From Exiguobacterium sp. s122 (lineage in GTDB: Bacteria > Bacillota > Bacilli > Exiguobacteriales > Exiguobacteriaceae), in assembly GCF_018618475.1 (NCBI RefSeq), contig NZ_JACSMD010000001.1:1054001-1118000 (forward strand): a stretch of 64,000 nucleotides of DNA. The letters run 5' to 3'. Both the position numbers and the translations under genes were made by a program. Below, one piece after another: positions 1 through 64,000 of this stretch; the stretch's first letter is position 1, and the number at the start of each line of letters is the position of its first letter. Under the pieces are notes generated by a model. The model did not search any database. It was not told where the DNA came from and saw only the letters and a program-made list of their open reading frames with translations.

Positions 1-1
1 T

Positions 2-133
2 CTCATTGGCTTGATTGGTAGTTTTTTAGCCATTTATTTCGGATGGCCACTCATGTGGTTACTATATCCGTATTTGACGAAAGGAGGGATTCGAGATGCA
101 TTGGTTAGCTTCCGAAACCGGGCAAGTGAATGA
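2..133 (+). CDS. C-terminal end of a membrane protein, probably ECF transporter T-type component (partial)
   Basis: An open frame runs in from the left edge and stops at 131-133. The visible 43 residues begin with a hydrophobic stretch (LIGLIGSFLAIYFGWPLMW) that looks like the last membrane helix, followed by a short basic tail. The frame overlaps the start of the ATPase gene by 38 bases, so the two are translationally coupled. Because the next two genes look like the ATPase and substrate-binding membrane subunit of an energy-coupling-factor importer, this is plausibly the transmembrane coupling (T) subunit. That identity is inferred from context; too little sequence is present to recognise the family. 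Confidence 0.55.
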   Translation, partial: LIGLIGSFLAIYFGWPLMWLLYPYLTKGGIRDALVSFRNRASE

Positions 134-1052
134 ATGGGCGAAGGCACATGATGCACTCATCCTGAACCTCGATTCGCCACTTGCGGGAAAAGTCGCCACG
201 TTACTCATGGAAGACGACCCGTTATATGGTGCCGAAGTGGTCGCGTTACTTCAAGTCGACCACTTGCTGTATAAACGTTTCGACGAATGCTCGAGCGGCG
301 AACGTCAACTCGTTCGCATTGCCTATGCCTTGCTCAAGCGACCGGAAGCGATCGTCTTACATGAGCCGTTTCGTTACCTTGACCGGTATCGGCGTGAACA
401 TTTAACGATGTTACTCGAGCGTCTTGGACGACTCGGCGTGACCATCGGCTATACAGAACGCGCCAACGAACGTGGTGTGCACCCGACGTTTACGGTGACA
501 CCTTCTGAAGGAAAGCTCTCGCTTGATGTACGGAACGTATCGTATCGCCACCCGCTCCAGCCCGTCTATGCTGTCGAAGATGTCACGTTCGTTGCGGACA
601 TGCCAGGACTGACGGTATTCATTGGTACGAACGGGAGCGGCAAGTCGACGCTCATCGAATTGATGGCGAAAAGCATGAGACCGTTACAAGGGAAAATCAG
701 ACGGTCGGTCCGTCCGCTTTATTTGCCACCTGAAGAGGAATACGGTCCGTTTCCACACGCACGGAATCGCCGGGTCGAACAGTTGCGGGCTGTTCTCGCT
801 TCATCCGTCCCAATCGTGCTACTCGACGAACCGACAGTCGGACTTACGCGAGAAGAGCGGGAAGCGTTTTATGAAGCGTTACTTGAGAAGCGACGAACGG
901 CCCAAGTCGTCTGTGCGACCCATGATACAACGCTCTTGAACATTGCGGATCGCATCGTCTCGCTATCGAACGGGCGCATCGTCTTTGATGGTACACGAAA
1001 TCAGTTTATGGAACGGAGTCTCGTATGGTCACATTCCTCGTCGGCGCAGTGA
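96..1052 (+). CDS. Reduced two-domain ABC ATPase of an ECF-type importer
   Basis: A fused pair of ABC ATPase domains, each incomplete. The first half (residues 1-135) starts at about the Q-loop position. It has a signature motif (CSSGERQ, 65-71) and a Walker B-like AIVLHEP (85-91, with the usual Asp replaced by His), but no Walker A. The second half has Walker A GTNGSGKST (177-185), Walker B IVLLDEP (240-246) and the H-loop ATHD (274-277), but its signature motif is replaced by HARNRRVEQL and its helical domain is short. Together they can form one complete ATP site. The start at 96 is secure: a ribosome site (aaaggaggg) precedes it and the frame has stops just upstream. Fused ATPases of this kind (EcfA-EcfA' or YkoD-like) normally exceed 450 residues; this one has 318. 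It lies between membrane proteins and probably powers them. Confidence 0.8.
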   Translation: MHWLASETGQVNEWAKAHDALILNLDSPLAGKVATLLMEDDPLYGAEVVALLQVDHLLYKRFDECSSGERQLVRIAYALLKRPEAIVLHEPFRYLDRYRREHLTMLLERLGRLGVTIGYTERANERGVHPTFTVTPSEGKLSLDVRNVSYRHPLQPVYAVEDVTFVADMPGLTVFIGTNGSGKSTLIELMAKSMRPLQGKIRRSVRPLYLPPEEEYGPFPHARNRRVEQLRAVLASSVPIVLLDEPTVGLTREEREAFYEALLEKRRTAQVVCATHDTTLLNIADRIVSLSNGRIVFDGTRNQFMERSLVWSHSSSAQ

Positions 1053-1570
1053 TGGCGTACGGATTGATGTCAAGATTTGAACGGACGACAACGCCGATTT
1101 CGGTGTTGACGCAATTGCTCGCGGTGGCGGTCATCGGTCGTTGGTTATTCGTGGCCATCCCGAACGTTCAACCGACGACGGCGGTCATCATGCTGACGGC
1201 CCTATATTTCGGTTGGACGAGCGCCGCCATGCTCGCCCTGTTCGTTCCCATCTTGTCGGGCTTACTGCTTGGAATCGGTCCGTTCGTGTTGTATCAGTTT
1301 TTAGGATGGGTCGTCGTCGTCTCGCTCGTCACCTTGTGTAAGCCGATGCTGTTGAGGTCGTCACTGTTGCTCGGCTTGATGGGTCTCGTTTCTGGGTTTT
1401 TATTCGGATGGACGACAAACATCGCCTATGCCGAGGTCATCGGGAACGACTTCATTAATCTGCTCGTTTTGAGCTTGCCGTTTGACCTCGCCCATGGCGT
1501 CAGTAACCTCTTTTTCCTGCTCGTCTTACGCGAGGTGTTCGTTCGCATATTTGTACGTACCGAAGGGTAA
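1025..1570 (+). CDS. ECF transporter S component-like membrane protein
   Basis: A 181-residue protein with about five or six hydrophobic helices and few charges, the usual size for the substrate-capture (S) subunit of an ECF vitamin transporter. The segment AIPNVQPTTAVIMLTALYFG near residues 43-62 resembles a pattern I associate with cobalamin-type and related S components. The start overlaps the ATPase gene by 28 bases, so it is the third gene of one operon. The ligand cannot be read from the sequence. Cobalamin is one possibility, and a cobalamin adenosyltransferase gene lies at 44341, but this link is weak inference. Confidence 0.6.
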   Translation: MVTFLVGAVMAYGLMSRFERTTTPISVLTQLLAVAVIGRWLFVAIPNVQPTTAVIMLTALYFGWTSAAMLALFVPILSGLLLGIGPFVLYQFLGWVVVVSLVTLCKPMLLRSSLLLGLMGLVSGFLFGWTTNIAYAEVIGNDFINLLVLSLPFDLAHGVSNLFFLLVLREVFVRIFVRTEG

Positions 1571-1599
1571 AGAGAGGAAAAGAGCGGAGGGGGTGTACC

Positions 1600-1938
1600 G
1601 TGAGCGACTACATCAACGTCTTCGAGTTTGGCATGTTCCTCTCGATTGGACTGTTTTTCATCGCACTTCATATTTTTTTCATCCTTCGCCGTTACATTCG
1701 AACGCGCTATGCGATGGTCGGCGTGCTCGCTTCGAGCGTCTGGCCAGCGCTAATGATTGTCTTATCGATTCAAGCTATCGACTTCGTGCCCGAGCTAACC
1801 GCACGCACGTTGTCACTCGCATCCGTCCTCGCCTGGGCGAGCGTGATGGCGACTTTGATCATGTTGCTTATTCCCGCAATGGTTCTGATTGGACGTCTAT
1901 TCCGTGTCGTCGATTGGCCTACACGAAAAAAACCGTAA
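1600..1938 (+). CDS. Small membrane protein of unknown function
   Basis: A 112-residue protein with three hydrophobic segments (about residues 10-30, 40-60 and 75-100) and a basic C-terminal tail (RKKP). It starts with GTG behind the purine-rich site gcggaggggg and lies 29 bases after the S-component gene, so it is probably the last gene of the same transcript, just before the terminator at 1929. I do not recognise the family. It could be an accessory subunit of the transporter or an unrelated membrane protein. Confidence 0.6.
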   Translation: MSDYINVFEFGMFLSIGLFFIALHIFFILRRYIRTRYAMVGVLASSVWPALMIVLSIQAIDFVPELTARTLSLASVLAWASVMATLIMLLIPAMVLIGRLFRVVDWPTRKKP

Positions 1939-1967
1939 CGCATCAACGTGCGTTACGGTTTTTTTAT
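1929..1967. terminator. Bidirectional rho-independent terminator
   Basis: A 12-bp perfect stem (aaccgtaacgca paired with tgcgttacggtt) has a 6-base loop, with an A-run on the left and a T-run on the right. It can therefore stop transcription from both converging genes. It overlaps the last codons of the minus-strand SDR gene. Confidence 0.9.
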
Positions 1968-2758
1968 GCGTTCGGTACTTGTTCGACTGACGCGTCGGTC
2001 GGTTTTTGGAAGCGGCGCAAAATCTCGAGACTGACAGCACGCGGCATCAGTTTGGAAGCAACGACGAGTAGTTGGTTCGACAGTCCAGGGACGATGACGC
2101 GTTTGTTATTCATTACACCCTTATACCCGAAGAAAGCGACGAGATGGGACGGCATCTTCGTGAGCATCATTTCATTGCCGGCTCGATTGAAGAAACCGGT
2201 GTCGGTCGGGCCAGGGCAGAGCACGCTGACATGGACGCCTGTATCTTTCACTTCGGCATGGAGCGCCTCGGTGAAAGAGAGGACGTATGCTTTCGTCGCA
2301 TAATAGACGGCCATGTATGGGCCAGGTTGAAACGCTGCGACAGAGGCGACGTTCAGCACATGTCCATGATTGCGACGGACCATGTCCGGTAAATAAGCTT
2401 TCGTTAATTCTGTTAGAGCGTTCACGTTTAAGCGAACCTCTTCAGCTTCGGTCTCCGGGTCCAAGTCGATGAATTCCCCAGCCGTTCCAAACCCGGCATT
2501 GTTGATGAGGAAGTCGACCGTCAATCCAGATTCTTCGATTGCATGCGTCAGTCGCTTCGCGGCCTGATGTTCGGATAAATCGAGGGCGAAAACGTGGACG
2601 TTGACGCGATAGCGCTTCTCAAGTACTTTTTTCAGTTCATGCAGGCGAGGTTCACTCCGAGATACGAGGATACAGTCGTATCCATCGCGCGCGGCCAAGA
2701 CAGCAAGGTCAAGTCCGATGCCAGTTGAGGCGCCAGTAATCAAAGCAGTTTTAGACAA
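1964..2758 (-). CDS. Short-chain dehydrogenase/reductase (SDR family)
   Basis: A 264-residue classical SDR, a soluble NAD(P)-dependent oxidoreductase. The cofactor motif TGASTGIG is at about 8-15, NNAG is near residue 90, and a catalytic YYATK (Y-x-x-x-K) follows a conserved Ser in the VASVA segment. The downstream PGPTDTGF segment is typical. It starts with TTG behind a good ribosome site (aaaggag, 9 bases away). It is transcribed alone, converging on the ECF operon. It resembles the DltE/YqjQ-type SDRs of Bacilli, whose substrates are mostly unknown, so no specific reaction is assigned. Confidence 0.85.
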   Translation of the reverse strand: MSKTALITGASTGIGLDLAVLAARDGYDCILVSRSEPRLHELKKVLEKRYRVNVHVFALDLSEHQAAKRLTHAIEESGLTVDFLINNAGFGTAGEFIDLDPETEAEEVRLNVNALTELTKAYLPDMVRRNHGHVLNVASVAAFQPGPYMAVYYATKAYVLSFTEALHAEVKDTGVHVSVLCPGPTDTGFFNRAGNEMMLTKMPSHLVAFFGYKGVMNNKRVIVPGLSNQLLVVASKLMPRAVSLEILRRFQKPTDASVEQVPNA

Positions 2759-2905
2759 ATGGGTTCACTCCTTTAGAAAAGTCATACATTGTTACTCATT
2801 TCTTCACGAGATGTTAAATTCCTGCTTCGTCCGCTGATCGAAACGTATGCTAGAGTATAGCAAGAATATGTGATTAGACTCACAAAGTCAGGAGAAGAGA
2901 ATGAG

Positions 2906-3805
2906 ATGATGATTCAGACAATTGCGACGGCGCAAAGCATCGCACAAGCAGAAGCACTTATTTTAGCAGGGGCTGACCGTCTCGTCGTCGGCGAGGCGAC
3001 GTATGGATTGCGCCAGCGCGGGGGTTGGTCACTCGACGAAGTGAGAGAAGTCACAGCTCTCGCGCACCACTATGGAAAAGAAGTCACGGTTGCCGTTAAC
3101 AACTTGATGCATAACGATCAGATTGCGTCATTGCCGGACTATTTAAGTGCGTTGAAAACGATGGGGGTCGACAGTGTGACCGCCGGTGACCCCGGTGCAA
3201 TTTCCTTAATCCGTAAAGCCAATATCCCCTATTGGTACGATGCTCAAACGCTCGTCACGTCGGCACGGCAAATCCAATTTTGGGCAAAACGAGAAGCAAT
3301 CGGTGCTGTCGTTGCCCGCGAACTGACGTTGATTGAACTGAAACAAATTCAGCGTCAGCTTGGTCTGCCAATCGAGGTACACGTATACGGTCCGACATGT
3401 ATCCACCATTCTAAACGCCCACTCGTTACGAACTACTTCAACGAGTTAGGGCGAAACGAGTCGGGGGAGATGCGTGAATATTATATAAGCGAACCGAATG
3501 ATGAAACGAGCCGTTATCCGATTTACGAAGATGCGAACGGCACCCACGTCTTTTCAGAAGATTTGACGTTAATGGCCCAACTGCCCGAACTGTTCCGAAA
3601 CGAGCTTCATACGTGGAAACTCGACGGGTGGCATGCCGGGGAGCGGTTCGTAGAAATCGTCGCTTTGTTTAGTCAGGCCCGCTCGCATTTGTTGAACGCC
3701 AAGTTTGACCGAATCGAGATGGAGCGGCGGTTAGCCGAACTCCAACCTGAACCGTTCCGGCTCGGGACCGGACTACTGTTACGAAATCCAGAAGAGATCA
3801 AGTGA
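2906..3805 (+). CDS. trhP1: U32 family protein, tRNA hydroxylation partner TrhP1 (YrrN-like)
   Basis: About 300 residues of the peptidase U32 fold with the N-terminal AGADRLVVGEATYGLRQRGG segment. In B. subtilis the paired proteins YrrN and YrrO (TrhP1, TrhP2) take part in prephenate-dependent 5-hydroxylation of uridine 34 in tRNA. The cysteine-rich U32 signature seen in the next gene is degenerate here (HVYGPTCIHHSKRPLVTNYF), as expected for the partner subunit. A frame extends up to a GTG at 2870, but the ribosome site (aggagaag at 2890-2897) favours ATG 2906. The next gene follows after 7 bases, so the two are co-transcribed. Confidence 0.85.
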   Translation: MMIQTIATAQSIAQAEALILAGADRLVVGEATYGLRQRGGWSLDEVREVTALAHHYGKEVTVAVNNLMHNDQIASLPDYLSALKTMGVDSVTAGDPGAISLIRKANIPYWYDAQTLVTSARQIQFWAKREAIGAVVARELTLIELKQIQRQLGLPIEVHVYGPTCIHHSKRPLVTNYFNELGRNESGEMREYYISEPNDETSRYPIYEDANGTHVFSEDLTLMAQLPELFRNELHTWKLDGWHAGERFVEIVALFSQARSHLLNAKFDRIEMERRLAELQPEPFRLGTGLLLRNPEEIK

Positions 3806-3812
3806 GGGAACG

Positions 3813-5066
3813 ATGATGAGAAAACGACCAGAGTTATTGGCACCGGCAGGGAACTTGGAGAAATTGAAGATGGCGATTCGATACGGGGCGGATGCGGTCT
3901 ATATCGGCGGGCAACAGTTCGGTTTACGCTCTCGCGCCGGCAACTTCAGCTATGAGGAAATGCAAGAAGGCATTGCGTTCGCCCATGCGCATGCGGCGAA
4001 AGTGTACGTGGCCGCCAACATGGTTACGCACGAAGGCGATATCGAAGGGGCGGGCACGTTCTTCACGACGTTACGTGACATCGGGATTGATGCCGTCATC
4101 GTCTCCGATCCAGCGATGATTGAGGTCTGTCTCTCGGAAGCACCTGGGCTTCCGGTCCACTTGTCGACACAAGCCTCGGCGACGAACTATGAGACGCTTC
4201 GATTCTGGAAAGAGGAAGGGTTGGAACGGATTGTGCTCGCACGTGAAGTGTCGATGGAAGAAATCAGGGAAATGAAGCGACACGTGGACGTCGAGATTGA
4301 GACGTTCGTTCACGGGGCGATGTGCATCTCGTATTCCGGTCGATGTACGCTCTCGAACCATATGGCGCTCCGAGACGCGAACCGGGGTGGCTGTGCGCAG
4401 TCTTGTCGGTGGAAATATGGATTTTTTGAAGCCGATGAACTTTTGACTCCGGCCATGGAAGCCCGAGACGAGGAACCGTTCTCGATGAGCTCGGTTGATT
4501 TATCGATGGTTCGTCACATTCCGGACTTGGTCGAGGCGGGCGTTGATAGTTTAAAAGTGGAAGGACGGATGAAGTCGATTCATTACGTGGCAACCGTCTG
4601 TAACGTGTATCGACAAGTGATTGACGCGTACTGTGACAATCCGGATACGTTCGTGTTCGACCCGGCGTGGGAAGAAGAGATTTGGAAGGCGGCGCAACGT
4701 GAACTTGCGACCGGGTTTTACTATGGAATACCGACGGAGAAAGAGCAACTGTTCGGACAGCGACGGGCCATTCCGCAGTATGCGTTCGCGGCGCGCGTCA
4801 TCGCGTACGACGAAGCATCAAAGACGGCCACGCTCGAACAACGGAATCACTTCCGATGTGGCGAAGAGGTCGAGTTCTTCGGACCTGGTTTTACGCGCTT
4901 CACGCAGCGGATTGAAGACATGTGGGACGTAGAAGGTAACCGAATCGAGACGGCACATCAAGCGATGATGACCGTCCGTATCGTCGTCGATCATCCGGTC
5001 GATGTTGACTTTATCATGCGGAAGCGAAAAGTCATGGCGAAGGAAGCCGTCCCTCTCAAAACGTGA
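3813..5066 (+). CDS. trhP2: U32 family protein, tRNA hydroxylation protein TrhP2 (YrrO-like)
   Basis: A 417-residue U32 protein. The family signature is intact: ETFVHGAMCISYSGRCTLS matches E-x-F-x2-G-[SA]-[LIVM]-C-x4-G-x-C-x-[LIVM]-S, and further cysteines follow in GGCAQSCRW. These cysteines are thought to bind an iron-sulfur cluster in TrhP-type proteins. The N-terminus (RPELLAPAGNLEKLKMAIRY) is typical. By homology with YrrO it hydroxylates U34 of tRNA together with the upstream TrhP1. Older annotation as a collagenase-like protease is unlikely to be the real role. The methyltransferase YrrM that accompanies the pair in B. subtilis is not next to it here. Confidence 0.9.
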   Translation: MMRKRPELLAPAGNLEKLKMAIRYGADAVYIGGQQFGLRSRAGNFSYEEMQEGIAFAHAHAAKVYVAANMVTHEGDIEGAGTFFTTLRDIGIDAVIVSDPAMIEVCLSEAPGLPVHLSTQASATNYETLRFWKEEGLERIVLAREVSMEEIREMKRHVDVEIETFVHGAMCISYSGRCTLSNHMALRDANRGGCAQSCRWKYGFFEADELLTPAMEARDEEPFSMSSVDLSMVRHIPDLVEAGVDSLKVEGRMKSIHYVATVCNVYRQVIDAYCDNPDTFVFDPAWEEEIWKAAQRELATGFYYGIPTEKEQLFGQRRAIPQYAFAARVIAYDEASKTATLEQRNHFRCGEEVEFFGPGFTRFTQRIEDMWDVEGNRIETAHQAMMTVRIVVDHPVDVDFIMRKRKVMAKEAVPLKT

Positions 5067-5147
5067 CACATCGCACAAGACAACATAGTCGACCGTTCCG
5101 TTCAATCTTGCTACCCTATTACCATAAGAGATGGAGGGGATGGAAGG

Positions 5148-6527
5148 ATGAATCAAAATACGGAGCAACTCCGGACAGAGCCGATTGCGCGACTATTGTT
5201 CAAACTGTCGCTCCCAGCGATGATTGGGATGCTCGTCACGGCGCTCTATAATATCATCGATACGATCTTTGTCGCGCGTGGCATCGGGGCGTCAGCGGTT
5301 GCGGCGATTGGGATTGCTTTTCCGATTCAAATGATTCTCATGGCCGTCTCGAGTGCGGTCGGATTAGGGGGCGCATCCATCAGTTCACGGAAACTCGGAG
5401 AAGGAGATGACGCCGGTGCGGCCGTGACGTTTTTGAACGTGCTCGTCCTCGTTGGGGTGTTCGCCGCCTTTGCCGTTAGTTCGGCCTTCTTTATGCTCGA
5501 TTCGATTCTGACCGTCTTCGGGGCGACGACGGCCATTATGGAACTGAGTCAACAATACTTATCGGTCGTACTCATCAGTTCGCCGTTCTTTATGTTCACC
5601 CTCGCCGCAAGTGCGATGGTTCGAGCTGAAGGGCAAGCCCCGTACCAGATGAAAGTAATGCTCACGACGGTCGTCGTGAATTTGGTGACGACCCCGCTCT
5701 TCATCTTCACGTTCGGTTGGGGCATTTACGGGGCGGCCTGGTCGACCGCGCTTGCGCAAGTCGTCGGTTCGATTCTCATGCTACGCTTTTTCTTCTCAAA
5801 AAAACGCCGAACGGCGCTCGACTTCCAATGGCGGAAGTTTCGGCTTCGTTTCGGCGAGTTGAAAGAAATTATGGCGATTGGATCCTCGTCGTTCATCATG
5901 ATGGTGTCCCAATCGATTTTATTCGTTTGTGTGAACGTCATGCTCGGGACGTACGGCGGGACAGAAGAGTTGGCCATTTTCGCCATCATCAACAAATTCA
6001 TGGCGCTCGTTGGGATGCCGATCATGGGCATCGTGCAAGGGATGCAACCGATTGTCGGTTATAATTTTGGAGCCCGTCAATTCGAACGGATGCGTGAGAC
6101 GATTTGGACAGCGCTTCGGGCCGGGCTCGCGATTGCAATCCTCATCTGGTTGACACTTCAGCTATTCCCGAACCCGCTCATGCGGCTGTTCACGAACGAC
6201 ACCGCGCTCATCGCTGGTGGGGTCACGGCAATCCATGTTCTGTTCGCCGCATCGTTCTTGCCGAGTGTGCAGATGCTGATTAACGGCATCTATCAATCGC
6301 TTGGGAAGGCGCGCGTCGCGATGTTTTTATCGCTCTCGCGTCAAACGCTCTATACGATTCCGCTCGTGTTTATCTTGCCGTCTTACCTTGGCGTCTTCGG
6401 CGTTTGGCTCGCATTCCCGATTGCAGATGCGATGACCTTCCTCACTGCCATCGCCATGGCGTTTTGGGATCGGAAATTATTGTTCCGGCCGGCCGATGAA
6501 GAAGTCAAACAAGCGACGAACTTATGA
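5148..6527 (+). CDS. MATE family efflux transporter
   Basis: A 459-residue integral membrane protein with about twelve hydrophobic helices in two related halves, the architecture of multidrug and toxin extrusion antiporters. The N-terminal LFKLSLPAMIGMLVTALYNI and the internal GVVQGMQPIVGYNFGA-like segment (GIVQGMQPIVGYNFGARQF) are characteristic. It probably exports cationic compounds in exchange for Na+ or H+. ATG 5148 follows ggaggggatggaagg. It stands alone and overlaps the convergent EamA gene by six bases at the stop codons. Confidence 0.9.
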   Translation: MNQNTEQLRTEPIARLLFKLSLPAMIGMLVTALYNIIDTIFVARGIGASAVAAIGIAFPIQMILMAVSSAVGLGGASISSRKLGEGDDAGAAVTFLNVLVLVGVFAAFAVSSAFFMLDSILTVFGATTAIMELSQQYLSVVLISSPFFMFTLAASAMVRAEGQAPYQMKVMLTTVVVNLVTTPLFIFTFGWGIYGAAWSTALAQVVGSILMLRFFFSKKRRTALDFQWRKFRLRFGELKEIMAIGSSSFIMMVSQSILFVCVNVMLGTYGGTEELAIFAIINKFMALVGMPIMGIVQGMQPIVGYNFGARQFERMRETIWTALRAGLAIAILIWLTLQLFPNPLMRLFTNDTALIAGGVTAIHVLFAASFLPSVQMLINGIYQSLGKARVAMFLSLSRQTLYTIPLVFILPSYLGVFGVWLAFPIADAMTFLTAIAMAFWDRKLLFRPADEEVKQATNL

Positions 6528-7391
6528 ACTGACGTCTGCTCTCACGGAGCGGGCGTCTTCTTTTAGGAACAGATAGATGCCACCGAGCAGGACCGCTGCG
6601 CCGATCAGTTGGAGCGGGCCAAGCCGTTCTTCGAAAAAGATGAACCCGAACAACATGCCCCAGAGCGCTTCGCCGAGGATGGTGATACTGACGACGGTAG
6701 CGCTCACGCGAGCGAGCGCGAAATTGAATAGGTTATGACCGAGTAACGTCGGGAAGAAGGCGAGGGCGATGAAGTACCACCAGTTGATCGCCTCGAAAGC
6801 GACGAACGTCGTGTCGCGAAGAAGTAACATGAAACCGAGAACGATCGTGGCGACGATATAGACGCTGAACGAGTAATCGTTCGTCTTCATCTCCGCTCGG
6901 ACGTGTTGCCCGACGAGCCAATAACCGGCAATCAAGACGGCGGCCACGAGCGCGAGCGCATCCCCGATCAGCGCGTCCCGACCGAGTTGGAAGTCACCGG
7001 CCGCGACAAGCATGCCGCCCAAAACGGCGACGAGGGCGAACGTGAGCCCTTTCGGGGTTGGGCGTTTTTTGAAGAACACCGCATTCCCGATCAACACGAA
7101 GATCGGGCTCGACGTGACGAATAGCGTCGAGCTCGCGACGGTCGTGTAATCGAGCGATAAGAACCATAACCAAAAATGGAACGCGAGTAAGACGCCGCTT
7201 AGCCCGATGGCGTAGCGGGTGTTCGTGCGTAGCTTGAAGAGTGACCGATAATCGAGAAACGGCAGGAGCATGAGACTCGAGAACAGCATCCGATAAAACG
7301 CGGCCGTCTCAGCGGGCGCCGAGGTCCATTTGACGAAGAGGACACTCGTCGACAGGAAAAAGACGGCAGCAAAAAGAATCAGATAAGACAA
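6522..7391 (-). CDS. EamA/DMT family transporter
   Basis: About 289 residues with ten hydrophobic helices in two repeated EamA halves (drug/metabolite transporter superfamily). The end of repeat two, VSATVVSITILGEALWGMLF, is typical. The open frame extends further upstream, but an aaaggagggcc ribosome site lies 8 bases before a TTG at 7391-7389 (Leu-Ser-Tyr-Leu-Ile-Leu), the most credible start. The longer version would add about 46 unusual residues. The substrate is unknown; relatives export metabolites or amino acids. It is divergent from topB. Confidence 0.85.
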   Translation of the reverse strand: MSYLILFAAVFFLSTSVLFVKWTSAPAETAAFYRMLFSSLMLLPFLDYRSLFKLRTNTRYAIGLSGVLLAFHFWLWFLSLDYTTVASSTLFVTSSPIFVLIGNAVFFKKRPTPKGLTFALVAVLGGMLVAAGDFQLGRDALIGDALALVAAVLIAGYWLVGQHVRAEMKTNDYSFSVYIVATIVLGFMLLLRDTTFVAFEAINWWYFIALAFFPTLLGHNLFNFALARVSATVVSITILGEALWGMLFGFIFFEERLGPLQLIGAAVLLGGIYLFLKEDARSVRADVSS

Positions 7392-7515
7392 ACGATGGCC
7401 CTCCTTTTGTATGTATGTAATCCTCCTAATGATATAGTAAAATGACAGAGCGACCAACATAAACTCGAATCGTGACGCAAACAATTGTAGTCGCGTCACA
7501 GAGGAAAGGAACGAT

Positions 7516-9654
7516 ATGAGACTAATCATTGCCGAGAAACCATCACAAGCCCAAAAGCTTGCGGCCCCATATCCGTCAAAAAAACGGAAAGAAGAAATCG
7601 AAATCTCACCGTGTGCTCGTTTCCCGGAAGGGGCGATCGTCGTCTGGGCGGTCGGGCACCTATGTGAGTTGCAAGAGCCGGCTTATTATCGTCCCGAGTG
7701 GAAATCTTGGAAATACGAGGCGTTGCCAATCGTACCGGACCGGTTCGACTATCGCATCTCGAAAGGAAAGTCAAAGCCGTTTCAGACAATCAAACGTTGG
7801 CTTCATGACAAGACGATCACGGACATCATCATCGCTTCGGACGCGGAACGTGAAGGGGAGGCGATCGTCCGGCTCATTTTGCGTTTGGCCGGGAATAAAA
7901 AGCCGCTCACACGCCTTTGGATCTCCAGTTTGACGGAGCAAGCGGTCGACCGTGGCTTCGCGAACTTGTTGCCAGGTGAAGAGACGGTCCCGTACTATTA
8001 CGAGGCGATGAGCCGCGCGTGTGCCGATTGGCTCGTCGGAATGAACGCTTCACGAGCGTATACCACGTTGCTGAAGACGATCGGAATCGAAGACGTCTTT
8101 TCACTTGGACGTGTTCAAACACCGACGCTTGCCCTGATCGTCGAGCGGGAGCGTGAAATTAAACAGTTTGTACCGGAACCGTATTTCGAGGTCGAGGCGA
8201 CACTTCAAAAATCGCGTTCTACTTTCAAAGCAAAATATACCGTTGGAAAGACGACCAAGTTAAAGACGCGTCAAGAAGCGGACGAGGTGGTCAAGCGTGC
8301 CTCGGGTCAAGCGGTCGTTCAATCGATTGACACCGAAGAAAAAATCGAGCAGCCGCCGTTTTGGTTCAGCTTATCCGGCTTGCAAGCCGAAGCGGGAAAG
8401 CGATTCGGATTCGGTGCGAAAAAAACACTCGATGTCGCCCAAAAGTTGTACACGAAAGGGTGGATCAGCTATCCGCGGACGGACTCCGGATTTGTGACGC
8501 CAGATGAGGCGTCACTTTTTCCGGTGACGAAAGCTCGTCTTTTAAAATCTTCAGCGTACGCGGAACTCGCCCCGTTCTTGACCGAGAATCCGGCATCGAA
8601 CAAACGTTACGTCAACGCGAAAAAAGTAAGTGACCACTACGCGATCATTCCAACGGAGGCATGTGGAGACGTGATGCGGTTGAGCGGAGACGAGGCAAAA
8701 CTGTATGATTTAATCAACCGCCGTTTCCTCGCTGCCTTTGCCAAACCGGCAAGGCTCGAGAAGACAACGGTCGATTTGATAGACGGAAACGATTTGTACC
8801 GGGCGAAAGGCACGGTCGTCGTGAGTCCCGGTTATCGTCAAGTCGTCGAGATGAAATCAAAAGACGTCGAGTTGCCTGCCCTTCAGAAAGGAGAGGCGCT
8901 CACGGAACGAAAGGTCGAAGTCTTGTCGAAACAGACCGAGCCACCGAAACGGTATACCGAAGGCGCGCTCATCTTGGCGATGAAAGTCGCCGGTCGCCAG
9001 CTCGATGATGACGAGTTGATTCATATCATGAAAGAAGTCGAGGGACTCGGGACGGAAGCAACTCGAGCGAACATCATCGACGGGTTGAAAAAGCGTGGGT
9101 ACGTCATGCTCCAAAAGAAAGAGCTCGTTCCGACGGATAAAGGACGACTGCTCGTTGACGTCCTCGGCGACAGCATCCTTGCATCCCCAGCGATGACAGC
9201 GAAGTGGGAAAAACGACTTCATGAAATCGGTCAAGGCTCGGCTTCTGCCGCAGAGTTCATCGATCAGGCGAAAAAGATGGCCGTTCACCTCGTCGATGAG
9301 GCGAAGAATCGAGTCGGATCCGCGAATCCGGAAGGCTATACGATTGAACCGAGACACGGATCACGTAAAGGGACGAGGAAAGGGGCGAGCCGCCCGAAGC
9401 CCTCATTCGGGGTCTGCCCGAGTTGTGGAAAAGGCCTCGTCGAACATCCGAAGTTTATCGGGTGTAGCGGCTATCGCGAAGGTTGCCGCTTTACCGTCTC
9501 AAAACAAGTGCTCGGGGTCGGGTTATCCAAAGACGAGTTGAAACAAATGATTGGCGGGGGCCAGTCGAACATTCATACGTTCACAAAAGGGGAAAAGACG
9601 TTCAATGCCGCCCTCTATCTCGAGGAAGGGGCGCTCCGCTTCGAGTTCAAATAA
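7516..9654 (+). CDS. topB: DNA topoisomerase III
   Basis: A 712-residue type IA topoisomerase. The Toprim domain opens the protein (IAEKPSQA with the metal-binding Glu, then IIASDAEREGEAIVRL with the acidic triad). The catalytic tyrosine is in GWISYPRTDSGF near residue 320. A C-terminal zinc ribbon (CPSCGKGLVEHPKF...CSGYREGC) is present. It relaxes and decatenates DNA through a 5'-phosphotyrosine intermediate. ATG 7516 follows gaggaaagg. It is a single gene ended by the terminator at 9654. Confidence 0.95.
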   Translation: MRLIIAEKPSQAQKLAAPYPSKKRKEEIEISPCARFPEGAIVVWAVGHLCELQEPAYYRPEWKSWKYEALPIVPDRFDYRISKGKSKPFQTIKRWLHDKTITDIIIASDAEREGEAIVRLILRLAGNKKPLTRLWISSLTEQAVDRGFANLLPGEETVPYYYEAMSRACADWLVGMNASRAYTTLLKTIGIEDVFSLGRVQTPTLALIVEREREIKQFVPEPYFEVEATLQKSRSTFKAKYTVGKTTKLKTRQEADEVVKRASGQAVVQSIDTEEKIEQPPFWFSLSGLQAEAGKRFGFGAKKTLDVAQKLYTKGWISYPRTDSGFVTPDEASLFPVTKARLLKSSAYAELAPFLTENPASNKRYVNAKKVSDHYAIIPTEACGDVMRLSGDEAKLYDLINRRFLAAFAKPARLEKTTVDLIDGNDLYRAKGTVVVSPGYRQVVEMKSKDVELPALQKGEALTERKVEVLSKQTEPPKRYTEGALILAMKVAGRQLDDDELIHIMKEVEGLGTEATRANIIDGLKKRGYVMLQKKELVPTDKGRLLVDVLGDSILASPAMTAKWEKRLHEIGQGSASAAEFIDQAKKMAVHLVDEAKNRVGSANPEGYTIEPRHGSRKGTRKGASRPKPSFGVCPSCGKGLVEHPKFIGCSGYREGCRFTVSKQVLGVGLSKDELKQMIGGGQSNIHTFTKGEKTFNAALYLEEGALRFEFK

Positions 9655-9690
9655 AAAACAAGACCGTCCTTATGGGCGGTCTTGTTTTTC
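9654..9690 (+). terminator. Rho-independent terminator after topB
   Basis: The stem aaaacaagaccgtcc/gggcggtcttgtttt has a 4-base loop (ttat) and flanking A and T runs, directly after the topB stop codon. The structure is symmetric, so it may also serve the short minus-strand gene that ends inside it at 9670. Confidence 0.9.
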
Positions 9691-9849
9691 ATCTTGCTCG
9701 TTTTCTAAAATGCGGCGATTGATCTCATCATAATCGAGGACGATGTCATCTTTGTTATCTTTATAGGCATAGCCTTTTTGGATGACAACGACAGAGGCGA
9801 TTAAGACGAGCAAAATAATCAATCCGCTCACGGCGAATATCCATCCCAT
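9670..9849 (-). CDS. 59-residue single-pass membrane protein (YtzI-like)
   Basis: A small open frame found by reading the minus strand: start ATG 9849, stop in the topB terminator at 9670. The product has one N-terminal membrane helix (MGWIFAVSGLIILLVLIASV) and a charged cytoplasmic tail rich in Asp, Glu and Lys. A gaggga sequence precedes the start by 7 bases. Size and layout recall the YtzI family of Bacilli (a short helix followed by a KAYxYKDxxD-like tail; here KGYAYKDNKDD). Function is unknown. The well-formed start region and lack of stops support a real gene. Confidence 0.65.
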   Translation of the reverse strand: MGWIFAVSGLIILLVLIASVVVIQKGYAYKDNKDDIVLDYDEINRRILENEQDEKQDRP

Positions 9850-10002
9850 CCGGCATCCCTCGCTTTCATAGTTCTAGTATGCCAAAGAATCCGTTTTTTC
9901 TCCACGTCCGCGTATGCGCACTGTCATAAGATTGAAATAAACGAATGAATGAAAAAATATGATACAATAACTCTTAGAAGAACATTGACTGAGAAGGTAG
10001 GG

Positions 10003-11121
10003 ATGATGATGGCGATTATGATTGTGGATGATGAACCGGTCAATACGATGGTTCTCGAACAATTATTGCATCAACACAATTACGAGACAATCGCTGTCTC
10101 AAGCGGAGAAGATGCGCTCGAGCTCCTCATGGACCCGCAGGCACCGTCACGGTATGACCTCGTCTTGCTCGATGTCGAGATGCCAGGAATTTCAGGAATC
10201 GAGACGTGTAAGCGAATTCGACAGATGGCAGGCTACGAAGAACTGCCGGTGATCATGGTGTCAGGTCGAACGGAGGAAAAGCAAATCGCCGAAGGGCTCG
10301 ATGCCGAGGCGTCGGACTACACGACCAAACCGATTAAAATCACCGAATTGCTTGCCCGGATTCGTTCAGCACTACGCTATAAAGCCGCCGTCGATGAACG
10401 GAAAAAATATGAGGCGCGACTCCAATACGATCTCGATTTAGCGCAAAAAATTCAACAAAGTGCGTTGACGCCACCAATCAGCAACGAGGAGATCGATGTG
10501 CGTGCTCTCTATTTGCCGTCGAAAAAACTGGCAGGCGATATGTACGCCTGGTTCCAAGTCGCCCCAGACCGTTATGGCGTCATCATCTTTGACGTCATGG
10601 GACATGGTGTTTCCTCAGCGCTCATTACGATGGGCATTCGATCGATATTGCCGGGACTCGTCGGAAATGTCCAGTATCCGGCCGACGTCATGAGTGAACT
10701 GAACCGACAGATGACTTTCTTGTTCTCCGGTGAAGATATGCAAAGCTATTTCACGGCTGTCTATTGTTATATCGATACGACACGTCGTCGCATCGAATAT
10801 GTCAACGCGGGCCACCCGCCGGTCATCGTCACGTCAGACGAAGGCGTCTGTCATCTCGAGACGACCGGGGTACCGGTCGGCATGTTCGAAGAGCCGAATT
10901 ATGAAGCGAAAGAGATTGCGTTGAAGCCGGGAATGGTCTTGCATATGTACACGGATGGGTTGATGGAATGTTACAGCAAAGATATCGATGACGGAATCCG
11001 TTGGCTAGAGAAAGACATTGCCACGTATGGTGCCGGCTATGCCGACCACGTCGCCGAACGTCTCGTGCCGAAAATTGAGATTGACGATGACCTTTGTCTC
11101 GTCACGGTTAAACTGGTTTAA
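10003..11121 (+). CDS. Response regulator fused to a PP2C/SpoIIE-type serine phosphatase
   Basis: Residues 1-120 form a receiver domain: acidic pocket in MIVDDEP, phospho-acceptor Asp in LLDVEMPG, conserved Lys in TTKPIK. A coiled linker (YEARLQYDLDLAQKIQQSAL) leads into a PPM/SpoIIE phosphatase domain with the metal-binding DVMGHGVSSAL, NAGHPP and MYTDGLMEC segments. Such RsbU/RsbP-like proteins dephosphorylate anti-sigma antagonists, so a role in a partner-switching stress pathway is likely, but no rsb genes are nearby. The frame is open back to 9949; the ATG run at 10003-10011 after gaaggtaggg is the likely start. Confidence 0.85.
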   Translation: MMMAIMIVDDEPVNTMVLEQLLHQHNYETIAVSSGEDALELLMDPQAPSRYDLVLLDVEMPGISGIETCKRIRQMAGYEELPVIMVSGRTEEKQIAEGLDAEASDYTTKPIKITELLARIRSALRYKAAVDERKKYEARLQYDLDLAQKIQQSALTPPISNEEIDVRALYLPSKKLAGDMYAWFQVAPDRYGVIIFDVMGHGVSSALITMGIRSILPGLVGNVQYPADVMSELNRQMTFLFSGEDMQSYFTAVYCYIDTTRRRIEYVNAGHPPVIVTSDEGVCHLETTGVPVGMFEEPNYEAKEIALKPGMVLHMYTDGLMECYSKDIDDGIRWLEKDIATYGAGYADHVAERLVPKIEIDDDLCLVTVKLV

Positions 11122-11132
11122 CGGCACGTATG

Positions 11133-11171
11133 AAAGGAGCGTCATCCCGGAAGGGGTGACGCTCCTTTTTA
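11133..11171 (+). terminator. Rho-independent terminator
   Basis: The stem aaaggagcgtcatccc/ggggtgacgctccttt has a short ggaa loop and is followed by a T-run. It sits 12 bases after the phosphatase stop. Confidence 0.9.
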
Positions 11172-11175
11172 TTTG

Positions 11176-11826
11176 TCATGTCGTGTAAATAAAACGCTTC
11201 ACCGCTTTCATCAACTCGTGCATGACCAGAATCGACTGTAACGAATCATCGGCATATTCGAGACTATGGTTGAGGGATGGTTTAAGAATCGTCTCGATTT
11301 TTGGGTTTGATTGGATTTCGTTTAATCGGTCGGCCACATAAAAACGGTCGTCTGTCCCCATCAACACTAGCGCATCATGATGTGAGGTGAGTAATGTCTC
11401 GTACACGTCGTCGAGGTGAACCAACGGCGTCAGCCAAATCGATTTTGCCTGTTTGAATATATCTCGCTTTACTTGATCGGCAAGGGCGATCGTCCCGAGT
11501 GACTTCGCGACAAAAAGATAGGACGTATGTTTGTGTGTCGAGCGGATGGAATCGATGACGCGTCCCACATCGACGCGCACCGCTTCTTCAATGTCGCTAC
11601 AGGCATACTTCTTGTCTTGATAACGGTAGTGGACCTCTACGACACCATAGCCTGCTTCTAACAAGAGCCCAATCGTATAACGAAATAACGGTGCTTCTGT
11701 CGTATAGCCCATTCCTGGCAGTAGGATAGCCAATTGATTGGTGGTGCTCGATTCGGGTTGAATGAGCGTATAAGCGATGTCACTGTTTAAATACCCGGTG
11801 ACGTGGTTCGTCTGAACGGTAGGCAT
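11176..11826 (-). CDS. Alpha/beta hydrolase family protein
   Basis: A 216-residue protein with alpha/beta-hydrolase features: an early strand with LLPGMGYTTEAPLFRY, a nucleophile elbow AKSLGT (the Ser is the likely nucleophile), an acid in LMGTDDRFY, and a candidate catalytic His in SLNHSLEY near the C-terminus. The start ATG 11826 has a good ribosome site (gaaggag). The open frame extends 12 codons further but into the preceding gene. It lies one base after the stop of the UMP kinase-like gene, so the two share a transcript. The substrate is unknown. Confidence 0.75.
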   Translation of the reverse strand: MPTVQTNHVTGYLNSDIAYTLIQPESSTTNQLAILLPGMGYTTEAPLFRYTIGLLLEAGYGVVEVHYRYQDKKYACSDIEEAVRVDVGRVIDSIRSTHKHTSYLFVAKSLGTIALADQVKRDIFKQAKSIWLTPLVHLDDVYETLLTSHHDALVLMGTDDRFYVADRLNEIQSNPKIETILKPSLNHSLEYADDSLQSILVMHELMKAVKRFIYTT

Positions 11827-11827
11827 G

Positions 11828-12589
11828 CTATTCTCCTTCTGACACGAACCGAGACTGTCCATGGTGGACGTGCGTGCCGATTTGGTGTCCGTTACAGATT
11901 CGGGTCATGGCGTCTTCTTCCTCGAAGTCGAAGATATGGATCGGGAGTTGATGGTCACGGGCCAGGAGTAAGGCGGATTGGTCCATAACTTGTAAATCGT
12001 ATGTAAGCACGTCGGTGTAGTTCAACGTTTCATATTGTCTCGCATCGAGTGAGCGGTTCGGGTCACGATCAAAGACACCGGAGATGCCGTTTTTGGCGAC
12101 GAGTATGGCATCACAGCTCACTTCGATCGCACGTTGCACGGCCGGATAGTCGGTCGAGACGAACGGTTGACCGTTTCCACCGGCAAAGATGACAATTGCG
12201 CCTTTTTCAAGGTGGTTGATGGCTTTCAGCCGAATGTACGGTTCGCCTACGCTCGGCATCGGGATGGAGGTCATCACGCGAACGTCGCGATTCGTCTTAC
12301 TTTTCAGAACACCTCGAAGCATCAGGCTATTCATGACCGTCCCGAGCGTACCGATACTGTCTGCTTCGACCCGGTCGATGCCCCAATGCGCGGCCTCGTT
12401 CCCACGAAACAAGTTCCCGCCGCCGATGACGAGTGCGACATGGATCCCTGAATCGAGAAGAGACAGAATGTTATTCGCAATCCGGTCGAGCTTGTTCGCG
12501 TCAAAGTTTTGCCCGTCGTCTCCAGCGATCGCTGCTCCACTCAATTTGATACAGACACGCTTATAATTCAGGAGAATCACGTCCTTCAT
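11828..12589 (-). CDS. UMP kinase-like protein (PyrH family, divergent)
   Basis: An amino acid kinase fold protein of about 253 residues. PyrH hallmarks are clear: YKRVCIKLSGAAIAG, VIGGGNLFRG, GTVMNSLMLR, EPYIRLKAINHLEKG, VIFAGGNGQPFVSTD and a terminal HQIGTHV segment. It would phosphorylate UMP to UDP. It is not in the usual rpsB-tsf-pyrH-frr context and carries several substitutions against the canonical protein, so it is probably a second, diverged copy rather than the housekeeping enzyme. Start ATG 12589 lies about 15 bases after the predicted transcription start and has no clear Shine-Dalgarno. The open frame continues to 12655, beyond the promoter, so the longer start is excluded. Confidence 0.8.
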   Translation of the reverse strand: MKDVILLNYKRVCIKLSGAAIAGDDGQNFDANKLDRIANNILSLLDSGIHVALVIGGGNLFRGNEAAHWGIDRVEADSIGTLGTVMNSLMLRGVLKSKTNRDVRVMTSIPMPSVGEPYIRLKAINHLEKGAIVIFAGGNGQPFVSTDYPAVQRAIEVSCDAILVAKNGISGVFDRDPNRSLDARQYETLNYTDVLTYDLQVMDQSALLLARDHQLPIHIFDFEEEDAMTRICNGHQIGTHVHHGQSRFVSEGE

Positions 12590-12610
12590 CTGGTATTTTT
12601 TGTCTGATTC

Positions 12611-12639
12611 AGTATAGCGAAATGGGTGACGCCTGGCAA
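12611..12639 (-). promoter_or_regulatory. SigA-type promoter for the UMP kinase-like gene
   Basis: Reading the minus strand: -35 TTGCCA (12639-12634), a 17-base spacer, then -10 TATACT (12616-12611). The -35 abuts the T-run of the corA terminator. Transcription from here leaves a very short leader before ATG 12589. Confidence 0.75.
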
Positions 12640-12670
12640 TAAAAAACGCAACCATACGAAGTGGTTGCGT
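12640..12670 (-). terminator. Rho-independent terminator after corA
   Basis: On the minus strand the stem cgcaacca/tggttgcg has a 7-base loop (cttcgta) and is followed by TTTTTTATT, just after the corA stop at 12675. Confidence 0.85.
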
Positions 12671-12674
12671 TTGC

Positions 12675-13610
12675 CTAGAAATATCGTTTCCGCCATAAAA
12701 TGTAGAAGGCGAGGCTCGAGAAGCCGAGCATGAGCGTGATGGCGAAGACGAAGCCGATCTCTTGTCCTTCGAACGGCACTTCGACGTTCATCCCGAAAAT
12801 CCCGGAAATCATCGTCGGGATACTCAATACAATCGTGATTGACGCCAAGAACTTCATGACGAAGTTGACGTTGTTTGAAATGATGGAGCCGAACGCTTCC
12901 ATCTTGATGCTGATGATGTCGTTATAGATCGACGCCATCTCCATCGCTTGACGGTGTTCGACGAACACATCGTCGAGCAGTTCCTCGTCCTCTTCGTGCT
13001 TCTCAAGACTCGGCGTCTTGACGATTCGGTCGAGGACGCTGTCATTCGCCTTCAAGGACGTCATGAAGTAGACGAGGGATTTCTGTAAGTTCATCAATTG
13101 AAAAATTTCTTGGTTTCGCATCGATCGTTGCAACTCTTGCTCGAGTTCATCCATTCGACGATCGATTTGACGCAAGAAACGTAAATACGTCATGCTGACG
13201 CGATGTAAGATTTGAAAGACAAATCGACTGCGATAGTTCGTGCGGAATAAGCGGGCTTTTCCAGTTGAAAATAAGTTCAATACATCAAGGTCTCGTGAAC
13301 AGACGGTAATGAAATGTCTCCCGGTCACGATGATACCGAGCGGGATCGTGTTATAGGCTCTTCCCGTATCATCTTCTTCAACATACGGAACGTCGATGAT
13401 CATGAGGAGGCCTTCATCGTCTTTCTCAAACCGTGGTTTTTCTTCGATATCGAGCGGGTCATAGACGAAGTCTTCCGGGATGCCGGAGGCGGCGATGACT
13501 TGGTCGGCCTCATCTTTCGTCGGATTGACGAGTTGAATCCAGCTGCCTTTGTCAAAGTCTTCGATCTCGTCGACATGTCCTGACGCGTCGGTCCGGTAAA
13601 TCGTTAGCAT
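12675..13610 (-). CDS. corA: CorA family magnesium/divalent cation transporter
   Basis: A 311-residue protein with a soluble N-terminal domain and two C-terminal membrane helices. The diagnostic Gly-Met-Asn motif is present (IFGMNVEVPF, about residues 273-275) between the helices. The acidic loop typical of CorA follows it. It forms a pentameric Mg2+ channel in the cytoplasmic membrane. The start ATG 13610 has a strong ribosome site (aggaggag). It is a single-gene unit with its own promoter and terminator. No Mg2+ riboswitch is apparent in the short leader. Confidence 0.92.
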   Translation of the reverse strand: MLTIYRTDASGHVDEIEDFDKGSWIQLVNPTKDEADQVIAASGIPEDFVYDPLDIEEKPRFEKDDEGLLMIIDVPYVEEDDTGRAYNTIPLGIIVTGRHFITVCSRDLDVLNLFSTGKARLFRTNYRSRFVFQILHRVSMTYLRFLRQIDRRMDELEQELQRSMRNQEIFQLMNLQKSLVYFMTSLKANDSVLDRIVKTPSLEKHEEDEELLDDVFVEHRQAMEMASIYNDIISIKMEAFGSIISNNVNFVMKFLASITIVLSIPTMISGIFGMNVEVPFEGQEIGFVFAITLMLGFSSLAFYILWRKRYF

Positions 13611-13638
13611 AGTTCTCCTCCTACCTTAGCTCAACCTT

Positions 13639-13667
13639 ATTATAGGTAGGCATCGGAATGAGTGCAA
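13639..13667 (-). promoter_or_regulatory. SigA-type promoter for corA
   Basis: Minus strand: -35 TTGCAC (13667-13662), a spacer of exactly 17 bases, -10 TATAAT (13644-13639). About 22 bases remain to the ribosome site. Confidence 0.8.
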
Positions 13668-13755
13668 TCGGAAAGACGGAGATTTTTTCTTTTCTATCGA
13701 AAACGTGTTACAGTGAAGTTGAATGATTACACATTCAGACAAAGGAGGGATGGAG

Positions 13756-14127
13756 TTGTCACAAACGCCCAAGCATGCTCTGTTTAACGAAGAAAAGTTG
13801 GCGGAGCTCCATCAAATCGCTGGCGGGAACAAAGATTTTCTAACGAAAATCGCTCAAACGTATGTGTTGCAGTTTGAAGATAAGTTTCCCGAGTTAAAAC
13901 AAGCGGTCCAACGTAAGGACCACGAACAAGTCGAACAGCTCGCCCACCTGTTAAAAGGCGCATCGTATTCGGTCGGTCTCGAACAGACTGCTGAACAGTT
14001 CCACCTGCTTGAACGAGCCGGTGAGGATGAAGTGTCGGACGATTTAGAACCGGTGCTCGAGGCAATTGCCTTACAAATGGAACGATTTTCGGTAGAGTGG
14101 GATGACCACTTCAATCGATTAAACTAA
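13756..14127 (+). CDS. Stand-alone Hpt (histidine phosphotransfer) protein
   Basis: About 123 residues, almost entirely an Hpt four-helix bundle. The phospho-acceptor motif is LAHLLKGASYSVGL, matching H-x-x-K-G with the receiving His. Hpt proteins shuttle phosphate between receiver domains in a phosphorelay. No histidine kinase is adjacent. The convergent neighbour CheV carries a receiver domain, and another receiver protein lies at 10003; these are possible but unproven partners. TTG 13756 lies 7 bases after aaaggagg and is the better start; ATG 13723 and ATG 13750 are alternatives. Confidence 0.8.
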   Translation: MSQTPKHALFNEEKLAELHQIAGGNKDFLTKIAQTYVLQFEDKFPELKQAVQRKDHEQVEQLAHLLKGASYSVGLEQTAEQFHLLERAGEDEVSDDLEPVLEAIALQMERFSVEWDDHFNRLN

Positions 14128-14132
14128 ATCAT

Positions 14133-14165
14133 AAGGGTCCCGCCATTCCTGACGGGACCCTTTGT
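14133..14165. terminator. Shared terminator between Hpt gene and cheV
   Basis: A perfect 10-bp stem (aagggtcccg/cgggaccctt) with a 10-base loop lies between the convergent stops. The T-run is short (tttgtctt on the plus side), so termination may be modest. Confidence 0.7.
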
Positions 14166-14166
14166 C

Positions 14167-15048
14167 TTAGGCGAGAAACTCGTCGAGCGTGGCAATCAAG
14201 ATCCCGATTTCAGGTTTCGTGATTTGAGCGTTCGCCCCGACGGCCTCTCCTTTATGTTTTAAATCGTCTGAGATGAGCGATGAGAAGATGATAATTGGAA
14301 GGTCGCTATATTGATTCATCTCCCGGAGGCGTTTCGTCAAATGCAACCCGTCCATCTGTGGCATCTCGATATCGGTGATGAGCAAATCACACGTTGCACC
14401 TTCCGCCTCGAAGGCGTCGAGTGCTTCCTTCCCGTTATTGAAGATTGTCGTGTTGAAATACCCTGCATCATCGAGCGTATCGATGATGAGCGTACGGAGC
14501 ATCTCCGAGTCTTCCGCCAGCCAAATCTGTTTATTAGAGCGTTCGCGGGCACCAAGCCGTTTCACCGACTCACGGGCCATGATGTCTTTACGCGACAATT
14601 CGAGTGCAATCCGTTCGTAGTCAAGTAAGATAATCATCTGATCGCCCGTCTTGACGACTCCGTTCGTAATGCCTTGCATGCCGCGCGCCAAGTCAGACGG
14701 CGTATCAATCTGTTCCCATGAAATCCGTTTAATCTCGGTCACTTGGTCGACTCGAAGCACAGACTTCTCGCCGTTGAACTCACAGACGATTAGACGGTCG
14801 CCTTCTCCGACTTCACGTGGATGACCGATGACCATCGGTAAGTCGATGACGGTCATCACTTCACCGCGTAGTTCGATCAGCCCCATAATCGCCTCCGGCG
14901 TCCCCGGTAGTGGAGTGAGCGGGAGCATCGTAATGATTTCCCGGACTTTCATGACGTTAATCCCAAAGATAAACGGTCCTGACTGGAAAATGACAATCTC
15001 TAACTCGTTCGTGCCTGCCTCAAGTAAAATATTATGGTCCATGCTCAT
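14167..15048 (-). CDS. cheV: Chemotaxis coupling protein CheV (CheW-receiver fusion)
   Basis: A 293-residue protein. The N-terminal CheW-like domain (residues about 10-155) includes GINVMKVREIITM and MGLIELRGEVMTVIDL. The C-terminal receiver domain (about 170-293) has the acidic pocket and the acceptor Asp in LLITDIEMPQMDG, plus a Lys in ITKPEIG. CheV couples chemoreceptors to the CheA kinase, and its phosphorylation is part of adaptation. The rest of the chemotaxis machinery is not in this window. A SigD-like promoter lies upstream. Confidence 0.93.
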   Translation of the reverse strand: MSMDHNILLEAGTNELEIVIFQSGPFIFGINVMKVREIITMLPLTPLPGTPEAIMGLIELRGEVMTVIDLPMVIGHPREVGEGDRLIVCEFNGEKSVLRVDQVTEIKRISWEQIDTPSDLARGMQGITNGVVKTGDQMIILLDYERIALELSRKDIMARESVKRLGARERSNKQIWLAEDSEMLRTLIIDTLDDAGYFNTTIFNNGKEALDAFEAEGATCDLLITDIEMPQMDGLHLTKRLREMNQYSDLPIIIFSSLISDDLKHKGEAVGANAQITKPEIGILIATLDEFLA

Positions 15049-15084
15049 TCGTAGTCCCTCCTAGTTCACGTACTCTCTTCTTCT

Positions 15085-15112
15085 CTATCGGTCGAACGGG
15101 CCGGACTCTTCA
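15085..15112 (-). promoter_or_regulatory. Candidate SigD-type (motility) promoter for cheV
   Basis: On the minus strand TGAA (15112-15109), a 16-base spacer and ACCGATAG (15092-15085) resemble the SigD pattern TAAA-N15-GCCGATAT with a few mismatches. Its position, about 40 bases before the cheV start, and the known SigD control of cheV in B. subtilis support it. Confidence 0.45.
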
Positions 15113-15157
15113 GTTGAAAAGTGTCAATCTGGAGACGGATTTCACAAAAAGTTGTTA

Positions 15158-15171
15158 CGTAACCGTTTACA
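15158..15171. promoter_or_regulatory. Candidate catabolite-responsive element (cre, CcpA site)
   Basis: On the minus strand the sequence is TGTAAACGGTTACG, which fits the cre pattern TGWAANCGNTNWCA except at the last base. It lies 23 bases upstream of the predicted gapN -35 box. CcpA activator sites (for example at ackA) occupy a similar upstream position. Confidence 0.55.
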
Positions 15172-15194
15172 TTACATAAACTGAATCTTTATAG

Positions 15195-15224
15195 TTGTTC
15201 ATCCGAATTAATTTTGCATACAAT
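15195..15224 (+). promoter_or_regulatory. SigA-type promoter for gapN
   Basis: -35 TTGTTC (15195-15200), an 18-base spacer, -10 TACAAT (15219-15224). This places the transcription start near 15231. It makes the first ATG of the longest open frame (15214) unlikely and supports the start at 15274. Confidence 0.6.
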
Positions 15225-15273
15225 GGGGGTGGCAACGAGATATCAAAGCTTACTCAGGAGGCAGATAGAGATT

Positions 15274-16707
15274 ATGAGTATGAACACGTATCCATATTTA
15301 ATCAATGGACAATGGCAGGAATCAACAACTAACGAGACGATTGAACTCGTTTCCCCTTATACAGAAGAAGTCGTCGGCAGCGTACAGGCAATGTCACGTG
15401 ATGAAGTCGACGAAGCCATTCATGGCGCCAAACGTGCACAACAAGAGTGGGCAGCGCTTCCGGTCAACAAGCGTGCCGAACTCCTATACGCATGGGCAGA
15501 GAAGTTAGAAGAGCGTGTCGATGAGATTGGTCAAATCATCATGCGCGAAGTCGGGAAGAACTTGAGCGACGCGAAGAAGGAAGTCGTCCGGACAGCGGAA
15601 ATCATCCGCTACACGGCGGAAGAAGGTCTTCGCTTCACAGGCGGGTTCATGCAAGGTGATTCGTTCCCAGGTGGTTCGAAAAATAAGATGGCAATCATCA
15701 AAAAAGAGGCACTCGGTGTCGTCCTCGCCATCTCACCGTTCAACTATCCGGTCAACTTAGCGGCAGCCAAGATTGCACCGGCCTTGATCACAGGGAACGC
15801 CGTCGTCTTCAAACCGGCGACACAAGGCGCGATCAGTGGTGTGAAAATGGTCGAGGCGCTTCAAGACGCGGGTCTTCCGAGCGGCTTGTTGAACCTCGTC
15901 ACCGGACGCGGTTCGGTCATCGGTGACTATTTGACGTCGCATCCGGGCATCGACATGATCACGTTCACGGGCGGCACGGGGACAGGGCAACATTTGTCTC
16001 AACAAGCTTCGATGGTACCGGTCGTCTTAGAGCTCGGAGGAAAAGATCCGGCGCTCGTCTTAGAAGACGCCGACCTCACACTTGCTGCGGATCAAATCGT
16101 CAGCGGTGCGTTCTCGTATTCAGGACAACGTTGTACGGCAATCAAGCGCGTCTTCGTCCTCGAACACCAAGCGGACGAGCTCGTCGGCTTGGTGAAAGCA
16201 CGCGTCGAGAAGCTCTCGGTCGGTTCACCAGTCGACGATAGCTTCATCGTGCCGCTCATCGACAAGAAGTCGGCGGATTATGTCCAAGGATTGATTGACG
16301 ATGCTGTCAACAAGAAGGCAACGGTCGTACACGGAAACGAACGCGACGGCAACCTTCTTCATCCGACGCTTCTTGACCACGTCACACGAGAGATGCGTGT
16401 CGCTTGGGAAGAACCGTTCGGTCCGGTCTTGCCGATCATCCGTGTTTCATCGCTTGATGAGATGATCGAGCTTACGAATGAATCAGAATTCGGTCTTCAA
16501 GCGAGCGTGTTCACACAAAACGTGAACAATGCCTTCACTGTCGCCGACAAGCTTGAAGTCGGGACAGTTCAAGTGAACGGGCGCACAGAACGTGGCCCTG
16601 ACCACTTCCCGTTCATCGGCGTGAAGCAATCTGGTCTCGGCGTTCAAGGGATTGGGCGTAGCCTTGAGACGATGACACGCGATAAAGTGACGGTCATCAA
16701 TCTATAA
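15274..16707 (+). CDS. gapN: NADP-dependent non-phosphorylating glyceraldehyde-3-phosphate dehydrogenase
   Basis: A 477-residue aldehyde dehydrogenase superfamily enzyme closest to streptococcal GapN, which oxidises glyceraldehyde 3-phosphate to 3-phosphoglycerate with NADP+. It makes NADPH and skips the ATP-forming step of glycolysis. Matching segments include VVRTAEIIRYTAEEGLR, AISPFNYPVNLAAAKIAPAL (Asn157), the general base in LELGGKD (Glu253), the nucleophile in SGQRCTAIKRV (Cys287) and WEEPFGPVLPIIRV. ATG 15274 lies 12 bases after aggagg; ATG 15280 is also possible. It is monocistronic, with the promoter at 15195, a terminator at 16715 and a possible cre site upstream. Confidence 0.93.
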   Translation: MSMNTYPYLINGQWQESTTNETIELVSPYTEEVVGSVQAMSRDEVDEAIHGAKRAQQEWAALPVNKRAELLYAWAEKLEERVDEIGQIIMREVGKNLSDAKKEVVRTAEIIRYTAEEGLRFTGGFMQGDSFPGGSKNKMAIIKKEALGVVLAISPFNYPVNLAAAKIAPALITGNAVVFKPATQGAISGVKMVEALQDAGLPSGLLNLVTGRGSVIGDYLTSHPGIDMITFTGGTGTGQHLSQQASMVPVVLELGGKDPALVLEDADLTLAADQIVSGAFSYSGQRCTAIKRVFVLEHQADELVGLVKARVEKLSVGSPVDDSFIVPLIDKKSADYVQGLIDDAVNKKATVVHGNERDGNLLHPTLLDHVTREMRVAWEEPFGPVLPIIRVSSLDEMIELTNESEFGLQASVFTQNVNNAFTVADKLEVGTVQVNGRTERGPDHFPFIGVKQSGLGVQGIGRSLETMTRDKVTVINL

Positions 16708-16714
16708 GTTGTTC

Positions 16715-16741
16715 GGAGAGGAGACTTCCTCTCCTTTTTTT
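16715..16741 (+). terminator. Rho-independent terminator after gapN
   Basis: A perfect 8-bp stem (ggagagga/tcctctcc) with a 4-base loop is followed by seven T residues. Confidence 0.9.
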
Positions 16742-16747
16742 GTGTCA

Positions 16748-16777
16748 TTGAAATCCAATCTTTCACACGGGTATAAT
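16748..16777 (+). promoter_or_regulatory. SigA-type promoter of the eight-gene transporter/enzyme operon
   Basis: -35 TTGAAA (16748-16753), an 18-base spacer, -10 TATAAT (16772-16777). This is near consensus. Transcription would start near 16784, which rules out the GTG at 16780 as start codon of the first gene and supports GTG 16810. Confidence 0.8.
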
Positions 16778-16809
16778 GGGTGGAGATAGGTGGAAGGGGT
16801 TGTGGGCAC

Positions 16810-17784
16810 GTGGCGAACTGGATTTCGAGCCAATTGGCTAGATTGGACATACCGACGCCGTTTGAAGTCGGGAACGTGAACGTATATATCGTCGAACATA
16901 TGAACCGATTTTTTATGGTCGATTGCGGACCGGATACGGAAGAGGCATGGACATCGTTGAACACGCAACTCGCGGAGCTGGAACTGTCGCTTGAATCGAT
17001 CGACTTTTTGTTTTTGACGCACCACCATGCCGACCACGCCGGGCAAGCGTGGCGCCTTCGAGATGCTTTAATCCCAGTGTATGGCCATGAAAAACTGGTC
17101 CGTTACTTAGAACAGACACCGAACTTCATCAAACGAGGCAATCAATTTTTACACGATTTGGCCCACTCGTTCGGTACACCTGAGTCGATTGTCGCCAAAT
17201 TGCCCGACTATCGCGAGGCGCTACGTTGGATTGGCCCGACGACTGTGACGATGACGTTTGAGGACGGACAGGCCGTTACGCCGGATGGGGCATGGCGGAC
17301 GATTCATTTGCCGGGCCATGCGAGCGATCAACTCGGACTCATCGGACCGGGCGGTGTTTTGATTGCCGGCGATCACCTGATTGATGCGGTCGAACCAAAC
17401 CCCCTCATCGAACAGCCGTATGAAGGCGAGGGGTTCGCGTCCCCGGTGCTCTTGTATCTCGATTCGCTCCGTAAACTCCAGACGTATGAGTTAAAGCTCG
17501 TCGTGAGCGGACACGGGGATCCGATTATGCATCCGATGCCGTTAATTGAGAATCGAATTACACAGCGGTACGACCGGAGCGAGCAACTGCTCGGGGACTG
17601 GGTCGAAGGGTTGAGCGTCTTCGATTGGTCGATGCGCCTTTACGGGCGCAAGATGCGCCACGCGATGCCGCTCGTCTTCAGCGAAGTGTTCGCGCGTCTC
17701 ACGTTGCTCGAAGAACGGGGTCACGTCGAACGGAAGATTGTCGACCGAAAATGGACGTACGAACGAACAAAGGAAGTGGAATGA
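16810..17784 (+). CDS. MBL-fold metallohydrolase with C-terminal helical/winged domain
   Basis: About 324 residues. The metallo-beta-lactamase motif is clear: LTHHHADHAGQ (H-x-H-x-D-H), then LPGHASDQ, the metal-bridging Asp in IAGDHLID, and a final His in VSGHGDPI. The last 70 residues form a separate helical, probably winged-helix domain, as in many broad-specificity MBL hydrolases (YflN/LACTB2-like). GTG 16810 follows ggaagggg at 10 bases. It is first in the operon, and its stop overlaps the SDR start (ATGA). The substrate is unknown; a thioester or other activated ester is typical for the family. Confidence 0.85.
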   Translation: MANWISSQLARLDIPTPFEVGNVNVYIVEHMNRFFMVDCGPDTEEAWTSLNTQLAELELSLESIDFLFLTHHHADHAGQAWRLRDALIPVYGHEKLVRYLEQTPNFIKRGNQFLHDLAHSFGTPESIVAKLPDYREALRWIGPTTVTMTFEDGQAVTPDGAWRTIHLPGHASDQLGLIGPGGVLIAGDHLIDAVEPNPLIEQPYEGEGFASPVLLYLDSLRKLQTYELKLVVSGHGDPIMHPMPLIENRITQRYDRSEQLLGDWVEGLSVFDWSMRLYGRKMRHAMPLVFSEVFARLTLLEERGHVERKIVDRKWTYERTKEVE

Positions 17785-18530
17785 TGAAACATATCGTAAT
17801 CACAGGTGCGTCTAGCGGCTTTGGTGCCGCATTGGCGCACTCTTTTTATGAACGAGGGTACACACTGACGCTCGTCGCGCGGAACGAGGAGCGGCTGAAA
17901 GGCTTGGCCCAACAACTGAACGCAAACTGGCACGTCGCTGACGTCATTACAACTTACGCCACACTCGTCCATGAGATTGAACAGGCGTACGGACCAATCG
18001 ACGGATGGGTGAACAATGCCGGGATTGGTGAGTTCGATGCGGTCGTCGATCAATCGGCGGATGTCATCGAAGAGACGATGGTCTTGAACGCGACAGCGCC
18101 GATGGTGTTGTCACGCGACTGTGCGCAGCGGATGCGAGCCGGTGGGACGATTGTTAACGTCTGCTCACAAGCGGCAAAAGTGCCGACGCCGAAATCGGCC
18201 GTCTATGCCGGTTCGAAAGCGGCCCTTCTTCAGTTTTCGAATGCGCTTCGACTTGAACTAAGACCGAACGGCATTCATGTCCTGACCGTCAATCCAGGAC
18301 CGATCGCGACACCGTTCTTTAAACGGGCCGACAAGAGTGGACGGTATGAACAGAGCGTCAAAGCGATTCTGTTGTCACCGGAACGATTGGCACGTCGCGT
18401 CGTCAAGGCGTATGAACGGTCTGAACGGGAAGTGAATGCGCCGTGGTGGATGGAGCTGGGTGCAAAAATGTATGCGATGTGCCCGGTCTGGTTCGAACGA
18501 CTCGCAAAACGGGGATTTGACAAAAAGTGA
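17781..18530 (+). CDS. Short-chain dehydrogenase/reductase
   Basis: A 249-residue classical SDR. The cofactor motif is TGASSGFG (about 9-16), the structural motif is NNAG, the catalytic Ser is in NVCSQAAK and the active site is YAGSK. A nearby arginine after the first strand (VARNEERL) suggests NADP(H). The start ATG 17781 overlaps the preceding stop by four bases, and 20 bases separate it from the lipoprotein gene, so it belongs to the operon. The longer open frame from 17625 lies inside the MBL gene and is not used. It resembles the SDR at 1964 in size but is not a close copy. Confidence 0.85.
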   Translation: MMKHIVITGASSGFGAALAHSFYERGYTLTLVARNEERLKGLAQQLNANWHVADVITTYATLVHEIEQAYGPIDGWVNNAGIGEFDAVVDQSADVIEETMVLNATAPMVLSRDCAQRMRAGGTIVNVCSQAAKVPTPKSAVYAGSKAALLQFSNALRLELRPNGIHVLTVNPGPIATPFFKRADKSGRYEQSVKAILLSPERLARRVVKAYERSEREVNAPWWMELGAKMYAMCPVWFERLAKRGFDKK

Positions 18531-18550
18531 GTACATAGGGGGGAAAGACA

Positions 18551-19720
18551 ATGAAACGATTTTTAATCGTCGGGCTCATGCTCGTTTTCATCGTAAGTGC
18601 GTGTGGCCAAGAGCAAGCAGAAGTCGCCGAGACGTTCGATGAGGCGGCCAAAGCCTCTGAAGGAACGACCGTCAACTTTTACTTATGGGGCGGGGACGAG
18701 GGCATCAACCGATATTTAGATGACTATGTCGCCCCTCGCCTCGAGTCTTCATACGGTATCGAATTGAACCGTGTGCCGATGGATACGGCTGAGTTTGTCC
18801 GTCAACTGTCACTCGACAAACGGGCTGACCGAGAACGCGGGACGATTGATTTGATGTGGATCAACGGGGACAACTTCCGTAACGCTGCCGAAGCAGACTT
18901 GTTGACGGGTGGTCTCCTCGAGCGGATTCCGAACGCGACCTTGTTGAACGAAGCGGCGCAAGCGACAGACGCCGGTACGCCGACGAATGGTCTTGAGGTC
19001 GCTTGGGGGAACGTACAATTCGTACTTCATTACGATGCGGCGAACGTTCAAAATCCGCCTGAGACGTTTGAAGAACTCCGTCGGTGGACCGAGGAAAATC
19101 CCGGCCGATTCACGTATCCTGAAGTGACGGACTTTACAGGTAACGCGTTCGTTCGTCATCTGTTATATGCCAAGTATGGGGACGCGTCACGTGATATGGA
19201 GACGATTCCAGACGCGTTTTGGGACGAGCTCGCCTCATGGTCACCGAACTTGTGGAAGCAGGGACAGACTTACCCGAAATCGCTCGCACAACTCGATCAA
19301 CTGTATGCGTCAGGTGAGGTGTGGATGACGATGGGGTTTAATGAGCGCCGGGCCGAGGCGGAAGTGAACGCGGGTGTTTTTCCGGAGGGCACGCGCGCAC
19401 TCGTCTTGGATCACTCCATCTCCTCGACGCACTTTTTGGCGGTACCGTTCAACGCCTCGAATCCGAACGGGGCGCTCGTCGTCATCAATGAGCTGTTAGC
19501 ACCCGAAGTGCAGCTTATGAAGCAACGGGACACGTATTGGGGCGATGGGACGTCACTCGATCTCGATAAGCTCGACGAGCGCGACCGGGAAGCCTTCTTG
19601 TCGCTTGATGACGGCAGCACGTATCCGGACCCGGAGCTCCTGAGCGACCGTCAACTGCCCGATTATGGACCGGACGTGATTGACCAGATTCGAGAGGGGT
19701 GGACGCGTGTCGCGCGTTAA
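18551..19720 (+). CDS. ABC transporter substrate-binding lipoprotein (YnjB-like)
   Basis: A 389-residue exported protein. The N-terminal signal peptide ends in a lipobox (IVSAC, lipidated Cys18), so it is anchored outside the membrane. The mature part is a bacterial extracellular solute-binding protein of the YnjB type (VNFYLWGGDEGINRYLDDYV, later TPTNGLEVAWGN). Downstream are two permeases and an ATPase, so it is the capture subunit of an importer. The start follows a strong ribosome site (aggggggaaag). The ligand is not known for the YnjB family. Confidence 0.85.
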   Translation: MKRFLIVGLMLVFIVSACGQEQAEVAETFDEAAKASEGTTVNFYLWGGDEGINRYLDDYVAPRLESSYGIELNRVPMDTAEFVRQLSLDKRADRERGTIDLMWINGDNFRNAAEADLLTGGLLERIPNATLLNEAAQATDAGTPTNGLEVAWGNVQFVLHYDAANVQNPPETFEELRRWTEENPGRFTYPEVTDFTGNAFVRHLLYAKYGDASRDMETIPDAFWDELASWSPNLWKQGQTYPKSLAQLDQLYASGEVWMTMGFNERRAEAEVNAGVFPEGTRALVLDHSISSTHFLAVPFNASNPNGALVVINELLAPEVQLMKQRDTYWGDGTSLDLDKLDERDREAFLSLDDGSTYPDPELLSDRQLPDYGPDVIDQIREGWTRVAR

Positions 19721-20480
19721 CGTCTTACTTAGCATGGCAGTGTCCCTGCTTCCACTCACGGCGCTCGTGTTTTTATTCCGTGAGTCGGTCGGTGCGGACG
19801 TATGGGGGCTCATGCAAGAGGAGACGTGGCGTGCAAGCCTCGGTGTCACACTCTACGTGACACTCGTTTCGACGTTGTGCTCCCTCGTGCTCGGGACGCT
19901 CGCGGCCCGGGCCGTCTATGTAAACGGTCAAAACTGGCTATTGCGTTGGTTAAAGTGGCCATTGTTTGTCCCACATATCGCGAGTGCATACTTGTTTTAC
20001 TTACTGTTCGCCGACGGATTCCCGTTCGGCCTAATTGAAGCGAACGAACGGCATCATCTCGTCGTCATTGTGACGTATATATGGAAAGAAGTCCCGTTCG
20101 TCTTCCTCATGGTGCTTGGCACGTACGCGCAACTGAACACCGGTTACCGTGACATGGCGAAGACGCTTCAACTGAATCCGTGGCGACAGTTCTCCGTTGC
20201 GGAATGGCCGTTTCTCGTCAAACCGCTCCTCGATTCGTTTTGGATCTTGGTCGCGTTCATCTCGTTCGCTTACGAAGTGCCGGCGCTACTCGGTGTCACG
20301 TTTCCGAAACTGCTCGGCGTTCTCGCTTACGACAGGTTGACGACTGGATTGTTTTTAAATGAGAGTGAAGCGTATGCCGTTGCCTTGATTTGGACGCTCT
20401 TTCTGTTCGGCGGAGTCTTGTTGACGTACGTGTTGACAGCAAAACATAGGCGTCGAATCGAGAAAGGGGTGAGACGATGA
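19707..20480 (+). CDS. ABC transporter permease, first half (YnjC N-half-like)
   Basis: A 257-residue inner membrane permease with about six helices. It has the ABC permease coupling-loop region (YRDMAKTLQLNPWRQFSVAE, an EAA-like loop near residues 148-170). The start is GTG 19707 after gagaggggtgg, overlapping the solute-binding gene by 14 bases. In E. coli YnjC the two permease halves are one polypeptide; here they are two genes overlapping by four bases. Confidence 0.85.
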   Translation: MSRVNVLLSMAVSLLPLTALVFLFRESVGADVWGLMQEETWRASLGVTLYVTLVSTLCSLVLGTLAARAVYVNGQNWLLRWLKWPLFVPHIASAYLFYLLFADGFPFGLIEANERHHLVVIVTYIWKEVPFVFLMVLGTYAQLNTGYRDMAKTLQLNPWRQFSVAEWPFLVKPLLDSFWILVAFISFAYEVPALLGVTFPKLLGVLAYDRLTTGLFLNESEAYAVALIWTLFLFGGVLLTYVLTAKHRRRIEKGVRR

Positions 20481-21172
20481 GACGTCTCGTCATACTCGTC
20501 TTGATCTTATTGCCGTTTAGCGGCTTGTTCACTTCCGTTCCGACTTTCTTTTTTGATGACGCCATCATCAACACGGTTATTCAAGTCCTCGTCATCGTGA
20601 GTCTGAACGTATGGCTTTCGATTGGGACGGCATGGTGGTTGTTGTTCACAGAAACGAAATGGCGCACGTTCATCGAATGGTTCCTGTTTTTGCCGTTGTT
20701 CATCCCGGCGCTCGCCGGTACGTTCGGCATGTACATCGCACTTGCCCGATTCGGTCTCGTCGGCACGACTATTGGCGTGCTCATCGTGTTGCTCGTCGTC
20801 ACGCTCCCTTATTCCATTCGACTCGCCTATAACGCGATGTCTGTCATTGGTCGCCCGATGTTCGAACAGGCGCTATTTATGCCGCCGCTCCGACGATATC
20901 GTGATGTCTTGTTTCCGCTCTTAAGCGGGACGATTCAGACGATTGCGCTCATGTCGACGGTGATTGTGCTCGGTCAATTCGTCCTCATCCAATTAATCGG
21001 AGCAGGACTGATCTCGACCGTGACGACGAGGCTTTATCAAGTATATGCGGGAAATGATGTCGCGCTCGCGTTACAGCACACGTGGCTCTTGATTCTCATT
21101 CCGGCAGTTTTGTACATCGCCATTGGCTGGGGTATACGTCTGGGCGTTAAAATTGTGAAAGGACGGTTATGA
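20477..21172 (+). CDS. ABC transporter permease, second half (YnjC C-half-like)
   Basis: A 231-residue membrane permease with about six helices. An EAA-like coupling loop is visible (MFEQALFMPPLRRYRDVLFP, about 130-149). It pairs with the upstream permease as the second membrane subunit. Start and stop overlap the neighbouring genes by four bases on both sides, which implies tight translational coupling and equal stoichiometry. Confidence 0.85.
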   Translation: MRRLVILVLILLPFSGLFTSVPTFFFDDAIINTVIQVLVIVSLNVWLSIGTAWWLLFTETKWRTFIEWFLFLPLFIPALAGTFGMYIALARFGLVGTTIGVLIVLLVVTLPYSIRLAYNAMSVIGRPMFEQALFMPPLRRYRDVLFPLLSGTIQTIALMSTVIVLGQFVLIQLIGAGLISTVTTRLYQVYAGNDVALALQHTWLLILIPAVLYIAIGWGIRLGVKIVKGRL

Positions 21173-22047
21173 TGGGGTTACAATTGACGAACATTCAAAA
21201 GCGCTTTACTAAACGTGACGTGTTGACAGGCGTCGACTTGTTTGTGAAGCAAGGCGAGATTCATGCATTGGTCGGAACGAGCGGTTCCGGAAAATCGACA
21301 CTGTTACGCATCATCGCGGGACTCGAGTCACCGGATACCGGTACGGTCACTTGGGATGAAAGGTCGTTACTCGGTGTACCAGCGCACGAACGAAAAATCA
21401 CGATGCTGTCGCAGACACCACTGTTGTTCCCGCATTTGACGGTCGGGGAGAACGTAGTGCTCGCAACCCCTGACCGGTCGCGTGAGCAGGCGGAGAAATG
21501 GCTCACGCGCGTCCGACTCGCCGGCCGTTATGATGACGAGGTTCACACGTTGTCAGGTGGGGAGGGGCAACGGGCGAGCTTTGCCCGGGCGCTTGCCGCC
21601 GACCCGCGTCTGATTTTACTCGATGAGCCGTTCACGAACCTCGATCCTGATTTGAAGTATGAGTTGCAACAGTTGACTCGCGATATCGTAAGCGAGCTTG
21701 ATTTGACGACGCTACTCGTGACACATGACCGGGAAGAGGCGATGCTTGTGGCGGACCGGGTCACGTTACTCGAGAACGGGACGATTCATACGACCGGGAC
21801 ACCGCGCGAGCTGAGTGAAACGGAGCCGACGTTCGGTGACTTTATTCGCCTCGAAGGGGAACTCTATCCGCTGACTCGAATCGGTGTGTTTAGCGAAGGG
21901 GCAGGCGAACGGGTGGAGCTCGTTCGTCACCTCGTCAAGTTCGGGGTACGACTCGGTGAGTACCGACGACCGAACGGGGAGTATGTCATCCTCCCTTCGG
22001 ACGTTTCCCAACAGATTGGACAATCGTACCCGTTACGGAAAAAATAA
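21169..22047 (+). CDS. ABC transporter ATP-binding protein (YnjD-like)
   Basis: A 292-residue ABC ATPase with all motifs: Walker A GTSGSGKST (about 38-46), Q-loop (LSQTPLLFPH), signature LSGGEGQRASFARAL, Walker B LILLDEPF and H-loop VTHDREEAM. About 70 residues follow the ATPase core and may form a small regulatory domain. It powers the two upstream permeases. The ATG at 21169 overlaps the preceding stop; the next ATG at 21172 is an alternative. Confidence 0.92.
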   Translation: MMGLQLTNIQKRFTKRDVLTGVDLFVKQGEIHALVGTSGSGKSTLLRIIAGLESPDTGTVTWDERSLLGVPAHERKITMLSQTPLLFPHLTVGENVVLATPDRSREQAEKWLTRVRLAGRYDDEVHTLSGGEGQRASFARALAADPRLILLDEPFTNLDPDLKYELQQLTRDIVSELDLTTLLVTHDREEAMLVADRVTLLENGTIHTTGTPRELSETEPTFGDFIRLEGELYPLTRIGVFSEGAGERVELVRHLVKFGVRLGEYRRPNGEYVILPSDVSQQIGQSYPLRKK

Positions 22048-22058
22048 GGAGTGGTTAC

Positions 22059-22640
22059 ATGTTAGATACGTATGGAAGCCGATTCGTCCGTCCCGTCATC
22101 GAGCGCGGCGCCGATCGGTTGTTAAAGTGGAAGTTTACACCGAACGAAGTGACGCTACTCGGCGGCATCGTCGGCGTGTCCGTCGGCTTCTTCATCTATA
22201 ACGATATGCACTGGACGGCCGTCATCTTGTTATGGCTGTCGGGACTGTTTGATGTATTGGACGGGACGATGGCGCGACGTTCCTCGAAAACAGGATTTGG
22301 GACGGTGTTAGACCTCGTCGTGGACCGTCTCGTCGAGATTTCGGTCGTCATCGCGCTCGCGTTGCGTTACCCCGAGCATATGACCATCTTTCTGTTGCTC
22401 CTCGCTTCGTTCATCGTGGCGATGACCGTGTTTTTGGCCGTGGGTGCGAGCAGTTCTCGCCGATCGGAAAAAACGTTTTACTATCAGCCGGGTGTGCTCG
22501 AACGCACCGAGTGCTTTATCTTATTCAGCCTCATGATTCTATTCCCAAGCTTTGTCGGGGTCATTGCCACAGTGTTCTTCATTCTCGAAGTGGTGACGAT
22601 TTCCCAGCGCATGGTTGAGGCCCGGCGGATTCTCCGATGA
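22059..22640 (+). CDS. CDP-alcohol phosphatidyltransferase family protein (YnjF-like)
   Basis: A 193-residue membrane enzyme with about six helices. The family motif is visible: DVLDGTMARRSSKTGFGTVL followed by two Asp residues (D-x2-D-G-x2-A-R ... G-x3-D-x3-D). The gap before the second Gly is one residue shorter than in PgsA at 49893. The family moves a phosphatidyl or related group from a CDP-alcohol onto a second alcohol. In E. coli the homologue ynjF lies beside the ynjBCD transporter, and this linkage is repeated here. The alcohol acceptor is unknown. Confidence 0.85.
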   Translation: MLDTYGSRFVRPVIERGADRLLKWKFTPNEVTLLGGIVGVSVGFFIYNDMHWTAVILLWLSGLFDVLDGTMARRSSKTGFGTVLDLVVDRLVEISVVIALALRYPEHMTIFLLLLASFIVAMTVFLAVGASSSRRSEKTFYYQPGVLERTECFILFSLMILFPSFVGVIATVFFILEVVTISQRMVEARRILR

Positions 22641-23572
22641 AGCCGCGCCTCGTCCTCGTCGGGCTCGGCCATGGACAGCTCGAGATTTTAGACCGAATCG
22701 ACGAGCTGCGGACGTCATATGACGTCGTGTATATCGGCGGGAAAGACGCCATTTATACCGGTGCCTTCCCACAAGTCATCGCCAAAGAACTGGATTATGC
22801 GACCGTTCATTTGAGAGAAGGCATCGAGCCGGTCGCGTCTCGCCTCGTGTCGCTCGACCCAAACCGACGTGTCGTCATCACGGAAGCAGGCGAGGTGTCG
22901 TATGATGTACTCGTCCTCGCGACGGGCGCGGTGAGCCGCGGGCTCGGGATGGCCGTGAAACCGATGACGAAAGAAGGGGTACATCGAATCGAGGCAAGCG
23001 ATGCCGTCACGATTGTCGGGGGTGGGAAGGCGGGTGTCGAGCTCGCTTTCGCATGTATCCGGACAAAACGTCATGTCACACTCTACGCCCCAGACGTCTT
23101 GCCGGACTTGCCGGCACGTGTGCGACGGACGATGAAGCGGCGCCTCGTAAAGAGCGGTGTCACCCTCGTGTTACGTAAATACGAGAAGGATGCGTGTCAC
23201 GACGGACTTGTTCTCGATACGTCCGGCGTCGTCCCCGATGTTTGGTGGGAGGCTGCCGGACTCGCGAACGCGGACGCGTTTATCGAGACCGACCGGTATT
23301 TGAGGCATATCGATTATGAAAACATCTTCATCACAGGCGATATGGCGTCGAGATTGAATGGGGGCGTTGATGCGGTCCGGTCCGGACGTCACGTCGTCCG
23401 CTATCTGCTCGGAGACCGTCGCCCGTTTCGGGAGCGCGCGTCGCTCAATATTATGCTTACGTTACCGGGCCACGCGTTGTTGACGTATCGGAAGTGGACG
23501 TGGCACGGGCGTCTCCCGTACGATTTGAAGCGTTTCATTGATCAACGCTATTTGAAGCGTTTCGGGCAATAA
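22637..23572 (+). CDS. FAD/NAD(P)-dependent oxidoreductase related to the SelD N-terminal extension
   Basis: A 311-residue pyridine nucleotide-disulfide oxidoreductase fold protein. It has a first dinucleotide-binding segment (LVLVGLGHGQLEILDRI), a second NAD(P)-binding GxGxxG-like segment (VTIVGGGKAGVELAFA) and a C-terminal FAD-contacting ITGDMAS. The N-terminal GHGQLEIL and YTGAFPQVIA segments resemble the oxidoreductase domain fused to selenophosphate synthetase (SelD) in some bacteria, here without SelD. No redox-active CxxC is visible. It is the last gene of the operon, overlapping the previous one by four bases. Confidence 0.75.
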   Translation: MKPRLVLVGLGHGQLEILDRIDELRTSYDVVYIGGKDAIYTGAFPQVIAKELDYATVHLREGIEPVASRLVSLDPNRRVVITEAGEVSYDVLVLATGAVSRGLGMAVKPMTKEGVHRIEASDAVTIVGGGKAGVELAFACIRTKRHVTLYAPDVLPDLPARVRRTMKRRLVKSGVTLVLRKYEKDACHDGLVLDTSGVVPDVWWEAAGLANADAFIETDRYLRHIDYENIFITGDMASRLNGGVDAVRSGRHVVRYLLGDRRPFRERASLNIMLTLPGHALLTYRKWTWHGRLPYDLKRFIDQRYLKRFGQ

Positions 23573-23594
23573 AAAAGACGGCCTCGGCCGTCTT
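23568..23594 (-). terminator. Rho-independent terminator for the thioredoxin-like gene
   Basis: A 9-bp perfect stem (aagacggcc/ggccgtctt) with a 2-base loop. On the minus strand it is followed by TTTTTTATT. On the plus strand only a weak T-run follows (gtcgttt), so it may also partly end the long operon. Confidence 0.75.
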
Positions 23595-23599
23595 GTCGT

Positions 23600-23914
23600 T
23601 TATGCGTTCAACGTATCGAGGAACGAACGGATTTGCATCTCCGTTTTGGCGTGTGCCGAGTGGAGGTGTTCTTGTTTCGTCCCGTTTTGGTAAAAGAGCA
23701 ACGACGGGATGCCGCGCACTTCTTGATCGTCAGAGAGTTCCGGTAACTCGTCGCGGTCGACGACGTACCAATTGAACTGTGGATAGTCTTTGACAAGTTC
23801 GTCGACGTACATATCGAGGCGACGGCAATCCGGACACCAAGACGTCGTGAAAATGACCATGCCGTTGTCTTTCGTCGCTTCTTGGAATTGCTCGGCTGAT
23901 TGAATCGGTTTCAT
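23600..23914 (-). CDS. Thioredoxin family protein
   Basis: A 104-residue thioredoxin fold. The active site is SWCPDCRRLD (Cys-Pro-Asp-Cys), and the cis-proline is in VRGIPSLLFY. A Pro-Asp dipeptide between the cysteines differs from the Gly-Pro of thioredoxin and suggests a specialised disulfide reductase. ATG 23914 has a ribosome site (aggggag at 8 bases); the frame extends seven codons further upstream. It is monocistronic and convergent with the transporter operon. Confidence 0.85.
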   Translation of the reverse strand: MKPIQSAEQFQEATKDNGMVIFTTSWCPDCRRLDMYVDELVKDYPQFNWYVVDRDELPELSDDQEVRGIPSLLFYQNGTKQEHLHSAHAKTEMQIRSFLDTLNA

Positions 23915-24037
23915 CGTAAAATCTCCCCTTTCCACTTTATTGTCTGTGTCTTTTAGCCGTCCGTCAACCGATTGGCGTTCTCGGTCTGTTCGCTAGATGT
24001 GATACACTGAAAAAAATAGAACCGCAAGGGATAGGTG

Positions 24038-24583
24038 ATGGTTATGGCGTTACGTCATGCACTACTCGGGTTGTTGACCCATCAGCCTGCGACCGGCTAT
24101 GCCTTGAACGCGACGTTCAAAGCACAAATGATTCATTTTTGGCACGCACATCATACACAAATTTATCGCGAGTTACTGAAGATGGAAGATGAGTCGCTCG
24201 TCTCTTCTGAACACGTCGCACAACACGATTTGCCGGATAAGAAAATCTATTCGATCACCGATCGCGGCCGAGAAGAATTGATTGATTGGTTACGGCAACC
24301 GACGTCGTTTCAACCGAAGTTGAAAGACGAGAACCTGCTTCGGATGAGCCTGCTTCAACTCCTCCCGCTCGACGAGGCGATTCGTTACGTCGAGGAGACG
24401 AAATCGCATCACGAGCAGGTCGCCCAACAAATCCGTGCCTTTCAGGCAGCCCATCAATCCGAAGACGATACACTCGGCTATTTATTAACGAGCGAGTACG
24501 CAATTCGGATGATGGAAAACTACGCAGGGTGGGCCGATTGGGCCATCGAACAAATGAAACAACGAGACCAACATGCGACCTGA
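24038..24583 (+). CDS. PadR family transcriptional regulator
   Basis: About 181 residues. The N-terminal winged helix (LRHALLGLLTHQPATGYALN, about residues 4-23; then ITDRGREELIDWL) is typical of PadR. The C-terminal helical half (about 90-180) mediates dimerisation, as in AphA-like PadR proteins. PadR repressors usually bind a small aromatic compound or drug and control a nearby gene. The convergent aldo/keto reductase is the nearest candidate target, but no operator was identified. The start could be ATG 24038 or 24044. Confidence 0.88.
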   Translation: MVMALRHALLGLLTHQPATGYALNATFKAQMIHFWHAHHTQIYRELLKMEDESLVSSEHVAQHDLPDKKIYSITDRGREELIDWLRQPTSFQPKLKDENLLRMSLLQLLPLDEAIRYVEETKSHHEQVAQQIRAFQAAHQSEDDTLGYLLTSEYAIRMMENYAGWADWAIEQMKQRDQHAT

Positions 24584-24603
24584 CGCTCAGGTCGCATGTT
24601 TCG
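24571..24603. terminator. Hairpin between convergent padR and aldo/keto reductase genes
   Basis: A perfect 13-bp stem (acatgcgacctga/tcaggtcgcatgt) with a 3-base loop. It includes both stop codons. T-runs are short (ttt), so this is a probable but not textbook bidirectional terminator. Confidence 0.7.
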
Positions 24604-25417
24604 TGTACGGATGAACCGGGAGACGAGACAAGACGTCTTCGAGCTTTGATTCATCGATCGGCTGATGAAACGCGTCAATCGTCTCATGCAACTGCTTCAC
24701 TGACGAAGCGCCCGGCAAGACGACAGCACACACGCGTTTCGCCGCAGCGAAGGCATATGCTTGAATCGGCTCAGGGACCGTCGGGAGCACGTCGTGTAAC
24801 GCGTCCGTCGTCCATGCCTCGAACCCGTTCTCGCCGAGCCGTGACGTCCATTCGTTCGTCAACAACCCTTTCGCGAGCGGGCCACGGCCAACGATGGGGA
24901 TATCGAGCTTGAGCGTTTCGATGCGTCGGTCGAGTAATGAATAAGGCGTCATCAACACGTCGAGCTCGCCATGCTCGAGCCAGTACCGGATGACGTTCGG
25001 ACGGATGGACGACAAGCCGATTTGACGGATGACGCCGCGCTGTTTTTGCTGGTTCATGAACGCAATCGTCTCATCGAGGTCGTCTTCCATCGTTCCGCCG
25101 TGAACGTAATATACATCTAAATAGTCGGTCTGTAATCGCTCGAGTGAGCCGGCGAGCGCCGTCTCTAAATAACTGGCTCGCGGATTCCAACGCATCCCGT
25201 CTGCCGTCAGCTCATTGCCGCCTTTACTCGTTAAAAACAGTTCTTCGCGACGAGATGCAAACGTCGACCCGACGATTTCCTCGACTTTGAACCGATCGTA
25301 TACGTCTGCCGTGTCGAAATGTCGAATTCCGGCAGTATAGGCTGCTTCTAAAATCGCTTTCCCTTCCGTTTCCCCATGCTTCAAAATGGACATCGTGCCA
25401 AGACCGAGTTCTGCCAT
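24587..25417 (-). CDS. Aldo/keto reductase
   Basis: A 276-residue TIM-barrel NADPH-dependent oxidoreductase. Catalytic residues are in place: Asp and Tyr in FDTADVYDRF, Lys in LTSKGG, and His in YYVHGGTMED. The ending VVLPGASSVKQLHETIDAF carries the cofactor-binding strand. ATG 25417 follows aaggagg. It is a single gene. The substrate is unknown; the family reduces aldehydes and ketones. Confidence 0.9.
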   Translation of the reverse strand: MAELGLGTMSILKHGETEGKAILEAAYTAGIRHFDTADVYDRFKVEEIVGSTFASRREELFLTSKGGNELTADGMRWNPRASYLETALAGSLERLQTDYLDVYYVHGGTMEDDLDETIAFMNQQKQRGVIRQIGLSSIRPNVIRYWLEHGELDVLMTPYSLLDRRIETLKLDIPIVGRGPLAKGLLTNEWTSRLGENGFEAWTTDALHDVLPTVPEPIQAYAFAAAKRVCAVVLPGASSVKQLHETIDAFHQPIDESKLEDVLSRLPVHPYTKHAT

Positions 25418-25494
25418 CTATAATTCCTCCTTGTTCCGTCTACTTGTTTCACTCATAATCAAAGTATAAAGCAAAAAGTGAGGCGTATATACAT

Positions 25495-26025
25495 ATGGTC
25501 GAGAAAACGGTACAACGAGAAGTCATCTATGAAGGAAAAATCTTTAACGTCGAGAAACATGTCGTCGAGCTCCCGAACGGCGGGACGTCGGTCCGAGAGC
25601 TTGTCTATCATAACGGAGCTGTCGCGGTACTCGTTATCGATGAAGACGACCGCATCGTGCTTGTCGAGCAGTATCGGAAGGCGTTCGAGTCGATGTCACT
25701 CGAGATTCCAGCCGGGAAACTCGAAAAAGGAGAAGAAGTGCTCGCGAGCGCTCGACGTGAACTCGAGGAGGAAACGGGCTATACAGCCGAGACGCTTGAA
25801 AAGATTTTCTCTTTCTACGGGGCCCCGGGCTTTTGTAGCGAGCGGGTGGACGTGTTCGTCGCGCATGGCTTGACTGCCGGTGCCATGAATTTAGACGAAG
25901 ACGAATTTTTGAACGTGGAGCGTTTCACGTTCGAAGAGGCGAGTGAACTGTTGGCGAGTGGACGAATCACAGATGCCAAGACGATCATGGCGATTCAATG
26001 GTGGCAATTGTCTAAATTAAAATAA
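25495..26025 (+). CDS. nudF: ADP-ribose pyrophosphatase (Nudix hydrolase)
   Basis: A 176-residue Nudix protein. The Nudix box is complete: GKLEKGEEVLASARRELEEE followed by TGY (G-x5-E-x7-R-E-U-x-E-E-x-G-U), around residues 73-96. A Pro-Gly segment after the box (FYGAPGFCSERVDVFVA) is typical of ADP-ribose pyrophosphatases, which cleave ADP-ribose to AMP and ribose 5-phosphate. It is immediately upstream of fur, as in B. subtilis (nudF/yqkG then fur). Confidence 0.92.
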   Translation: MVEKTVQREVIYEGKIFNVEKHVVELPNGGTSVRELVYHNGAVAVLVIDEDDRIVLVEQYRKAFESMSLEIPAGKLEKGEEVLASARRELEEETGYTAETLEKIFSFYGAPGFCSERVDVFVAHGLTAGAMNLDEDEFLNVERFTFEEASELLASGRITDAKTIMAIQWWQLSKLK

Positions 26026-26074
26026 TTCTAATCTAAATTGTCATATGATACACTTACTTAGTAATGATTTTAAT

Positions 26075-26103
26075 TTGAAAATGATGCCGTTTTTCGGTAT
26101 GCT
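26075..26103 (+). promoter_or_regulatory. SigA-type promoter for fur
   Basis: -35 TTGAAA (26075-26080), a 17-base spacer, -10 TATGCT (26098-26103). It lies between nudF and fur, so fur can be transcribed separately. Confidence 0.65.
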
Positions 26104-26138
26104 TTGAATAGTGAACTATTGTAAAGAGGGGGCGCCTT

Positions 26139-26618
26139 ATGGAAACGCGAATCGACCGAATTAAACAGCAGTTGAGCGCCAAAGGATATAAATTGACTCC
26201 ACAACGAGAATCAACAGTCCGCATCTTACTTGAGAATGAGGCGGACCATCTCAGTGCGGAGAACGTCTTCATGCTCGTCAAAGCAATCGCACCTGAGATT
26301 GGGCTCGCGACGGTTTATCGAACGCTTGAATTATTAACTGAACTCGGTGTCGTCGATAAGGTCAACTTCGGAGACGGCGTAGCCCGCTTCGACTTGAGAC
26401 CAGAAGGAGCGAACCATTCCCACCACCATCTCGTCTGTGTCGAATGTGGATCAGTCGAAGAAATCATGGAAGATTTGCTCGTCGAAGTCGAGAAAAAAGT
26501 GGAACGCAAATACGAATTTTTAATTAAAGACCATCGCCTGACGTTTCATGGAATCTGTAAAGTGTGCCAAGCGAAAGGTGTCACGCTTGAAGGTCATAAG
26601 GCCGTCATTAACGGATGA
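26139..26618 (+). CDS. fur: Fur family transcriptional regulator
   Basis: A 159-residue metal-dependent repressor. An N-terminal winged helix (KLTPQRESTVRILLENEADHLS) includes the recognition segment GLATVYRTLELL. The metal site NHSHHHLVCVECG carries the HHH cluster and the first structural Cys pair, with the second pair in CKVC near the C-terminus. Placement between nudF and xerD matches the Fur gene of B. subtilis, so Fur rather than PerR or Zur is most likely. It represses iron uptake genes when loaded with Fe2+. Confidence 0.93.
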   Translation: METRIDRIKQQLSAKGYKLTPQRESTVRILLENEADHLSAENVFMLVKAIAPEIGLATVYRTLELLTELGVVDKVNFGDGVARFDLRPEGANHSHHHLVCVECGSVEEIMEDLLVEVEKKVERKYEFLIKDHRLTFHGICKVCQAKGVTLEGHKAVING

Positions 26619-26622
26619 ATCG

Positions 26623-26662
26623 AAAACCCGTACGCTCCGAGTTGAAGCGTACGGGTTTTGTT
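26623..26662. terminator. Terminator between fur and the HAD gene
   Basis: A 14-bp stem (aaaacccgtacgct/agcgtacgggtttt) with a 9-base loop; A and T runs on either side let it act in both directions. Confidence 0.85.
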
Positions 26663-26663
26663 G

Positions 26664-27497
26664 TTAAGACAGATATCGGGCTAGGTGAAGCGCGATGCCT
26701 TCTTCATTGTTCGAGCGGGTCACGTCGGTCGCGATCGCTTTGATCGCATCGACCGCATTGTCCATCGCTACACTGATCCCTGCATATTCGAGCATGGAAC
26801 GGTCGTTATGACCGTCTCCGAAGGCAATCGTCTGGTCACGTGCGATGCCGAGACGTCGGAGCACATGGTCGAGGGCACGTGCTTTATCGATCCCGTAATC
26901 TGTGAACTCATAATACATCGTCGCCGTGAACATTCCGGTCACTTGTTCATTGAACGGACGCGACATCTCGTCCGCGTTCGCCTGCAAGTAGTCCGGTTGG
27001 CCGGCGACGAGGATTTTATAGACGGGGAAGGTAATTGCATCTGCGAGACGCGGTTCTTCTCGGAGTTGGAACCGTCCGCCGCGCGATTCATATTCGATGA
27101 TGTTGAACGGTTTCCCGTTCAGTTCAAGCATGCCGGTAAACACATCGTTTACGTACATGTACGTCTCATCGTTAATCATCGGGATGACGTCAAAGTCGCT
27201 CAAATGGTCGAGGATGGTGCGCGCAACTTCTCGGTCGATTGCTTGTTCAAACAACGTCTCGCCGGTCGTCGCATCCGTCACGCACGCCCCGTTCGACGAC
27301 ACGATCAATCCACCATATTGTCCGAGCTTCAATTCCTTCGCAAACGGTTCGATGCCTCGCTTCGGTCGACCGGAGGCGAGCACGACTTTTACACCGTTCG
27401 CTTGGAGAGACAGGAGCGTCTCTTTCGTCTTTGGGGAGATCATTTTTTGGTCGTTCAATAACGTGCCATCAAGGTCTAAAAGAATCGCTTGAATCAT
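26664..27497 (-). CDS. Cof-type HAD superfamily phosphatase
   Basis: A 277-residue haloacid dehalogenase phosphatase of the Cof (IIB) subgroup. Motif I is LLDLDGTLLND (nucleophile Asp), motif II is LASGRP, and motif IV is FGDGHNDRSML. The C2-type cap lies between. Such enzymes dephosphorylate sugar phosphates, flavin mononucleotide or pyridoxal phosphate with broad specificity. It is the last gene of a minus-strand block with a VOC protein, an MFS transporter and a ROK regulator. Confidence 0.92.
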   Translation of the reverse strand: MIQAILLDLDGTLLNDQKMISPKTKETLLSLQANGVKVVLASGRPKRGIEPFAKELKLGQYGGLIVSSNGACVTDATTGETLFEQAIDREVARTILDHLSDFDVIPMINDETYMYVNDVFTGMLELNGKPFNIIEYESRGGRFQLREEPRLADAITFPVYKILVAGQPDYLQANADEMSRPFNEQVTGMFTATMYYEFTDYGIDKARALDHVLRRLGIARDQTIAFGDGHNDRSMLEYAGISVAMDNAVDAIKAIATDVTRSNNEEGIALHLARYLS

Positions 27498-27511
27498 TTG
27501 TCCATCTCCTT

Positions 27512-27892
27512 TTATATGGTGAGCTCGATGCGGTTGGATTCAGGATCGAGGATGACGCTTTCGTAATAGCCGTCCCCAGTCGTACGCGGACCGTCAAGTC
27601 GCTCATAACCGTCGTCGACGAGACGTCTCGTCATCACATCGACTGCTTCTTTGCTGTCAAGACGGATGGCGAGGTGGGCATAACCGAGCGTCTCTTGCCC
27701 CGGGTCTTGAATATCCGCCCGGCGCATAAGTTCAAGTCGACAGTCCGACTTCGGAAACGTCAAGAAATAAGAAGCAAACTGTTTTTGTTCATTCTTATAA
27801 AGGTCATTCGCCTTCGCCTCAAAATACGTTTCATAAAAACGACGCATGACGTCGAGGTCGTTCACCCAAATGGCGACATGGGCAATGTTCAT
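27512..27892 (-). CDS. VOC/glyoxalase-fold protein
   Basis: A 126-residue vicinal-oxygen-chelate protein with two beta-alpha-beta-beta-beta modules. Candidate metal ligands are His5 (NIAHVAIWV), the His in LGYAHLAIRL and a C-terminal Glu (RIELTI). It resembles small lactoylglutathione lyase-like proteins, but the substrate is not predictable. It overlaps the MFS gene by four bases and so is made from the same mRNA. Confidence 0.85.
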   Translation of the reverse strand: MNIAHVAIWVNDLDVMRRFYETYFEAKANDLYKNEQKQFASYFLTFPKSDCRLELMRRADIQDPGQETLGYAHLAIRLDSKEAVDVMTRRLVDDGYERLDGPRTTGDGYYESVILDPESNRIELTI

Positions 27893-29064
27893 ACGCTCTC
27901 CTCCTGTCGGTTAGTTAAGATGTGGTTCAACCGCTCCGTGTTCAACAGCATGAATAGCATGATGAACAGGATAACGATCGGGAAGATGCCGAGTGACAAC
28001 TTCGTGGCGAACAGACCGAACAAAGGCGGCAAGAACGTGCTCCCGATATAGGCGAACGCCATTTGATAGCCCATCAAGTGTTTCGCGCGCTGTTTGCCGA
28101 ATCGAACGGGCGTCTCATGCAACATACTCGGATAAATCGGCGCCAGGCCGAGACCAACGAGAATGAGACCGACAATCATCGCGCCGTTGAGCGGAAGTAT
28201 GAATACAAGACTTCCTAATAAGGCCAGTCCTTGTCCGAGACGAATCATCTGACGATTCGAAATTCGGAACGACAAGAATCCGCTCAACAATCGACCGACT
28301 GTGATGCTGCCATAGTAAATCGACACCCACGTCGCGGCCGTTGCAATCGAGAACGCCTTCATTTGGACGAGGTAACTGCTAGCCCACAATCCGACGAGCG
28401 CCTCGACGCCGCAATATAAAAGAAACGTGATGAGCGCATATGGCAATCCGCGCGGGAGCTTCCGGTCGAGTTCGGTCACGGCCGTCTCTTCTTGTTCGTA
28501 CGTCGTATCGCGTTTTGGCTCCTGTTTCCATAACGGGAAGGAGAGGAGCAGTAAGACGGCAAGACCGAATTGAATGTAAGCGACGACGAGATAGCCGTCG
28601 CGCCAACCATTCTCATTCAATATGGAAGCCATAATGAGCGGGCCACCGGTCGCCCCGACTCCCCAAAAACAGTGGAGCCAATTCATATGATGTGCCGCGT
28701 AATGCTCGGCCACGTAATGATTCAACGCGGCGTCGACGGCACCGGCACCGAGTCCGAGCGGAATCGAGAGCACGAATAACCAGGGGAGCGACGGGGCGGC
28801 ATAGAAACCGAAAAGGCATAGGGCCGTCACGAGACCCGAAGCGAACGTCACTTGTTTCGTATCAAACCGCTCGAGCAATTTTCCGCTAAATAAACTCGAT
28901 ACAATCGTTCCTGCCGCGATGGTCATAAAAATCCATCCGGCCATCGCCAAAGGCGCATCAAATTCTAACCGCATCGAAGGCCAACCGACTCCAAGTAACG
29001 CATCAGGAAGGCCCAAACTAATAAAGGCGATATAAATCACCGTCAATAATAAAAAACCGCTCAT
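27889..29064 (-). CDS. MFS transporter (FucP/YbjJ-like)
   Basis: A 391-residue major facilitator with twelve helices. The start (YIAFISLGLPDALLGVGWPS) and the AVDAALNHYVAEHY and MNWLHCFWGVGA segments are characteristic of the fucose permease-like branch. It probably moves a sugar or related small molecule by proton symport. The divergent or upstream ROK regulator gene, 13 bases away on the same strand, suggests carbohydrate control. Confidence 0.88.
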   Translation of the reverse strand: MSGFLLLTVIYIAFISLGLPDALLGVGWPSMRLEFDAPLAMAGWIFMTIAAGTIVSSLFSGKLLERFDTKQVTFASGLVTALCLFGFYAAPSLPWLFVLSIPLGLGAGAVDAALNHYVAEHYAAHHMNWLHCFWGVGATGGPLIMASILNENGWRDGYLVVAYIQFGLAVLLLLSFPLWKQEPKRDTTYEQEETAVTELDRKLPRGLPYALITFLLYCGVEALVGLWASSYLVQMKAFSIATAATWVSIYYGSITVGRLLSGFLSFRISNRQMIRLGQGLALLGSLVFILPLNGAMIVGLILVGLGLAPIYPSMLHETPVRFGKQRAKHLMGYQMAFAYIGSTFLPPLFGLFATKLSLGIFPIVILFIMLFMLLNTERLNHILTNRQEESV

Positions 29065-29076
29065 GTTTCACCTCAT

Positions 29077-30069
29077 TCAAATCGTTTCAAGTAACGTCTC
29101 GACACAAAAGCGGATGAGACCTTGAAAGTAATGTTCTTCCCATAAACCGCGTGTCAAGTCGGGTAAATGTGCCGCCGCGATATAGCGTTCGCTTCGACTA
29201 CGAATCCAGCGAATCTCTTCTTCAGTCACATCGACATCCGAAAAGACGATCGTATGCGGATTGAGCGTCGCCGTGAACGTCGTGACGAGCCGGGCAAGCG
29301 CATCGTGTGCTTTCTCCGTCAGTGGCGTCCCTCGGTCGTGGTGACGAATACAATCAAAAAACGTCTGATGCTCATAAAACGGTAAAAATGAAATCTCCCC
29401 CGTGAAATGGGTCTTTCCACGAAGTAAACGACCGTTAATGAGAATACCCGACCCTGGCCCGTTCTTCCCTAAATAAACGTAAACGATCGTTTCATCCGCA
29501 TATGTCGGGACAGACTGACTGTAGCCGTATACAGCGGCATTCATATCGTTCTCGACAACGACGGGCACACGGAACGTCGACTCAAGCAAAGGAGCGAGCG
29601 CGACGTCAGAAAGGGTCGGATAATCCGGTGCATAAATGATTTCACCGTCTGCGACGGCGGCAGCAACCCCAATTGTGATAGCTTGAAACGAATGAACCGC
29701 GAACTGACTGGTCAACAGGTCGAACAGTGTCTGTAAATGATCTCCGCTTTGAATCGCGACACGGCCTTCATTTAGCGTTGTACCGATTGCGTCAATGTGG
29801 CGATAGACAATGACGTCTTGCTCGATATAGGCACATAGCCCGTTCGCAACAGACGGATTGAAGACGTAGCGCGTGGCGGGTCTCCCTCCTGTTGACGGGG
29901 TAAGCCCTTGTTCGTTGACTTCTCCAGCCGTGCACATCCGTTCCAAATGTTTTTTTACCGTCGGAAAACTATGGCCGGTCACTTCGCTAATATCCGCGAC
30001 TGTCTGGCGGTCATGAAAGACGAGTTGGCGTCGAATCGCAATCGACAACGACGTCGCATTTGGTTTCAT
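29077..30069 (-). CDS. ROK family transcriptional regulator
   Basis: About 330 residues. An N-terminal winged helix (residues about 10-65, DISEVTGHSFPTVKKHLERM) precedes a ROK domain with ENDMNAAVYGY and the GPGSGILINGRLLRG segment. The ROK zinc motif (C-x-C-G-x2-G-C-x-E) is not found, so it is a reduced regulator type. ATG 30069 lies 9 bases after aggaggg; the frame extends ten codons further. It probably senses a sugar and controls the co-directional MFS-VOC-HAD genes. The DNA operator was not identified. Confidence 0.85.
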   Translation of the reverse strand: MKPNATSLSIAIRRQLVFHDRQTVADISEVTGHSFPTVKKHLERMCTAGEVNEQGLTPSTGGRPATRYVFNPSVANGLCAYIEQDVIVYRHIDAIGTTLNEGRVAIQSGDHLQTLFDLLTSQFAVHSFQAITIGVAAAVADGEIIYAPDYPTLSDVALAPLLESTFRVPVVVENDMNAAVYGYSQSVPTYADETIVYVYLGKNGPGSGILINGRLLRGKTHFTGEISFLPFYEHQTFFDCIRHHDRGTPLTEKAHDALARLVTTFTATLNPHTIVFSDVDVTEEEIRWIRSRSERYIAAAHLPDLTRGLWEEHYFQGLIRFCVETLLETI

Positions 30070-30224
30070 CTTTGTCGTCCCTCCTAACTTTTTAAACATT
30101 TTTAATAAGTCATCGTCAGTGTAGCAAATTATTTTATTTCCAGCAAATTAAGTTTCAAAACGATCGCAAGATTCTGTACAAAAAACGGTCACAAAAAAGC
30201 TATAAAAAAATGAGGTCAGACGTC

Positions 30225-30253
30225 TTCACAACGGTTTACATAAGTGATATGAT
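30225..30253 (+). promoter_or_regulatory. SigA-type promoter for xerD-deoB-pupG-pdp
   Basis: -35 TTCACA (30225-30230), a 17-base spacer, -10 TATGAT (30248-30253). About 40 bases remain to the xerD start codon. The rest of the 30070-30294 gap is AT-rich, with no other recognised element. Confidence 0.6.
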
Positions 30254-30294
30254 GTAAGCGTATTCAGGTGTAAACGAGAAAGGAGGGGGATGTC

Positions 30295-31179
30295 ATGCGT
30301 TCGCAAGTCGAGTCTTTTCTGCAGTATATGACCGTTGAGAAACGGATGTCTTCGAACACGAGGCAAGCCTATGCGAGCGATTTGACGCAATACTTATCGA
30401 CATTGACACAGCTCGATGTCACCAATTGGAACGACGTGTCACGCGCCCATATTGTCAAACATATGGAAGAGTTATCTCAAGCGGGACGGGCGGCTTCGTC
30501 GCTTCGGCGCGCCGTCAGCTCGATTCGCACGTTCCATCACTACTTGAAGATGACGAATGAAACGTCGACAGACCCGTCACTCTACCTTGAGTCGCCGAAA
30601 GCAGAGCGGCAATTGCCGGACACGTGGTCGCAAGAGGAAGTCGAGCGGCTGCTCGATAGCGTCCCGACGTCCGATCCGCTCGCGCTTCGTGACCGGGCCA
30701 TGCTCGAACTGTTGTATGGGACCGGGATGCGGGTCAGCGAACTTCTTGGTCTTGATTTGGATGATTTACAGTTCGAATTGGGGTATTTACAGTGTGAAGG
30801 CAAAGGGGAGAGCGCTCGAATCATCCCGGTTTCTTCTGTCGCCCAAGGATTCGTCGAACGGTATATCCAACAAGCCCGTAACGGGATTGGCGGTCGGGAG
30901 ACAGAAGCGCTGTTTTTAAATGGACGGGGCGGTCGTCTCAGCCGTCAAGGATTTTGGAAGATGATTAAGCGACGCGCGAAAGAGGCCGGCATTCAAAAAG
31001 AAATTACGCCGCACGTGCTAAGACATTCGTTCGCCACGCACCTTCTTGAGAACGGTGCCGATTTGCGCGCCATTCAACAGATGCTCGGTCATGCAGACCT
31101 CTCCACGACCCAAGTTTACACCCATGTCAATAAGTCCCGGCTCCACGATGTGTATCGGAAACATCATCCCCGGGCGTAA
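30295..31179 (+). CDS. xerD: Site-specific tyrosine recombinase XerD
   Basis: A 294-residue tyrosine recombinase. The N-terminal SAM-like DNA-binding domain spans about 1-90. All catalytic residues are present: Arg146 (GTGMRVSELLGL), Lys170, His240 and Arg243 (HVLRHSFATHLL), His266 (LGHADLSTTQ) and the nucleophile Tyr275. With XerC it resolves chromosome dimers at dif. The position after fur and before deoB matches ripX/xerD of B. subtilis. The length is that of the housekeeping enzyme, not a phage integrase. Confidence 0.95.
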   Translation: MRSQVESFLQYMTVEKRMSSNTRQAYASDLTQYLSTLTQLDVTNWNDVSRAHIVKHMEELSQAGRAASSLRRAVSSIRTFHHYLKMTNETSTDPSLYLESPKAERQLPDTWSQEEVERLLDSVPTSDPLALRDRAMLELLYGTGMRVSELLGLDLDDLQFELGYLQCEGKGESARIIPVSSVAQGFVERYIQQARNGIGGRETEALFLNGRGGRLSRQGFWKMIKRRAKEAGIQKEITPHVLRHSFATHLLENGADLRAIQQMLGHADLSTTQVYTHVNKSRLHDVYRKHHPRA

Positions 31180-31203
31180 CACCTTTTAAAGGAGGAACTT
31201 TTT

Positions 31204-32370
31204 GTGAAGAAATTTAAACGTATTTTCCTAGTCGTCATGGACTCGGTCGGGATCGGCGAAGCGCCGGATGCCGAACAGTTCGGGGACGCAGGCTCAGACA
31301 CGCTCGGTCATATCGCCCGTGAGCAAGGTGGATTGGCGATGCCGCACATGGGCCGTCTCGGTCTAGCGAACATCAAACCGATTGAAGGAATCGAGGCGTC
31401 AGACGCACCGAGCGCTTACGGACGGATGCAAGAAATCTCGGCTGGGAAAGATACGATGACCGGACACTGGGAAATCATGGGACTTCATATCGAGACACCG
31501 TTCCGTGTATTCGAGGAGTTCCCTGACGACTTGATCAATCGATTGAAAGAGTTCAGCGGGCGTGACATCATCGGCAACAAACCGGCTTCAGGGACCGAGA
31601 TTTTGGATGAGCTCGGTGAAGAACACGTCAACACTGGCGCGCTCATCGTTTATACATCAGCCGATTCGGTACTCCAAATCGCAGCACATGAAGAAGTCGT
31701 TCCGCTCGACGAGTTGTATCGCATCTGTGAGTACGCGCGTGAAATCACACGCGAAGATCCGTATATGCTTGGCCGTATCATCGCGCGTCCGTTCCTCGGC
31801 ACGCCGGGGGCATGGGTCCGCACTTCGAACCGTCACGACTATGCGCTCAAGCCGTTCGGAAAGACAGTCATGAACACGCTTCAAGCAGCCGGGAAAGATG
31901 TGATCGCACTTGGGAAGATAAGTGATATCTATGATGGCGAAGGGGTGACGAAAGCCGTTCGCACGAAGTCGAACATGGACGGCATGGATAAGCTCGTCGA
32001 ATCGCTCGATGAAACGTTCGAAGGACTTTGCTTCTTGAATCTCGTCGACTTTGACGCGCTCTTCGGTCATCGCCGTGACCCGGCAGGTTATGCGCAAGCG
32101 CTCGAAGAATACGATGCGCGTCTACCGGAAGTGTTTGCCAAGTTACGTGAAGACGACCTTTTAATCATCACGGCAGACCACGGGAACGACCCGACGCATC
32201 CGGGGACGGATCATACACGTGAATACGTCCCGCTCATCGTGCATCACCACGGAGCGACAGCAATCGACCTCGGCATTCGAGGCACGTTCGCGGATATCGG
32301 CGCAACGGTCGCGGATAACTTTGACGTCGACGCACCAGCAATCGGAAAAAGTTTCTTAAACGAAATTTGA
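31204..32370 (+). CDS. deoB: Phosphopentomutase
   Basis: A 388-residue alkaline phosphatase superfamily enzyme that interconverts (deoxy)ribose 1- and 5-phosphate in nucleoside breakdown. The metal-binding start [24 protein letters not shown] (catalytic Thr in the DTMTGH segment) and the C-terminal [20 protein letters not shown] metal site are present. GTG 31204 follows aaaggaggaac. It is co-transcribed with the nucleoside phosphorylase downstream. Confidence 0.96.
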
Positions 32371-32383
32371 GGAGGCCACTTAC

Positions 32384-33193
32384 ATGGTAAATTGGAACGA
32401 GACAAAAGCATTTTTACAGGAACGCATGAACGGCACACCGGAAATCGGATTAATTTTAGGGTCAGGACTCGGCGTTCTCGCCGACGAGATTGAAAACCCT
32501 GTCGCGATCCCTTACGAAGACATCCCACACTTCCCGGTATCGACGGTCGAAGGCCATGCTGGCCAACTCGTATTCGGAGACCTTGAAGGTAAACGCGTCG
32601 TCGCGATGCAAGGCCGTTTCCATTTCTACGAAGGGTATTCGATGGAGCAAGTGACGTTCCCGGTACGTGTCCTCAAATTGATTGGTGTCGAGACGCTCAT
32701 CGTCACGAATGCTGCCGGTGCATGTAACGAGAACTTCAACCCGGGCGACTTGATGATCATCACGGATCATATCAACTTCTTCGGGACGAGCCCACTCATC
32801 GGGAAAAACGCGAGCGAATTCGGTACACGTTTCCCTGACATGTCAGAAGCGTACGACAAACAGCTCGTGAAATTGACAGAACAAGTCGCTTCAGACCTCG
32901 GTCTTAACGTCCAAAAAGGTGTGTACTTCGGGAACACTGGCCCGACGTACGAGACTCCTGCGGAAGTGAAGATGGCCCGTCTTCTCGGTGGAGATGTTGT
33001 TGGGATGTCGACTGTGCCAGAAGTCATCGTCGCTCGCCACTCGGACATGCGTGTCCTCGGCATCTCTTGCGTCTCCAACATGGCGGCCGGCATCTTGGAT
33101 CAGCCGCTCAATCACGAGGAAGTCATCGAGACGACAGAACGCGTGCGTCAAGACTTCTTGTCACTCGTGCGCGGCACGATTAAAAGCATCTAA
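32384..33193 (+). CDS. pupG: Purine nucleoside phosphorylase (trimeric type)
   Basis: A 269-residue PNP of the low-molecular-mass trimeric class, splitting purine nucleosides with phosphate. Segments LILGSGLGVLADEI (phosphate loop), GRFHFYEGYSMEQVTFPVRV, TNAAGACNENFNPGDLMII and GNTGPTYETPAEV are diagnostic. It lies 13 bases after deoB, as in B. subtilis (drm-pupG), and its product is used by the phosphopentomutase. Confidence 0.95.
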   Translation: MVNWNETKAFLQERMNGTPEIGLILGSGLGVLADEIENPVAIPYEDIPHFPVSTVEGHAGQLVFGDLEGKRVVAMQGRFHFYEGYSMEQVTFPVRVLKLIGVETLIVTNAAGACNENFNPGDLMIITDHINFFGTSPLIGKNASEFGTRFPDMSEAYDKQLVKLTEQVASDLGLNVQKGVYFGNTGPTYETPAEVKMARLLGGDVVGMSTVPEVIVARHSDMRVLGISCVSNMAAGILDQPLNHEEVIETTERVRQDFLSLVRGTIKSI

Positions 33194-33231
33194 TTCAATC
33201 CAACTTACATCCAACTAGGAGGAAGAAACTT

Positions 33232-34533
33232 ATGCGTATGGTCGACTTGATTTTGAAAAAACGGAACGGTGGAGAATTGAACGAAGAAGAGATTCGTTTT
33301 GTCGTCGAAGGATTCACGAACGAATCGATCCCGGACTATCAAATGTCTGCCCTCTCAATGGCGATTTACTTCAACGGGATGACAGAGAAAGAGACAGCTG
33401 CCCTCACGATGGAGATGGTGAAGTCAGGTGACGTCATCGACCTGTCGAACATCGAAGGTAAAAAAGTGGATAAACACTCAACAGGTGGCGTCGGCGATAA
33501 GATCAGCCTCATCGTCGCTCCACTCGTCGCGTCAATCGGAATTCCGGTCGCGAAGATGAGCGGCCGCGGCCTTGGCCACACGGGCGGCACGATCGACAAG
33601 TTGGAGTCGTTCCCAGGCTTTAACGTCGAGTTGACAGAAGAACAGTTCACGAAACAAGTGAACGACATCAAAATGTCGATTATCGGTCAGACGGGGAACT
33701 TGACGCCGGCAGACAAGCGCCTTTATGCGCTCCGTGACGTCACGGCGACAGTCGAATCGATTCCGCTCATCGCGAGCTCGATCATGTCGAAGAAGATTGC
33801 GGCGGGTGCTGACAGTATCGTTCTCGACGTGAAGACGGGTTCAGGTGCGTTCATGAAGTCGTTTGACGACGCAAAAGCGCTCGCAGAAGAGATGGTCGCC
33901 ATCGGGAAGAACGTCGGCCGGAAGACGGTCGCTGTCATCACCGATATGGACCAACCACTCGGTTTTGAGGTCGGGAACGCGAACGAAGTGAAGGAAGCGA
34001 TTGAAGTGTTGTCCGGTAAAGACGTTGAGGATTTGAAGACGATCGCGTTGACGATTGCCGGTCACATGGCCGTTCTTGGCGGCTTTTATCCGACGTTCGA
34101 TGAGGCGTACGTCGACCTCGACAAACGGATTGCGGATGGTCACGCTCTCGAGGTATTCCGTCAGTTCGTCGAAGCACAAGGCGGAGACGCTTCGCTCGTC
34201 GACGATGTGACGAAATTGCCGCAAGCGAAGTTCGAGACGACGTTCGTCGCGAAGCGAGCAGGTTATGTCGAATCGATTATTGCCGATGAAGTCGGTGTCG
34301 CTGCAATGCTCCTCGGTGCGGGTCGTGCGACGAAAGACGATACGATCGACTTTGCGGCCGGCATTACGCTCGAGAAGAAAGTCGGTGACCGTGTCGAGGA
34401 AGGCGACGTCATCGCTGTCTTGCGCGCGAATATCGAAGACATGTCTTCGGCGCTCGAACGGATGGATCACGCTTACACGATCGGTGAGGCGAAGCCTGAG
34501 GCGCGTCCACTCATTCACGCGGTCATTCAGTAA
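33232..34533 (+). CDS. pdp: Pyrimidine-nucleoside phosphorylase
   Basis: A 433-residue member of the thymidine/pyrimidine phosphorylase family. The signature KMSGRGLGHTGGTIDKLES and the phosphate-binding KHSTGGVGDK are intact. A C-terminal domain (PYNP_C) ends the protein. It degrades uridine, deoxyuridine and thymidine to base and sugar 1-phosphate, feeding deoB. In B. subtilis pdp lies in a different operon; here it ends the xerD-deoB-pupG run, before the terminator at 34540. Confidence 0.95.
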   Translation: MRMVDLILKKRNGGELNEEEIRFVVEGFTNESIPDYQMSALSMAIYFNGMTEKETAALTMEMVKSGDVIDLSNIEGKKVDKHSTGGVGDKISLIVAPLVASIGIPVAKMSGRGLGHTGGTIDKLESFPGFNVELTEEQFTKQVNDIKMSIIGQTGNLTPADKRLYALRDVTATVESIPLIASSIMSKKIAAGADSIVLDVKTGSGAFMKSFDDAKALAEEMVAIGKNVGRKTVAVITDMDQPLGFEVGNANEVKEAIEVLSGKDVEDLKTIALTIAGHMAVLGGFYPTFDEAYVDLDKRIADGHALEVFRQFVEAQGGDASLVDDVTKLPQAKFETTFVAKRAGYVESIIADEVGVAAMLLGAGRATKDDTIDFAAGITLEKKVGDRVEEGDVIAVLRANIEDMSSALERMDHAYTIGEAKPEARPLIHAVIQ

Positions 34534-34539
34534 GTCAGA

Positions 34540-34580
34540 ACGCCTGTTTCCACAAAATAGTGGAGACAGGCGTCTTTTTT
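34540..34580 (+). terminator. Rho-independent terminator after pdp
   Basis: A 14-bp stem (acgcctgtttccac/gtggagacaggcgt, one G-T pair) with a 6-base loop is followed by eight T residues. Confidence 0.9.
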
Positions 34581-34638
34581 TGATAGAATGGGCAATGTGA
34601 GTGAAGATAACTATATGAACATAAAGGGGTTTTTGTAC

Positions 34639-35079
34639 ATGAAAAAAGGATCAATGAAACTTGAAAACGGTGAAATGATCGAGTTCGACTTGTTCCACGA
34701 CGCAGCACCAATCACGGTTGAAAACTTCGAAAAACTTGCCAACAGTGGCTTTTACAATGGCTTGACGTTCCACCGTGTCATCCCGGGCTTCGTGAGCCAA
34801 GGCGGATGCCCACAAGGGACAGGTATGGGTGGCGCAGGCTACACGATTCCTTGCGAGACGTCGACGTCATTCCCGTACAAGCACGAGGCGGGTTCACTCT
34901 CGATGGCACACGCTGGGCGCAACACAGGTTCGTCACAGTTCTTTATCGTTCATGAGCCACAACCGCATTTGGACGGTGTGCACACGGTATTCGGGAAAGT
35001 CACGTCTGGCCTTGAGCATGCCGTCAAGCTCCGTCAAGGTACGAAGATGGCGGAAGTCAAGGTGTGGGACGAAAATTGA
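34639..35079 (+). CDS. ppiB: Peptidyl-prolyl cis-trans isomerase (cyclophilin)
   Basis: A 146-residue cyclophilin that speeds proline isomerisation in cytoplasmic proteins. Active-site segments are clear: [37 protein letters not shown] and HTVFGKV. ATG 34639 follows aaagggg; the open frame extends upstream to 34588 without a ribosome site. It is in the same neighbourhood as in B. subtilis (ppiB near the rib and scp genes). Confidence 0.95.
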
Positions 35080-35168
35080 TTTTTGCATGACCGTTATGGC
35101 ACAATGAACCATGTCTCTCACGTGTTCACTTCGTGAAACTTGAATGACTAAAGGTGGTGAAACCAGCA

Positions 35169-35525
35169 ATGCTGGTGAAATATAAACAATCGTACGAAAA
35201 GACAGCGATGGGCCTCTTGGCGTTCTCATGTAACGACAAATCTCCGCTCGCGCTGTTAGAGCTCGTCCGATCTTACGAAGAAGACCCTGCTCGTTTCTTA
35301 TATCTATGGAAAGTCGGGGAAGACTTTGTCGGGATTATCGGGATGGAACAACAAGATACGACGATGCACATTTTGCATATCGCCTTGTCGCCATCGTTCC
35401 GGGGCGAGAAACGTTCTTATGAACTGCTCGACGAGACACGCAATTTATTGCCGCTTGACTTGACGCTAACGGGTCAAGGCAAGACAGGCGAACTGCTTGA
35501 TAAATGGAATCAAGTGGCCATATAA
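35169..35525 (+). CDS. ribT: RibT-like GNAT acetyltransferase
   Basis: A 118-residue GNAT-fold protein. The N-terminus (MLVKYKQSYEKTAMGLLAF) and the WKVGEDFVGIIGME and ILHIALSPSFRGEKRSYELL segments closely match B. subtilis RibT, the last gene of the riboflavin operon. No ribDEAH genes and no FMN riboswitch are next to it here, so it stands alone between ppiB and the ypuF homologue. The function of RibT is not established. The start ATG 35169 follows aaaggtggtg. A small hairpin (gttcac/gtgaaac) lies in the leader at 35120-35136. Confidence 0.8.
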   Translation: MLVKYKQSYEKTAMGLLAFSCNDKSPLALLELVRSYEEDPARFLYLWKVGEDFVGIIGMEQQDTTMHILHIALSPSFRGEKRSYELLDETRNLLPLDLTLTGQGKTGELLDKWNQVAI

Positions 35526-35548
35526 AAAAGCTAGGCAACTTCCCTAGC
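35523..35548 (-). terminator. Minus-strand terminator nested with the plus-strand one
   Basis: The stem gctagg/cctagc at 35530-35548 has an A-run on its left, which reads as TTTTTT on the minus strand. It ends transcription from the DUF309 gene after that transcript has passed the other hairpin. Confidence 0.75.
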
Positions 35549-35554
35549 TCATCG

Positions 35555-35580
35555 ACTGCAGACCATGTTGTCTGCAGTTT
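35555..35580 (+). terminator. Plus-strand terminator after ribT
   Basis: A perfect 9-bp stem (actgcagac/gtctgcagt) with a 6-base loop is followed by six T residues. The same stem and T-run recur at 58219. Confidence 0.85.
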
Positions 35581-35581
35581 T

Positions 35582-36058
35582 TTATGTCGTTTTTTTCGCC
35601 TTGTTACGTGCTTTGAGCGCCCGTAGTCGTTCTGCGACGACCGGGTTCCGATCACGATACATGTGTTTATGCACAAGTTCCTCAAACGAGAGGGTGGTTG
35701 GCTCGAACGCTTGTTTCAATCGTTCTGTACGTGCCCGGGTCGGTTCATCGAGCGGGAGTACGGTCGACAAGGGCCATACGTTTAAATCACGCTTGAACTG
35801 TGAGACGTCGACGCCGAGTGATTGGAGTTCCTCTGAAGCGAAATCGAGCTTCCGCTTCAACGCGGCGATACTCTTTTTAGCACCGATCTCATTGCCACGT
35901 CGTGCATGGTAATGGGCGACCGCATATTGGATGAGCACCGCATAGCCAAGAGACGCTCGATTTTCAGCTTGCCATGCTTCCTCGAGCACTTCATGGCATT
36001 CAAAATAATCGGCATGGCATTCGAATAAGAGCGTATACTGGGTAAAAGGGGTAGTCAA
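35582..36058 (-). CDS. DUF309 family protein (YpuF-like)
   Basis: About 158 residues. The DUF309 core is visible near the N-terminus ([12 protein letters not shown], then [20 protein letters not shown]). The start is TTG 36058, 9 bases behind aaaggag; the open frame beyond it lies antisense to scpA and is not coding. B. subtilis has ypuF directly before scpA on the same strand; here it is inverted and divergent from scpA. No function is known. Confidence 0.8.
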
Positions 36059-36139
36059 ATCAAATTTCTCCTTTCGTGGTCGCAGTCCTATAAAACATGT
36101 TATACTAAAGCGCAAAAATGTAAAATGGCAGGTGTCTCT

Positions 36140-36907
36140 ATGGAAGCGTATAACGTCAAAATTGATACGTTCGAAGGGCCGCTCGACTTGTTGCTCCATT
36201 TGATTGGGAAGATGGAGCTTGACATCGTCGATATTTCTGTTGCGGAAGTTACGGACCAGTATGTCGCCTTCATCCGTACAATGCAAAAGTTTGAACTCGA
36301 TATCGCGAGCGAATATTTGGTTATGGCGGCGACGCTCCTCCAATTGAAGAGCAAGCAACTGTTGCCTCCTGTGCCCGTCGAAGAAGACGACATCCCTGAC
36401 TTTTCGGATGAACCGACACGTGAAGGGTTGATTCGTCAATTGATTGAATATAAAGCCTATAAGGAAGCGGTCGTCTTCATGCGTGAACAGGAAGAGCAAC
36501 GGCTTGAACTGTATAGCCGCCCTGGTGATGATTTATCCCGCTATATGGCGGAGCATGTCCAACCGTACGACGGACCGCTCAATTTCTCGGATTTGCTGCA
36601 TGCCTATTCAAAGATGGTGGAGCGAAAACGTTGGAAAGAGCGGCGTAAAAAGACGATTACCCGTGAGACGCGTTCCCTTGAAGAACAGATGACGCGTCTA
36701 CATGATCACGTCGCCTCGAAGCAGAAGACGTCCTTTTTCGCTTTCTTCGAGGAAACGCCAGATGTGTCTGACCTTGTCGTCACGTTTATGGCGCTTCTCG
36801 AACTGATTAAGTTACGCGTCGTGACGACTGCACAAGTCGAACGAGATATCGAAATCTCGTTCATCGAAACGTCAAAGGAAAGGGATGAAGCCGTTGCTGT
36901 CTTATGA
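36140..36907 (+). CDS. scpA: Segregation and condensation protein A (kleisin)
   Basis: About 255 residues. The N-terminal kleisin segment [20 protein letters not shown] and the [13 protein letters not shown] motif are typical, and the C-terminal winged helix closes the protein. ScpA bridges SMC heads and, with ScpB, forms the condensin complex for chromosome compaction. ATG 36140 follows ggcaggtg; ATG 36125 is less likely. It overlaps scpB by 23 bases. Confidence 0.95.
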
Positions 36908-37478
36908 AACTATCATTGAAAGTTTATTGTTCGTCGTCGGCGATGAAGGGATGGAAGTCCGCGCGCTCGCAGATACACTTGATATCTCTGAAGCTGCCGC
37001 ACGCGAACAGCTCACAAAACTCGAGATGTCGTTCAAAGACTCGGGCCGTCCGTTCCAATTGATTGAGTCGGCCGGTGTGTATAAACTCGTCACGATTCCG
37101 GACGTATCGCCATATATTCAACGATACGTCGGAACGATGGCGGAACAAGCGCTATCTCGAGCAGCGATGGAGACGCTCGTCATCATCGCGTATAAACAAC
37201 CGGTGACGCGGGCAGACATCGAGGAAGTGCGCGGTGTGAAAGTAGAGCGCGTCATTCATACGTTGCTCTCAAAGGGGCTCATCGAATCAGCTGGACGGAC
37301 GAAGACGCTCGGACGGGCGAAACTTTACCGCACGACCGAGCATTTTCTTGACCACTTCGGGTTTAACTCGCTCGACGAGTTGCCACCATTAACATTTGAA
37401 GACGAGCTCTCGGACGAAGGCGATTTGTTCTTCGCTGAGCCGGCCCGTCATTCGCAAGACAGATTGGAGAAGGATTAA
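36885..37478 (+). CDS. scpB: Segregation and condensation protein B
   Basis: A 197-residue protein with two winged-helix domains. Diagnostic segments are [16 protein letters not shown] at the start and [20 protein letters not shown]-like residues ([20 protein letters not shown]) in the middle. It dimerises and binds ScpA in the SMC complex. The start overlaps scpA; rluB follows after four bases, so scpA-scpB-rluB form an operon. Confidence 0.95.
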
Positions 37479-37481
37479 TTC

Positions 37482-38240
37482 ATGGAACGTTTACAAAAAG
37501 TAATTGCCCAAGCAGGGATCGCTTCACGACGAAAAGCAGAAGAAATGATTTTAGACGGACGGGTGCGTGTCAACGGCAAAGTTGTCCGCGAACTCGGTAC
37601 GAAAGTCGGGCCGAAATCAGAAGTGGAAGTCGATGGCGTCAAAATCGAACAAGAAGAGCATGTCTATTATGTGCTCTATAAACCGAGCGGCTACGTGTCG
37701 ACGGTTGATGACGATAAAGGACGTAAAGTCGTGACAGACCTCGTGCCACCTGGCGCCCGTGTCTTTCCGGTCGGTCGTCTCGACTACAATACGACCGGTT
37801 TGATTCTGATGACAAACGACGGCGAATTCTCGAACTTGATGACGCATCCAAAGTTCAAAATTCCAAAGCGTTATGTCGCAAAAGTGAAAAATATCCCGTC
37901 ATACATCGCCATCAAAGAGCTCGAGTCGGGCGTCAAGCTTGACGACGGCTTTAAAACGGGTGGTGCGAAAGTTCGGATGAAGTCAGTCGATCATAAGAAA
38001 AACACGGCAATCGTCGAACTCGTCATCTCGGAAGGGCATAATCGCCAAGTACGTCGCATGTTCGAAGCGGTCGGTTCTGAAGTGATTAAACTAAAACGGG
38101 AACAGTTCGGTTTCTTGACGCTTGATGGGTTGACGACGGGCGAATGGCGCGAACTCTCGCGCAAAGAAGTGTCTAAACTTCGTGAGCTTGCGAACCCGAC
38201 CGTGCCGACTGAAAAACGAGGCAAGAAAAAAAAGAAATGA
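37482..38240 (+). CDS. rluB: Ribosomal large subunit pseudouridine synthase B
   Basis: A 252-residue RsuA-family pseudouridine synthase. An N-terminal S4 RNA-binding domain (RLQKVIAQAGIASRRKAEEM) precedes the catalytic domain with the active Asp in VGRLDYNTTGLILMTNDGE. It modifies U2605-equivalent in 23S rRNA. The tail is a lysine-rich segment (KRGKKKKK). In B. subtilis rluB is separated from scpB by dacB and the spmA-spmB sporulation genes; these are absent here. Confidence 0.94.
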   Translation: MERLQKVIAQAGIASRRKAEEMILDGRVRVNGKVVRELGTKVGPKSEVEVDGVKIEQEEHVYYVLYKPSGYVSTVDDDKGRKVVTDLVPPGARVFPVGRLDYNTTGLILMTNDGEFSNLMTHPKFKIPKRYVAKVKNIPSYIAIKELESGVKLDDGFKTGGAKVRMKSVDHKKNTAIVELVISEGHNRQVRRMFEAVGSEVIKLKREQFGFLTLDGLTTGEWRELSRKEVSKLRELANPTVPTEKRGKKKKK

Positions 38241-38243
38241 CAA

Positions 38244-38277
38244 TAAAAAAATCGTCCTTTGTAGGATGATTTTTTTG
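38244..38277 (+). terminator. Rho-independent terminator after rluB
   Basis: The stem aaaaaatcgtcct/aggatgatttttt (one G-T pair) has a ttgt loop and a T-run. Confidence 0.85.
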
Positions 38278-38377
38278 ATTGTGGATATTGTGTGACAAAA
38301 CAATGAAAAAAGTCTGTTAATGTGCGTTTTTATTGTTTTTTCAGTACAATAGCAACTGAAGGAAGGTGTGATCAATC

Positions 38378-38956
38378 ATGAAGAAAGAGAAGACGGGTGA
38401 CCGCATGCAACAAGCGATGGCCCACAAGAAGAAACGGTCGTTCTGGCGACTCATGGTCATGACCATGGTGCTGTTCGCAGGTGCGGTCGTCGTCATGCAA
38501 CTGATTGAACAAGCTGGAAACGACGGGCGGGTGGAAGCCGGAGATGCTGCTCCAAATTTCAAACTCGTGAGCCTCGATGGGGCGACGATGCTCGAACGTG
38601 AAAACTATGAAGGCAAAGGATTATTGTTAAACTTCTGGGGCACGTTCTGTGAGCCGTGTAAGAAAGAGATGCCAGTCGTCCAAGAAAACTACGCGACGCT
38701 ACAAGACATGGGCGTCGATTTTTGGGCGGTGAACGTCGGCGAAACGCCACTACGCGTCGACAATTTTGTAAACGGTCTCGGCGTTGAGCTCGACTATCCG
38801 ATTTTGATGGACACGCGAAGTGAAGTTGAAAAGGCGTACGGGATTTATAACTTACCGGTCACGTTCGTCATCGACGAGGATGGGAACGTGATTGAGAAAT
38901 ACGAAGGTGAACTCACAAAAGAGAAATTGATGGAGTTGGCCGAGAAGTCATTGTAA
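38378..38956 (+). CDS. resA: Thiol-disulfide oxidoreductase ResA
   Basis: A 192-residue membrane-anchored thioredoxin-like protein facing outward. An N-terminal helix (about 24-42) anchors it. The active site is NFWGTFCEPCKKEMP, and Cys-Glu-Pro-Cys is the signature of ResA. It reduces apocytochrome c cysteines so that heme can be attached. It starts the resABC group. An A/T-rich leader at 38281-38377 holds a TACAAT -10-like box, but no clear -35 was seen. Confidence 0.94.
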   Translation: MKKEKTGDRMQQAMAHKKKRSFWRLMVMTMVLFAGAVVVMQLIEQAGNDGRVEAGDAAPNFKLVSLDGATMLERENYEGKGLLLNFWGTFCEPCKKEMPVVQENYATLQDMGVDFWAVNVGETPLRVDNFVNGLGVELDYPILMDTRSEVEKAYGIYNLPVTFVIDEDGNVIEKYEGELTKEKLMELAEKSL

Positions 38957-38975
38957 GGGAACGGGGGGCGCACAC

Positions 38976-40523
38976 ATGTTAGATATGAAATATGACGGCG
39001 CTGATTTGCGGTCAAAACGACGTCCGAGATCATGGGTTGACCGTGTCTGGAGCTTCTTTGCATCGGTAAAAGTCGGGCTCTGGTTGATCGCATTGATTAT
39101 CGCCGGTTCTGCGGTCGGTACGATTTTCCCGCAGGAAATGTACATTCCGCAACAACTGCCGGCGAGCCAATATTATACGCAAGAGTACGGTTCGGCCGGG
39201 ACACTCTACTACACGCTCGGCTTCCATAATCTTTATACGTCATGGTGGTACATCGGGCTCATCGTCATGTTGACGCTATCGCTCATCGTCGTATCGATCG
39301 ATCGGTTCTTCCCGCTGTATAAGGCGTTGAAAAACCAGCCGGTCCGCCGCACCGATCGCTTCATGCGTGGGCAACGTTTAACGGGCGAGGGCAAAGGCTC
39401 AGACGAACAAATCGATGCGCTCGGCGAAGCGTTAAAAGCGAAACGCTATCAAGTGAAGCGTGACGGCGACGCGCTGCTCGCCGAGAAACATCGCTTCGGG
39501 CGCTGGGGTCCTTACGTCAACCACATCGGTCTCGTCATCTTCTTCGTCGGGGCGATGCTCCGCGTCTTCCCGGCCTTCTATACGGATACCCTCGAATGGG
39601 TGCGAGAAGGGGACACGGTCGCCCTCGAGGCGACAGAAGACGAGTATTACTTGCGTAACGACCAATTCATTCTCGAGATGTACGATCCTGAGAACAATGA
39701 GGAAGATGCCAAGTTCGCCGAGGCGATCGAGAAAGCGGGAGCGGTCCCGAAAAACTATGAGACCGAATTGACGCTCTTCAAGAAAACAGGGACGAACGAT
39801 GACGGGTCACCTGTACTCGAAGAAGTAGAGGCCGGCTCGACGAAAGTGAACCATCCGTTCAAGTTTGATAAATATGAAGTGTATCAAGAACAATACTCGA
39901 GTCGCCCCGAGTTCTTATCGATGTCGTTTAGCATCGGTGACAAAGAGACGGGCGAACTGTACGGTCCGTTCACGGTCGATTTGGACAACCCAGAGACGAC
40001 CTATGCGCTCGGAGAGGTGACGGTCTCGTTGAAAGACTTATACCCTGACTTTGAAGTGCGTAACGGTGTCCCGGATACGAAATCGCCTCGTGCGTTGAAC
40101 CCGGCATTCTTCTTCACGGTCGACACACCCGAAGGCACGAGCGAGACGAACTTGATTGGGATCCGGATGAACGTGGCGGACGATGAGAATCGGTATGCCG
40201 TCCAATTCGCCGGCACCGAGATGGCGAGCACGAGCGGTCTTCGCGTGAAGAGTGACTCGACGTACCCGATTTTGATTCTCGGGGGAACGATTTTCATGAT
40301 TGGGATTGTGATGGGCATGTATTGGCCACATCGCCGTGTGTGGGTCCGTCGTCACGGAGAGACGGACGTCCTCGTCGCGGGCTTCACGAACAAAAACCCG
40401 TCGTCGCTTCGCCGTGAAGTGTCGCCGCTTCTTGAGAAGGCAGGACTGCCGATTTGGGAAGACCAGGCGATGTTTGAAAAACAGAAAGACGCCAACTCAA
40501 CAACTGAAAGAGGGGAATCTTAA
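38976..40523 (+). CDS. resB: Cytochrome c biogenesis protein ResB
   Basis: A 515-residue membrane protein with four helices (about 28-48, 85-105, 185-205 and near 445-465) and a large outward domain. The segment WSFFASVKVGLWLIALIIAG and the FGRWGPYVNHIGLVIFFVGA helix are typical. ResB and ResC form the system II heme delivery and ligation complex. It follows resA by 19 bases and overlaps resC at the start codon. Confidence 0.93.
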   Translation: MLDMKYDGADLRSKRRPRSWVDRVWSFFASVKVGLWLIALIIAGSAVGTIFPQEMYIPQQLPASQYYTQEYGSAGTLYYTLGFHNLYTSWWYIGLIVMLTLSLIVVSIDRFFPLYKALKNQPVRRTDRFMRGQRLTGEGKGSDEQIDALGEALKAKRYQVKRDGDALLAEKHRFGRWGPYVNHIGLVIFFVGAMLRVFPAFYTDTLEWVREGDTVALEATEDEYYLRNDQFILEMYDPENNEEDAKFAEAIEKAGAVPKNYETELTLFKKTGTNDDGSPVLEEVEAGSTKVNHPFKFDKYEVYQEQYSSRPEFLSMSFSIGDKETGELYGPFTVDLDNPETTYALGEVTVSLKDLYPDFEVRNGVPDTKSPRALNPAFFFTVDTPEGTSETNLIGIRMNVADDENRYAVQFAGTEMASTSGLRVKSDSTYPILILGGTIFMIGIVMGMYWPHRRVWVRRHGETDVLVAGFTNKNPSSLRREVSPLLEKAGLPIWEDQAMFEKQKDANSTTERGES

Positions 40524-41707
40524 TGGAATGGATTCAATGGAGCAGTCGTCTGCTCCTCATCGCGTTCATTTTATATGCCATCGCGACCGTGTTGTTCACC
40601 ATCGCGGTCAGCGGAATGCGCAGAGACCGTAACGTCAACCGCGTCCCATATGGCAAGATCGCGTTCATCTTGGCTGTGATCGGGTTTATCGCCCAAATCG
40701 GCTACTTTATTATGCGCTGGGCCGGTGTCGGCTACGCGCCGGTATCGAACTTGTACGAATATACGACGTTCTTTGGAATGATGATGGTGCTCGGATTCCT
40801 CGTCGTCTATGGGATTTATAAAAATGATGTGCTCGGCTTGTTCGCGATGCCGGTGGCGCTCCTCGTCATCGCTTTCGCGTCGATGTTCTCAAGCGACGTG
40901 GCTCCACTCATCCCGGCACTCAACAGTGTCTGGTTGAAGATTCACGTAACGACGGCCGCCCTTGGCCAGGGGATTCTCGCAATCAGTTTCGCGTCAGGAC
41001 TCATCTTCTTGTTAAATGAGACATCGATGCGCGAACAGTCGAAGTCGCGCACGTGGCTCGAAGTGACGATGTTCGTCCTCATCTGTACGCTCGGCTTTAT
41101 CCTCATTTCGATGCTCTTTAAAGGGATGGGTGCCGGTGGTGTCGTCGAGTTCACGAACGACCGTGGCGGTCAAGAGACGTATGAATACTTCATGCCAATC
41201 TTGTTCGCACCAGAAGGGGCACAACTCCTCTCTGGCGCGAGCGGCTTGTCACTCGAGCTTCCGAACTTTATCAACACGTTGAAGTTGAACACGCTCGTCT
41301 GGTCGGTCATCGCTGGACTCGTGCTTTACGTCTTGCTTCGTTTCGTCATTCTTCGCAAACGGATTGCTGAGGCGTTGCAACCGCTCGCGAAGAAAGTCAG
41401 CCTCGACCTCGCTGATGAGATCAGCTATCGGTCGGTCGCGATCGGACTTCCTGTCTTCATCCTCGGTGGCCTCATCTTCGCCATGATTTGGGCACAGATT
41501 GCATGGAACCGATTCTGGGGCTGGGACCCGAAAGAAGTGTGGGCCCTCATTACGATGCTCATCTATATCTATTATCTCCATATGCGAATTCAGCGCGGAT
41601 GGACTGGAACGAAAGCAGCTTGGTTGTGTGTGGGCGGTTTCGCTGTCATCATGTTCAACCTCGTCTTCGTCAACCTCGTCATCGCAGGATTGCATTCTTA
41701 TGCATAA
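40523..41707 (+). CDS. resC: Cytochrome c biogenesis protein ResC (CcsA)
   Basis: A 394-residue membrane protein with about eight helices. The tryptophan-rich heme-handling motif is present (NRFWGWDPKEVWALITMLIY, about residues 330-349), with flanking His residues. It presents heme for attachment to cytochrome c. A terminator follows at 41711, so resABC and resDE can be separately controlled. Confidence 0.94.
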   Translation: MEWIQWSSRLLLIAFILYAIATVLFTIAVSGMRRDRNVNRVPYGKIAFILAVIGFIAQIGYFIMRWAGVGYAPVSNLYEYTTFFGMMMVLGFLVVYGIYKNDVLGLFAMPVALLVIAFASMFSSDVAPLIPALNSVWLKIHVTTAALGQGILAISFASGLIFLLNETSMREQSKSRTWLEVTMFVLICTLGFILISMLFKGMGAGGVVEFTNDRGGQETYEYFMPILFAPEGAQLLSGASGLSLELPNFINTLKLNTLVWSVIAGLVLYVLLRFVILRKRIAEALQPLAKKVSLDLADEISYRSVAIGLPVFILGGLIFAMIWAQIAWNRFWGWDPKEVWALITMLIYIYYLHMRIQRGWTGTKAAWLCVGGFAVIMFNLVFVNLVIAGLHSYA

Positions 41708-41710
41708 TGA

Positions 41711-41739
41711 AAGAAGTCACTTCGGTGGCTTCTTTTTTC
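41711..41739 (+). terminator. Rho-independent terminator between resC and resD
   Basis: The stem agaagtcac/gtggcttct (one G-T pair) with a ttcg tetraloop is followed by TTTTT. Confidence 0.8.
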
Positions 41740-41760
41740 GTAAGGGCATACAACTCACCG

Positions 41761-41790
41761 TTGTGAAGCCAAATAATAGAGTGGTATAGT
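41761..41790 (+). promoter_or_regulatory. Promoter for resDE with overlapping ResD-like half site
   Basis: -35 TTGTGA (41761-41766), an 18-base spacer, -10 TATAGT (41785-41790). TTGTGAA at the -35 equals the core of ResD- and Rex-type half sites. A second copy in reverse orientation (TTCACAA) begins at 41810 and is part of the palindrome cacaattgtg at 41812-41821. Confidence 0.6.
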
Positions 41791-41867
41791 TATGAAAGAG
41801 AGCGGAATGTTCACAATTGTGCAACAAGCGCTACATCTTGCAATGGATCTCTAGGAGGTTTTAGTGG

Positions 41868-42584
41868 ATGGCTGATAAAACGAGAATTCTTGTGGTCGAC
41901 GATGAAGAAAGAATTCGTCGCCTGTTAAAAATGTATCTTGAGCGTGAACAGTACGTCATTGAAGAAGCCACGAACGGAGAAGAGGCGCTTCAGCTCGCAC
42001 TCGAACGCGACTATGACGTCATCTTACTCGATTTGATGATGCCGAAGATGGACGGGGTCGAGGTGTGTACGGAACTCCGCAAGTCAAAAGCGACGCCGGT
42101 CATCATGTTGACGGCAAAAGGGGAAGAGATCGACCGCGTGCAAGGGTTCGAAGTCGGGGCAGACGATTACATCGTCAAGCCGTTCAGCCCGCGTGAAGTC
42201 GTCCTACGGGTGAAAGCCTTACTCCGCCGTTCAGGATCGACGAAGTTCCTACGGACGTCTGAGAAATCAAAAGACTTGATCGTGTACCCGCATTTAACGA
42301 TTGATAATGACGCTCACCGCGTCACTGTCGATGGCGAAGAGATCGCGCTCACACCAAAAGAGTACGAGTTGTTGTTCTTCTTGGCCAAACAAGTCGATAA
42401 AGTATTTTCGCGCGAACAGTTGTTAAAAGAAGTGTGGAACTATGAATTCTTTGGAGATCTTCGAACGGTCGATACACACGTGAAACGACTTCGCGAGAAG
42501 TTGAACCGTGTCTCACCAGACGCCGCCCAAATGATTACGACGGTATGGGGTGTCGGCTACAAGTTTGAAGCCGTCAGTGAGTGA
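41868..42584 (+). CDS. resD: Response regulator ResD
   Basis: A 238-residue OmpR-type regulator. The receiver domain has the acidic pocket in VVDDEERI, the acceptor Asp in LLDLMMPKMDG and Lys in IVKPFSPRE. The C-terminal winged helix ends with VWGVGYKFE. ResD activates respiration, heme and nitrate genes under oxygen limitation in B. subtilis. ATG 41868 lies near aggagg. It is co-transcribed with resE. Confidence 0.93.
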   Translation: MADKTRILVVDDEERIRRLLKMYLEREQYVIEEATNGEEALQLALERDYDVILLDLMMPKMDGVEVCTELRKSKATPVIMLTAKGEEIDRVQGFEVGADDYIVKPFSPREVVLRVKALLRRSGSTKFLRTSEKSKDLIVYPHLTIDNDAHRVTVDGEEIALTPKEYELLFFLAKQVDKVFSREQLLKEVWNYEFFGDLRTVDTHVKRLREKLNRVSPDAAQMITTVWGVGYKFEAVSE

Positions 42585-44287
42585 TGGTTCGTCGTAACAG
42601 CATCGTCACGAAGCTTTGGTTGACGATTCTCGTCTTAGTGAGTCTTGTCTTGTTCATCGTCTCGGTTCTCATGCTCGAGTTCTTCAACTCGTTTCATATC
42701 GACCAAGAACGAGGCCACCTCGCGAAGCTCGGGGGGCAAGTGCAGTCGGTGTTGCTCCAAGAAGGGGACACGTCACGTACTGTCGACCAAATCATCGAGG
42801 TGTATGGGGCCAATTATATATTAGAGAACGGCTCGGTCCGTTCGAACTTCGGGACGGAAGTGGACGAACTCATGACGGAGCTTGGTCGCCAAGCTTGGGA
42901 GCCGTATCAACAAGTCGGCGAGACGGCGATTGGAAACTTTTCTTCCTTCGACGATCAGGCGGCTTTGGCGTACCGGACGACGTTCCCGCTTGAGACGGGT
43001 GATTATACACTCTACCTACTCGAGCCGCTCGATGCGATTTCAAGTGCCAATGAAGGGGCGCGCACGATCATCTTTTGGACCGTCGCTTCCGCGATTATCG
43101 CGACGACCGTGTTCGCGTTCTTCTTATCGACTCGTATCACAGCGCCGCTTCGGGAGATGCGTGACGCCGTCAACCGGACGGCCGAAGGTCAATTCGACCT
43201 GCGCCTCGAACAACGGACGCATGACGAGATTGGCCAGCTTGCCGGCTCGTTCAACGCAATGAGCAGTCAGCTCGCGACGTACGTCAACGCGCTTGACCGG
43301 GAGCGGTTGCAACTCGCTTCGATTCTACGTTCGATGGCGGACGGCGTTATCACGCTCGATCGGCATGCGAATGTCATCGTGACGAACCCGCAAGCCGATC
43401 CGTTGTTGATTGATGGGCAACCGCACGACGTCGTTCTCTCACTTTATGAAGAAGTCGTCGACGGAGCCCCGGAGAAGACGATTGAAGTAAAACAAAACGA
43501 GCATTACTATACGCTCACGGTCACACCGCTCATCGGAGAAGAGGACTTTGAAGGTGCCGTCGTCGTCATACGTGATACGACCGAGAGCCATCGTCTCGAC
43601 AAGATGCGCACCGATTTCGTGGCCAACATCAGCCATGAGCTGAGAACCCCGCTCGTGACGTTACAAGGCTATTCGGAAGCCATTATCGATGGGATGACGG
43701 AAAGTGATGATGCGACGAAAGAATTCGCTTCGATCATCTATGATGAGTCGCTCCGACTCGCGAGGCTCGTCAATGATTTACTCGACCTCGCCCGAATCGA
43801 GTCGGGGAAAGAGACGATGCAGTTCGCCTCGCTCGACATCGGGGATTTCTTGCCACGCGTCATGCGTAAATTCAAACAGATGGCTAAAGAAAAAGGGATT
43901 GAACTGTATGCGAGTGCACCGAGCCGGTTAATCGAAGCGGACGGCGACCGTCTCGAGCAAGTGTTCACGAACTTAATCGGCAACGCGATTGCCCATACGG
44001 ACAGTGGCTCGATTCATCTAGATGCGGTCGAGGAGGCCGACGGGTTCTTGATTCGGCTCGTCGACACCGGCACCGGTATTCCGAAAGAAGACTTGCCATT
44101 TGTATTCGAACGGTTTTATAAGGCCGATAAGGCGCGAACGAGTGGAGGTAAGACGGGGACCGGGATTGGACTAGCTATCGTCAAAAACGTCATCGATGCC
44201 CATCACGGTTCGGTCGACGTTTCGAGCGTGCTCGGAGAAGGGACGACGTTCACGATTCGTCTTCCCTACGTCCAGCTAAATTCATAA
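42584..44287 (+). CDS. resE: Sensor histidine kinase ResE
   Basis: About 567 residues. Two membrane helices (about 13-33 and 168-188) flank an outward sensor domain. A HAMP segment, a PAS-like domain (SMADGVITLDRHANVIVTNP) and a HisKA domain with the phospho-accepting His in NISHELRTPLVTLQGYSEAI follow. The ATPase domain has the N box (FTNLIGNAIAHT) and the G boxes. It phosphorylates ResD. The start overlaps the resD stop; GTG 42581 is an alternative one codon upstream. Confidence 0.92.
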   Translation: MVRRNSIVTKLWLTILVLVSLVLFIVSVLMLEFFNSFHIDQERGHLAKLGGQVQSVLLQEGDTSRTVDQIIEVYGANYILENGSVRSNFGTEVDELMTELGRQAWEPYQQVGETAIGNFSSFDDQAALAYRTTFPLETGDYTLYLLEPLDAISSANEGARTIIFWTVASAIIATTVFAFFLSTRITAPLREMRDAVNRTAEGQFDLRLEQRTHDEIGQLAGSFNAMSSQLATYVNALDRERLQLASILRSMADGVITLDRHANVIVTNPQADPLLIDGQPHDVVLSLYEEVVDGAPEKTIEVKQNEHYYTLTVTPLIGEEDFEGAVVVIRDTTESHRLDKMRTDFVANISHELRTPLVTLQGYSEAIIDGMTESDDATKEFASIIYDESLRLARLVNDLLDLARIESGKETMQFASLDIGDFLPRVMRKFKQMAKEKGIELYASAPSRLIEADGDRLEQVFTNLIGNAIAHTDSGSIHLDAVEEADGFLIRLVDTGTGIPKEDLPFVFERFYKADKARTSGGKTGTGIGLAIVKNVIDAHHGSVDVSSVLGEGTTFTIRLPYVQLNS

Positions 44288-44340
44288 CGACAATGGTGAC
44301 TCGTATGGGTCACCATTTGTGGCATAAAGGAGGAAATGAC

Positions 44341-44892
44341 ATGAAGCTGTACACACGAGGTGGCGACAAAGGCGAGACATCGCTGATTGGGGGTCGTGTC
44401 TTAAAGGGGCACCCGCAAATTCAGGCGATGGGGTTGTTAGATGAGCTGAATAGTCAGATTGGGTTGGCGCTCGCCCATCAGACCGATGAGACGCTCCGGA
44501 CGCAGCTGACCGCGATTCAACACGACTTGTTCGACCTCGGATCTGAACTCATGTATCGCGAGACCCCGACGAAACTCGTCGATTTGGCGATTGTCACCGA
44601 GCTCGAGACGTGGATTGATGAGCTCGAGCCGAAATGCCCGGAACTAAGACGATTCATCTTACCGGGCGGGAGTGTCAGTGCGGCGAGCCTACATGTGGCG
44701 CGCACTGTCTGCCGCCGTGTCGAGCGCGAACTCGTCAACGTCGACGCAGCCACTCGCCAACTTCCTTATTACAACCGGTTGAGCGATTACTTGTTCACTG
44801 CGGCCCGTTACGCGAACGTCGTCGCCGGCGTGCCCGACCAAGAATACGCTCGCGGTGCGGACGTGTTCAAAACGAAAAAGAAAAAGGAGTAG
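44341..44892 (+). CDS. Cob(I)alamin adenosyltransferase, PduO type
   Basis: A 183-residue four-helix-bundle ATP:corrinoid adenosyltransferase. The start KLYTRGGDKGETSLIGGRVL (the ATP-binding segment) and the LHVARTVCRRVERELV helix are diagnostic. It makes adenosylcobalamin from cob(I)alamin and ATP. ATG 44341 has an ideal ribosome site (aaaggagg); the longer frame from 44293 is unlikely. It lies between resE and ymfF with no B12 biosynthesis genes nearby, which suggests salvage. Confidence 0.92.
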   Translation: MKLYTRGGDKGETSLIGGRVLKGHPQIQAMGLLDELNSQIGLALAHQTDETLRTQLTAIQHDLFDLGSELMYRETPTKLVDLAIVTELETWIDELEPKCPELRRFILPGGSVSAASLHVARTVCRRVERELVNVDAATRQLPYYNRLSDYLFTAARYANVVAGVPDQEYARGADVFKTKKKKE

Positions 44893-44900
44893 ATCCAGTT

Positions 44901-46139
44901 ATGAAAGGAATCGAACAATTCCAGCAACGGTTGCACTATTCGGTCTACCCGACCAATAAGTTTAAAACGACGACATGTCTCGTCTCGTTCTCGGCACCGC
45001 TCTCGAAAGAGACGATTGCCGATCGAGCGTTGTTACCTTATATCATGGAGAAATCGACAGCGAAATACCCGTCGATTGAAGCGTTCCATACACCGTTAGA
45101 AGAGCTGTATGACGCTGCGCTCTATGCCGGCGCCTCGAAAATCGGGGCCGAACATGTCATTCAGTTCCAACTTGAAGTTGTGAACGATCAACTCGTCGAA
45201 GAAGCCGTACTCGCGAAGGCAATCAACCTGTTAGAGGAAGTGTTACTGCGACCTAACGCGTTCGATAGCGCGTTCCAGCCGTTAATTGTCGAGCAGGAAT
45301 TGCGTCTACAACGGCAACGAATCGAATCCGTCTATGATGACAAGATGCGTTTCGCCCAACAGCGCTTGCAAGAGATGCTCGGCGGCGAGCTCGCCATCCC
45401 GTCACTCGGGACGCTCGATCAATTGGCGGACGTGACGCCGCGTTCGTTATACGAAGCGTATCAGGCGATGATTCAACATGATCGAATCGACGTCTACGTC
45501 GTCGGTCATGTCGACCGTGAACAAGTGAAAGCGGCGTTTGCTCCGCTCGAGACGCTCGGCGGGACACTCGTACGCCGCTACCCGGAACCGCGTGTGCGCG
45601 AATTTCAACGTCTTGAAGAAACGCAAACGATTAAACAGAGTAAACTCCACCTCGGCTATGCCGTCGACGTCGATCCGACGAGCGAGGATGCGATTCGGAT
45701 GCAAGTCGTCAACGGGTTGTTCGGAGGGTTTCCGCATTCGAAGCTATTCATGAACGTGCGAGAAAAAGAGAGCCTCGCCTATTACGCGGCCTCTCAATAC
45801 AGTTCACTTAGCCGAATGCTGTTTGTGTATGCTGGCATCGATGGGGCAAATCAAGCTAAGACTGAACAGATTGTCGCCGATCAGCTCGTCGACTTACAGG
45901 CAGGTACGTTCGAGGATGAGACACTCGAGCAGACGAAAGAAATGCTTTACCATCAACGTCGTCAGCTTGGCGACAATCCAAGACAATTGATTGCTTGGAT
46001 GAGCGGGTCAGATATCCGTCCATTCTCACTCGAAGAAGAGATGACAATTATCGAGCGGACATCGCGGGACGATGTGGCCAAGCTCGCGCAACGAATCGAT
46101 TTGAAAGCCGTGTATTGTTTAAAGGGGGAGACGACATGA
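44901..46139 (+). CDS. ymfF: M16 family protein YmfF, EF-P modification associated, non-catalytic
   Basis: A 412-residue M16 (pitrilysin-like) protein. The zinc motif H-x-x-E-H is missing at the expected place (LLPYIMEKST near residues 42-51), so it is a non-catalytic partner. The C-terminal half keeps the R-Y-like substrate region (MNVREKESLAYYAASQYSS). In B. subtilis YmfF, YmfH and the reductase YmfI are needed for 5-aminopentanol modification of elongation factor P. ATG 44901 follows aaaggag; the longer open frame is inside the preceding gene. Overlap with ymfH is four bases. Confidence 0.88.
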   Translation: MKGIEQFQQRLHYSVYPTNKFKTTTCLVSFSAPLSKETIADRALLPYIMEKSTAKYPSIEAFHTPLEELYDAALYAGASKIGAEHVIQFQLEVVNDQLVEEAVLAKAINLLEEVLLRPNAFDSAFQPLIVEQELRLQRQRIESVYDDKMRFAQQRLQEMLGGELAIPSLGTLDQLADVTPRSLYEAYQAMIQHDRIDVYVVGHVDREQVKAAFAPLETLGGTLVRRYPEPRVREFQRLEETQTIKQSKLHLGYAVDVDPTSEDAIRMQVVNGLFGGFPHSKLFMNVREKESLAYYAASQYSSLSRMLFVYAGIDGANQAKTEQIVADQLVDLQAGTFEDETLEQTKEMLYHQRRQLGDNPRQLIAWMSGSDIRPFSLEEEMTIIERTSRDDVAKLAQRIDLKAVYCLKGETT

Positions 46140-47395
46140 GAGTAGAGTTTCCACACGTTGGCGAGACGCTTCATCACACCGTGCTCGATAACGGGTTGAC
46201 TGTCTATTTGTTGAAAAAAGTCGGCTATGAGAAGACGTATGCCACGTTCACGACAAAATATGGGTCGATTGACCGTCGTTTCAAAACGGAAGAGTGGACG
46301 GAAGTACCGGACGGGATTGCCCACTTCCTAGAGCATAAGATGTTTGAAAAAGAAGACGGGGACGTGTTTCAGAAGTTCGGTCGATTCGGCGCCTCGGCGA
46401 ATGCGTTCACCTCGTTTACTCGGACGGCTTACTTGTTCGGTGCGACCTCGAACGTCGAAGCGAACTTGACGACGCTGATGGACTTCGTTCAAACACCTTA
46501 TTTCACGGAGGCTTCGGTCGAGAAAGAGAAAGGCATTATCGGCCAGGAGATTCAGATGTATCAAGACAACCCGGGATGGCGCCTTTATTTCGGATTGATT
46601 GAGGCGATATATGCGACACATCCGGTAAACATCGATATCGCCGGTACGATTGAATCGATTGGGAAGATCACGGCAGACGACCTTTATACTTGCCATCGCG
46701 CCTTCTATCACCCGAGCAACATGGTGTTATTCGTCGTCGGCAACATTGACCCGGACGATGTGCTTGCGCAAATCAAAACGAACCAAGGCGCGAAGACGTT
46801 CGACCCGCCTCTGTTGACGGCGCGCGAACCGATTGAAGAGCCGGAAACGGTCCATCAAGCCGAACGCGTCATCGAGATGGACGTCTCCGTTCCGAAAGTG
46901 ATGATCGGCTATAAAGATACGCCACAAGCGGGAGCGGCGGGCATGAAACAGGAACTCATCGTTGAGTTGCTCATGCACAGTCTGTTCGATACGACGGCTC
47001 CGCTTTACGCTGAATTGTATGCGGAAGGATTGATTGACGATGCGTTCTCGTTCGATTATACATCCGAGGATACGTTCGCATTCGCCGCTCTTTCGATGGA
47101 GACGCCTCATGTCGACACGTTCGTGTCGCGCATCACGTCTGCGCTCGAACGTCCGCTTCACGTCGATGATGCGACGCTCACTCGCAAGAAACGCATGATG
47201 AAAGGGCAGTTTTTGAAGGCGCTCAACTCGCCGGAGTTTATCGCCAATCAGTTCTCGCGCTATGCCTTGAACGGCGGCAACATGTTCGAGATGCCGGACG
47301 TGCTCGATGGTATCACGCTCGATGAACTTTACGAAGCATACGACCGACTGTTCCAAGCCGACAAACGTTCCGTCTGCATCGTCAAAAAGCCGTGA
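46136..47395 (+). CDS. ymfH: M16 family zinc peptidase YmfH, EF-P modification associated
   Basis: A 419-residue M16 protein with an intact inverted zinc motif AHFLEHKMF (H-F-L-E-H) and the downstream Glu in KGIIGQEIQMYQ. It pairs with the inactive YmfF, as in mitochondrial processing peptidase heterodimers. Linked by genetics in B. subtilis to EF-P modification. The ATG overlaps the ymfF stop (ATGA), and the next gene starts inside its own stop codon. Confidence 0.9.
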   Translation: MRVEFPHVGETLHHTVLDNGLTVYLLKKVGYEKTYATFTTKYGSIDRRFKTEEWTEVPDGIAHFLEHKMFEKEDGDVFQKFGRFGASANAFTSFTRTAYLFGATSNVEANLTTLMDFVQTPYFTEASVEKEKGIIGQEIQMYQDNPGWRLYFGLIEAIYATHPVNIDIAGTIESIGKITADDLYTCHRAFYHPSNMVLFVVGNIDPDDVLAQIKTNQGAKTFDPPLLTAREPIEEPETVHQAERVIEMDVSVPKVMIGYKDTPQAGAAGMKQELIVELLMHSLFDTTAPLYAELYAEGLIDDAFSFDYTSEDTFAFAALSMETPHVDTFVSRITSALERPLHVDDATLTRKKRMMKGQFLKALNSPEFIANQFSRYALNGGNMFEMPDVLDGITLDELYEAYDRLFQADKRSVCIVKKP

Positions 47396-48087
47396 GAACA
47401 CTCATCACGGGGGCGAGCGGAGCGATTGGAAGAGCGGTCGCAAAAGCGTTTCGGGACGACGTGCTCATCTTGCAGGCGAACCGTCAGCACGCCGCGCTCG
47501 AAACGTTCGTATACGAGGAACGTCTCGATGCCCGTGTGGACGTGTGCGACCTCGAAGCGGAGGACGCACTCGATGCGTGGATGACGACAATCGGTCAAAT
47601 TGATCGCCTCGTCTTTGTCGCAGGAAATCACGTCCACGGGCTTATCGTCGACCAGCCGATTGAAGACCTCGATCGCTTATATCGCGTCCATGTCCGTGCG
47701 CTGGCACGCGTCGTTCAGTCTGTCGTGCAAGCAAAGCCCTATGACGCACCACTCGACATCGTCGTCGTCTCAAGCGTCTGGGGCGAGGTCGGGGCCGCCG
47801 GTGAAGTATTCTATTCGACGGTGAAAGCTGCGCAACTCGGGTTCGTCAAAGCGTTCGCTCGTGAAAGCGGTCCGTTTCGTGTACGCATCAACGCGGTCAC
47901 ACCGGGCTGGATAGATACGCCGATGAATGATACGGTAGAAGAGACGAAAGAGGAGGCGATTGCAGCGATTCCGCTCGGGCGCTTGGGGCATGTCGAGGAA
48001 GTGGCCCGAACGATTCGTTTCCTCTGTTCTAAAGAGGCTGGATATATGACCGGGGCCATTCTCCGAATCGATGGGGGTTGGCAGTGA
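47392..48087 (+). CDS. ymfI: SDR family reductase YmfI (EF-P modification)
   Basis: A 231-residue SDR. The cofactor motif is TGASGAIGRAV (about 6-16), the catalytic Ser is in VSSVWGE and the active site is YSTVK. The YMTGAILRIDGG ending is of the FabG type. In B. subtilis YmfI reduces the 5-aminopentanone modification on EF-P Lys32 to 5-aminopentanol. GTG 47392 overlaps the ymfH stop, so ymfF-ymfH-ymfI is one coupled unit. Confidence 0.88.
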   Translation: MRTLITGASGAIGRAVAKAFRDDVLILQANRQHAALETFVYEERLDARVDVCDLEAEDALDAWMTTIGQIDRLVFVAGNHVHGLIVDQPIEDLDRLYRVHVRALARVVQSVVQAKPYDAPLDIVVVSSVWGEVGAAGEVFYSTVKAAQLGFVKAFARESGPFRVRINAVTPGWIDTPMNDTVEETKEEAIAAIPLGRLGHVEEVARTIRFLCSKEAGYMTGAILRIDGGWQ

Positions 48088-48124
48088 CGACTTCGTGAAA
48101 TAAAAAACGAGTTCTTTTCAATTC

Positions 48125-48142
48125 TTCTAAAATAATTTAGAA
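48125..48142. promoter_or_regulatory. Inverted repeat upstream of ymfK
   Basis: A perfect 7-base inverted repeat (ttctaaa-ataa-tttagaa) overlaps a possible -10 box (TAGAAT, 48138-48143) that has TTTTCA 18 bases upstream. It could be an operator, but no known regulator is recognised. Confidence 0.35.
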
Positions 48143-48182
48143 TGGACAAGGTAGCGAACGTGTATCGGAAAGGGTGGATCGG

Positions 48183-48959
48183 ATGGACCATAAGTTCGAA
48201 GAATGGTATCTCGAGTATGAACTGTGCCAAAATCGACCTGGTATTCTCGGTGACATCGCGTCACTCATGGGAATGCTCCAAATCTCAATCGTGACGATTA
48301 ACGGGGTCGACTTGCAGCGCCGCGGGATGCTCCTGAAAGCACCGGCCGCCGATCACGTCCACCGGCTCGAACATATCCTCCGTAAGATGGAAGCGATTGC
48401 CGTCATCAAACTGCGCCGTCCGAAACTACGGGACCGGATCGCCATTCGGCACGGGCGATACATCGAACACGATAACGACGATAAGAAGACGTTCCGTTTC
48501 GTGCGTGGGGACTTAGGCGTTCTCGTTGACTTTGTCGCCGAATTGATGAAAGAAGAACGTCATCTTTTGATTGGCGTCCGCGGTAATCCGCGTGTCGGCA
48601 AGACGGAATCAATCGTTGCGGCCAGCGTATGTGCCAATAAGCGATGGCTCTTCCTTTCGTCGACGCTCATGAAGCAGACGGTCCGGACATCACTGTTTGA
48701 AGAAGAACGGGAAGGCGATCACGTCTACATAATCGACGGCGCCGTCTCAACACGGACGATGGACGAACGACATCGTCAATTGATTCGAGAAGTCATGCGG
48801 CTGCCGGCCGTCAAAGTGATTGAACATCCTGACCTATACGTCCGAAACACGGACTGCGTGTTCGAGGATTTTGACTATATTATCGAGTTGCGCAACAATC
48901 AAGATGAAGTCATCGTCATCCCGCAAGAAACGCATCGCGAAGCAGAATGGTTTGAATAA
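48183..48959 (+). CDS. ymfK: DUF3388 family protein YmfK with ACT-like and P-loop segments
   Basis: About 258 residues. The N-terminal 80 residues (NRPGILGDIASLMGMLQIS) look like an ACT ligand-binding domain. A P-loop-like LIGVRGNPRVGKTES sits near residue 127 and suggests nucleotide binding. The function is unknown. In B. subtilis ymfJ (DUF3243) lies between ymfI and ymfK; it is absent here. ATG 48183 follows aaagggtgg. Confidence 0.8.
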   Translation: MDHKFEEWYLEYELCQNRPGILGDIASLMGMLQISIVTINGVDLQRRGMLLKAPAADHVHRLEHILRKMEAIAVIKLRRPKLRDRIAIRHGRYIEHDNDDKKTFRFVRGDLGVLVDFVAELMKEERHLLIGVRGNPRVGKTESIVAASVCANKRWLFLSSTLMKQTVRTSLFEEEREGDHVYIIDGAVSTRTMDERHRQLIREVMRLPAVKVIEHPDLYVRNTDCVFEDFDYIIELRNNQDEVIVIPQETHREAEWFE

Positions 48960-48986
48960 TTATTTGAATGGAAGGTGTGGACCCCT

Positions 48987-49862
48987 GTGACAGAACTAGG
49001 GACTTTTTTGAAACAAAGGCGTGAAGCGAGCGGCTTGACGCTCGATCAAATCCAGCAAACGACGAAGATTCAAAAGCGCTATATCATCGCGATCGAGGAA
49101 GGTGATTATAAAAATCTCCCTGGTTCGTTCTATGCACGGGCGTTCATCAAGACGTATGCCGAGTCACTCGGTCTAGACGTTGATGAGCTGTACGAGACGT
49201 ACGCGAAAGACTTGCCGAAGATCGAACCGCAACCGACGGCACAGTTATCACGGAAACAGACGTACTCGAAGGCGTCTGAAACGTCGAGCCGCGTCTCGCG
49301 CTGGGTGCCGAAAGTGATGCTCGTCCTTGTCGCGTTCTTGCTCATGACGGCCGTGTGGTACGTGGTCCGAAGCCTCGATTTCGGCGGCCAGGACGCTTCA
49401 CCGAATGAGGCGCCGAGCTCTGGCGTGTCAATCAATCAAAATGAAGAAGTGCCGGAAGAAGAGCCGGCTGATGAAGAAGCACCGGTCGAGGAAGAACCAG
49501 TCGAAGAAGAGCCAGCTGAAGAGACAGGCCCCATCGCGGTGACCGAGACGAATGGAGCCGATTTGACGTATGAGATTGCGACGGATGAGCGATTGACGAC
49601 CGAGATTCATGTGAAGGACTCGCCGGCAACATATGTAGGCGTGCGTGATACGTCGCTTGAAGGACCGTTCCTCGCACCTGAATATCCGAACCAATCGAAG
49701 CAAAACCCGATTGTGATTGAAGACGCTGAGACCGACACACTTCGCATTCGGATCGGGTTGATTGGTGGCGTCGAGAAAATTGTCGTCAACGGACGCGAAC
49801 TCGAACTTGCCGATTCACCGGTCACACAAAATATCTTTGTAAAGAGAGTCGACGCTGAATAA
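48987..49862 (+). CDS. rodZ: RodZ-like helix-turn-helix membrane protein (YmfM)
   Basis: About 291 residues. An N-terminal HTH domain (LKQRREASGLTLDQIQQTTK, about 5-70) is followed by one membrane helix (about 106-126), an acidic Pro/Glu-rich linker and a C-terminal DUF4115-like domain. RodZ binds MreB and helps set rod shape. The start is GTG 48987 or GTG 48975. The acidic linker (repeated EEEP units) is unusually long. It is in the expected place before pgsA. Confidence 0.88.
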   Translation: MTELGTFLKQRREASGLTLDQIQQTTKIQKRYIIAIEEGDYKNLPGSFYARAFIKTYAESLGLDVDELYETYAKDLPKIEPQPTAQLSRKQTYSKASETSSRVSRWVPKVMLVLVAFLLMTAVWYVVRSLDFGGQDASPNEAPSSGVSINQNEEVPEEEPADEEAPVEEEPVEEEPAEETGPIAVTETNGADLTYEIATDERLTTEIHVKDSPATYVGVRDTSLEGPFLAPEYPNQSKQNPIVIEDAETDTLRIRIGLIGGVEKIVVNGRELELADSPVTQNIFVKRVDAE

Positions 49863-49892
49863 GCCGATACTCAACTAGAGGAGGAATTCTCG

Positions 49893-50471
49893 ATGAATCT
49901 ACCTAACCGCTTGACGATGTTACGGGTCGTGCTAATCCCCGTATTCGTCGTCTTGCTCGCTGTAGACTTTGAGTGGGGAGACATCGCTTTCCTCGGAGCG
50001 GAAGTCCCGCTCCATCAATTTTTAGCCGCCGTCGTCTTCACGGTCGCGGCCATCACCGATTGGCTCGACGGCCATTTGGCGAGAAAGCACAATCTCGTGA
50101 CGAACTTTGGGAAGTTCATGGATCCGCTCGCGGACAAACTGCTCGTCACCGCTGCGCTCGTCTTGCTCGTTGAGATGGATCTCGTCGCGGCCTGGGTCGT
50201 CGTCGTCATCTTGTCTCGTGAGTTTGCCGTGACAGGACTGCGACTCGTTGCGGCCGATGAAGGCATCGTCGTCGCGGCTGGAAAGTCAGGCAAGGCGAAG
50301 ACATGGGTCCAGCTGTTTGCCATCATCTTCTTGTTGTTCGGGAACCCGATTTTCAGTTACATCGGCATCCCGTTCGGCGAATGGGCGATGTGGCTTGCTC
50401 TCGCCTTAACGATTTATTCGGGAGCCGAATACTTCGCTCAAAACTATAAAATTATTGTAAAATCGATGTGA
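49893..50471 (+). CDS. pgsA: CDP-diacylglycerol-glycerol-3-phosphate 3-phosphatidyltransferase
   Basis: A 192-residue membrane enzyme. The N-terminus MNLPNRLTMLRVVLIPVFVV and the catalytic motif DWLDGHLARKHNLVTNFGKF followed by MDPLADK are textbook. It makes phosphatidylglycerol phosphate, the precursor of phosphatidylglycerol and cardiolipin. It follows rodZ by 30 bases with a good ribosome site (aggagg). Confidence 0.96.
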   Translation: MNLPNRLTMLRVVLIPVFVVLLAVDFEWGDIAFLGAEVPLHQFLAAVVFTVAAITDWLDGHLARKHNLVTNFGKFMDPLADKLLVTAALVLLVEMDLVAAWVVVVILSREFAVTGLRLVAADEGIVVAAGKSGKAKTWVQLFAIIFLLFGNPIFSYIGIPFGEWAMWLALALTIYSGAEYFAQNYKIIVKSM

Positions 50472-50477
50472 ATCGAG

Positions 50478-50511
50478 AAGACGAGTTGTGGTTGCAACTC
50501 GTCTTTTTTTG
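50478..50511 (+). terminator. Rho-independent terminator after pgsA
   Basis: The stem aagacgagttg/caactcgtctt is followed by TTTTTTT. Confidence 0.9.
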
Positions 50512-50531
50512 AATCGTGAGGAGGAAAATCA

Positions 50532-51761
50532 GTGCAACGGACCGAAATCATTGCGGTAGGTTCTGAATTACTGTTAGGGGAAATCACAAACACGAACGCC
50601 CGCTACATCTCACTTCAATTGTCGAAGTACGGGATCCCTGTGCTGTATCATGTAGTCGTCGGGGATAACGTCTCGCGCCTGAAAGAGACGTTCGCGAAAG
50701 CGAAGGAACGGAGTGACTTCGTCATCGTCACCGGCGGGCTCGGTCCGACGAAGGATGACATCACGAAGACGATTCTCGCCGACTTGCTTGACCGCCGAAT
50801 CCTCCGGGATGAAGCTTCGCTCGGTACGATCGAGCAGTTCGTCCGGTCACGGGGACGGGAGTTGAACGAGGGAGATCGTCGACAAGCCGACGTACTTGAA
50901 GGATGTGAGGTGCTCGACAACCCGGTCGGTCTCGCTCCCGGGATGTGGCTTGACGATGGGGAGACGACATGGTTACTCATGCCAGGTGTCCCGCGGGAGA
51001 TGAAAGCGATCGTCGAAGCGACGTTCCCTCAAAAGTTCTCCGGAGCGACGCTCGTCTCTGAATCGCTTCGCTTCTACGAGATTGGAGAGTCCGCGCTCGA
51101 TGACGCCTTATCCGACTTGATGGATGGCTCCAATCCGACCGTCGCCCCGTATGCGGAGTCCGGGGAGGCGCGGCTACGCATCAGTGCGAAGGCAAAAACG
51201 GAGATAGAGGCGATCGAGATGATCGCCGCTGTGAAACGAGATGTATTGAATCGGGTCGGTGCCTATTACTTCGGTTCTGACGAGGACACGCTCGCTTCGG
51301 CATTGATTCGTGAACTCGCACGAGATTCGGCGACATTATCGGTCGCCGAGTCGTTGACGGGCGGCCGCGTCCAAGCGATGCTCACGAACGTGCCCGGTGC
51401 TTCTGCCGTATTCACGGGCGGCGTCGTCACATACTCCGACGAGCTAAAAAATAGGTGTTTGGGCGTCTCTCTTGCTACAATAGAGTCTCGAACGGTCGTC
51501 TCAAAAGAAGTTGCTTCGGAAATGATTCAAGGCTTGATTCAACTGACGTCGACCGATTACGGATTGGCTTATACAGGAGAAGCAGGCCCCGTTTCTGGTT
51601 CCGGCCGGCCTGTCGGGACGGTATTTATCGGGCTGAAGACGAGACAAGGAATCGAAGTCATCGAACGTCACTATCCGCATCAAGAACGACATGTGATTCA
51701 AGAGCGGGCCGCGAAAGATGGATTATGGGCACTGTTACAACGAGTGAAAAAAGGCGAATAA
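50532..51761 (+). CDS. cinA: CinA family competence/damage-inducible protein
   Basis: A 409-residue protein. The N-terminal MoaB-like domain (AVGSELLLGEITNTNARYIS; GGLGPTKDDITK) and the C-terminal nicotinamide-nucleotide amidohydrolase domain (AESLTGGRVQAMLTNVPGAS; AYTGEAGPVSGSGRPVGTVF) are both present. It recycles NMN and is linked to competence. The start is GTG 50532 behind aggagg. A LexA box overlaps its stop codon, belonging to recA. Confidence 0.94.
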   Translation: MQRTEIIAVGSELLLGEITNTNARYISLQLSKYGIPVLYHVVVGDNVSRLKETFAKAKERSDFVIVTGGLGPTKDDITKTILADLLDRRILRDEASLGTIEQFVRSRGRELNEGDRRQADVLEGCEVLDNPVGLAPGMWLDDGETTWLLMPGVPREMKAIVEATFPQKFSGATLVSESLRFYEIGESALDDALSDLMDGSNPTVAPYAESGEARLRISAKAKTEIEAIEMIAAVKRDVLNRVGAYYFGSDEDTLASALIRELARDSATLSVAESLTGGRVQAMLTNVPGASAVFTGGVVTYSDELKNRCLGVSLATIESRTVVSKEVASEMIQGLIQLTSTDYGLAYTGEAGPVSGSGRPVGTVFIGLKTRQGIEVIERHYPHQERHVIQERAAKDGLWALLQRVKKGE

Positions 51762-51768
51762 ACGTTCG
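51755..51768. promoter_or_regulatory. LexA (SOS) box upstream of recA
   Basis: CGAATAAACGTTCG differs at one base from the Gram-positive consensus CGAAC-N4-GTTCG. It spans the last codons and stop of cinA and ends 8 bases before the recA -35 box, as expected for repression of recA by LexA. Confidence 0.8.
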
Positions 51769-51776
51769 CAAAAAAC

Positions 51777-51805
51777 TTGTGTATCGGATGTCGTTAGCTT
51801 ATAAT
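51777..51805 (+). promoter_or_regulatory. SigA-type promoter of recA
   Basis: -35 TTGTGT (51777-51782), a 17-base spacer, -10 TATAAT (51800-51805). Confidence 0.85.
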
Positions 51806-51837
51806 AAGAGTATCAATTAAAGGAGGCTCATTAATCT

Positions 51838-52887
51838 ATGAGTGATCGTAAACAAGCGTTAGACATGGCGTTACGCCAAATCGAGAAACAGTTCGGCAAA
51901 GGCTCAATCATGCGCCTTGGTGAAAATACAGATCAACAAGTATCGGTCACACCTTCAGGGTCGATCGCCCTCGACATCGCCCTCGGTGCCGGTGGCTATC
52001 CACGTGGACGTGTCATCGAAGTGTACGGGCCAGAATCTTCAGGTAAGACGACCGTGGCGCTCCACGCGATTGCGGAAGTACAAAAACGTGGCGGACAAGC
52101 AGCGTTCGTCGATGCCGAGCACGCGCTCGATCCAAAATACGCCAAGAACCTCGGCGTCAACATTGATGAGCTCCTCTTGTCACAGCCTGACACAGGTGAG
52201 CAAGCGCTTGAAATCGCAGAAGCACTCGTCCGCTCTGGTGCGGTCGATATTCTCGTCGTCGACTCGGTTGCGGCACTTGTTCCGAAAGCCGAGATTGAAG
52301 GGGAGATGGGTGACTCGCACGTCGGTCTTCAAGCTCGTCTCATGAGCCAAGCGCTCCGTAAATTGTCAGGTGCGACGAACAAGTCGAAGACGATTGTCAT
52401 CTTCATCAACCAGATTCGTGAGAAGATTGGGATTATGTTCGGTAACCCGGAAACGACACCAGGTGGACGTGCCCTCAAGTTTTACTCGTCTGTTCGTCTT
52501 GAAGTACGTCGTGCGGAAACGCTTAAACAAGGACAAGACATGGTCGGAAACCGGACGAAGATTAAAGTCGTCAAAAACAAGATCGCACCACCGTTCAAAA
52601 CGGCCGAAGTCGACATCATGTACGGGGAAGGTATCTCACGTGAAGGCGAGCTCATCGACATCGGGGCTGACCTCGATATCGTTCAGAAGAGCGGTGCGTG
52701 GTATTCGTACAATGAAGAACGTCTCGGTCAAGGCCGGGAGAACGCGAAGCAGTTCATGAAAGAAAACCCGCATGTCGCGGCAGCTGTCGAAGAACAGATT
52801 CGCGATCATTACGGGTTAAACGGCGAGAAAACCGTGACCGTCGCTGCAGAAGAGGATGACGTGCTCTCACTTCTCGATGATGAATAA
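51838..52887 (+). CDS. recA: Recombinase RecA
   Basis: A 349-residue RecA. Walker [16 protein letters not shown] (about 64-78), Walker [20 protein letters not shown], the Q-rich ATP loop [20 protein letters not shown] and the C-terminal acidic tail ([12 protein letters not shown]) are all present. It forms filaments on single-stranded DNA for recombination and triggers LexA self-cleavage. ATG 51838 follows aaaggagg. It is monocistronic. Confidence 0.98.
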
Positions 52888-52894
52888 TGGACAC

Positions 52895-52929
52895 CTCTCA
52901 CTCAGATGATTCTGAGTGAGATTTTTTTA
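52895..52929 (+). terminator. Rho-independent terminator after recA
   Basis: The perfect 10-bp stem ctcactcaga/tctgagtgag with a tgat loop is followed by ATTTTTTT. Confidence 0.93.
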
Positions 52930-52972
52930 GTATAATTTTTTCGTGAATTGGTAGTTCTATCCTGTCCGCGCA

Positions 52973-53001
52973 TTGCATTCTCCTATGTAAATAAGTACAA
53001 T
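52973..53001 (+). promoter_or_regulatory. SigA-type promoter of rny
   Basis: -35 TTGCAT (52973-52978), a 17-base spacer, -10 TACAAT (52996-53001). The leader to the start codon (about 70 bases) carries a small hairpin (tacgcg/cgcgta near 53008-53028). Confidence 0.75.
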
Positions 53002-53077
53002 AAAGCTATACGCGGGCTCGCTCGCGTATTCATTCATGAAAAAATAAAATAAACCTTGCGAAAGGGAGGTGAACATG

Positions 53078-54637
53078 ATGGAATGGCTATTAGAGCTTAT
53101 TCTGATCCTCCTTTTGCCGATAGCTTTTGTTGCAGGTTTTTTTGTGCGTAAATCGATCGCCGAAGCGAAGATTCAAGGTGCTGAGACGGAAGCGACCAAG
53201 ATTGTAGAGCAAGCGAGACAACAATCGGAAGCGATGCAAAAAGAAGCACGGCTTGAAGTAAAAGAAGAGATGATTCAACTTCGCAACGAGACGGAGCAAG
53301 AATTGCGCGAACGTCGCGAAGAGCAAAAGGTGAAAGAGAATCGCCTCGTTCAAAAAGAAGAGGTTCTTGACCGCAAAGCAGACATGCTTGAGCGGAAAGA
53401 AGATTCACTTGACGAACGGGAAGCCACACTCGCGAAACGAAAACGCGAAGCCGAAACGCTTGAGAGCAAAGTGGAGGAGTTGTACGAGGAGGCACGCCAA
53501 GAACTAGTGCGCGTCGCAGCCTTGTCGAAAGAAGAAGCACGGACCATCATCATGGACGAAGCGAAGCAGGAAGCGCTTCACGATGCTGCTCTCCTTCAAA
53601 AAGAAATCGAGCAAAAAGCAAAATTTGAAGCTGATAAAAAAGCGAAACACCTCTTATCGCTTACGATGCAACGTTATGCTGCCGAACACGTGGCGGAGAC
53701 GACGGTTTCGGTCGTCAACTTGCCGAGCGATGAGATGAAAGGACGCATCATCGGGCGCGAAGGACGTAACATCCGGACGCTCGAGACGCTCACGGGCATC
53801 GACCTCATCATCGATGACACACCGGAAGCGGTCATCCTATCTGGATTCGACCCGGTCCGTCGTGAAATCGCCAAGATGACACTCGAAAAGTTGGTTCAAG
53901 ACGGTCGGATTCACCCGGCCCGAATCGAAGAGATGGTCGAGAAGTCACGCCGTGAAGTCGATGAACGGATCCGTGAATACGGAGAAGAAGCGACGTTTGC
54001 GGCCGGAATCCACGGCGTGCATCCAGACCTCGTCAAAACGCTCGGTCGTATGCGTTACCGGACGAGCTACGGACAAAACGTACTTTCCCACTCGGTCGAA
54101 GTGGCCCATCTTGCCGGCATGATGGCCGCCGAACTCGGAGAAGACGTGACGCTCGCGAAGCGGGCCGGACTTCTCCATGACATCGGGAAAGCGATTGACC
54201 ATGAAGTCGAAGGGAGTCACGTCGAGATTGGGGTCGAGCTGGCCACGAAGTACAAAGAACACCCGGTCGTCATCAACTCTATCGCCTCGCACCACGGGGA
54301 CGTGGAAGCGACGTCGACGATCGCCGTGCTCGTCGCTGCGGCCGACGCCTTGTCAGCGGCACGGCCAGGCGCTCGCCAAGAGACGCTCGAAAGCTACATT
54401 CGCCGCTTAGAGCGCCTCGAATCGATTTGTGAATCGTTCGAAGGCGTCGAGAAATCTTACGCGATTCAAGCAGGTCGTGAAGTGCGCATCATCGTACGTC
54501 CGGACGTCGTCGACGACGTCGTGGCGAGTAAGATGGCACGCGACATTTGTAAGCGGATTGAAGATGAACTCGATTATCCAGGACAAATTAAAGTGACGGT
54601 CATCCGTGAAACACGGTCCGTCGATTATGCGAAGTAA
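53078..54637 (+). CDS. rny: Ribonuclease Y
   Basis: About 519 residues; B. subtilis RNase Y has 520. An N-terminal membrane helix ([20 protein letters not shown]) is followed by a long coiled coil (about 30-190), a KH domain ([15 protein letters not shown]) and an HD domain ([20 protein letters not shown]-like; [19 protein letters not shown]). It starts mRNA decay by endonuclease cleavage at the membrane. ATG 53075 and 53078 are both near the gggagg site. Confidence 0.97.
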
Positions 54638-54664
54638 AAAAGCGGAGGCCTTCTCCGCTTTTTC
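54637..54664 (+). terminator. Rho-independent terminator after rny
   Basis: The stem aaaagcggag/ctccgctttt with a 5-base loop is followed by TTT. Confidence 0.8.
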
Positions 54665-54685
54665 TATTGATGAAGGAGGACCCTC

Positions 54686-55480
54686 ATGAAAATTCTATTT
54701 ATCGGTGACGTTGTCGGGAAACCGGGACGTGACATCTTGGCCGCTCAAATCGGTCGTTTGAAAGACAAGTACAACCCGACGTTCATGCTCGTCAACGGTG
54801 AGAACGCAGCGAACGGGCGCGGCATCACGAAGAAGATTTACCAACAATTTTTAGAGCTCGGTTTCCATGGCGTGACGATGGGCAACCATACGTGGGACAA
54901 CCGTGACATCTTCGACTGGATCGATGACGCTGACCGCATCGTCCGCCCGGCAAACTATCCGGACGGGACACCGGGTGTCGGGATGATGGTGTTGAAGCAG
55001 CGCGGGAAAAAACTCGCCGTCATCAATGCGATGGGAACGGTCTTCTTACCATCGCTCAATTGTCCGTTCCGGACGGTCGACGCGTTAATTGACGAGTTGA
55101 AAGATGACGTCGACGCCATCTTCGTCGACATGCACGCCGAGGCGACGAGCGAGAAGATTGCGATGGGTTACCATTTAGACGGTCGGGTCCAAGCGGTCGT
55201 CGGCACGCACACGCACGTGCAGACGGCCGATGAGCGCGTGCTCACGGGTGGTACGGCTTACATTACAGACGTCGGTATGACAGGACCGCTCGACGGCGTG
55301 CTCGGGATGGATGCGGACGTCGTATTGAAAAAATTCTTGACACAGCTCCCGGTCCGGTTTGAAGTTGCCGAGGGACGGGAACAACTTAATGGAGTTTTAA
55401 TCACAATCGATGACCAATCGAAACGAGCTACAAAAATCGAACGCATACACCTAGACGATCAGACCGTTTGGTTTGACTGA
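54686..55480 (+). CDS. ymdB: Metallophosphoesterase YmdB
   Basis: A 264-residue metallophosphatase. The metal ligands are in LFIGDVVGKPGRD, VNGENAANGRGIT, MGNHTWDNRDIF and GTHTHVQTADERVL. B. subtilis YmdB hydrolyses 2',3'-cyclic nucleotides and affects biofilm and motility fates, perhaps with RNase Y. It is in the expected place after rny. ATG 54686 follows gaaggagga. Confidence 0.94.
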   Translation: MKILFIGDVVGKPGRDILAAQIGRLKDKYNPTFMLVNGENAANGRGITKKIYQQFLELGFHGVTMGNHTWDNRDIFDWIDDADRIVRPANYPDGTPGVGMMVLKQRGKKLAVINAMGTVFLPSLNCPFRTVDALIDELKDDVDAIFVDMHAEATSEKIAMGYHLDGRVQAVVGTHTHVQTADERVLTGGTAYITDVGMTGPLDGVLGMDADVVLKKFLTQLPVRFEVAEGREQLNGVLITIDDQSKRATKIERIHLDDQTVWFD

Positions 55481-55506
55481 ACAACCTACCCGAGGGGGAA
55501 ACAAGA

Positions 55507-55767
55507 ATGGACGTACTCAAAGTTTCGGCAAAATCGAATCCCAACTCCGTTGCGGGTGCACTCGCTGGCGTACTTCGTGAAAAAGGAACGTGTGAAATTC
55601 AAGCAATCGGCGCCGGGGCGCTCAATCAATCGATTAAGGCGGTCGCCATCGCGCGCGGTTTCGTTGCGCCGAGCGGCCTCGATTTGATTTGCATTCCGGC
55701 GTTCACGGATATTTTAATCGACGGGGAAGAACGAACTGCGATCAAGCTCATCATCGAACCACGATGA
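55507..55767 (+). CDS. spoVS: Stage V sporulation protein S homologue
   Basis: An 86-residue Alba-like protein almost invariant in Bacilli and also found in Thermus and Deinococcus (DVLKVSAKSNPNSVAGALAG; AIGAGALNQSIKAVAIARG). In B. subtilis it affects coat assembly and septation. No other sporulation gene is seen in the window, so its role here is probably a nucleic-acid-binding one outside sporulation. It lies 26 bases after ymdB. Confidence 0.96.
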   Translation: MDVLKVSAKSNPNSVAGALAGVLREKGTCEIQAIGAGALNQSIKAVAIARGFVAPSGLDLICIPAFTDILIDGEERTAIKLIIEPR

Positions 55768-55800
55768 GCTTGCGGTCGGGACATAGGTCCTATTCTTGTA

Positions 55801-55837
55801 AAGAGAAGCCATCGGCGCGGATGGCTTCTCTTTTTTG
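55801..55837 (+). terminator. Rho-independent terminator after spoVS
   Basis: The stem aagagaagccatc/gatggcttctctt with a short ggcgcg loop is followed by TTTT. Confidence 0.9.
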
Positions 55838-55937
55838 TGTGAAAATCCAACGTTTCATCTTCTCAGGTTCGTCATTTTATGACAAGATGAAAGAGAACGT
55901 GAAGTTCGATTAAGAGATGAAGAGGGGGACGTTTTCA

Positions 55938-57014
55938 ATGGAACAGCTCGTGTCAACGACAGAGAAGGAAGTAACGACACCTGTTATGAAAGCGATTCAA
56001 AAACACACGGCCGGGTTCGGGGCAAAATTGGTCGAAGTACCGATTCCGACACCGGGTCCGGGTGAAGTGTTAATCAAAGTGACGGCGACATCGATTTGTG
56101 GGACCGATGTCCATATTTACGAGTGGGATGATTGGGCGAAGAGCCGCGTCAAACCGCCGTACGTGTTCGGTCACGAGTTCTCGGGAGAAGTCGTGGCGCT
56201 TGGGGAAGGGGCGAAACGCATCAAGGTCGGTCAAGCCGTTTCGGCCGAGACGCACATCGTCTGCCATCAGTGCAAACAGTGTTTGCGCGGACAGTATCAC
56301 ATCTGTAAAAATACGAAAATTATCGGTGTCGACACGCAAGGGTGCTTCGCCGAATACGTCGTCATGCCAGAAGAGAACTTATGGGTGAACCCGGAGTCGA
56401 TGCCGGCGAAGCTTGCCTCGATTCAAGAACCGCTCGGCAACGCCGTCCATACGGTGCTCGCGAGCGACGTGTCGGCCAAATCGGTCGCCATCGTCGGATG
56501 CGGTCCGATTGGACTTATGGCCGTCGGGGTCGCCAAGGCAGCCGGGGCGAGCCGTGTGTATGCGATCGACGTCAATCCGTATCGGTTGAAGCTCGCCGCG
56601 GAGATGGGGGCAGACGTCGTCATCAATAGCTTAGAAGAGAATCCGCTCGAGTTGATTATGGCTGAGACGGACGGAGACGGCATCGATGTCGTCTGTGAGA
56701 TGAGTGGGCATCCCGTTGCGATTGATCAAGCGTTCAAGATGGTGACGGCGGGGGGCGATGTCAACGTGTTGTCCCTTCCGGCAAAACCGGTTGCCATCGA
56801 CTTGACGCGCGACGTCGTCTTTAAAGGGGTCCGGGTTCAAGGAATCACCGGGCGCAAAATGTATGAGACGTGGGGCCAAGTGTCAACGTTACTCGCGACC
56901 GGGCAATTGAACGTCGAACCGATCATCACCCACGTGTTCAAGCTCGAGGAGTTCGAGCAAGGTTTCGAGCTCATGCGGGCCGGGAAATGTGGAAAGGTCG
57001 TCTTACTACCATAA
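55938..57014 (+). CDS. tdh: L-threonine 3-dehydrogenase
   Basis: A 358-residue zinc-dependent medium-chain dehydrogenase that oxidises threonine to 2-amino-3-ketobutyrate with NAD+. The catalytic zinc site is in SICGTDVHIYEWD and FGHEFSGE; four structural cysteines lie in CHQCKQCLRGQYHIC. The NAD fold has VGCGPIGLMAVGVAKAAGAS. A 20-residue acidic N-terminal stretch precedes the usual start. ATG 55938 is preferred over ATG 55917. It pairs with kbl downstream. Confidence 0.94.
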   Translation: MEQLVSTTEKEVTTPVMKAIQKHTAGFGAKLVEVPIPTPGPGEVLIKVTATSICGTDVHIYEWDDWAKSRVKPPYVFGHEFSGEVVALGEGAKRIKVGQAVSAETHIVCHQCKQCLRGQYHICKNTKIIGVDTQGCFAEYVVMPEENLWVNPESMPAKLASIQEPLGNAVHTVLASDVSAKSVAIVGCGPIGLMAVGVAKAAGASRVYAIDVNPYRLKLAAEMGADVVINSLEENPLELIMAETDGDGIDVVCEMSGHPVAIDQAFKMVTAGGDVNVLSLPAKPVAIDLTRDVVFKGVRVQGITGRKMYETWGQVSTLLATGQLNVEPIITHVFKLEEFEQGFELMRAGKCGKVVLLP

Positions 57015-57029
57015 ACAGGGGGAATCGAT

Positions 57030-58211
57030 ATGGCATTTGAACATATTACAGAAGCAGTCAATGAAATGAAGCAAGCGGGCACGTTCCGCTCGCTCGTGCC
57101 GCTCGAGTCGGCGCAAGGGAACGAGGTCACGATCAATGGGAAGTCGCTCGTACAATTGTCATCAAATAACTATCTCGGACTCGCCAACCATCCACGTCTA
57201 AAGCAAGCGGCGATTGAAGCGGTCGAACAGTTCGGGGCGGGCACGGGCTCGGTCCGGACGATCGCTGGTACGTTCGAGATGCACGAGGCGTTCGAGCGCG
57301 AACTCGCCGAGTTCAAACATACGGAAGCCGCGCTCGTGTTCCAGTCGGGCTTCGCGACGAACCTTGGTGTTTTATCGGCCCTTCTCGGCCCGGAAGACGT
57401 CGTCATCAGCGACGCGCTCAACCACGCCTCAATCATCGACGGCATCCGTTTGACGAAAGCGGCACGTCGCATCTATAAGCACGTCGACCTCGAAGACTTA
57501 GAGGCGGCGTTGAAAGAGACGCAAGACTACCGGACGCGTCTCATCGTCACGGACGGCGTCTTCTCGATGGATGGGAACATCGCGCCACTCCCTGAAATCG
57601 TCGAACTCGCGGAAAAGTACGACGCAGCGGTCATGGTCGACGACGCGCACGCGTCAGGTGTCCTCGGTCAGAACGGCCGCGGGACGGTCAACCACTTCGG
57701 ACTCGATGGGCGGGTCGCGCTCCAAGTCGGGACGCTCTCAAAAGCCATCGGTGTCCTCGGCGGCTACGTCGCCTGCTCGAACGACGTCCGCGACTTCTTA
57801 ATTCAAAAAGGGCGCCCGTTCCTCTTCTCGACGTCACACCCGCCAGCAGTCGTCGCAGCGAACCAGGAAGCGATTCGCGTCATGAAGGAAGAGGAAGACC
57901 TGTTCGACAAGCTTTGGGCGAACACGGAGTTCTTCAAGACAGGCCTGCGTGACCTCGGTTTCGACATCGGTCACGCGACAACGCCGATCACGCCGGTCAT
58001 GCTCGGTGAAGAGACGCTCGCGCATACGTTCTCGGACAAATTGAAAGACCACGGTGTGTTCGCACAGAGCATCGCCTTCCCGACGGTCGAGAAAGGCAAG
58101 GCGCGGATTCGGACGATCGTGACGGCAGAACATACACGTGACGACCTCGAACGCGCACTCGCTGCCTTCAAAGTGGTCGCTGAAGAATTGAACGTGACGC
58201 TCCACGCGTAA
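57030..58211 (+). CDS. kbl: Glycine C-acetyltransferase (2-amino-3-ketobutyrate CoA ligase)
   Basis: A 393-residue alpha-oxoamine synthase. The PLP lysine is in [13 protein letters not shown], and the segments [24 protein letters not shown] and [16 protein letters not shown] are typical. It splits 2-amino-3-ketobutyrate into glycine and acetyl-CoA, completing threonine degradation with Tdh. It lies 15 bases after tdh. Confidence 0.95.
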
Positions 58212-58218
58212 GGTTGAG

Positions 58219-58246
58219 ACTGCAGACAAATCGTCTGCAGTTTTTT
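58219..58246 (+). terminator. Rho-independent terminator after kbl
   Basis: A perfect 9-bp stem (actgcagac/gtctgcagt) is followed by TTTTTT. The stem is identical to the one at 35555. Confidence 0.88.
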
Positions 58247-58248
58247 AA

Positions 58249-58275
58249 TGCAACGAAAGGCGAGGCATTCGACTC
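58249..58275 (+). promoter_or_regulatory. Candidate ECF sigma-dependent promoter (autoregulation)
   Basis: TGCAAC (58249-58254), a 15-base spacer, CGACTC (58270-58275) resembles the ECF pattern TGAAAC-N16-CGTC. It is 32 bases before the sigma factor start, the usual place for self-activation. Confidence 0.4.
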
Positions 58276-58307
58276 TAATGTATGACAAACAAAAGGAGAG
58301 TGACCAG

Positions 58308-58826
58308 ATGGAACAACGAAGACGTCTCGTCAAGCGGGCGCAAAAAGGGGATGAAGAAGCGTTCATCGCACTGATGCGCCAATATGAATCGGTGCTTTAC
58401 GCAGGAGCAAGTCGAATGTTACGACACGAAGCTGACGTGGCCGATGTCATGCAAGAGACGGTACTGATTGCCTATACAAAACTTCATACGTTACGCGATG
58501 CGACGTTCATCCATACATGGTTATATAAAATCATGTTGAATGAATGTCATCGACTCATGAGAAAGCGAGAACGTGAAGGAAACGGAAATGCAGTAAAGCA
58601 AGAAGCAAGGACGAACGATACCTACACAGTCGAACTTGAAGAAGCGATTCTCGCACTCTCCCCGGCATATCGGGAGGTCGTCACGTTACGTTATGTGATG
58701 GAATTGACGACGCGTGAGATTGCGGACGTTCTCGAGATACCAGAAGGAACCATCAAAGCAAGACTTTCACGGGCGAGACAACAGTTGAAAGATACATATT
58801 ATCGAGAGGAGCGTGAATCGGGATGA
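58308..58826 (+). CDS. ECF-type RNA polymerase sigma factor
   Basis: A 172-residue extracytoplasmic-function sigma factor. Region 2 (about 20-90: ADVADVMQETVLIAYTKLHT, with HTWLYKIMLNECHRL) and region 4 (about 115-165: LSPAYREVVTLRYVMELTTR, then IAEVLEIPEGTIKARLSRAR-like) are complete. It directs RNA polymerase to stress or envelope promoters. ATG 58308 has a good ribosome site (aaaggaga). Its stop overlaps the next gene, the predicted anti-sigma partner. Confidence 0.92.
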   Translation: MEQRRRLVKRAQKGDEEAFIALMRQYESVLYAGASRMLRHEADVADVMQETVLIAYTKLHTLRDATFIHTWLYKIMLNECHRLMRKREREGNGNAVKQEARTNDTYTVELEEAILALSPAYREVVTLRYVMELTTREIADVLEIPEGTIKARLSRARQQLKDTYYREERESG

Positions 58827-59848
58827 AGGAAGAGCTAGACGAACGATTAAGCAAAATGAATCATGAAGCGACTGTGTCGAAGCTTGCGCAGCAAGCCTTT
58901 GATTCCTCTTATGAGCATATTAGATATGAAGCTAGATTAAAAAGGAAAAGCCGGAATAAGCCGATGCGAACGCTCTTAATGATGGCAGCGACGTTCCTGC
59001 TCATTATCATGCTCTCTGTCGAAGGGACAGCACTTGCCGCTTTTAACCGTCTTTTTCAATTCCAAGACCGTGGTATCGAGCAAGTCGCCATGACGTCAGA
59101 GGAAAACGTACGAGCCGCGTCAGTGACTGATCAGAACGTCACCGTTACATTAGAACAGATGATCGCTGGCCAGCATAAACTGGCGCTTCGTTTCGCGGTC
59201 GAGGGGGAGAAGATTCAACTCGGGGACGAAACAGCGTTCCATCTCGAGTATCGGATTCAAGCAAAAGACGGAACGTACCTTGATGAGTTCATCTCTGACA
59301 CGAAACCGTTGAAAGGAGAAGGCGATTTGATTGGCCATCGCTTTAACACGTACATCGATTCAGAGGAAGGCGTAACCATCCACGAAATATTGGCTGAATC
59401 GAAGAATCGCGTCATCCCATCTCTTGACGGTGCAAAGGTGCATATTGAGACGCTACATTGGACACGGGATGGTCGTAGTGAAACGGTAAATGGAGATTGG
59501 ACGTTGCCGCTCCAAACGACTTTACCGGGTGATGTCATACAGTATGAAATGTCTCGTTCTGAAGGGGGAATCGAGGTGATCCGTGTGGCCACGGACATGA
59601 CGTCTACGCATGTCGTTTTACGTGTGGATGGCGAAAGATACGACGAAAACTTTTTTGTCGATAACGTATATTTAAATGACGGAAATGGTACGACGTATCG
59701 AATTGAAACAGGTTATCGAACGGAAGTGACTGAGGGGAAGACGACGCTAACGTTCCATTTGCCCTATACAACCATGGATGCGACTCATGAAATCGATTTA
59801 GGAATCAAAGGAATTGGTGAAGTGAAGATGACGGGTCCGGTGAAATAA
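58823..59848 (+). CDS. DUF4179 membrane protein, probable anti-sigma factor
   Basis: A 341-residue protein. A short cytoplasmic N-terminus (about 1-48) probably binds the sigma factor, one membrane helix (about 50-68, TLLMMAATFLLIIMLSVEGT) follows, and the outward part (80-341) begins with the DUF4179 pattern. Such sigma/DUF4179 pairs are known in Bacilli. The four-base overlap supports coupled control. The signal sensed is unknown. Confidence 0.82.
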   Translation: MKEELDERLSKMNHEATVSKLAQQAFDSSYEHIRYEARLKRKSRNKPMRTLLMMAATFLLIIMLSVEGTALAAFNRLFQFQDRGIEQVAMTSEENVRAASVTDQNVTVTLEQMIAGQHKLALRFAVEGEKIQLGDETAFHLEYRIQAKDGTYLDEFISDTKPLKGEGDLIGHRFNTYIDSEEGVTIHEILAESKNRVIPSLDGAKVHIETLHWTRDGRSETVNGDWTLPLQTTLPGDVIQYEMSRSEGGIEVIRVATDMTSTHVVLRVDGERYDENFFVDNVYLNDGNGTTYRIETGYRTEVTEGKTTLTFHLPYTTMDATHEIDLGIKGIGEVKMTGPVK

Positions 59849-59854
59849 TTCATG

Positions 59855-59890
59855 AAACGCGTACTGCATGAAAGTACGCGTTTTTCTTTT
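59855..59890 (+). terminator. Rho-independent terminator after the anti-sigma gene
   Basis: The stem aaacgcgtact/agtacgcgttt with a gcatgaa-type loop is followed by TTCTTTT. Confidence 0.85.
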
Positions 59891-59995
59891 GAAAAAATTG
59901 GTAGACTTATTCTAGTTTATCCACTAAAATTTTAAAAGATCTATAGAAATATGCTGTTTTCTATAAGGGGACAGTAAATGAAAAGGTAGACAACG

Positions 59996-61207
59996 ATGAA
60001 TAAAATACGGAAGTTATTACTTGGTGTTTTGGGACTTTGTGCCCTCTGTTGGATCACTTTCGATTATTTTGATCAAAACTCGGACGCCGAGTCGCTCCCT
60101 ATCCTATCGACGGACGTGACGAGTGTATCCTTCTCGTCTCATGAAGGGAGTCTGTTTTTGCTTTATCCAGACCGTTACGTCAAATCGGGAACAGAGGCAA
60201 ACAATACGTATTTAGTCGAAATAGGGCGGGACGGTAAAATTTTAAATGAGCAGATCATCCAAGACCCGGACTTAGGATCAATCGCATTAGACCAAAAAAT
60301 AGAGAAACCAAATCTCCTCTATGGGACATTGGATCAGGCTCAATGCGCAGATCATTTTTACACGTTCGACCTGCATACCAAACGATTTAAGAAAGAAGTG
60401 GTCACCTACTTCGACTATGACGTGACAATCGATTCGGTGAGCCATCAAGGCACCGACACTTGGTTCAAGACGCTCACGTCGCATAAAACGGGAAAACAAA
60501 CGTACATCAAAGGCAAAGGCATTCCGGCCACGATATCCAATTACGAGCGGCAGGCGAAGTATGAGACCCCCCCTGAACTCGAGCCGAAATCGCAAAAGAT
60601 TTTAGAGACGGAACGTCACATCGCCTATGTGACCTCGCTCGCAGTGTCTGACAAGCGAGACCCGGGTGGGATGGTCTTTCTGGACAAGGTGACCGGTAAA
60701 GCGACCGTCTTCCAAGGGGAAGAGCAACCGTATGAATACACCACGCTCTACTCGGATGGCACGAGCGCCTATTTCGCCGACAGTCTAGGGAACATGTATC
60801 GGATTCGTGACGGTGGGGAGATGACGACGAAAGCGATCCCGCTCTTGGTGAATGCTTACTACGATGCGGATCCGATTCGGATGACGAGCGAGGAGTCAGG
60901 ATATCAAATCGTCTCAAAATACGATCTGTTCACAGAAACTGATGAACTGATCGTCGTAAAGTGGACGTTCGGTGATAAGTTCACGGTCGAGCAGGTAGAG
61001 CGTCCTTACTGGGACAACAACAACCTTTATCGCTACCTTTATTACAACCCGCTGTTGAAGCGGTCGTATATCGTGGAACGTGATTTCGAATCGGGACAGG
61101 ACGATGAGGTTGAGACTGGGAGGCTCTTGATCGTGGACGAACAGATGAACCTGATTGAATCGATTCAAGTCGATTTTCCGTGGGGACTGGATTTCGTGAT
61201 TGAGTAA
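59996..61207 (+). CDS. Exported or membrane-anchored protein of unknown function
   Basis: A 403-residue protein with an N-terminal hydrophobic signal or anchor (KLLLGVLGLCALCWITFDYF, no clear lipobox). The rest alternates short beta-like segments with Gly/Asp turns (for example VSFSSHEGSLFLLYPDRY, TTLYSDGTSAYFADSLGNMY) and could be a beta-propeller. I do not recognise the family. It lies in an AT-rich accessory stretch after the sigma/anti-sigma pair and may be a target or neighbour by chance. Start ATG 59996 lacks a strong ribosome site. Confidence 0.75.
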   Translation: MNKIRKLLLGVLGLCALCWITFDYFDQNSDAESLPILSTDVTSVSFSSHEGSLFLLYPDRYVKSGTEANNTYLVEIGRDGKILNEQIIQDPDLGSIALDQKIEKPNLLYGTLDQAQCADHFYTFDLHTKRFKKEVVTYFDYDVTIDSVSHQGTDTWFKTLTSHKTGKQTYIKGKGIPATISNYERQAKYETPPELEPKSQKILETERHIAYVTSLAVSDKRDPGGMVFLDKVTGKATVFQGEEQPYEYTTLYSDGTSAYFADSLGNMYRIRDGGEMTTKAIPLLVNAYYDADPIRMTSEESGYQIVSKYDLFTETDELIVVKWTFGDKFTVEQVERPYWDNNNLYRYLYYNPLLKRSYIVERDFESGQDDEVETGRLLIVDEQMNLIESIQVDFPWGLDFVIE

Positions 61208-61268
61208 TTTGGGGTAAGAAATTTTATTTCAAATACCGAATTTAAATTTTAAAGTTTGGAGATATGTA

Positions 61269-61544
61269 ATGATGATTGATCTTATTTTAATTGCAAGCAT
61301 TAGTATACTTTTTTCGACATTAGGCATTTATTTACTGGTGAAACCTAAACAAGCAATCTCGGATGGCTCTGGGACGGTAGACAGCATCATCGCAACGATT
61401 GTGATTCATGTGCTGCTTCTCTTCATGACGACGAAACATCTCGGTGCAATCTTGTTACTTGTCGGCATCGGGCTAGGCATTATGCTGTACGTCGAATTAT
61501 ATGACACACTGCTCCCACACGTAAAAGCGATGAGGATCCGATGA
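61269..61544 (+). CDS. Small membrane protein (three helices), unknown
   Basis: A 91-residue protein with hydrophobic segments at about 4-24, 42-58 and 62-80. The start at ATG 61269 or 61272 follows ttggag. Its stop overlaps the next start (ATGA), so the two membrane proteins are coupled and may act as a complex. The family is not recognised. Confidence 0.7.
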   Translation: MMIDLILIASISILFSTLGIYLLVKPKQAISDGSGTVDSIIATIVIHVLLLFMTTKHLGAILLLVGIGLGIMLYVELYDTLLPHVKAMRIR

Positions 61545-62026
61545 TAGGCCAACTTTCAAATGTAGTAGCCGGATCATTCATGACAGCGGAAGAATTTTCG
61601 ATTCTGACGATTTCTCCGCTGTTTATTATTAACGTTGTGATTGGGATTGGAATTTTAATCGTCATTTGTATCATCGACGTGGAGTCGTGGAAAGAATTTT
61701 TCATATTTTTATGGATGACGATTTGGGCATCGATATTCGTATCAGTTTATGCAATGGCGTGGTACGTACGCATCAAATATGATACGTCGCCGGATTTCAC
61801 GGCATCGTTCGGGATCGATTCATTCCCTGGATGGGGAGCTTTCTTTAGTCAAATGCTACATGGTTCAAACGTCACACAGAATGCGCTAATTCATGCCATC
61901 ATTCTGTTCTGGATGCGTAAAAACAATGCCTGGTACATGTGGTTGCTAAAAGTACCCTCGCTCTTTTTCGTAAGCCTCTTCTTTATCAAATACATCCCGG
62001 TCGTCTTTCAGTGGCTATTCACGTGA
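61541..62026 (+). CDS. Membrane protein (four helices), unknown
   Basis: A 161-residue integral membrane protein with helices at about 25-45, 52-75, 110-122 and 130-157. It has many Trp and Phe residues near helix ends. Coupled to the preceding 91-residue protein by a four-base overlap. The family is not recognised; it may belong to a two-component membrane system with its partner. Confidence 0.72.
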   Translation: MIGQLSNVVAGSFMTAEEFSILTISPLFIINVVIGIGILIVICIIDVESWKEFFIFLWMTIWASIFVSVYAMAWYVRIKYDTSPDFTASFGIDSFPGWGAFFSQMLHGSNVTQNALIHAIILFWMRKNNAWYMWLLKVPSLFFVSLFFIKYIPVVFQWLFT

Positions 62027-62051
62027 AAGAGCAAGGTGCATGGACTTGCTC
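62026..62051 (-). terminator. Weak terminator for the DUF4256 gene
   Basis: The 7-bp stem gagcaag/cttgctc with a 9-base loop is followed on the minus strand by TTTCACG. The T-run is short. Confidence 0.4.
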
Positions 62052-62598
62052 AAATCTTGAACATCCCCCGGAATCCTCGGGCCGCGTAATACGAATCGGC
62101 ACCGTTGTGATAAACAAAGGTGTGGTCATAGCGGCGGTCGCAGAACAAGGCGCCGCCTTTTTGACGAATCGTCTCGGGCGTTACAATCCAACTCGACGTC
62201 TTCAAGTCGAATGTATCGAGCGTCTGCAAATGGCGATACGTCGCTTCGTCAAGTAGATCAAGCCCCATCTGTTCAGCTAAGGCAACGGCACTCCCGTCCG
62301 GCTTGTTCTTCTTCCGCGCCGCTAGCGCCTTCTCATCGTAACAAAGACTTCGGCGTCCGCTCGGACTTTCTGGTGAGCAGTCACAAAAGGCGAGGTCACC
62401 GTTTGGAAGTCGAATCACATCCGGTTCGCCGCCGGTCCGTTCCATTTCAGAGAGTGTGAGGAGCTTGTCCGAATTTGTCTCAAGCTTCGTTACCACGTCT
62501 GACCAGACGACATCCGGATGTCGCGCCATATGGGTGTCAAAGCGCGATTCGATGATCGCGAATAACTTGTTTTTGTCTTCAGTTGAGAGGTTGGTCAC
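62050..62598 (-). CDS. DUF4256 family protein
   Basis: A 182-residue cytosolic protein matching DUF4256 along its length: SEMERTGGEPDVI, CDCSPESPSGRRSLCYDEKA and the ending GGALFCDRRYDHTFVYHNGA followed by YYAARGFRG. Function unknown. The conserved cysteines (in FCDCS, SLCYD and LFCDRR) could bind metal. It is a single gene on the minus strand. Confidence 0.9.
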   Translation of the reverse strand: MTNLSTEDKNKLFAIIESRFDTHMARHPDVVWSDVVTKLETNSDKLLTLSEMERTGGEPDVIRLPNGDLAFCDCSPESPSGRRSLCYDEKALAARKKNKPDGSAVALAEQMGLDLLDEATYRHLQTLDTFDLKTSSWIVTPETIRQKGGALFCDRRYDHTFVYHNGADSYYAARGFRGMFKI

Positions 62599-62688
62599 GA
62601 TGCTTCACTCCGTTTCAGTAGTTTCTATCAGTATAAGATATTTTTTCGCCATCCATTCATAATTCATTGAGCGAAAGGGGAATGTACG

Positions 62689-63504
62689 TTGAACTTTGAT
62701 GAAGTGAATGTCCAGCAGCTACACGAGCAGACGTTCCAGAATATTGATTTGTTTCAACTCAAAACGATTTGGTCTGATTGTCTGCCGGATGCGTCTTACC
62801 GCGTGACCGACTTTTCAGAGCTGAACTTACATGTGACGAAGCCACAATTGCTTCAGCTTCGATGGATTGATTTGACGTTACCGTTCGGCATCTATTTGAA
62901 TAAAAATCTCGTATTTTTGTATAATCCGTATGTTCGCACGTTACATACGCAAGTAAAGATTTTGCTCGAGCAACCCCCACAAGACTTGTCGATTATTGAT
63001 TTTTTGATTGCCCAAAGTCAAACGTTTCATGACCCCGATTCGTATTCTCTGAAAATGGAGGATGCATACGATCTTTCACCGAACAGCCAATGGAGAGAGT
63101 TCGGGTTACCGAAAGTGAAAGACCCTGCAGTATTCATGACGGACTTATTCATCACTCTCGGTGTCACCTCATTTCAGGTCGTGACATGTAAAAGTAAATG
63201 TTTAATCGATCACGAGTCTTGGGCGAAGCGGACGGGAATTCATTATACCGTTAAATCTAGTGGAAAATGGTTGGGGTCGAAAACGTATACAGTGACTTAT
63301 GATGTTTTGAAACAATCGGAACAAGCGATCCATCCACTTGTGTCAATCCTGGAACATTACGAAGAGTGGGAAGGGGCCCGCTTCTTCATCGCAACCGAAA
63401 CCGGAATTGTCTCATTGTTTGTCGGAGGAGATTTGAGAGAAGGATATGGGTTTGGAGTATTTCAGTATGAACAGCCTGGAAAGGCAATTCCCAATGAAAG
63501 TTGA
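62689..63504 (+). CDS. Protein of unknown function
   Basis: A 271-residue soluble protein without a signal peptide or membrane helix. It starts with TTG 62689, behind gaaagggg. A SWAKRTGIHYTVKSSGKWLG segment and several cysteines near residues 167-171 are visible, but no known family is recognised. The next gene starts inside its 3' end, so the two are co-expressed. Confidence 0.7.
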   Translation: MNFDEVNVQQLHEQTFQNIDLFQLKTIWSDCLPDASYRVTDFSELNLHVTKPQLLQLRWIDLTLPFGIYLNKNLVFLYNPYVRTLHTQVKILLEQPPQDLSIIDFLIAQSQTFHDPDSYSLKMEDAYDLSPNSQWREFGLPKVKDPAVFMTDLFITLGVTSFQVVTCKSKCLIDHESWAKRTGIHYTVKSSGKWLGSKTYTVTYDVLKQSEQAIHPLVSILEHYEEWEGARFFIATETGIVSLFVGGDLREGYGFGVFQYEQPGKAIPNES

Positions 63505-63997
63505 AGAGTTGTTTCGTTATTCCGGGATGCACGTGTTTGCTTTCAATTATGACATCGGTCTGAAACGCCTGACGTTCCAGCTGCAACTTCTCGACTATCG
63601 GAAGAAACAGAACGCCTCTTTTCGCGAGCGACTCGAGACGAATGGGGTTCATCCGCAAAGCGAGATGGTGAACGTGAAACTCCGTTTTGAAGACATCATC
63701 TACATGGAAGTCATTGATGAATCGTATGCCGATGGTGTGGTGGTCACGCCTCACGATCAATTTGAAGGAAATCAAATCGTTCGTTATACAAAGTCAGGTT
63801 ATCTCGACCATTTACAAAAGACGCGATTTCAGTTGTGGGAGTTCATCAAACCGGATGATGCCATGTTGTATCACTATCGGATTTACGGTTTGGACACGGT
63901 ACTTGAGATTATCACGCTGTCGGATCCGACTGTCGAGACGGCGATTGGGTTAACTTGTATCCGACGCGGAAGTCCGAGTTTTTACTTTGATTGGTAA
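63467..63997 (+). CDS. Protein of unknown function
   Basis: About 176 residues, soluble, with no signal peptide. The start is ATG 63467, 9 bases behind ggag; ATG 63446 has a ribosome site too close to it. It overlaps the preceding gene by 38 bases. It ends with a stop at 63995, just inside the window. The sequence is rich in aromatic and charged residues and has no recognisable motif. It may form a complex with its partner at 62689. Confidence 0.68.
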   Translation: MNSLERQFPMKVEELFRYSGMHVFAFNYDIGLKRLTFQLQLLDYRKKQNASFRERLETNGVHPQSEMVNVKLRFEDIIYMEVIDESYADGVVVTPHDQFEGNQIVRYTKSGYLDHLQKTRFQLWEFIKPDDAMLYHYRIYGLDTVLEIITLSDPTVETAIGLTCIRRGSPSFYFDW

Positions 63998-64000
63998 ACT

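Follow-up and report, generated by a model that had tools for sequence, protein, structure and literature searches.

The pyridine nucleotide-disulfide oxidoreductase domain that is fused to selenophosphate synthetase (SelD) is called 'NADH oxidoreductase' (COG1252) in PMC2432076, where it is proposed to supply SelD with selenium in a reduced form; the passages retrieved on this domain give no demonstrated reaction. Its family is modelled as TIGR03169 (Nterm_to_SelD), and a further NCBIfam model, TIGR04369, is named 'fusion_not_SelD' and already implies uses outside SelD. Related folds are found in the type II NADH dehydrogenases (NDH-2; PDB 4nwz, 5na1) and in FSP1/AIFM2 (8wik, 9ift), which have a single FAD/NAD(P)H route, and the CoA-disulfide reductases belong to the same superfamily (Pyr_redox_2).

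A separate and little-described gene set is the ydjXYZ-ynjABCD, ynjE, ynjF region of E. coli, where ynjB, C, D and F lie together and YdjX and YdjZ are of the DedA family. The FNR regulon table of PMC3688515 lists ydjXYZ-ynjABCD. The literature passages we retrieved on the Ynj module give no substrate, product, phenotype or gene function, and among the open-access titles, abstract openings and passages covered, with most full texts outside this scope, none links the domain to ynj genes. Here we describe a standalone flavoprotein (FLAV) from Exiguobacterium sp. s122, encoded in a 64,000-nucleotide stretch of DNA (the window), that relates to both.

Results

The FLAV gene closes a ynj operon

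The FLAV reading frame starts with ATG, contains no internal stop and ends at 23570-23572, and it is confirmed as a real gene: every one of the 19 genomes of the genus carries an orthologue, and the other 18 share 59-81% identity with the window protein. The dN/dS values (five of seven pairs at 0.07-0.14, one at 0.26 and a nearly identical pair at 0.42) point to purifying selection.

FLAV is the last member of a six-gene run, ynjB-C-C-D-F-flavoprotein (Table 1), and the four-base overlap with ynjF is kept in all 19 genomes, while the whole operon is present in all 16 genomes of the genus for which the region was retrieved. A sequence-only reading had placed the protein alone at the end of a transporter operon, and this is borne out by the ABC transporter genes upstream and the terminator-like hairpin behind it; the CDP-alcohol phosphatidyltransferase in the same operon had not been named there. 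By curated cut-off the window YnjB belongs to the YnjB family (NF008633, PRK11622), and the ATPase, permeases and CDP-alcohol phosphatidyltransferase share one gene run with it. Among curated models none reached its cut-off for the window YnjF, the best being NF040950 (86.3 bits, cut-off 180). Compared with the E. coli region, the window operon has no visible counterparts of YdjY, YnjA and YnjE. The predicted YnjB structure (pLDDT 88.6) resembles proteins that bind sugars, polyamines, iron or glycerophosphodiesters to a similar degree, so no ligand can be assigned; likewise, no head group for YnjF follows from its nearest solved relatives, which are inositol-phosphate phosphatidyltransferases. 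In 13 of the 80 named loci, a homologue of the convergent thioredoxin-like neighbour is found no more than 0.5 kb from FLAV.

Table 1. Features of the FLAV region, in window positions
Feature	Position	Strand	Basis or remark
Sigma-70-like promoter match, 11/12	16748-16777	+	consensus match only; 7 sites against 4.4 in shuffles
Metallo-beta-lactamase-fold hydrolase, start uncertain; 5' of ynjB in both Exiguobacteriaceae genera	16780-17784	+	profile matches
Short-chain dehydrogenase; 5' of ynjB in both Exiguobacteriaceae genera	17781-18530	+	profile matches
ynjB homologue, substrate-binding protein	18551-19720	+	NF008633 388 bits, cut-off 203
ynjC homologue, permease 1, start uncertain	19680-20480	+	profile matches
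ynjC homologue, permease 2	20477-21172	+	profile matches
ynjD homologue, ABC transporter ATPase	21169-22047	+	profile matches
ynjF homologue, CDP-alcohol phosphatidyltransferase; stop overlaps FLAV start (ATGA, 22637-22640)	22059-22640	+	profile matches
FLAV, standalone flavoprotein, 311 aa, divergent relative of the Nterm_to_SelD domain	22637-23572	+	ORF, profile matches, orthologues
FLAV FAD-binding GLGHGQ, residues 9-14	22661-22678	+	sequence
FLAV YTGAFPQ, residues 40-46 (YSGM in canonical relatives)	22754-22774	+	invariant in 19/19 orthologues
FLAV NAD(P)-binding GGGKAGVE, residues 128-135	23018-23041	+	alignments
FLAV second FAD motif, GD, residues 234-235	23336-23341	+	alignments
FLAV C-terminal tail LN...A...G...LK..ID, residues 270-310, common to the SelD-preceding family	23444-23566	+	alignments
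Intrinsic-terminator-like hairpin separating FLAV from the convergent thioredoxin-like gene	23575-23594	+	sequence
WCPDC thioredoxin-like gene, convergent neighbour of FLAV	23600-23935	-	16/16 retrieved genomes of the genus

FLAV is related to the domain that precedes SelD

A first database scan with the single FLAV sequence as query returned no relatives. The best NCBIfam match of FLAV is TIGR03169 (69.6 bits, E 2.9e-19, model positions 2-365 of 365; curated cut-off 310 bits, below which FLAV falls), followed by TIGR04369 (54.2), lipoamide dehydrogenase (36.7) and the CoA-disulfide reductases (19.8 or less). Two host proteins that we take to be NDH-2-like score higher than FLAV with the same model (104.9 and 101.7 bits), and the model matches something in all 14 control genomes, so that this best match was rejected as proof of family. 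Because it settles nothing by itself, the test was moved to a profile HMM built from the 19 FLAV orthologues of the genus. This HMM gave 53.1-95.7 bits to 21 of 22 family proteins and 5.5-25.2 bits to six host oxidoreductases; the host NDH-2-like pair received 21.0 and 13.2 bits, and a CoA-disulfide-reductase-like protein of the host 19.1. The remaining family protein, from Roseomonas (26.3), could not be told apart from an oxidoreductase of a different kind in Planococcus (25.5). By this measure FLAV is nearer to the SelD-preceding family than to NDH-2 or to the other same-genome relatives; the resemblance first read from the sequence thus holds, and a better match to NDH-2 or to CoA-disulfide reductases was not found by sequence.

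Profile-profile alignment of the 19 orthologues with five family members (hhalign, probability 99.9, E 2e-32, 301 columns) agrees, and the homology to TIGR03169 spans the whole domain, from the FAD and NAD motifs to the LK..ID tail. What differs from TIGR03169 is the length (311 residues rather than about 350-365), the lack of SelD, and the replacement of the AH of GxGHAH and of YSGM: the canonical forms are absent, and GLGHGQ and YTGA stand in 19 of 19 orthologues, whereas five aligned canonical relatives have GGGHAH or GAGHAH at the first site. Residues G9, G11 and H12 are invariant in a 46-row alignment. These comparisons indicate that FLAV is a shortened, fast-diverged relative of Nterm_to_SelD.

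Other standalone members from Bacilli and Proteobacteria are unfused like FLAV and adjoin ynj genes; 27 aligned relatives are 20-29% identical to it, and the 12 standalone members scanned with TIGR03169 score higher (five Bacilli, 209-315 bits; seven proteobacterial loci, 214-369). Those borne on plasmids are annotated 'FAD-dependent oxidoreductase'. In trees the window clade forms a long branch with or without an NDH-2 outgroup, and since neither a position among the Bacillota (p-AU 0.606) nor a sister relationship to the sister genus (0.323) is rejected, orthology can be claimed only tentatively.

Predicted fold and electron route

The predicted structure of FLAV (pLDDT 94.2) has an NDH-2/FSP1-like fold, matching NDH-2 with a Z score of 31 over 309 of 311 residues, a shared fold that does not show function, and FSP1 with 26.8 over 306 residues; the best PDB profile match of the family alignment is FSP1/AIFM2 (106 bits). 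By predicted fold alone, NDH-2 is the closest class. FLAV is nevertheless shorter than NDH-2 and FSP1/AIFM2, with 16-23% identity, and it does not retain the quinone-side motif of NDH-2 (PPTAQIATQQ in the host NDH-2, NGGVDAVRSG in FLAV, aligned by eye). Unlike the CoA-disulfide reductases, FLAV lacks a conserved flavin-side cysteine. Of its two cysteines, Cys187 varies and Cys140, which lies in the NAD domain, is kept by all 19 orthologues, and no redox-active cysteine near the flavin is conserved among these orthologues. With no redox-active cysteine pair, electrons should pass from NAD(P)H through FAD directly to an acceptor. The C-terminal helix is not especially amphipathic (hydrophobic moment rank 123 of 294 windows), hence this test lends no support to membrane binding.

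FLAV co-occurs with ynj genes

We surveyed 398 genomes of the host's class. A full-length family member scoring at least 379 bits is present in 37 of them and the divergent form in 19 more, giving 56 FLAV genomes, and all 56 are among the 67 genomes with ynjF. Ten of 47 family matches had been set aside: nine full-length ones at 107-121 bits, judged NDH-like, and one C-terminal fragment of 92 residues that contains a stop. This fragment is probably what is left of a decayed family member; its genome has no ynjF match, and including it would change the count to 56 of 57. At genus level, all nine FLAV genera are among the 20 that have ynjF, out of 145 (hypergeometric 2.8e-9, and 1.5e-7 when Exiguobacteriaceae are left out, the genera not being independent). 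Furthermore, ynjB was found in all 31 of the 56 FLAV genomes tested for it, and in none of 30 genomes lacking both FLAV and ynjF, two of which come from a genus in which eight other genomes carry FLAV, ynjF and ynjB together. Since 11 of the 67 ynjF genomes, as well as the E. coli K-12 ynj region, are without FLAV, FLAV is an accessory to these genes; and since gene order varies (co-directional, divergent and tail-to-tail), their link is not a single inherited arrangement.

The neighbourhoods were counted in the 80 named loci, 20 of which are shorter than 16 kb and four of which carry a FLAV missed by an earlier ORF-based count. Within 9 kb, ynjB or ynjF is found in 37 loci and SelD in two, while another 37 show no ynj, VTT/oxidoreductase or SelD genes; four of these bare loci are from Exiguobacterium, with the ynj operon elsewhere. 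An earlier figure of 40 of 76 loci within 6 kb was dropped, as generic permeases had been counted as ynjC.

Standalone members recur beside the Ynj transporter and phosphatidyltransferase genes in Bacillota, alphaproteobacteria and enterobacterial plasmids. Complete clusters are present in Rhizobium sp. G21, Ciceribacter, Rhizobium rhizoryzae, Pseudooceanicola and Paracoccus, and on E. coli and Klebsiella plasmids. Two further retrieved relatives adjoin VTT/oxidoreductase genes without ynj, a third, on a Burkholderia glumae plasmid, lies in an arsenosugar-type cluster with arsS, and in the sister genus FLAV stands apart from ynj, in most members within a thiamin-riboswitch operon. These settings support the earlier suggestion that the SelD fusion is one of several uses; SelD fusions or SelD neighbours, which do exist among family members, are another.

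Neither selD nor selA is found in the host above cut-off

No selenium gene had been seen in the window in the sequence-only reading, and the genome check extends this observation: neither selD (best 45.5 bits, cut-off 125) nor selA (best 22.4 bits, cut-off 267.9) is found above cut-off in the whole host genome, the best matches being proteins that we presume to be PurL and SufS-like, respectively. Among the 56 FLAV genomes eight have selD, in every case on another contig or more than 1 Mb away from FLAV.

Discussion

The fold raises the question of whether FLAV is an ordinary respiratory NDH-2 paralogue, passing electrons from NADH to menaquinone, with the ynj neighbourhood incidental. Its predicted fold is NDH-2-like over the whole length, and the NDH-2-like pair of the host outscores it with TIGR03169; the orthologue HMM, however, gives that pair far less than the 53-96 bits of 21 of the 22 family members, the quinone-side motif is missing, and the presence of ynjF in 56 of 56 FLAV genomes would be left unexplained. 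We consider this explanation unlikely. A role in reducing some sulfur or selenium compound on behalf of the Ynj system would follow the proposal made for the SelD fusions (PMC2432076), and in E. coli the gene after ynjBCD is ynjE, which carries the annotation of molybdopterin synthase sulfurtransferase. Such a chalcogen reductase is still rather unlikely, given a host with neither selD nor selA above cut-off, 48 of 56 FLAV genomes without selD, and Cys140 as the single conserved cysteine.

A part in a copper or arsenic stress module is suggested by three retrieved enterobacterial plasmids on which the cluster is joined to DUF2282, MNIO, DUF2063 and DoxX genes, described as the core of copper-binding bufferin clusters in the passages seen of PMC12452194. 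The B. glumae plasmid, besides its arsenosugar-type cluster, also carries DUF2282, MNIO and DUF2063, and its TIGR04283 glycosyltransferase has homologues in three named loci out of 80, as well as in the plasmid regions from Deinococcus and Roseomonas. But homologues of DUF2282, MNIO, DUF2063, DoxX and a partial ArsS were found in none of the 80 named loci and in none of six further ynj or FLAV loci (E 1e-5), so the link is rare, and a metal- or metalloid-stress enzyme is quite improbable. A thiamin-precursor enzyme is more improbable still: the sister-genus homologue does close a ykoE-ykoD-ykoC operon under a TPP riboswitch (Rfam match in six of six loci searched), and 18 of 19 sister-genus genomes have ykoE, but the one without a ykoE match (G024) retains FLAV, the ykoEDC genes of the window's genome are without it, in the 18 FLAV genomes outside Exiguobacteriaceae no TPP element was found close to FLAV (about 15 kb being the shortest distance within one contig), and none occurs at 14000-30000 of the window. 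As a general role, the thiamin link was rejected, since it was seen in the sister genus alone, and in that genus exclusively with ykoEDC.

Taken together, the most probable reading, which we hold with some confidence, is that FLAV acts for the Ynj membrane module as an NAD(P)H-dependent reductase and does not work with SelD in this host. It would be an FAD oxidoreductase of the NDH-2/FSP1-like fold that provides the redox function in this module. The core of the module would be the YnjBCD ABC transporter together with YnjF, the CDP-alcohol phosphatidyltransferase, often joined by a membrane protein of the VTT/TVP38 type and by another flavoprotein that does carry cysteines. The acceptor of FLAV would most likely be a membrane quinone or the small molecule or lipid head group that the module imports or makes. 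The sequence-only reading is therefore partly supported: several uses of the fold are seen, and service to a small-molecule pathway is plausible.

A broader and more tentative idea, possible but doubtful, is that the SelD-partner domain has as its main role that of dedicated electron donor to a widespread, undescribed module (YnjBCD, YnjF, VTT/TVP38 and the second flavoprotein). The module would serve to produce or restore a special membrane lipid or lipid-linked cofactor, as a bacterial analogue of FSP1-type membrane protection. The SelD fusion would then be one recruitment of the domain, and the module would be common to Bacillota and Proteobacteria and carried on resistance plasmids.

These findings caution against taking the domain that precedes SelD for a marker of selenium use. 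Through phyletic pattern and gene order in three bacterial groups, the SelD-partner domain and the ynj genes are linked, turning two unknowns into one system, and an orphan SelD-partner-like domain gains a new and testable partner in an uncharacterised membrane gene set.

The flavoprotein gene and its operon

From the window, it is clear that the standalone flavoprotein (FLAV), which the sequence-only reading had likened to the oxidoreductase domain preceding selenophosphate synthetase (SelD), is encoded by a real open reading frame, the last one after the ynj genes (see table). Upstream on the same strand lie the genes for a YnjB-family substrate-binding protein (NF008633, 388 bits against a cut-off of 203), two permeases, an ATPase and a CDP-alcohol phosphatidyltransferase resembling E. 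coli YnjF; further upstream, and running into the same gene set, are a metallo-beta-lactamase-fold hydrolase gene and a short-chain dehydrogenase gene. In all 19 genomes compared within the window's genus, the ynjF stop and the FLAV start share an ATGA overlap, and the order ynjB-C-C-D-F-FLAV, with a convergent thioredoxin-like gene behind, was found in 16/16 regions fetched from the 18 other genomes of that genus. FLAV is a conserved gene under selection that overlaps ynjF.

Within the genus, YnjF identity is 80-96%, compared with 53-85% for the transporter subunits and FLAV of the same operon. The thioredoxin-like gene, with its WCPDC motif, also lies within 0.5 kb of FLAV, in both orientations, in 13 of the best 80 loci of the species-genome scan described below; a 14th homologue, at L087, is 7 kb from FLAV. 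Beyond the window, the gene was noted at L079, L084, L088, L093, L099, L101, L102, L105, L106, L108, L110, L111, L149 and L155.

Features of the window and of other loci (L, fetched loci; G, sampled genomes)
Feature	Location	Strand	Remark
Promoter-like site	16748-16777		consensus match only
ynjF homologue	22059-22640	+	phosphatidyltransferase; far more conserved than operon mates
FLAV	22637-23572	+	311 aa, no internal stops
Terminator-like hairpin	23575-23594		consensus match only
WCPDC thioredoxin-like gene	23600-23935		convergent to FLAV
GNAT-aminotransferase gene	L058:1944-3554		near FLAV, sister genus
GNAT-aminotransferase gene	L162:5689-7539		near FLAV, sister genus
LPG-synthase-TM gene	L164:1213-2286		identified by Pfam
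LPG-synthase-TM gene	L171:1457-2410		identified by eye
TIGR04283 homologue	L119:11797-12453
TIGR04283 homologue	L138:7043-7702
TIGR04283 homologue	L143:6962-7636
TIGR04283 homologue	L179
TIGR04283 homologue	L181
FLAV fragment	G217:C6:162942-163217		C-terminal, in-frame TGA
selD to ynjF, E. coli K-12	NC_000913.3 1841403-1846965

Family assignment and predicted structure

FLAV is a Pyr_redox_2 member (63.6 bits against a cut-off of 26.1), and its best NCBIfam model is indeed TIGR03169 (Nterm_to_SelD), which covers the whole protein, yet at 69.6 bits it falls far below the curated cut-off of 310 for formal membership. Since two same-genome proteins that we label NDH-2-like, no NDH-2 model being among the models listed, score higher with TIGR03169 (104.9 and 101.7), this match is weak evidence. 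With this model, the canonical standalone forms scanned from Bacilli (five proteins) score 209-315 bits, and seven of the proteobacterial FLAV proteins 214-369 bits.

An HMM built from 19 FLAV orthologues is a better family test. It gave 53.1-95.7 bits for 21 of 22 family proteins, whether standalone, SelD-fused or plasmid-borne, and 26.3 bits for the remaining one, from Roseomonas, against 5.5-25.2 for six host oxidoreductases; a Planococcus oxidoreductase of another kind scored 25.5. By sequence, the other assignments considered at the outset, type II NADH dehydrogenase (NDH-2) and coenzyme A disulfide reductase, do not fit FLAV better; in the NCBIfam scan, models of the latter reached at most 19.8 bits. 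When the orthologue profile was compared with a profile of five family members, the probability was 99.9% over 301 aligned columns, and the alignment takes in the C-terminal LK..ID tail. Together, the orthologue HMM and this alignment indicate that FLAV is an offshoot of the Nterm_to_SelD family with altered motifs: it carries GLGHGQ for GxGHAH and YTGA for YSGM, and is ~40-50 residues shorter than the canonical form.

The AlphaFold2 model of FLAV (46-row alignment, mean pLDDT 94.2) predicts an NDH-2/FSP1-like fold with intact FAD and NAD motifs, matching type II NADH dehydrogenases with Z about 31 over 309/311 residues, a YutJ model with Z 31.4 and FSP1 with Z 26.8. In an alignment by eye, FLAV has NGGVDAVRSG where the host NDH-2-like protein has PPTAQIATQQ, a segment whose glutamine would serve quinone binding in NDH-2. 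A disulfide-reductase route is unlikely, because only Cys140 of the two cysteines is conserved genus-wide.

Selenium genes and phyletic pattern

No selD (best 45.5 against 125 bits) or selA (22.4 against 267.9) exceeded its cut-off in the window genome (2.98 Mb, estimated 100% complete). The observation of a flavoprotein standing without SelD holds. In a sample of 398 genomes from 145 genera of the window's class (Bacilli, judging by its named relatives), the family alignment matched 47 (E ≤1e-30), of which 37 reached 379 bits or more; these 37, with 19 further genomes carrying the divergent form, make up 56 FLAV genomes. All 56 are among the 67 genomes with ynjF (E 1e-25 or better). In the 72 genomes tested for ynjB, it was present in 31/31 with FLAV, 9/11 with ynjF without FLAV and 0/30 with neither; two of these last, G121 and G251, belong to a genus in which eight other genomes have all three genes. 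The nine FLAV genera all fall within the 20 ynjF genera (hypergeometric 2.8e-9, or 1.5e-7 without Exiguobacteriaceae; the calculation takes genera to be independent, although they are not). selD exceeded the cut-off in 120/398 genomes and in 8/56 with FLAV (0/38 Exiguobacteriaceae, 8/18 others), in all eight on another contig or >1 Mb from FLAV.

G217, without a ynjF match, retains a FLAV fragment that perhaps reflects decay following ynj loss. The ~5.6 kb that separate selD and ynjF in E. coli K-12 hold further genes, and this proximity is probably coincidental.

Neighbourhoods in other genomes and on plasmids

A species-genome scan with five standalone queries gave at least 589 pattern matches and at least 514 confirmed loci, of which we analysed the best 80, a sample skewed to Bacilli and standalone forms and no census. 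Within 9 kb of FLAV, ynjB and/or ynjF occurred in 37 of these 80, only VTT (TVP38-type membrane protein) or VTT-linked oxidoreductase genes in 4, and none of these or SelD in another 37, 20 of the 80 loci being <16 kb long; SelD accompanied FLAV in 2, in the same ORF by coordinates. FLAV and ynj genes are co-directional in Pseudalkalibacillus and Shouchella and tail-to-tail in Halobacillus and Rossellomorea, and part of the set is divergent in Planococcus. At two loci, LPG-synthase-TM (flippase-like) genes sit between the VTT gene and ynjB.

In Rhizobium sp. G21, FLAV, a VTT-oxidoreductase-DUF547 fusion, ynjF, ynjB, ynjC and ynjD run in one direction. Its FLAV has relatives on 84 PLSDB plasmid records (E 1e-20), from which 13 regions were picked for organism variety, four of them unannotated and analysed by tblastn. 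The full ynj set adjoins FLAV in 6/13: Ciceribacter, Rhizobium rhizoryzae, Pseudooceanicola, Paracoccus, the E. coli IncC plasmid pYDC637 and, with the same cluster as E. coli, Klebsiella. On the Providencia plasmid, an IS26 segment that carries resistance genes splits this cluster downstream of ynjB. Sphingopyxis, Burkholderia glumae and Roseomonas have VTT-oxidoreductase genes beside FLAV without ynjB/ynjF, Pseudorhodobacter and Indioceanicola have SelD directly behind it, and the annotation near the Deinococcus FLAV shows no ynj, VTT-oxidoreductase or SelD genes. By megablast, the plasmid FLAV gene occurs in 3 of 5,426 complete E. coli genomes, on plasmids only.

On the enterobacterial plasmids (L178, E. 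coli, IncC; L186, Klebsiella, IncR; L187, Providencia, IncC), the ynj genes, FLAV and the VTT-oxidoreductase fusion are joined to bufferin-type DUF2282-MNIO-DUF2063-DoxX genes, of clusters defined in PMC12452194. On B. glumae plasmid bglu_2p (L177), the FLAV relative has arsenosugar-type glycosyltransferase genes on one side and, on the other, a VTT-oxidoreductase fusion that is convergent, ~8 kb from arsS; this is a further non-selenium context. Homologues of its TIGR04283 glycosyltransferase occur near FLAV in 3 of the best 80 loci and two plasmid regions.

In the sister genus, Exiguobacterium sensu stricto (sibiricum, antarcticum), the ynj operon keeps its chromosomal place, with a NUDIX gene after ynjF in 6/6 fetched genomes (in G024 also a thioredoxin homologue behind ynjF). 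FLAV there is of the canonical form and away from the ynj operon: at 6/6 loci searched with Rfam, it is the last gene of a ykoE-D-C operon that a TPP riboswitch precedes. While ykoE is present in 18/19 genomes, the remaining one, G024, lacks it but still has FLAV, placed immediately after a GNAT-aminotransferase gene; a homologue of this gene lies upstream of the riboswitch in 3/6 yko loci, and a fourth locus has remnants of it. The ykoEDC genes of the window genome carry a TPP element of their own and are not accompanied by FLAV. The thiamin link is therefore taken to be local.

Proposed role

FLAV would pass electrons from NAD(P)H through FAD to an acceptor in one step. This acceptor would be at the membrane, because the partners of FLAV are membrane proteins: permeases, the phosphatidyltransferase, the VTT protein and, in one cluster, an LPG-synthase-TM protein. 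The nearest solved relatives of YnjF are phosphatidylinositol-phosphate synthases, which suggests that it may perform CDP-diacylglycerol-dependent head-group transfer; the predicted YnjB fold matches many ligand classes.

SelD fusions are described as common (PMC2398784, PMC4561486), their oxidoreductase having been proposed to reduce a selenium compound (PMC2432076) and their function being called not fully clear (PMC2398784); the available part of PMC13188914 makes no mention of the fusion. An FNR regulon table includes ydjXYZ-ynjABCD and ynjE, the latter directly activated (PMC3688515), and YdjX and YdjZ are counted among DedA/Tvp38 proteins (PMC7818093, PMC10127716, PMC3836016). In the portions available, these works link no ynj genes to the SelD-preceding domain.

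The earlier suggestion that fusion to SelD is one of several uses is borne out, FLAV standing beside ynj genes in Bacillota, alphaproteobacteria and enterobacterial plasmids and next to SelD elsewhere. The use found here is the Ynj module (the YnjBCD transporter with YnjF), which gives a name to a non-SelD use of the SelD-preceding domain.
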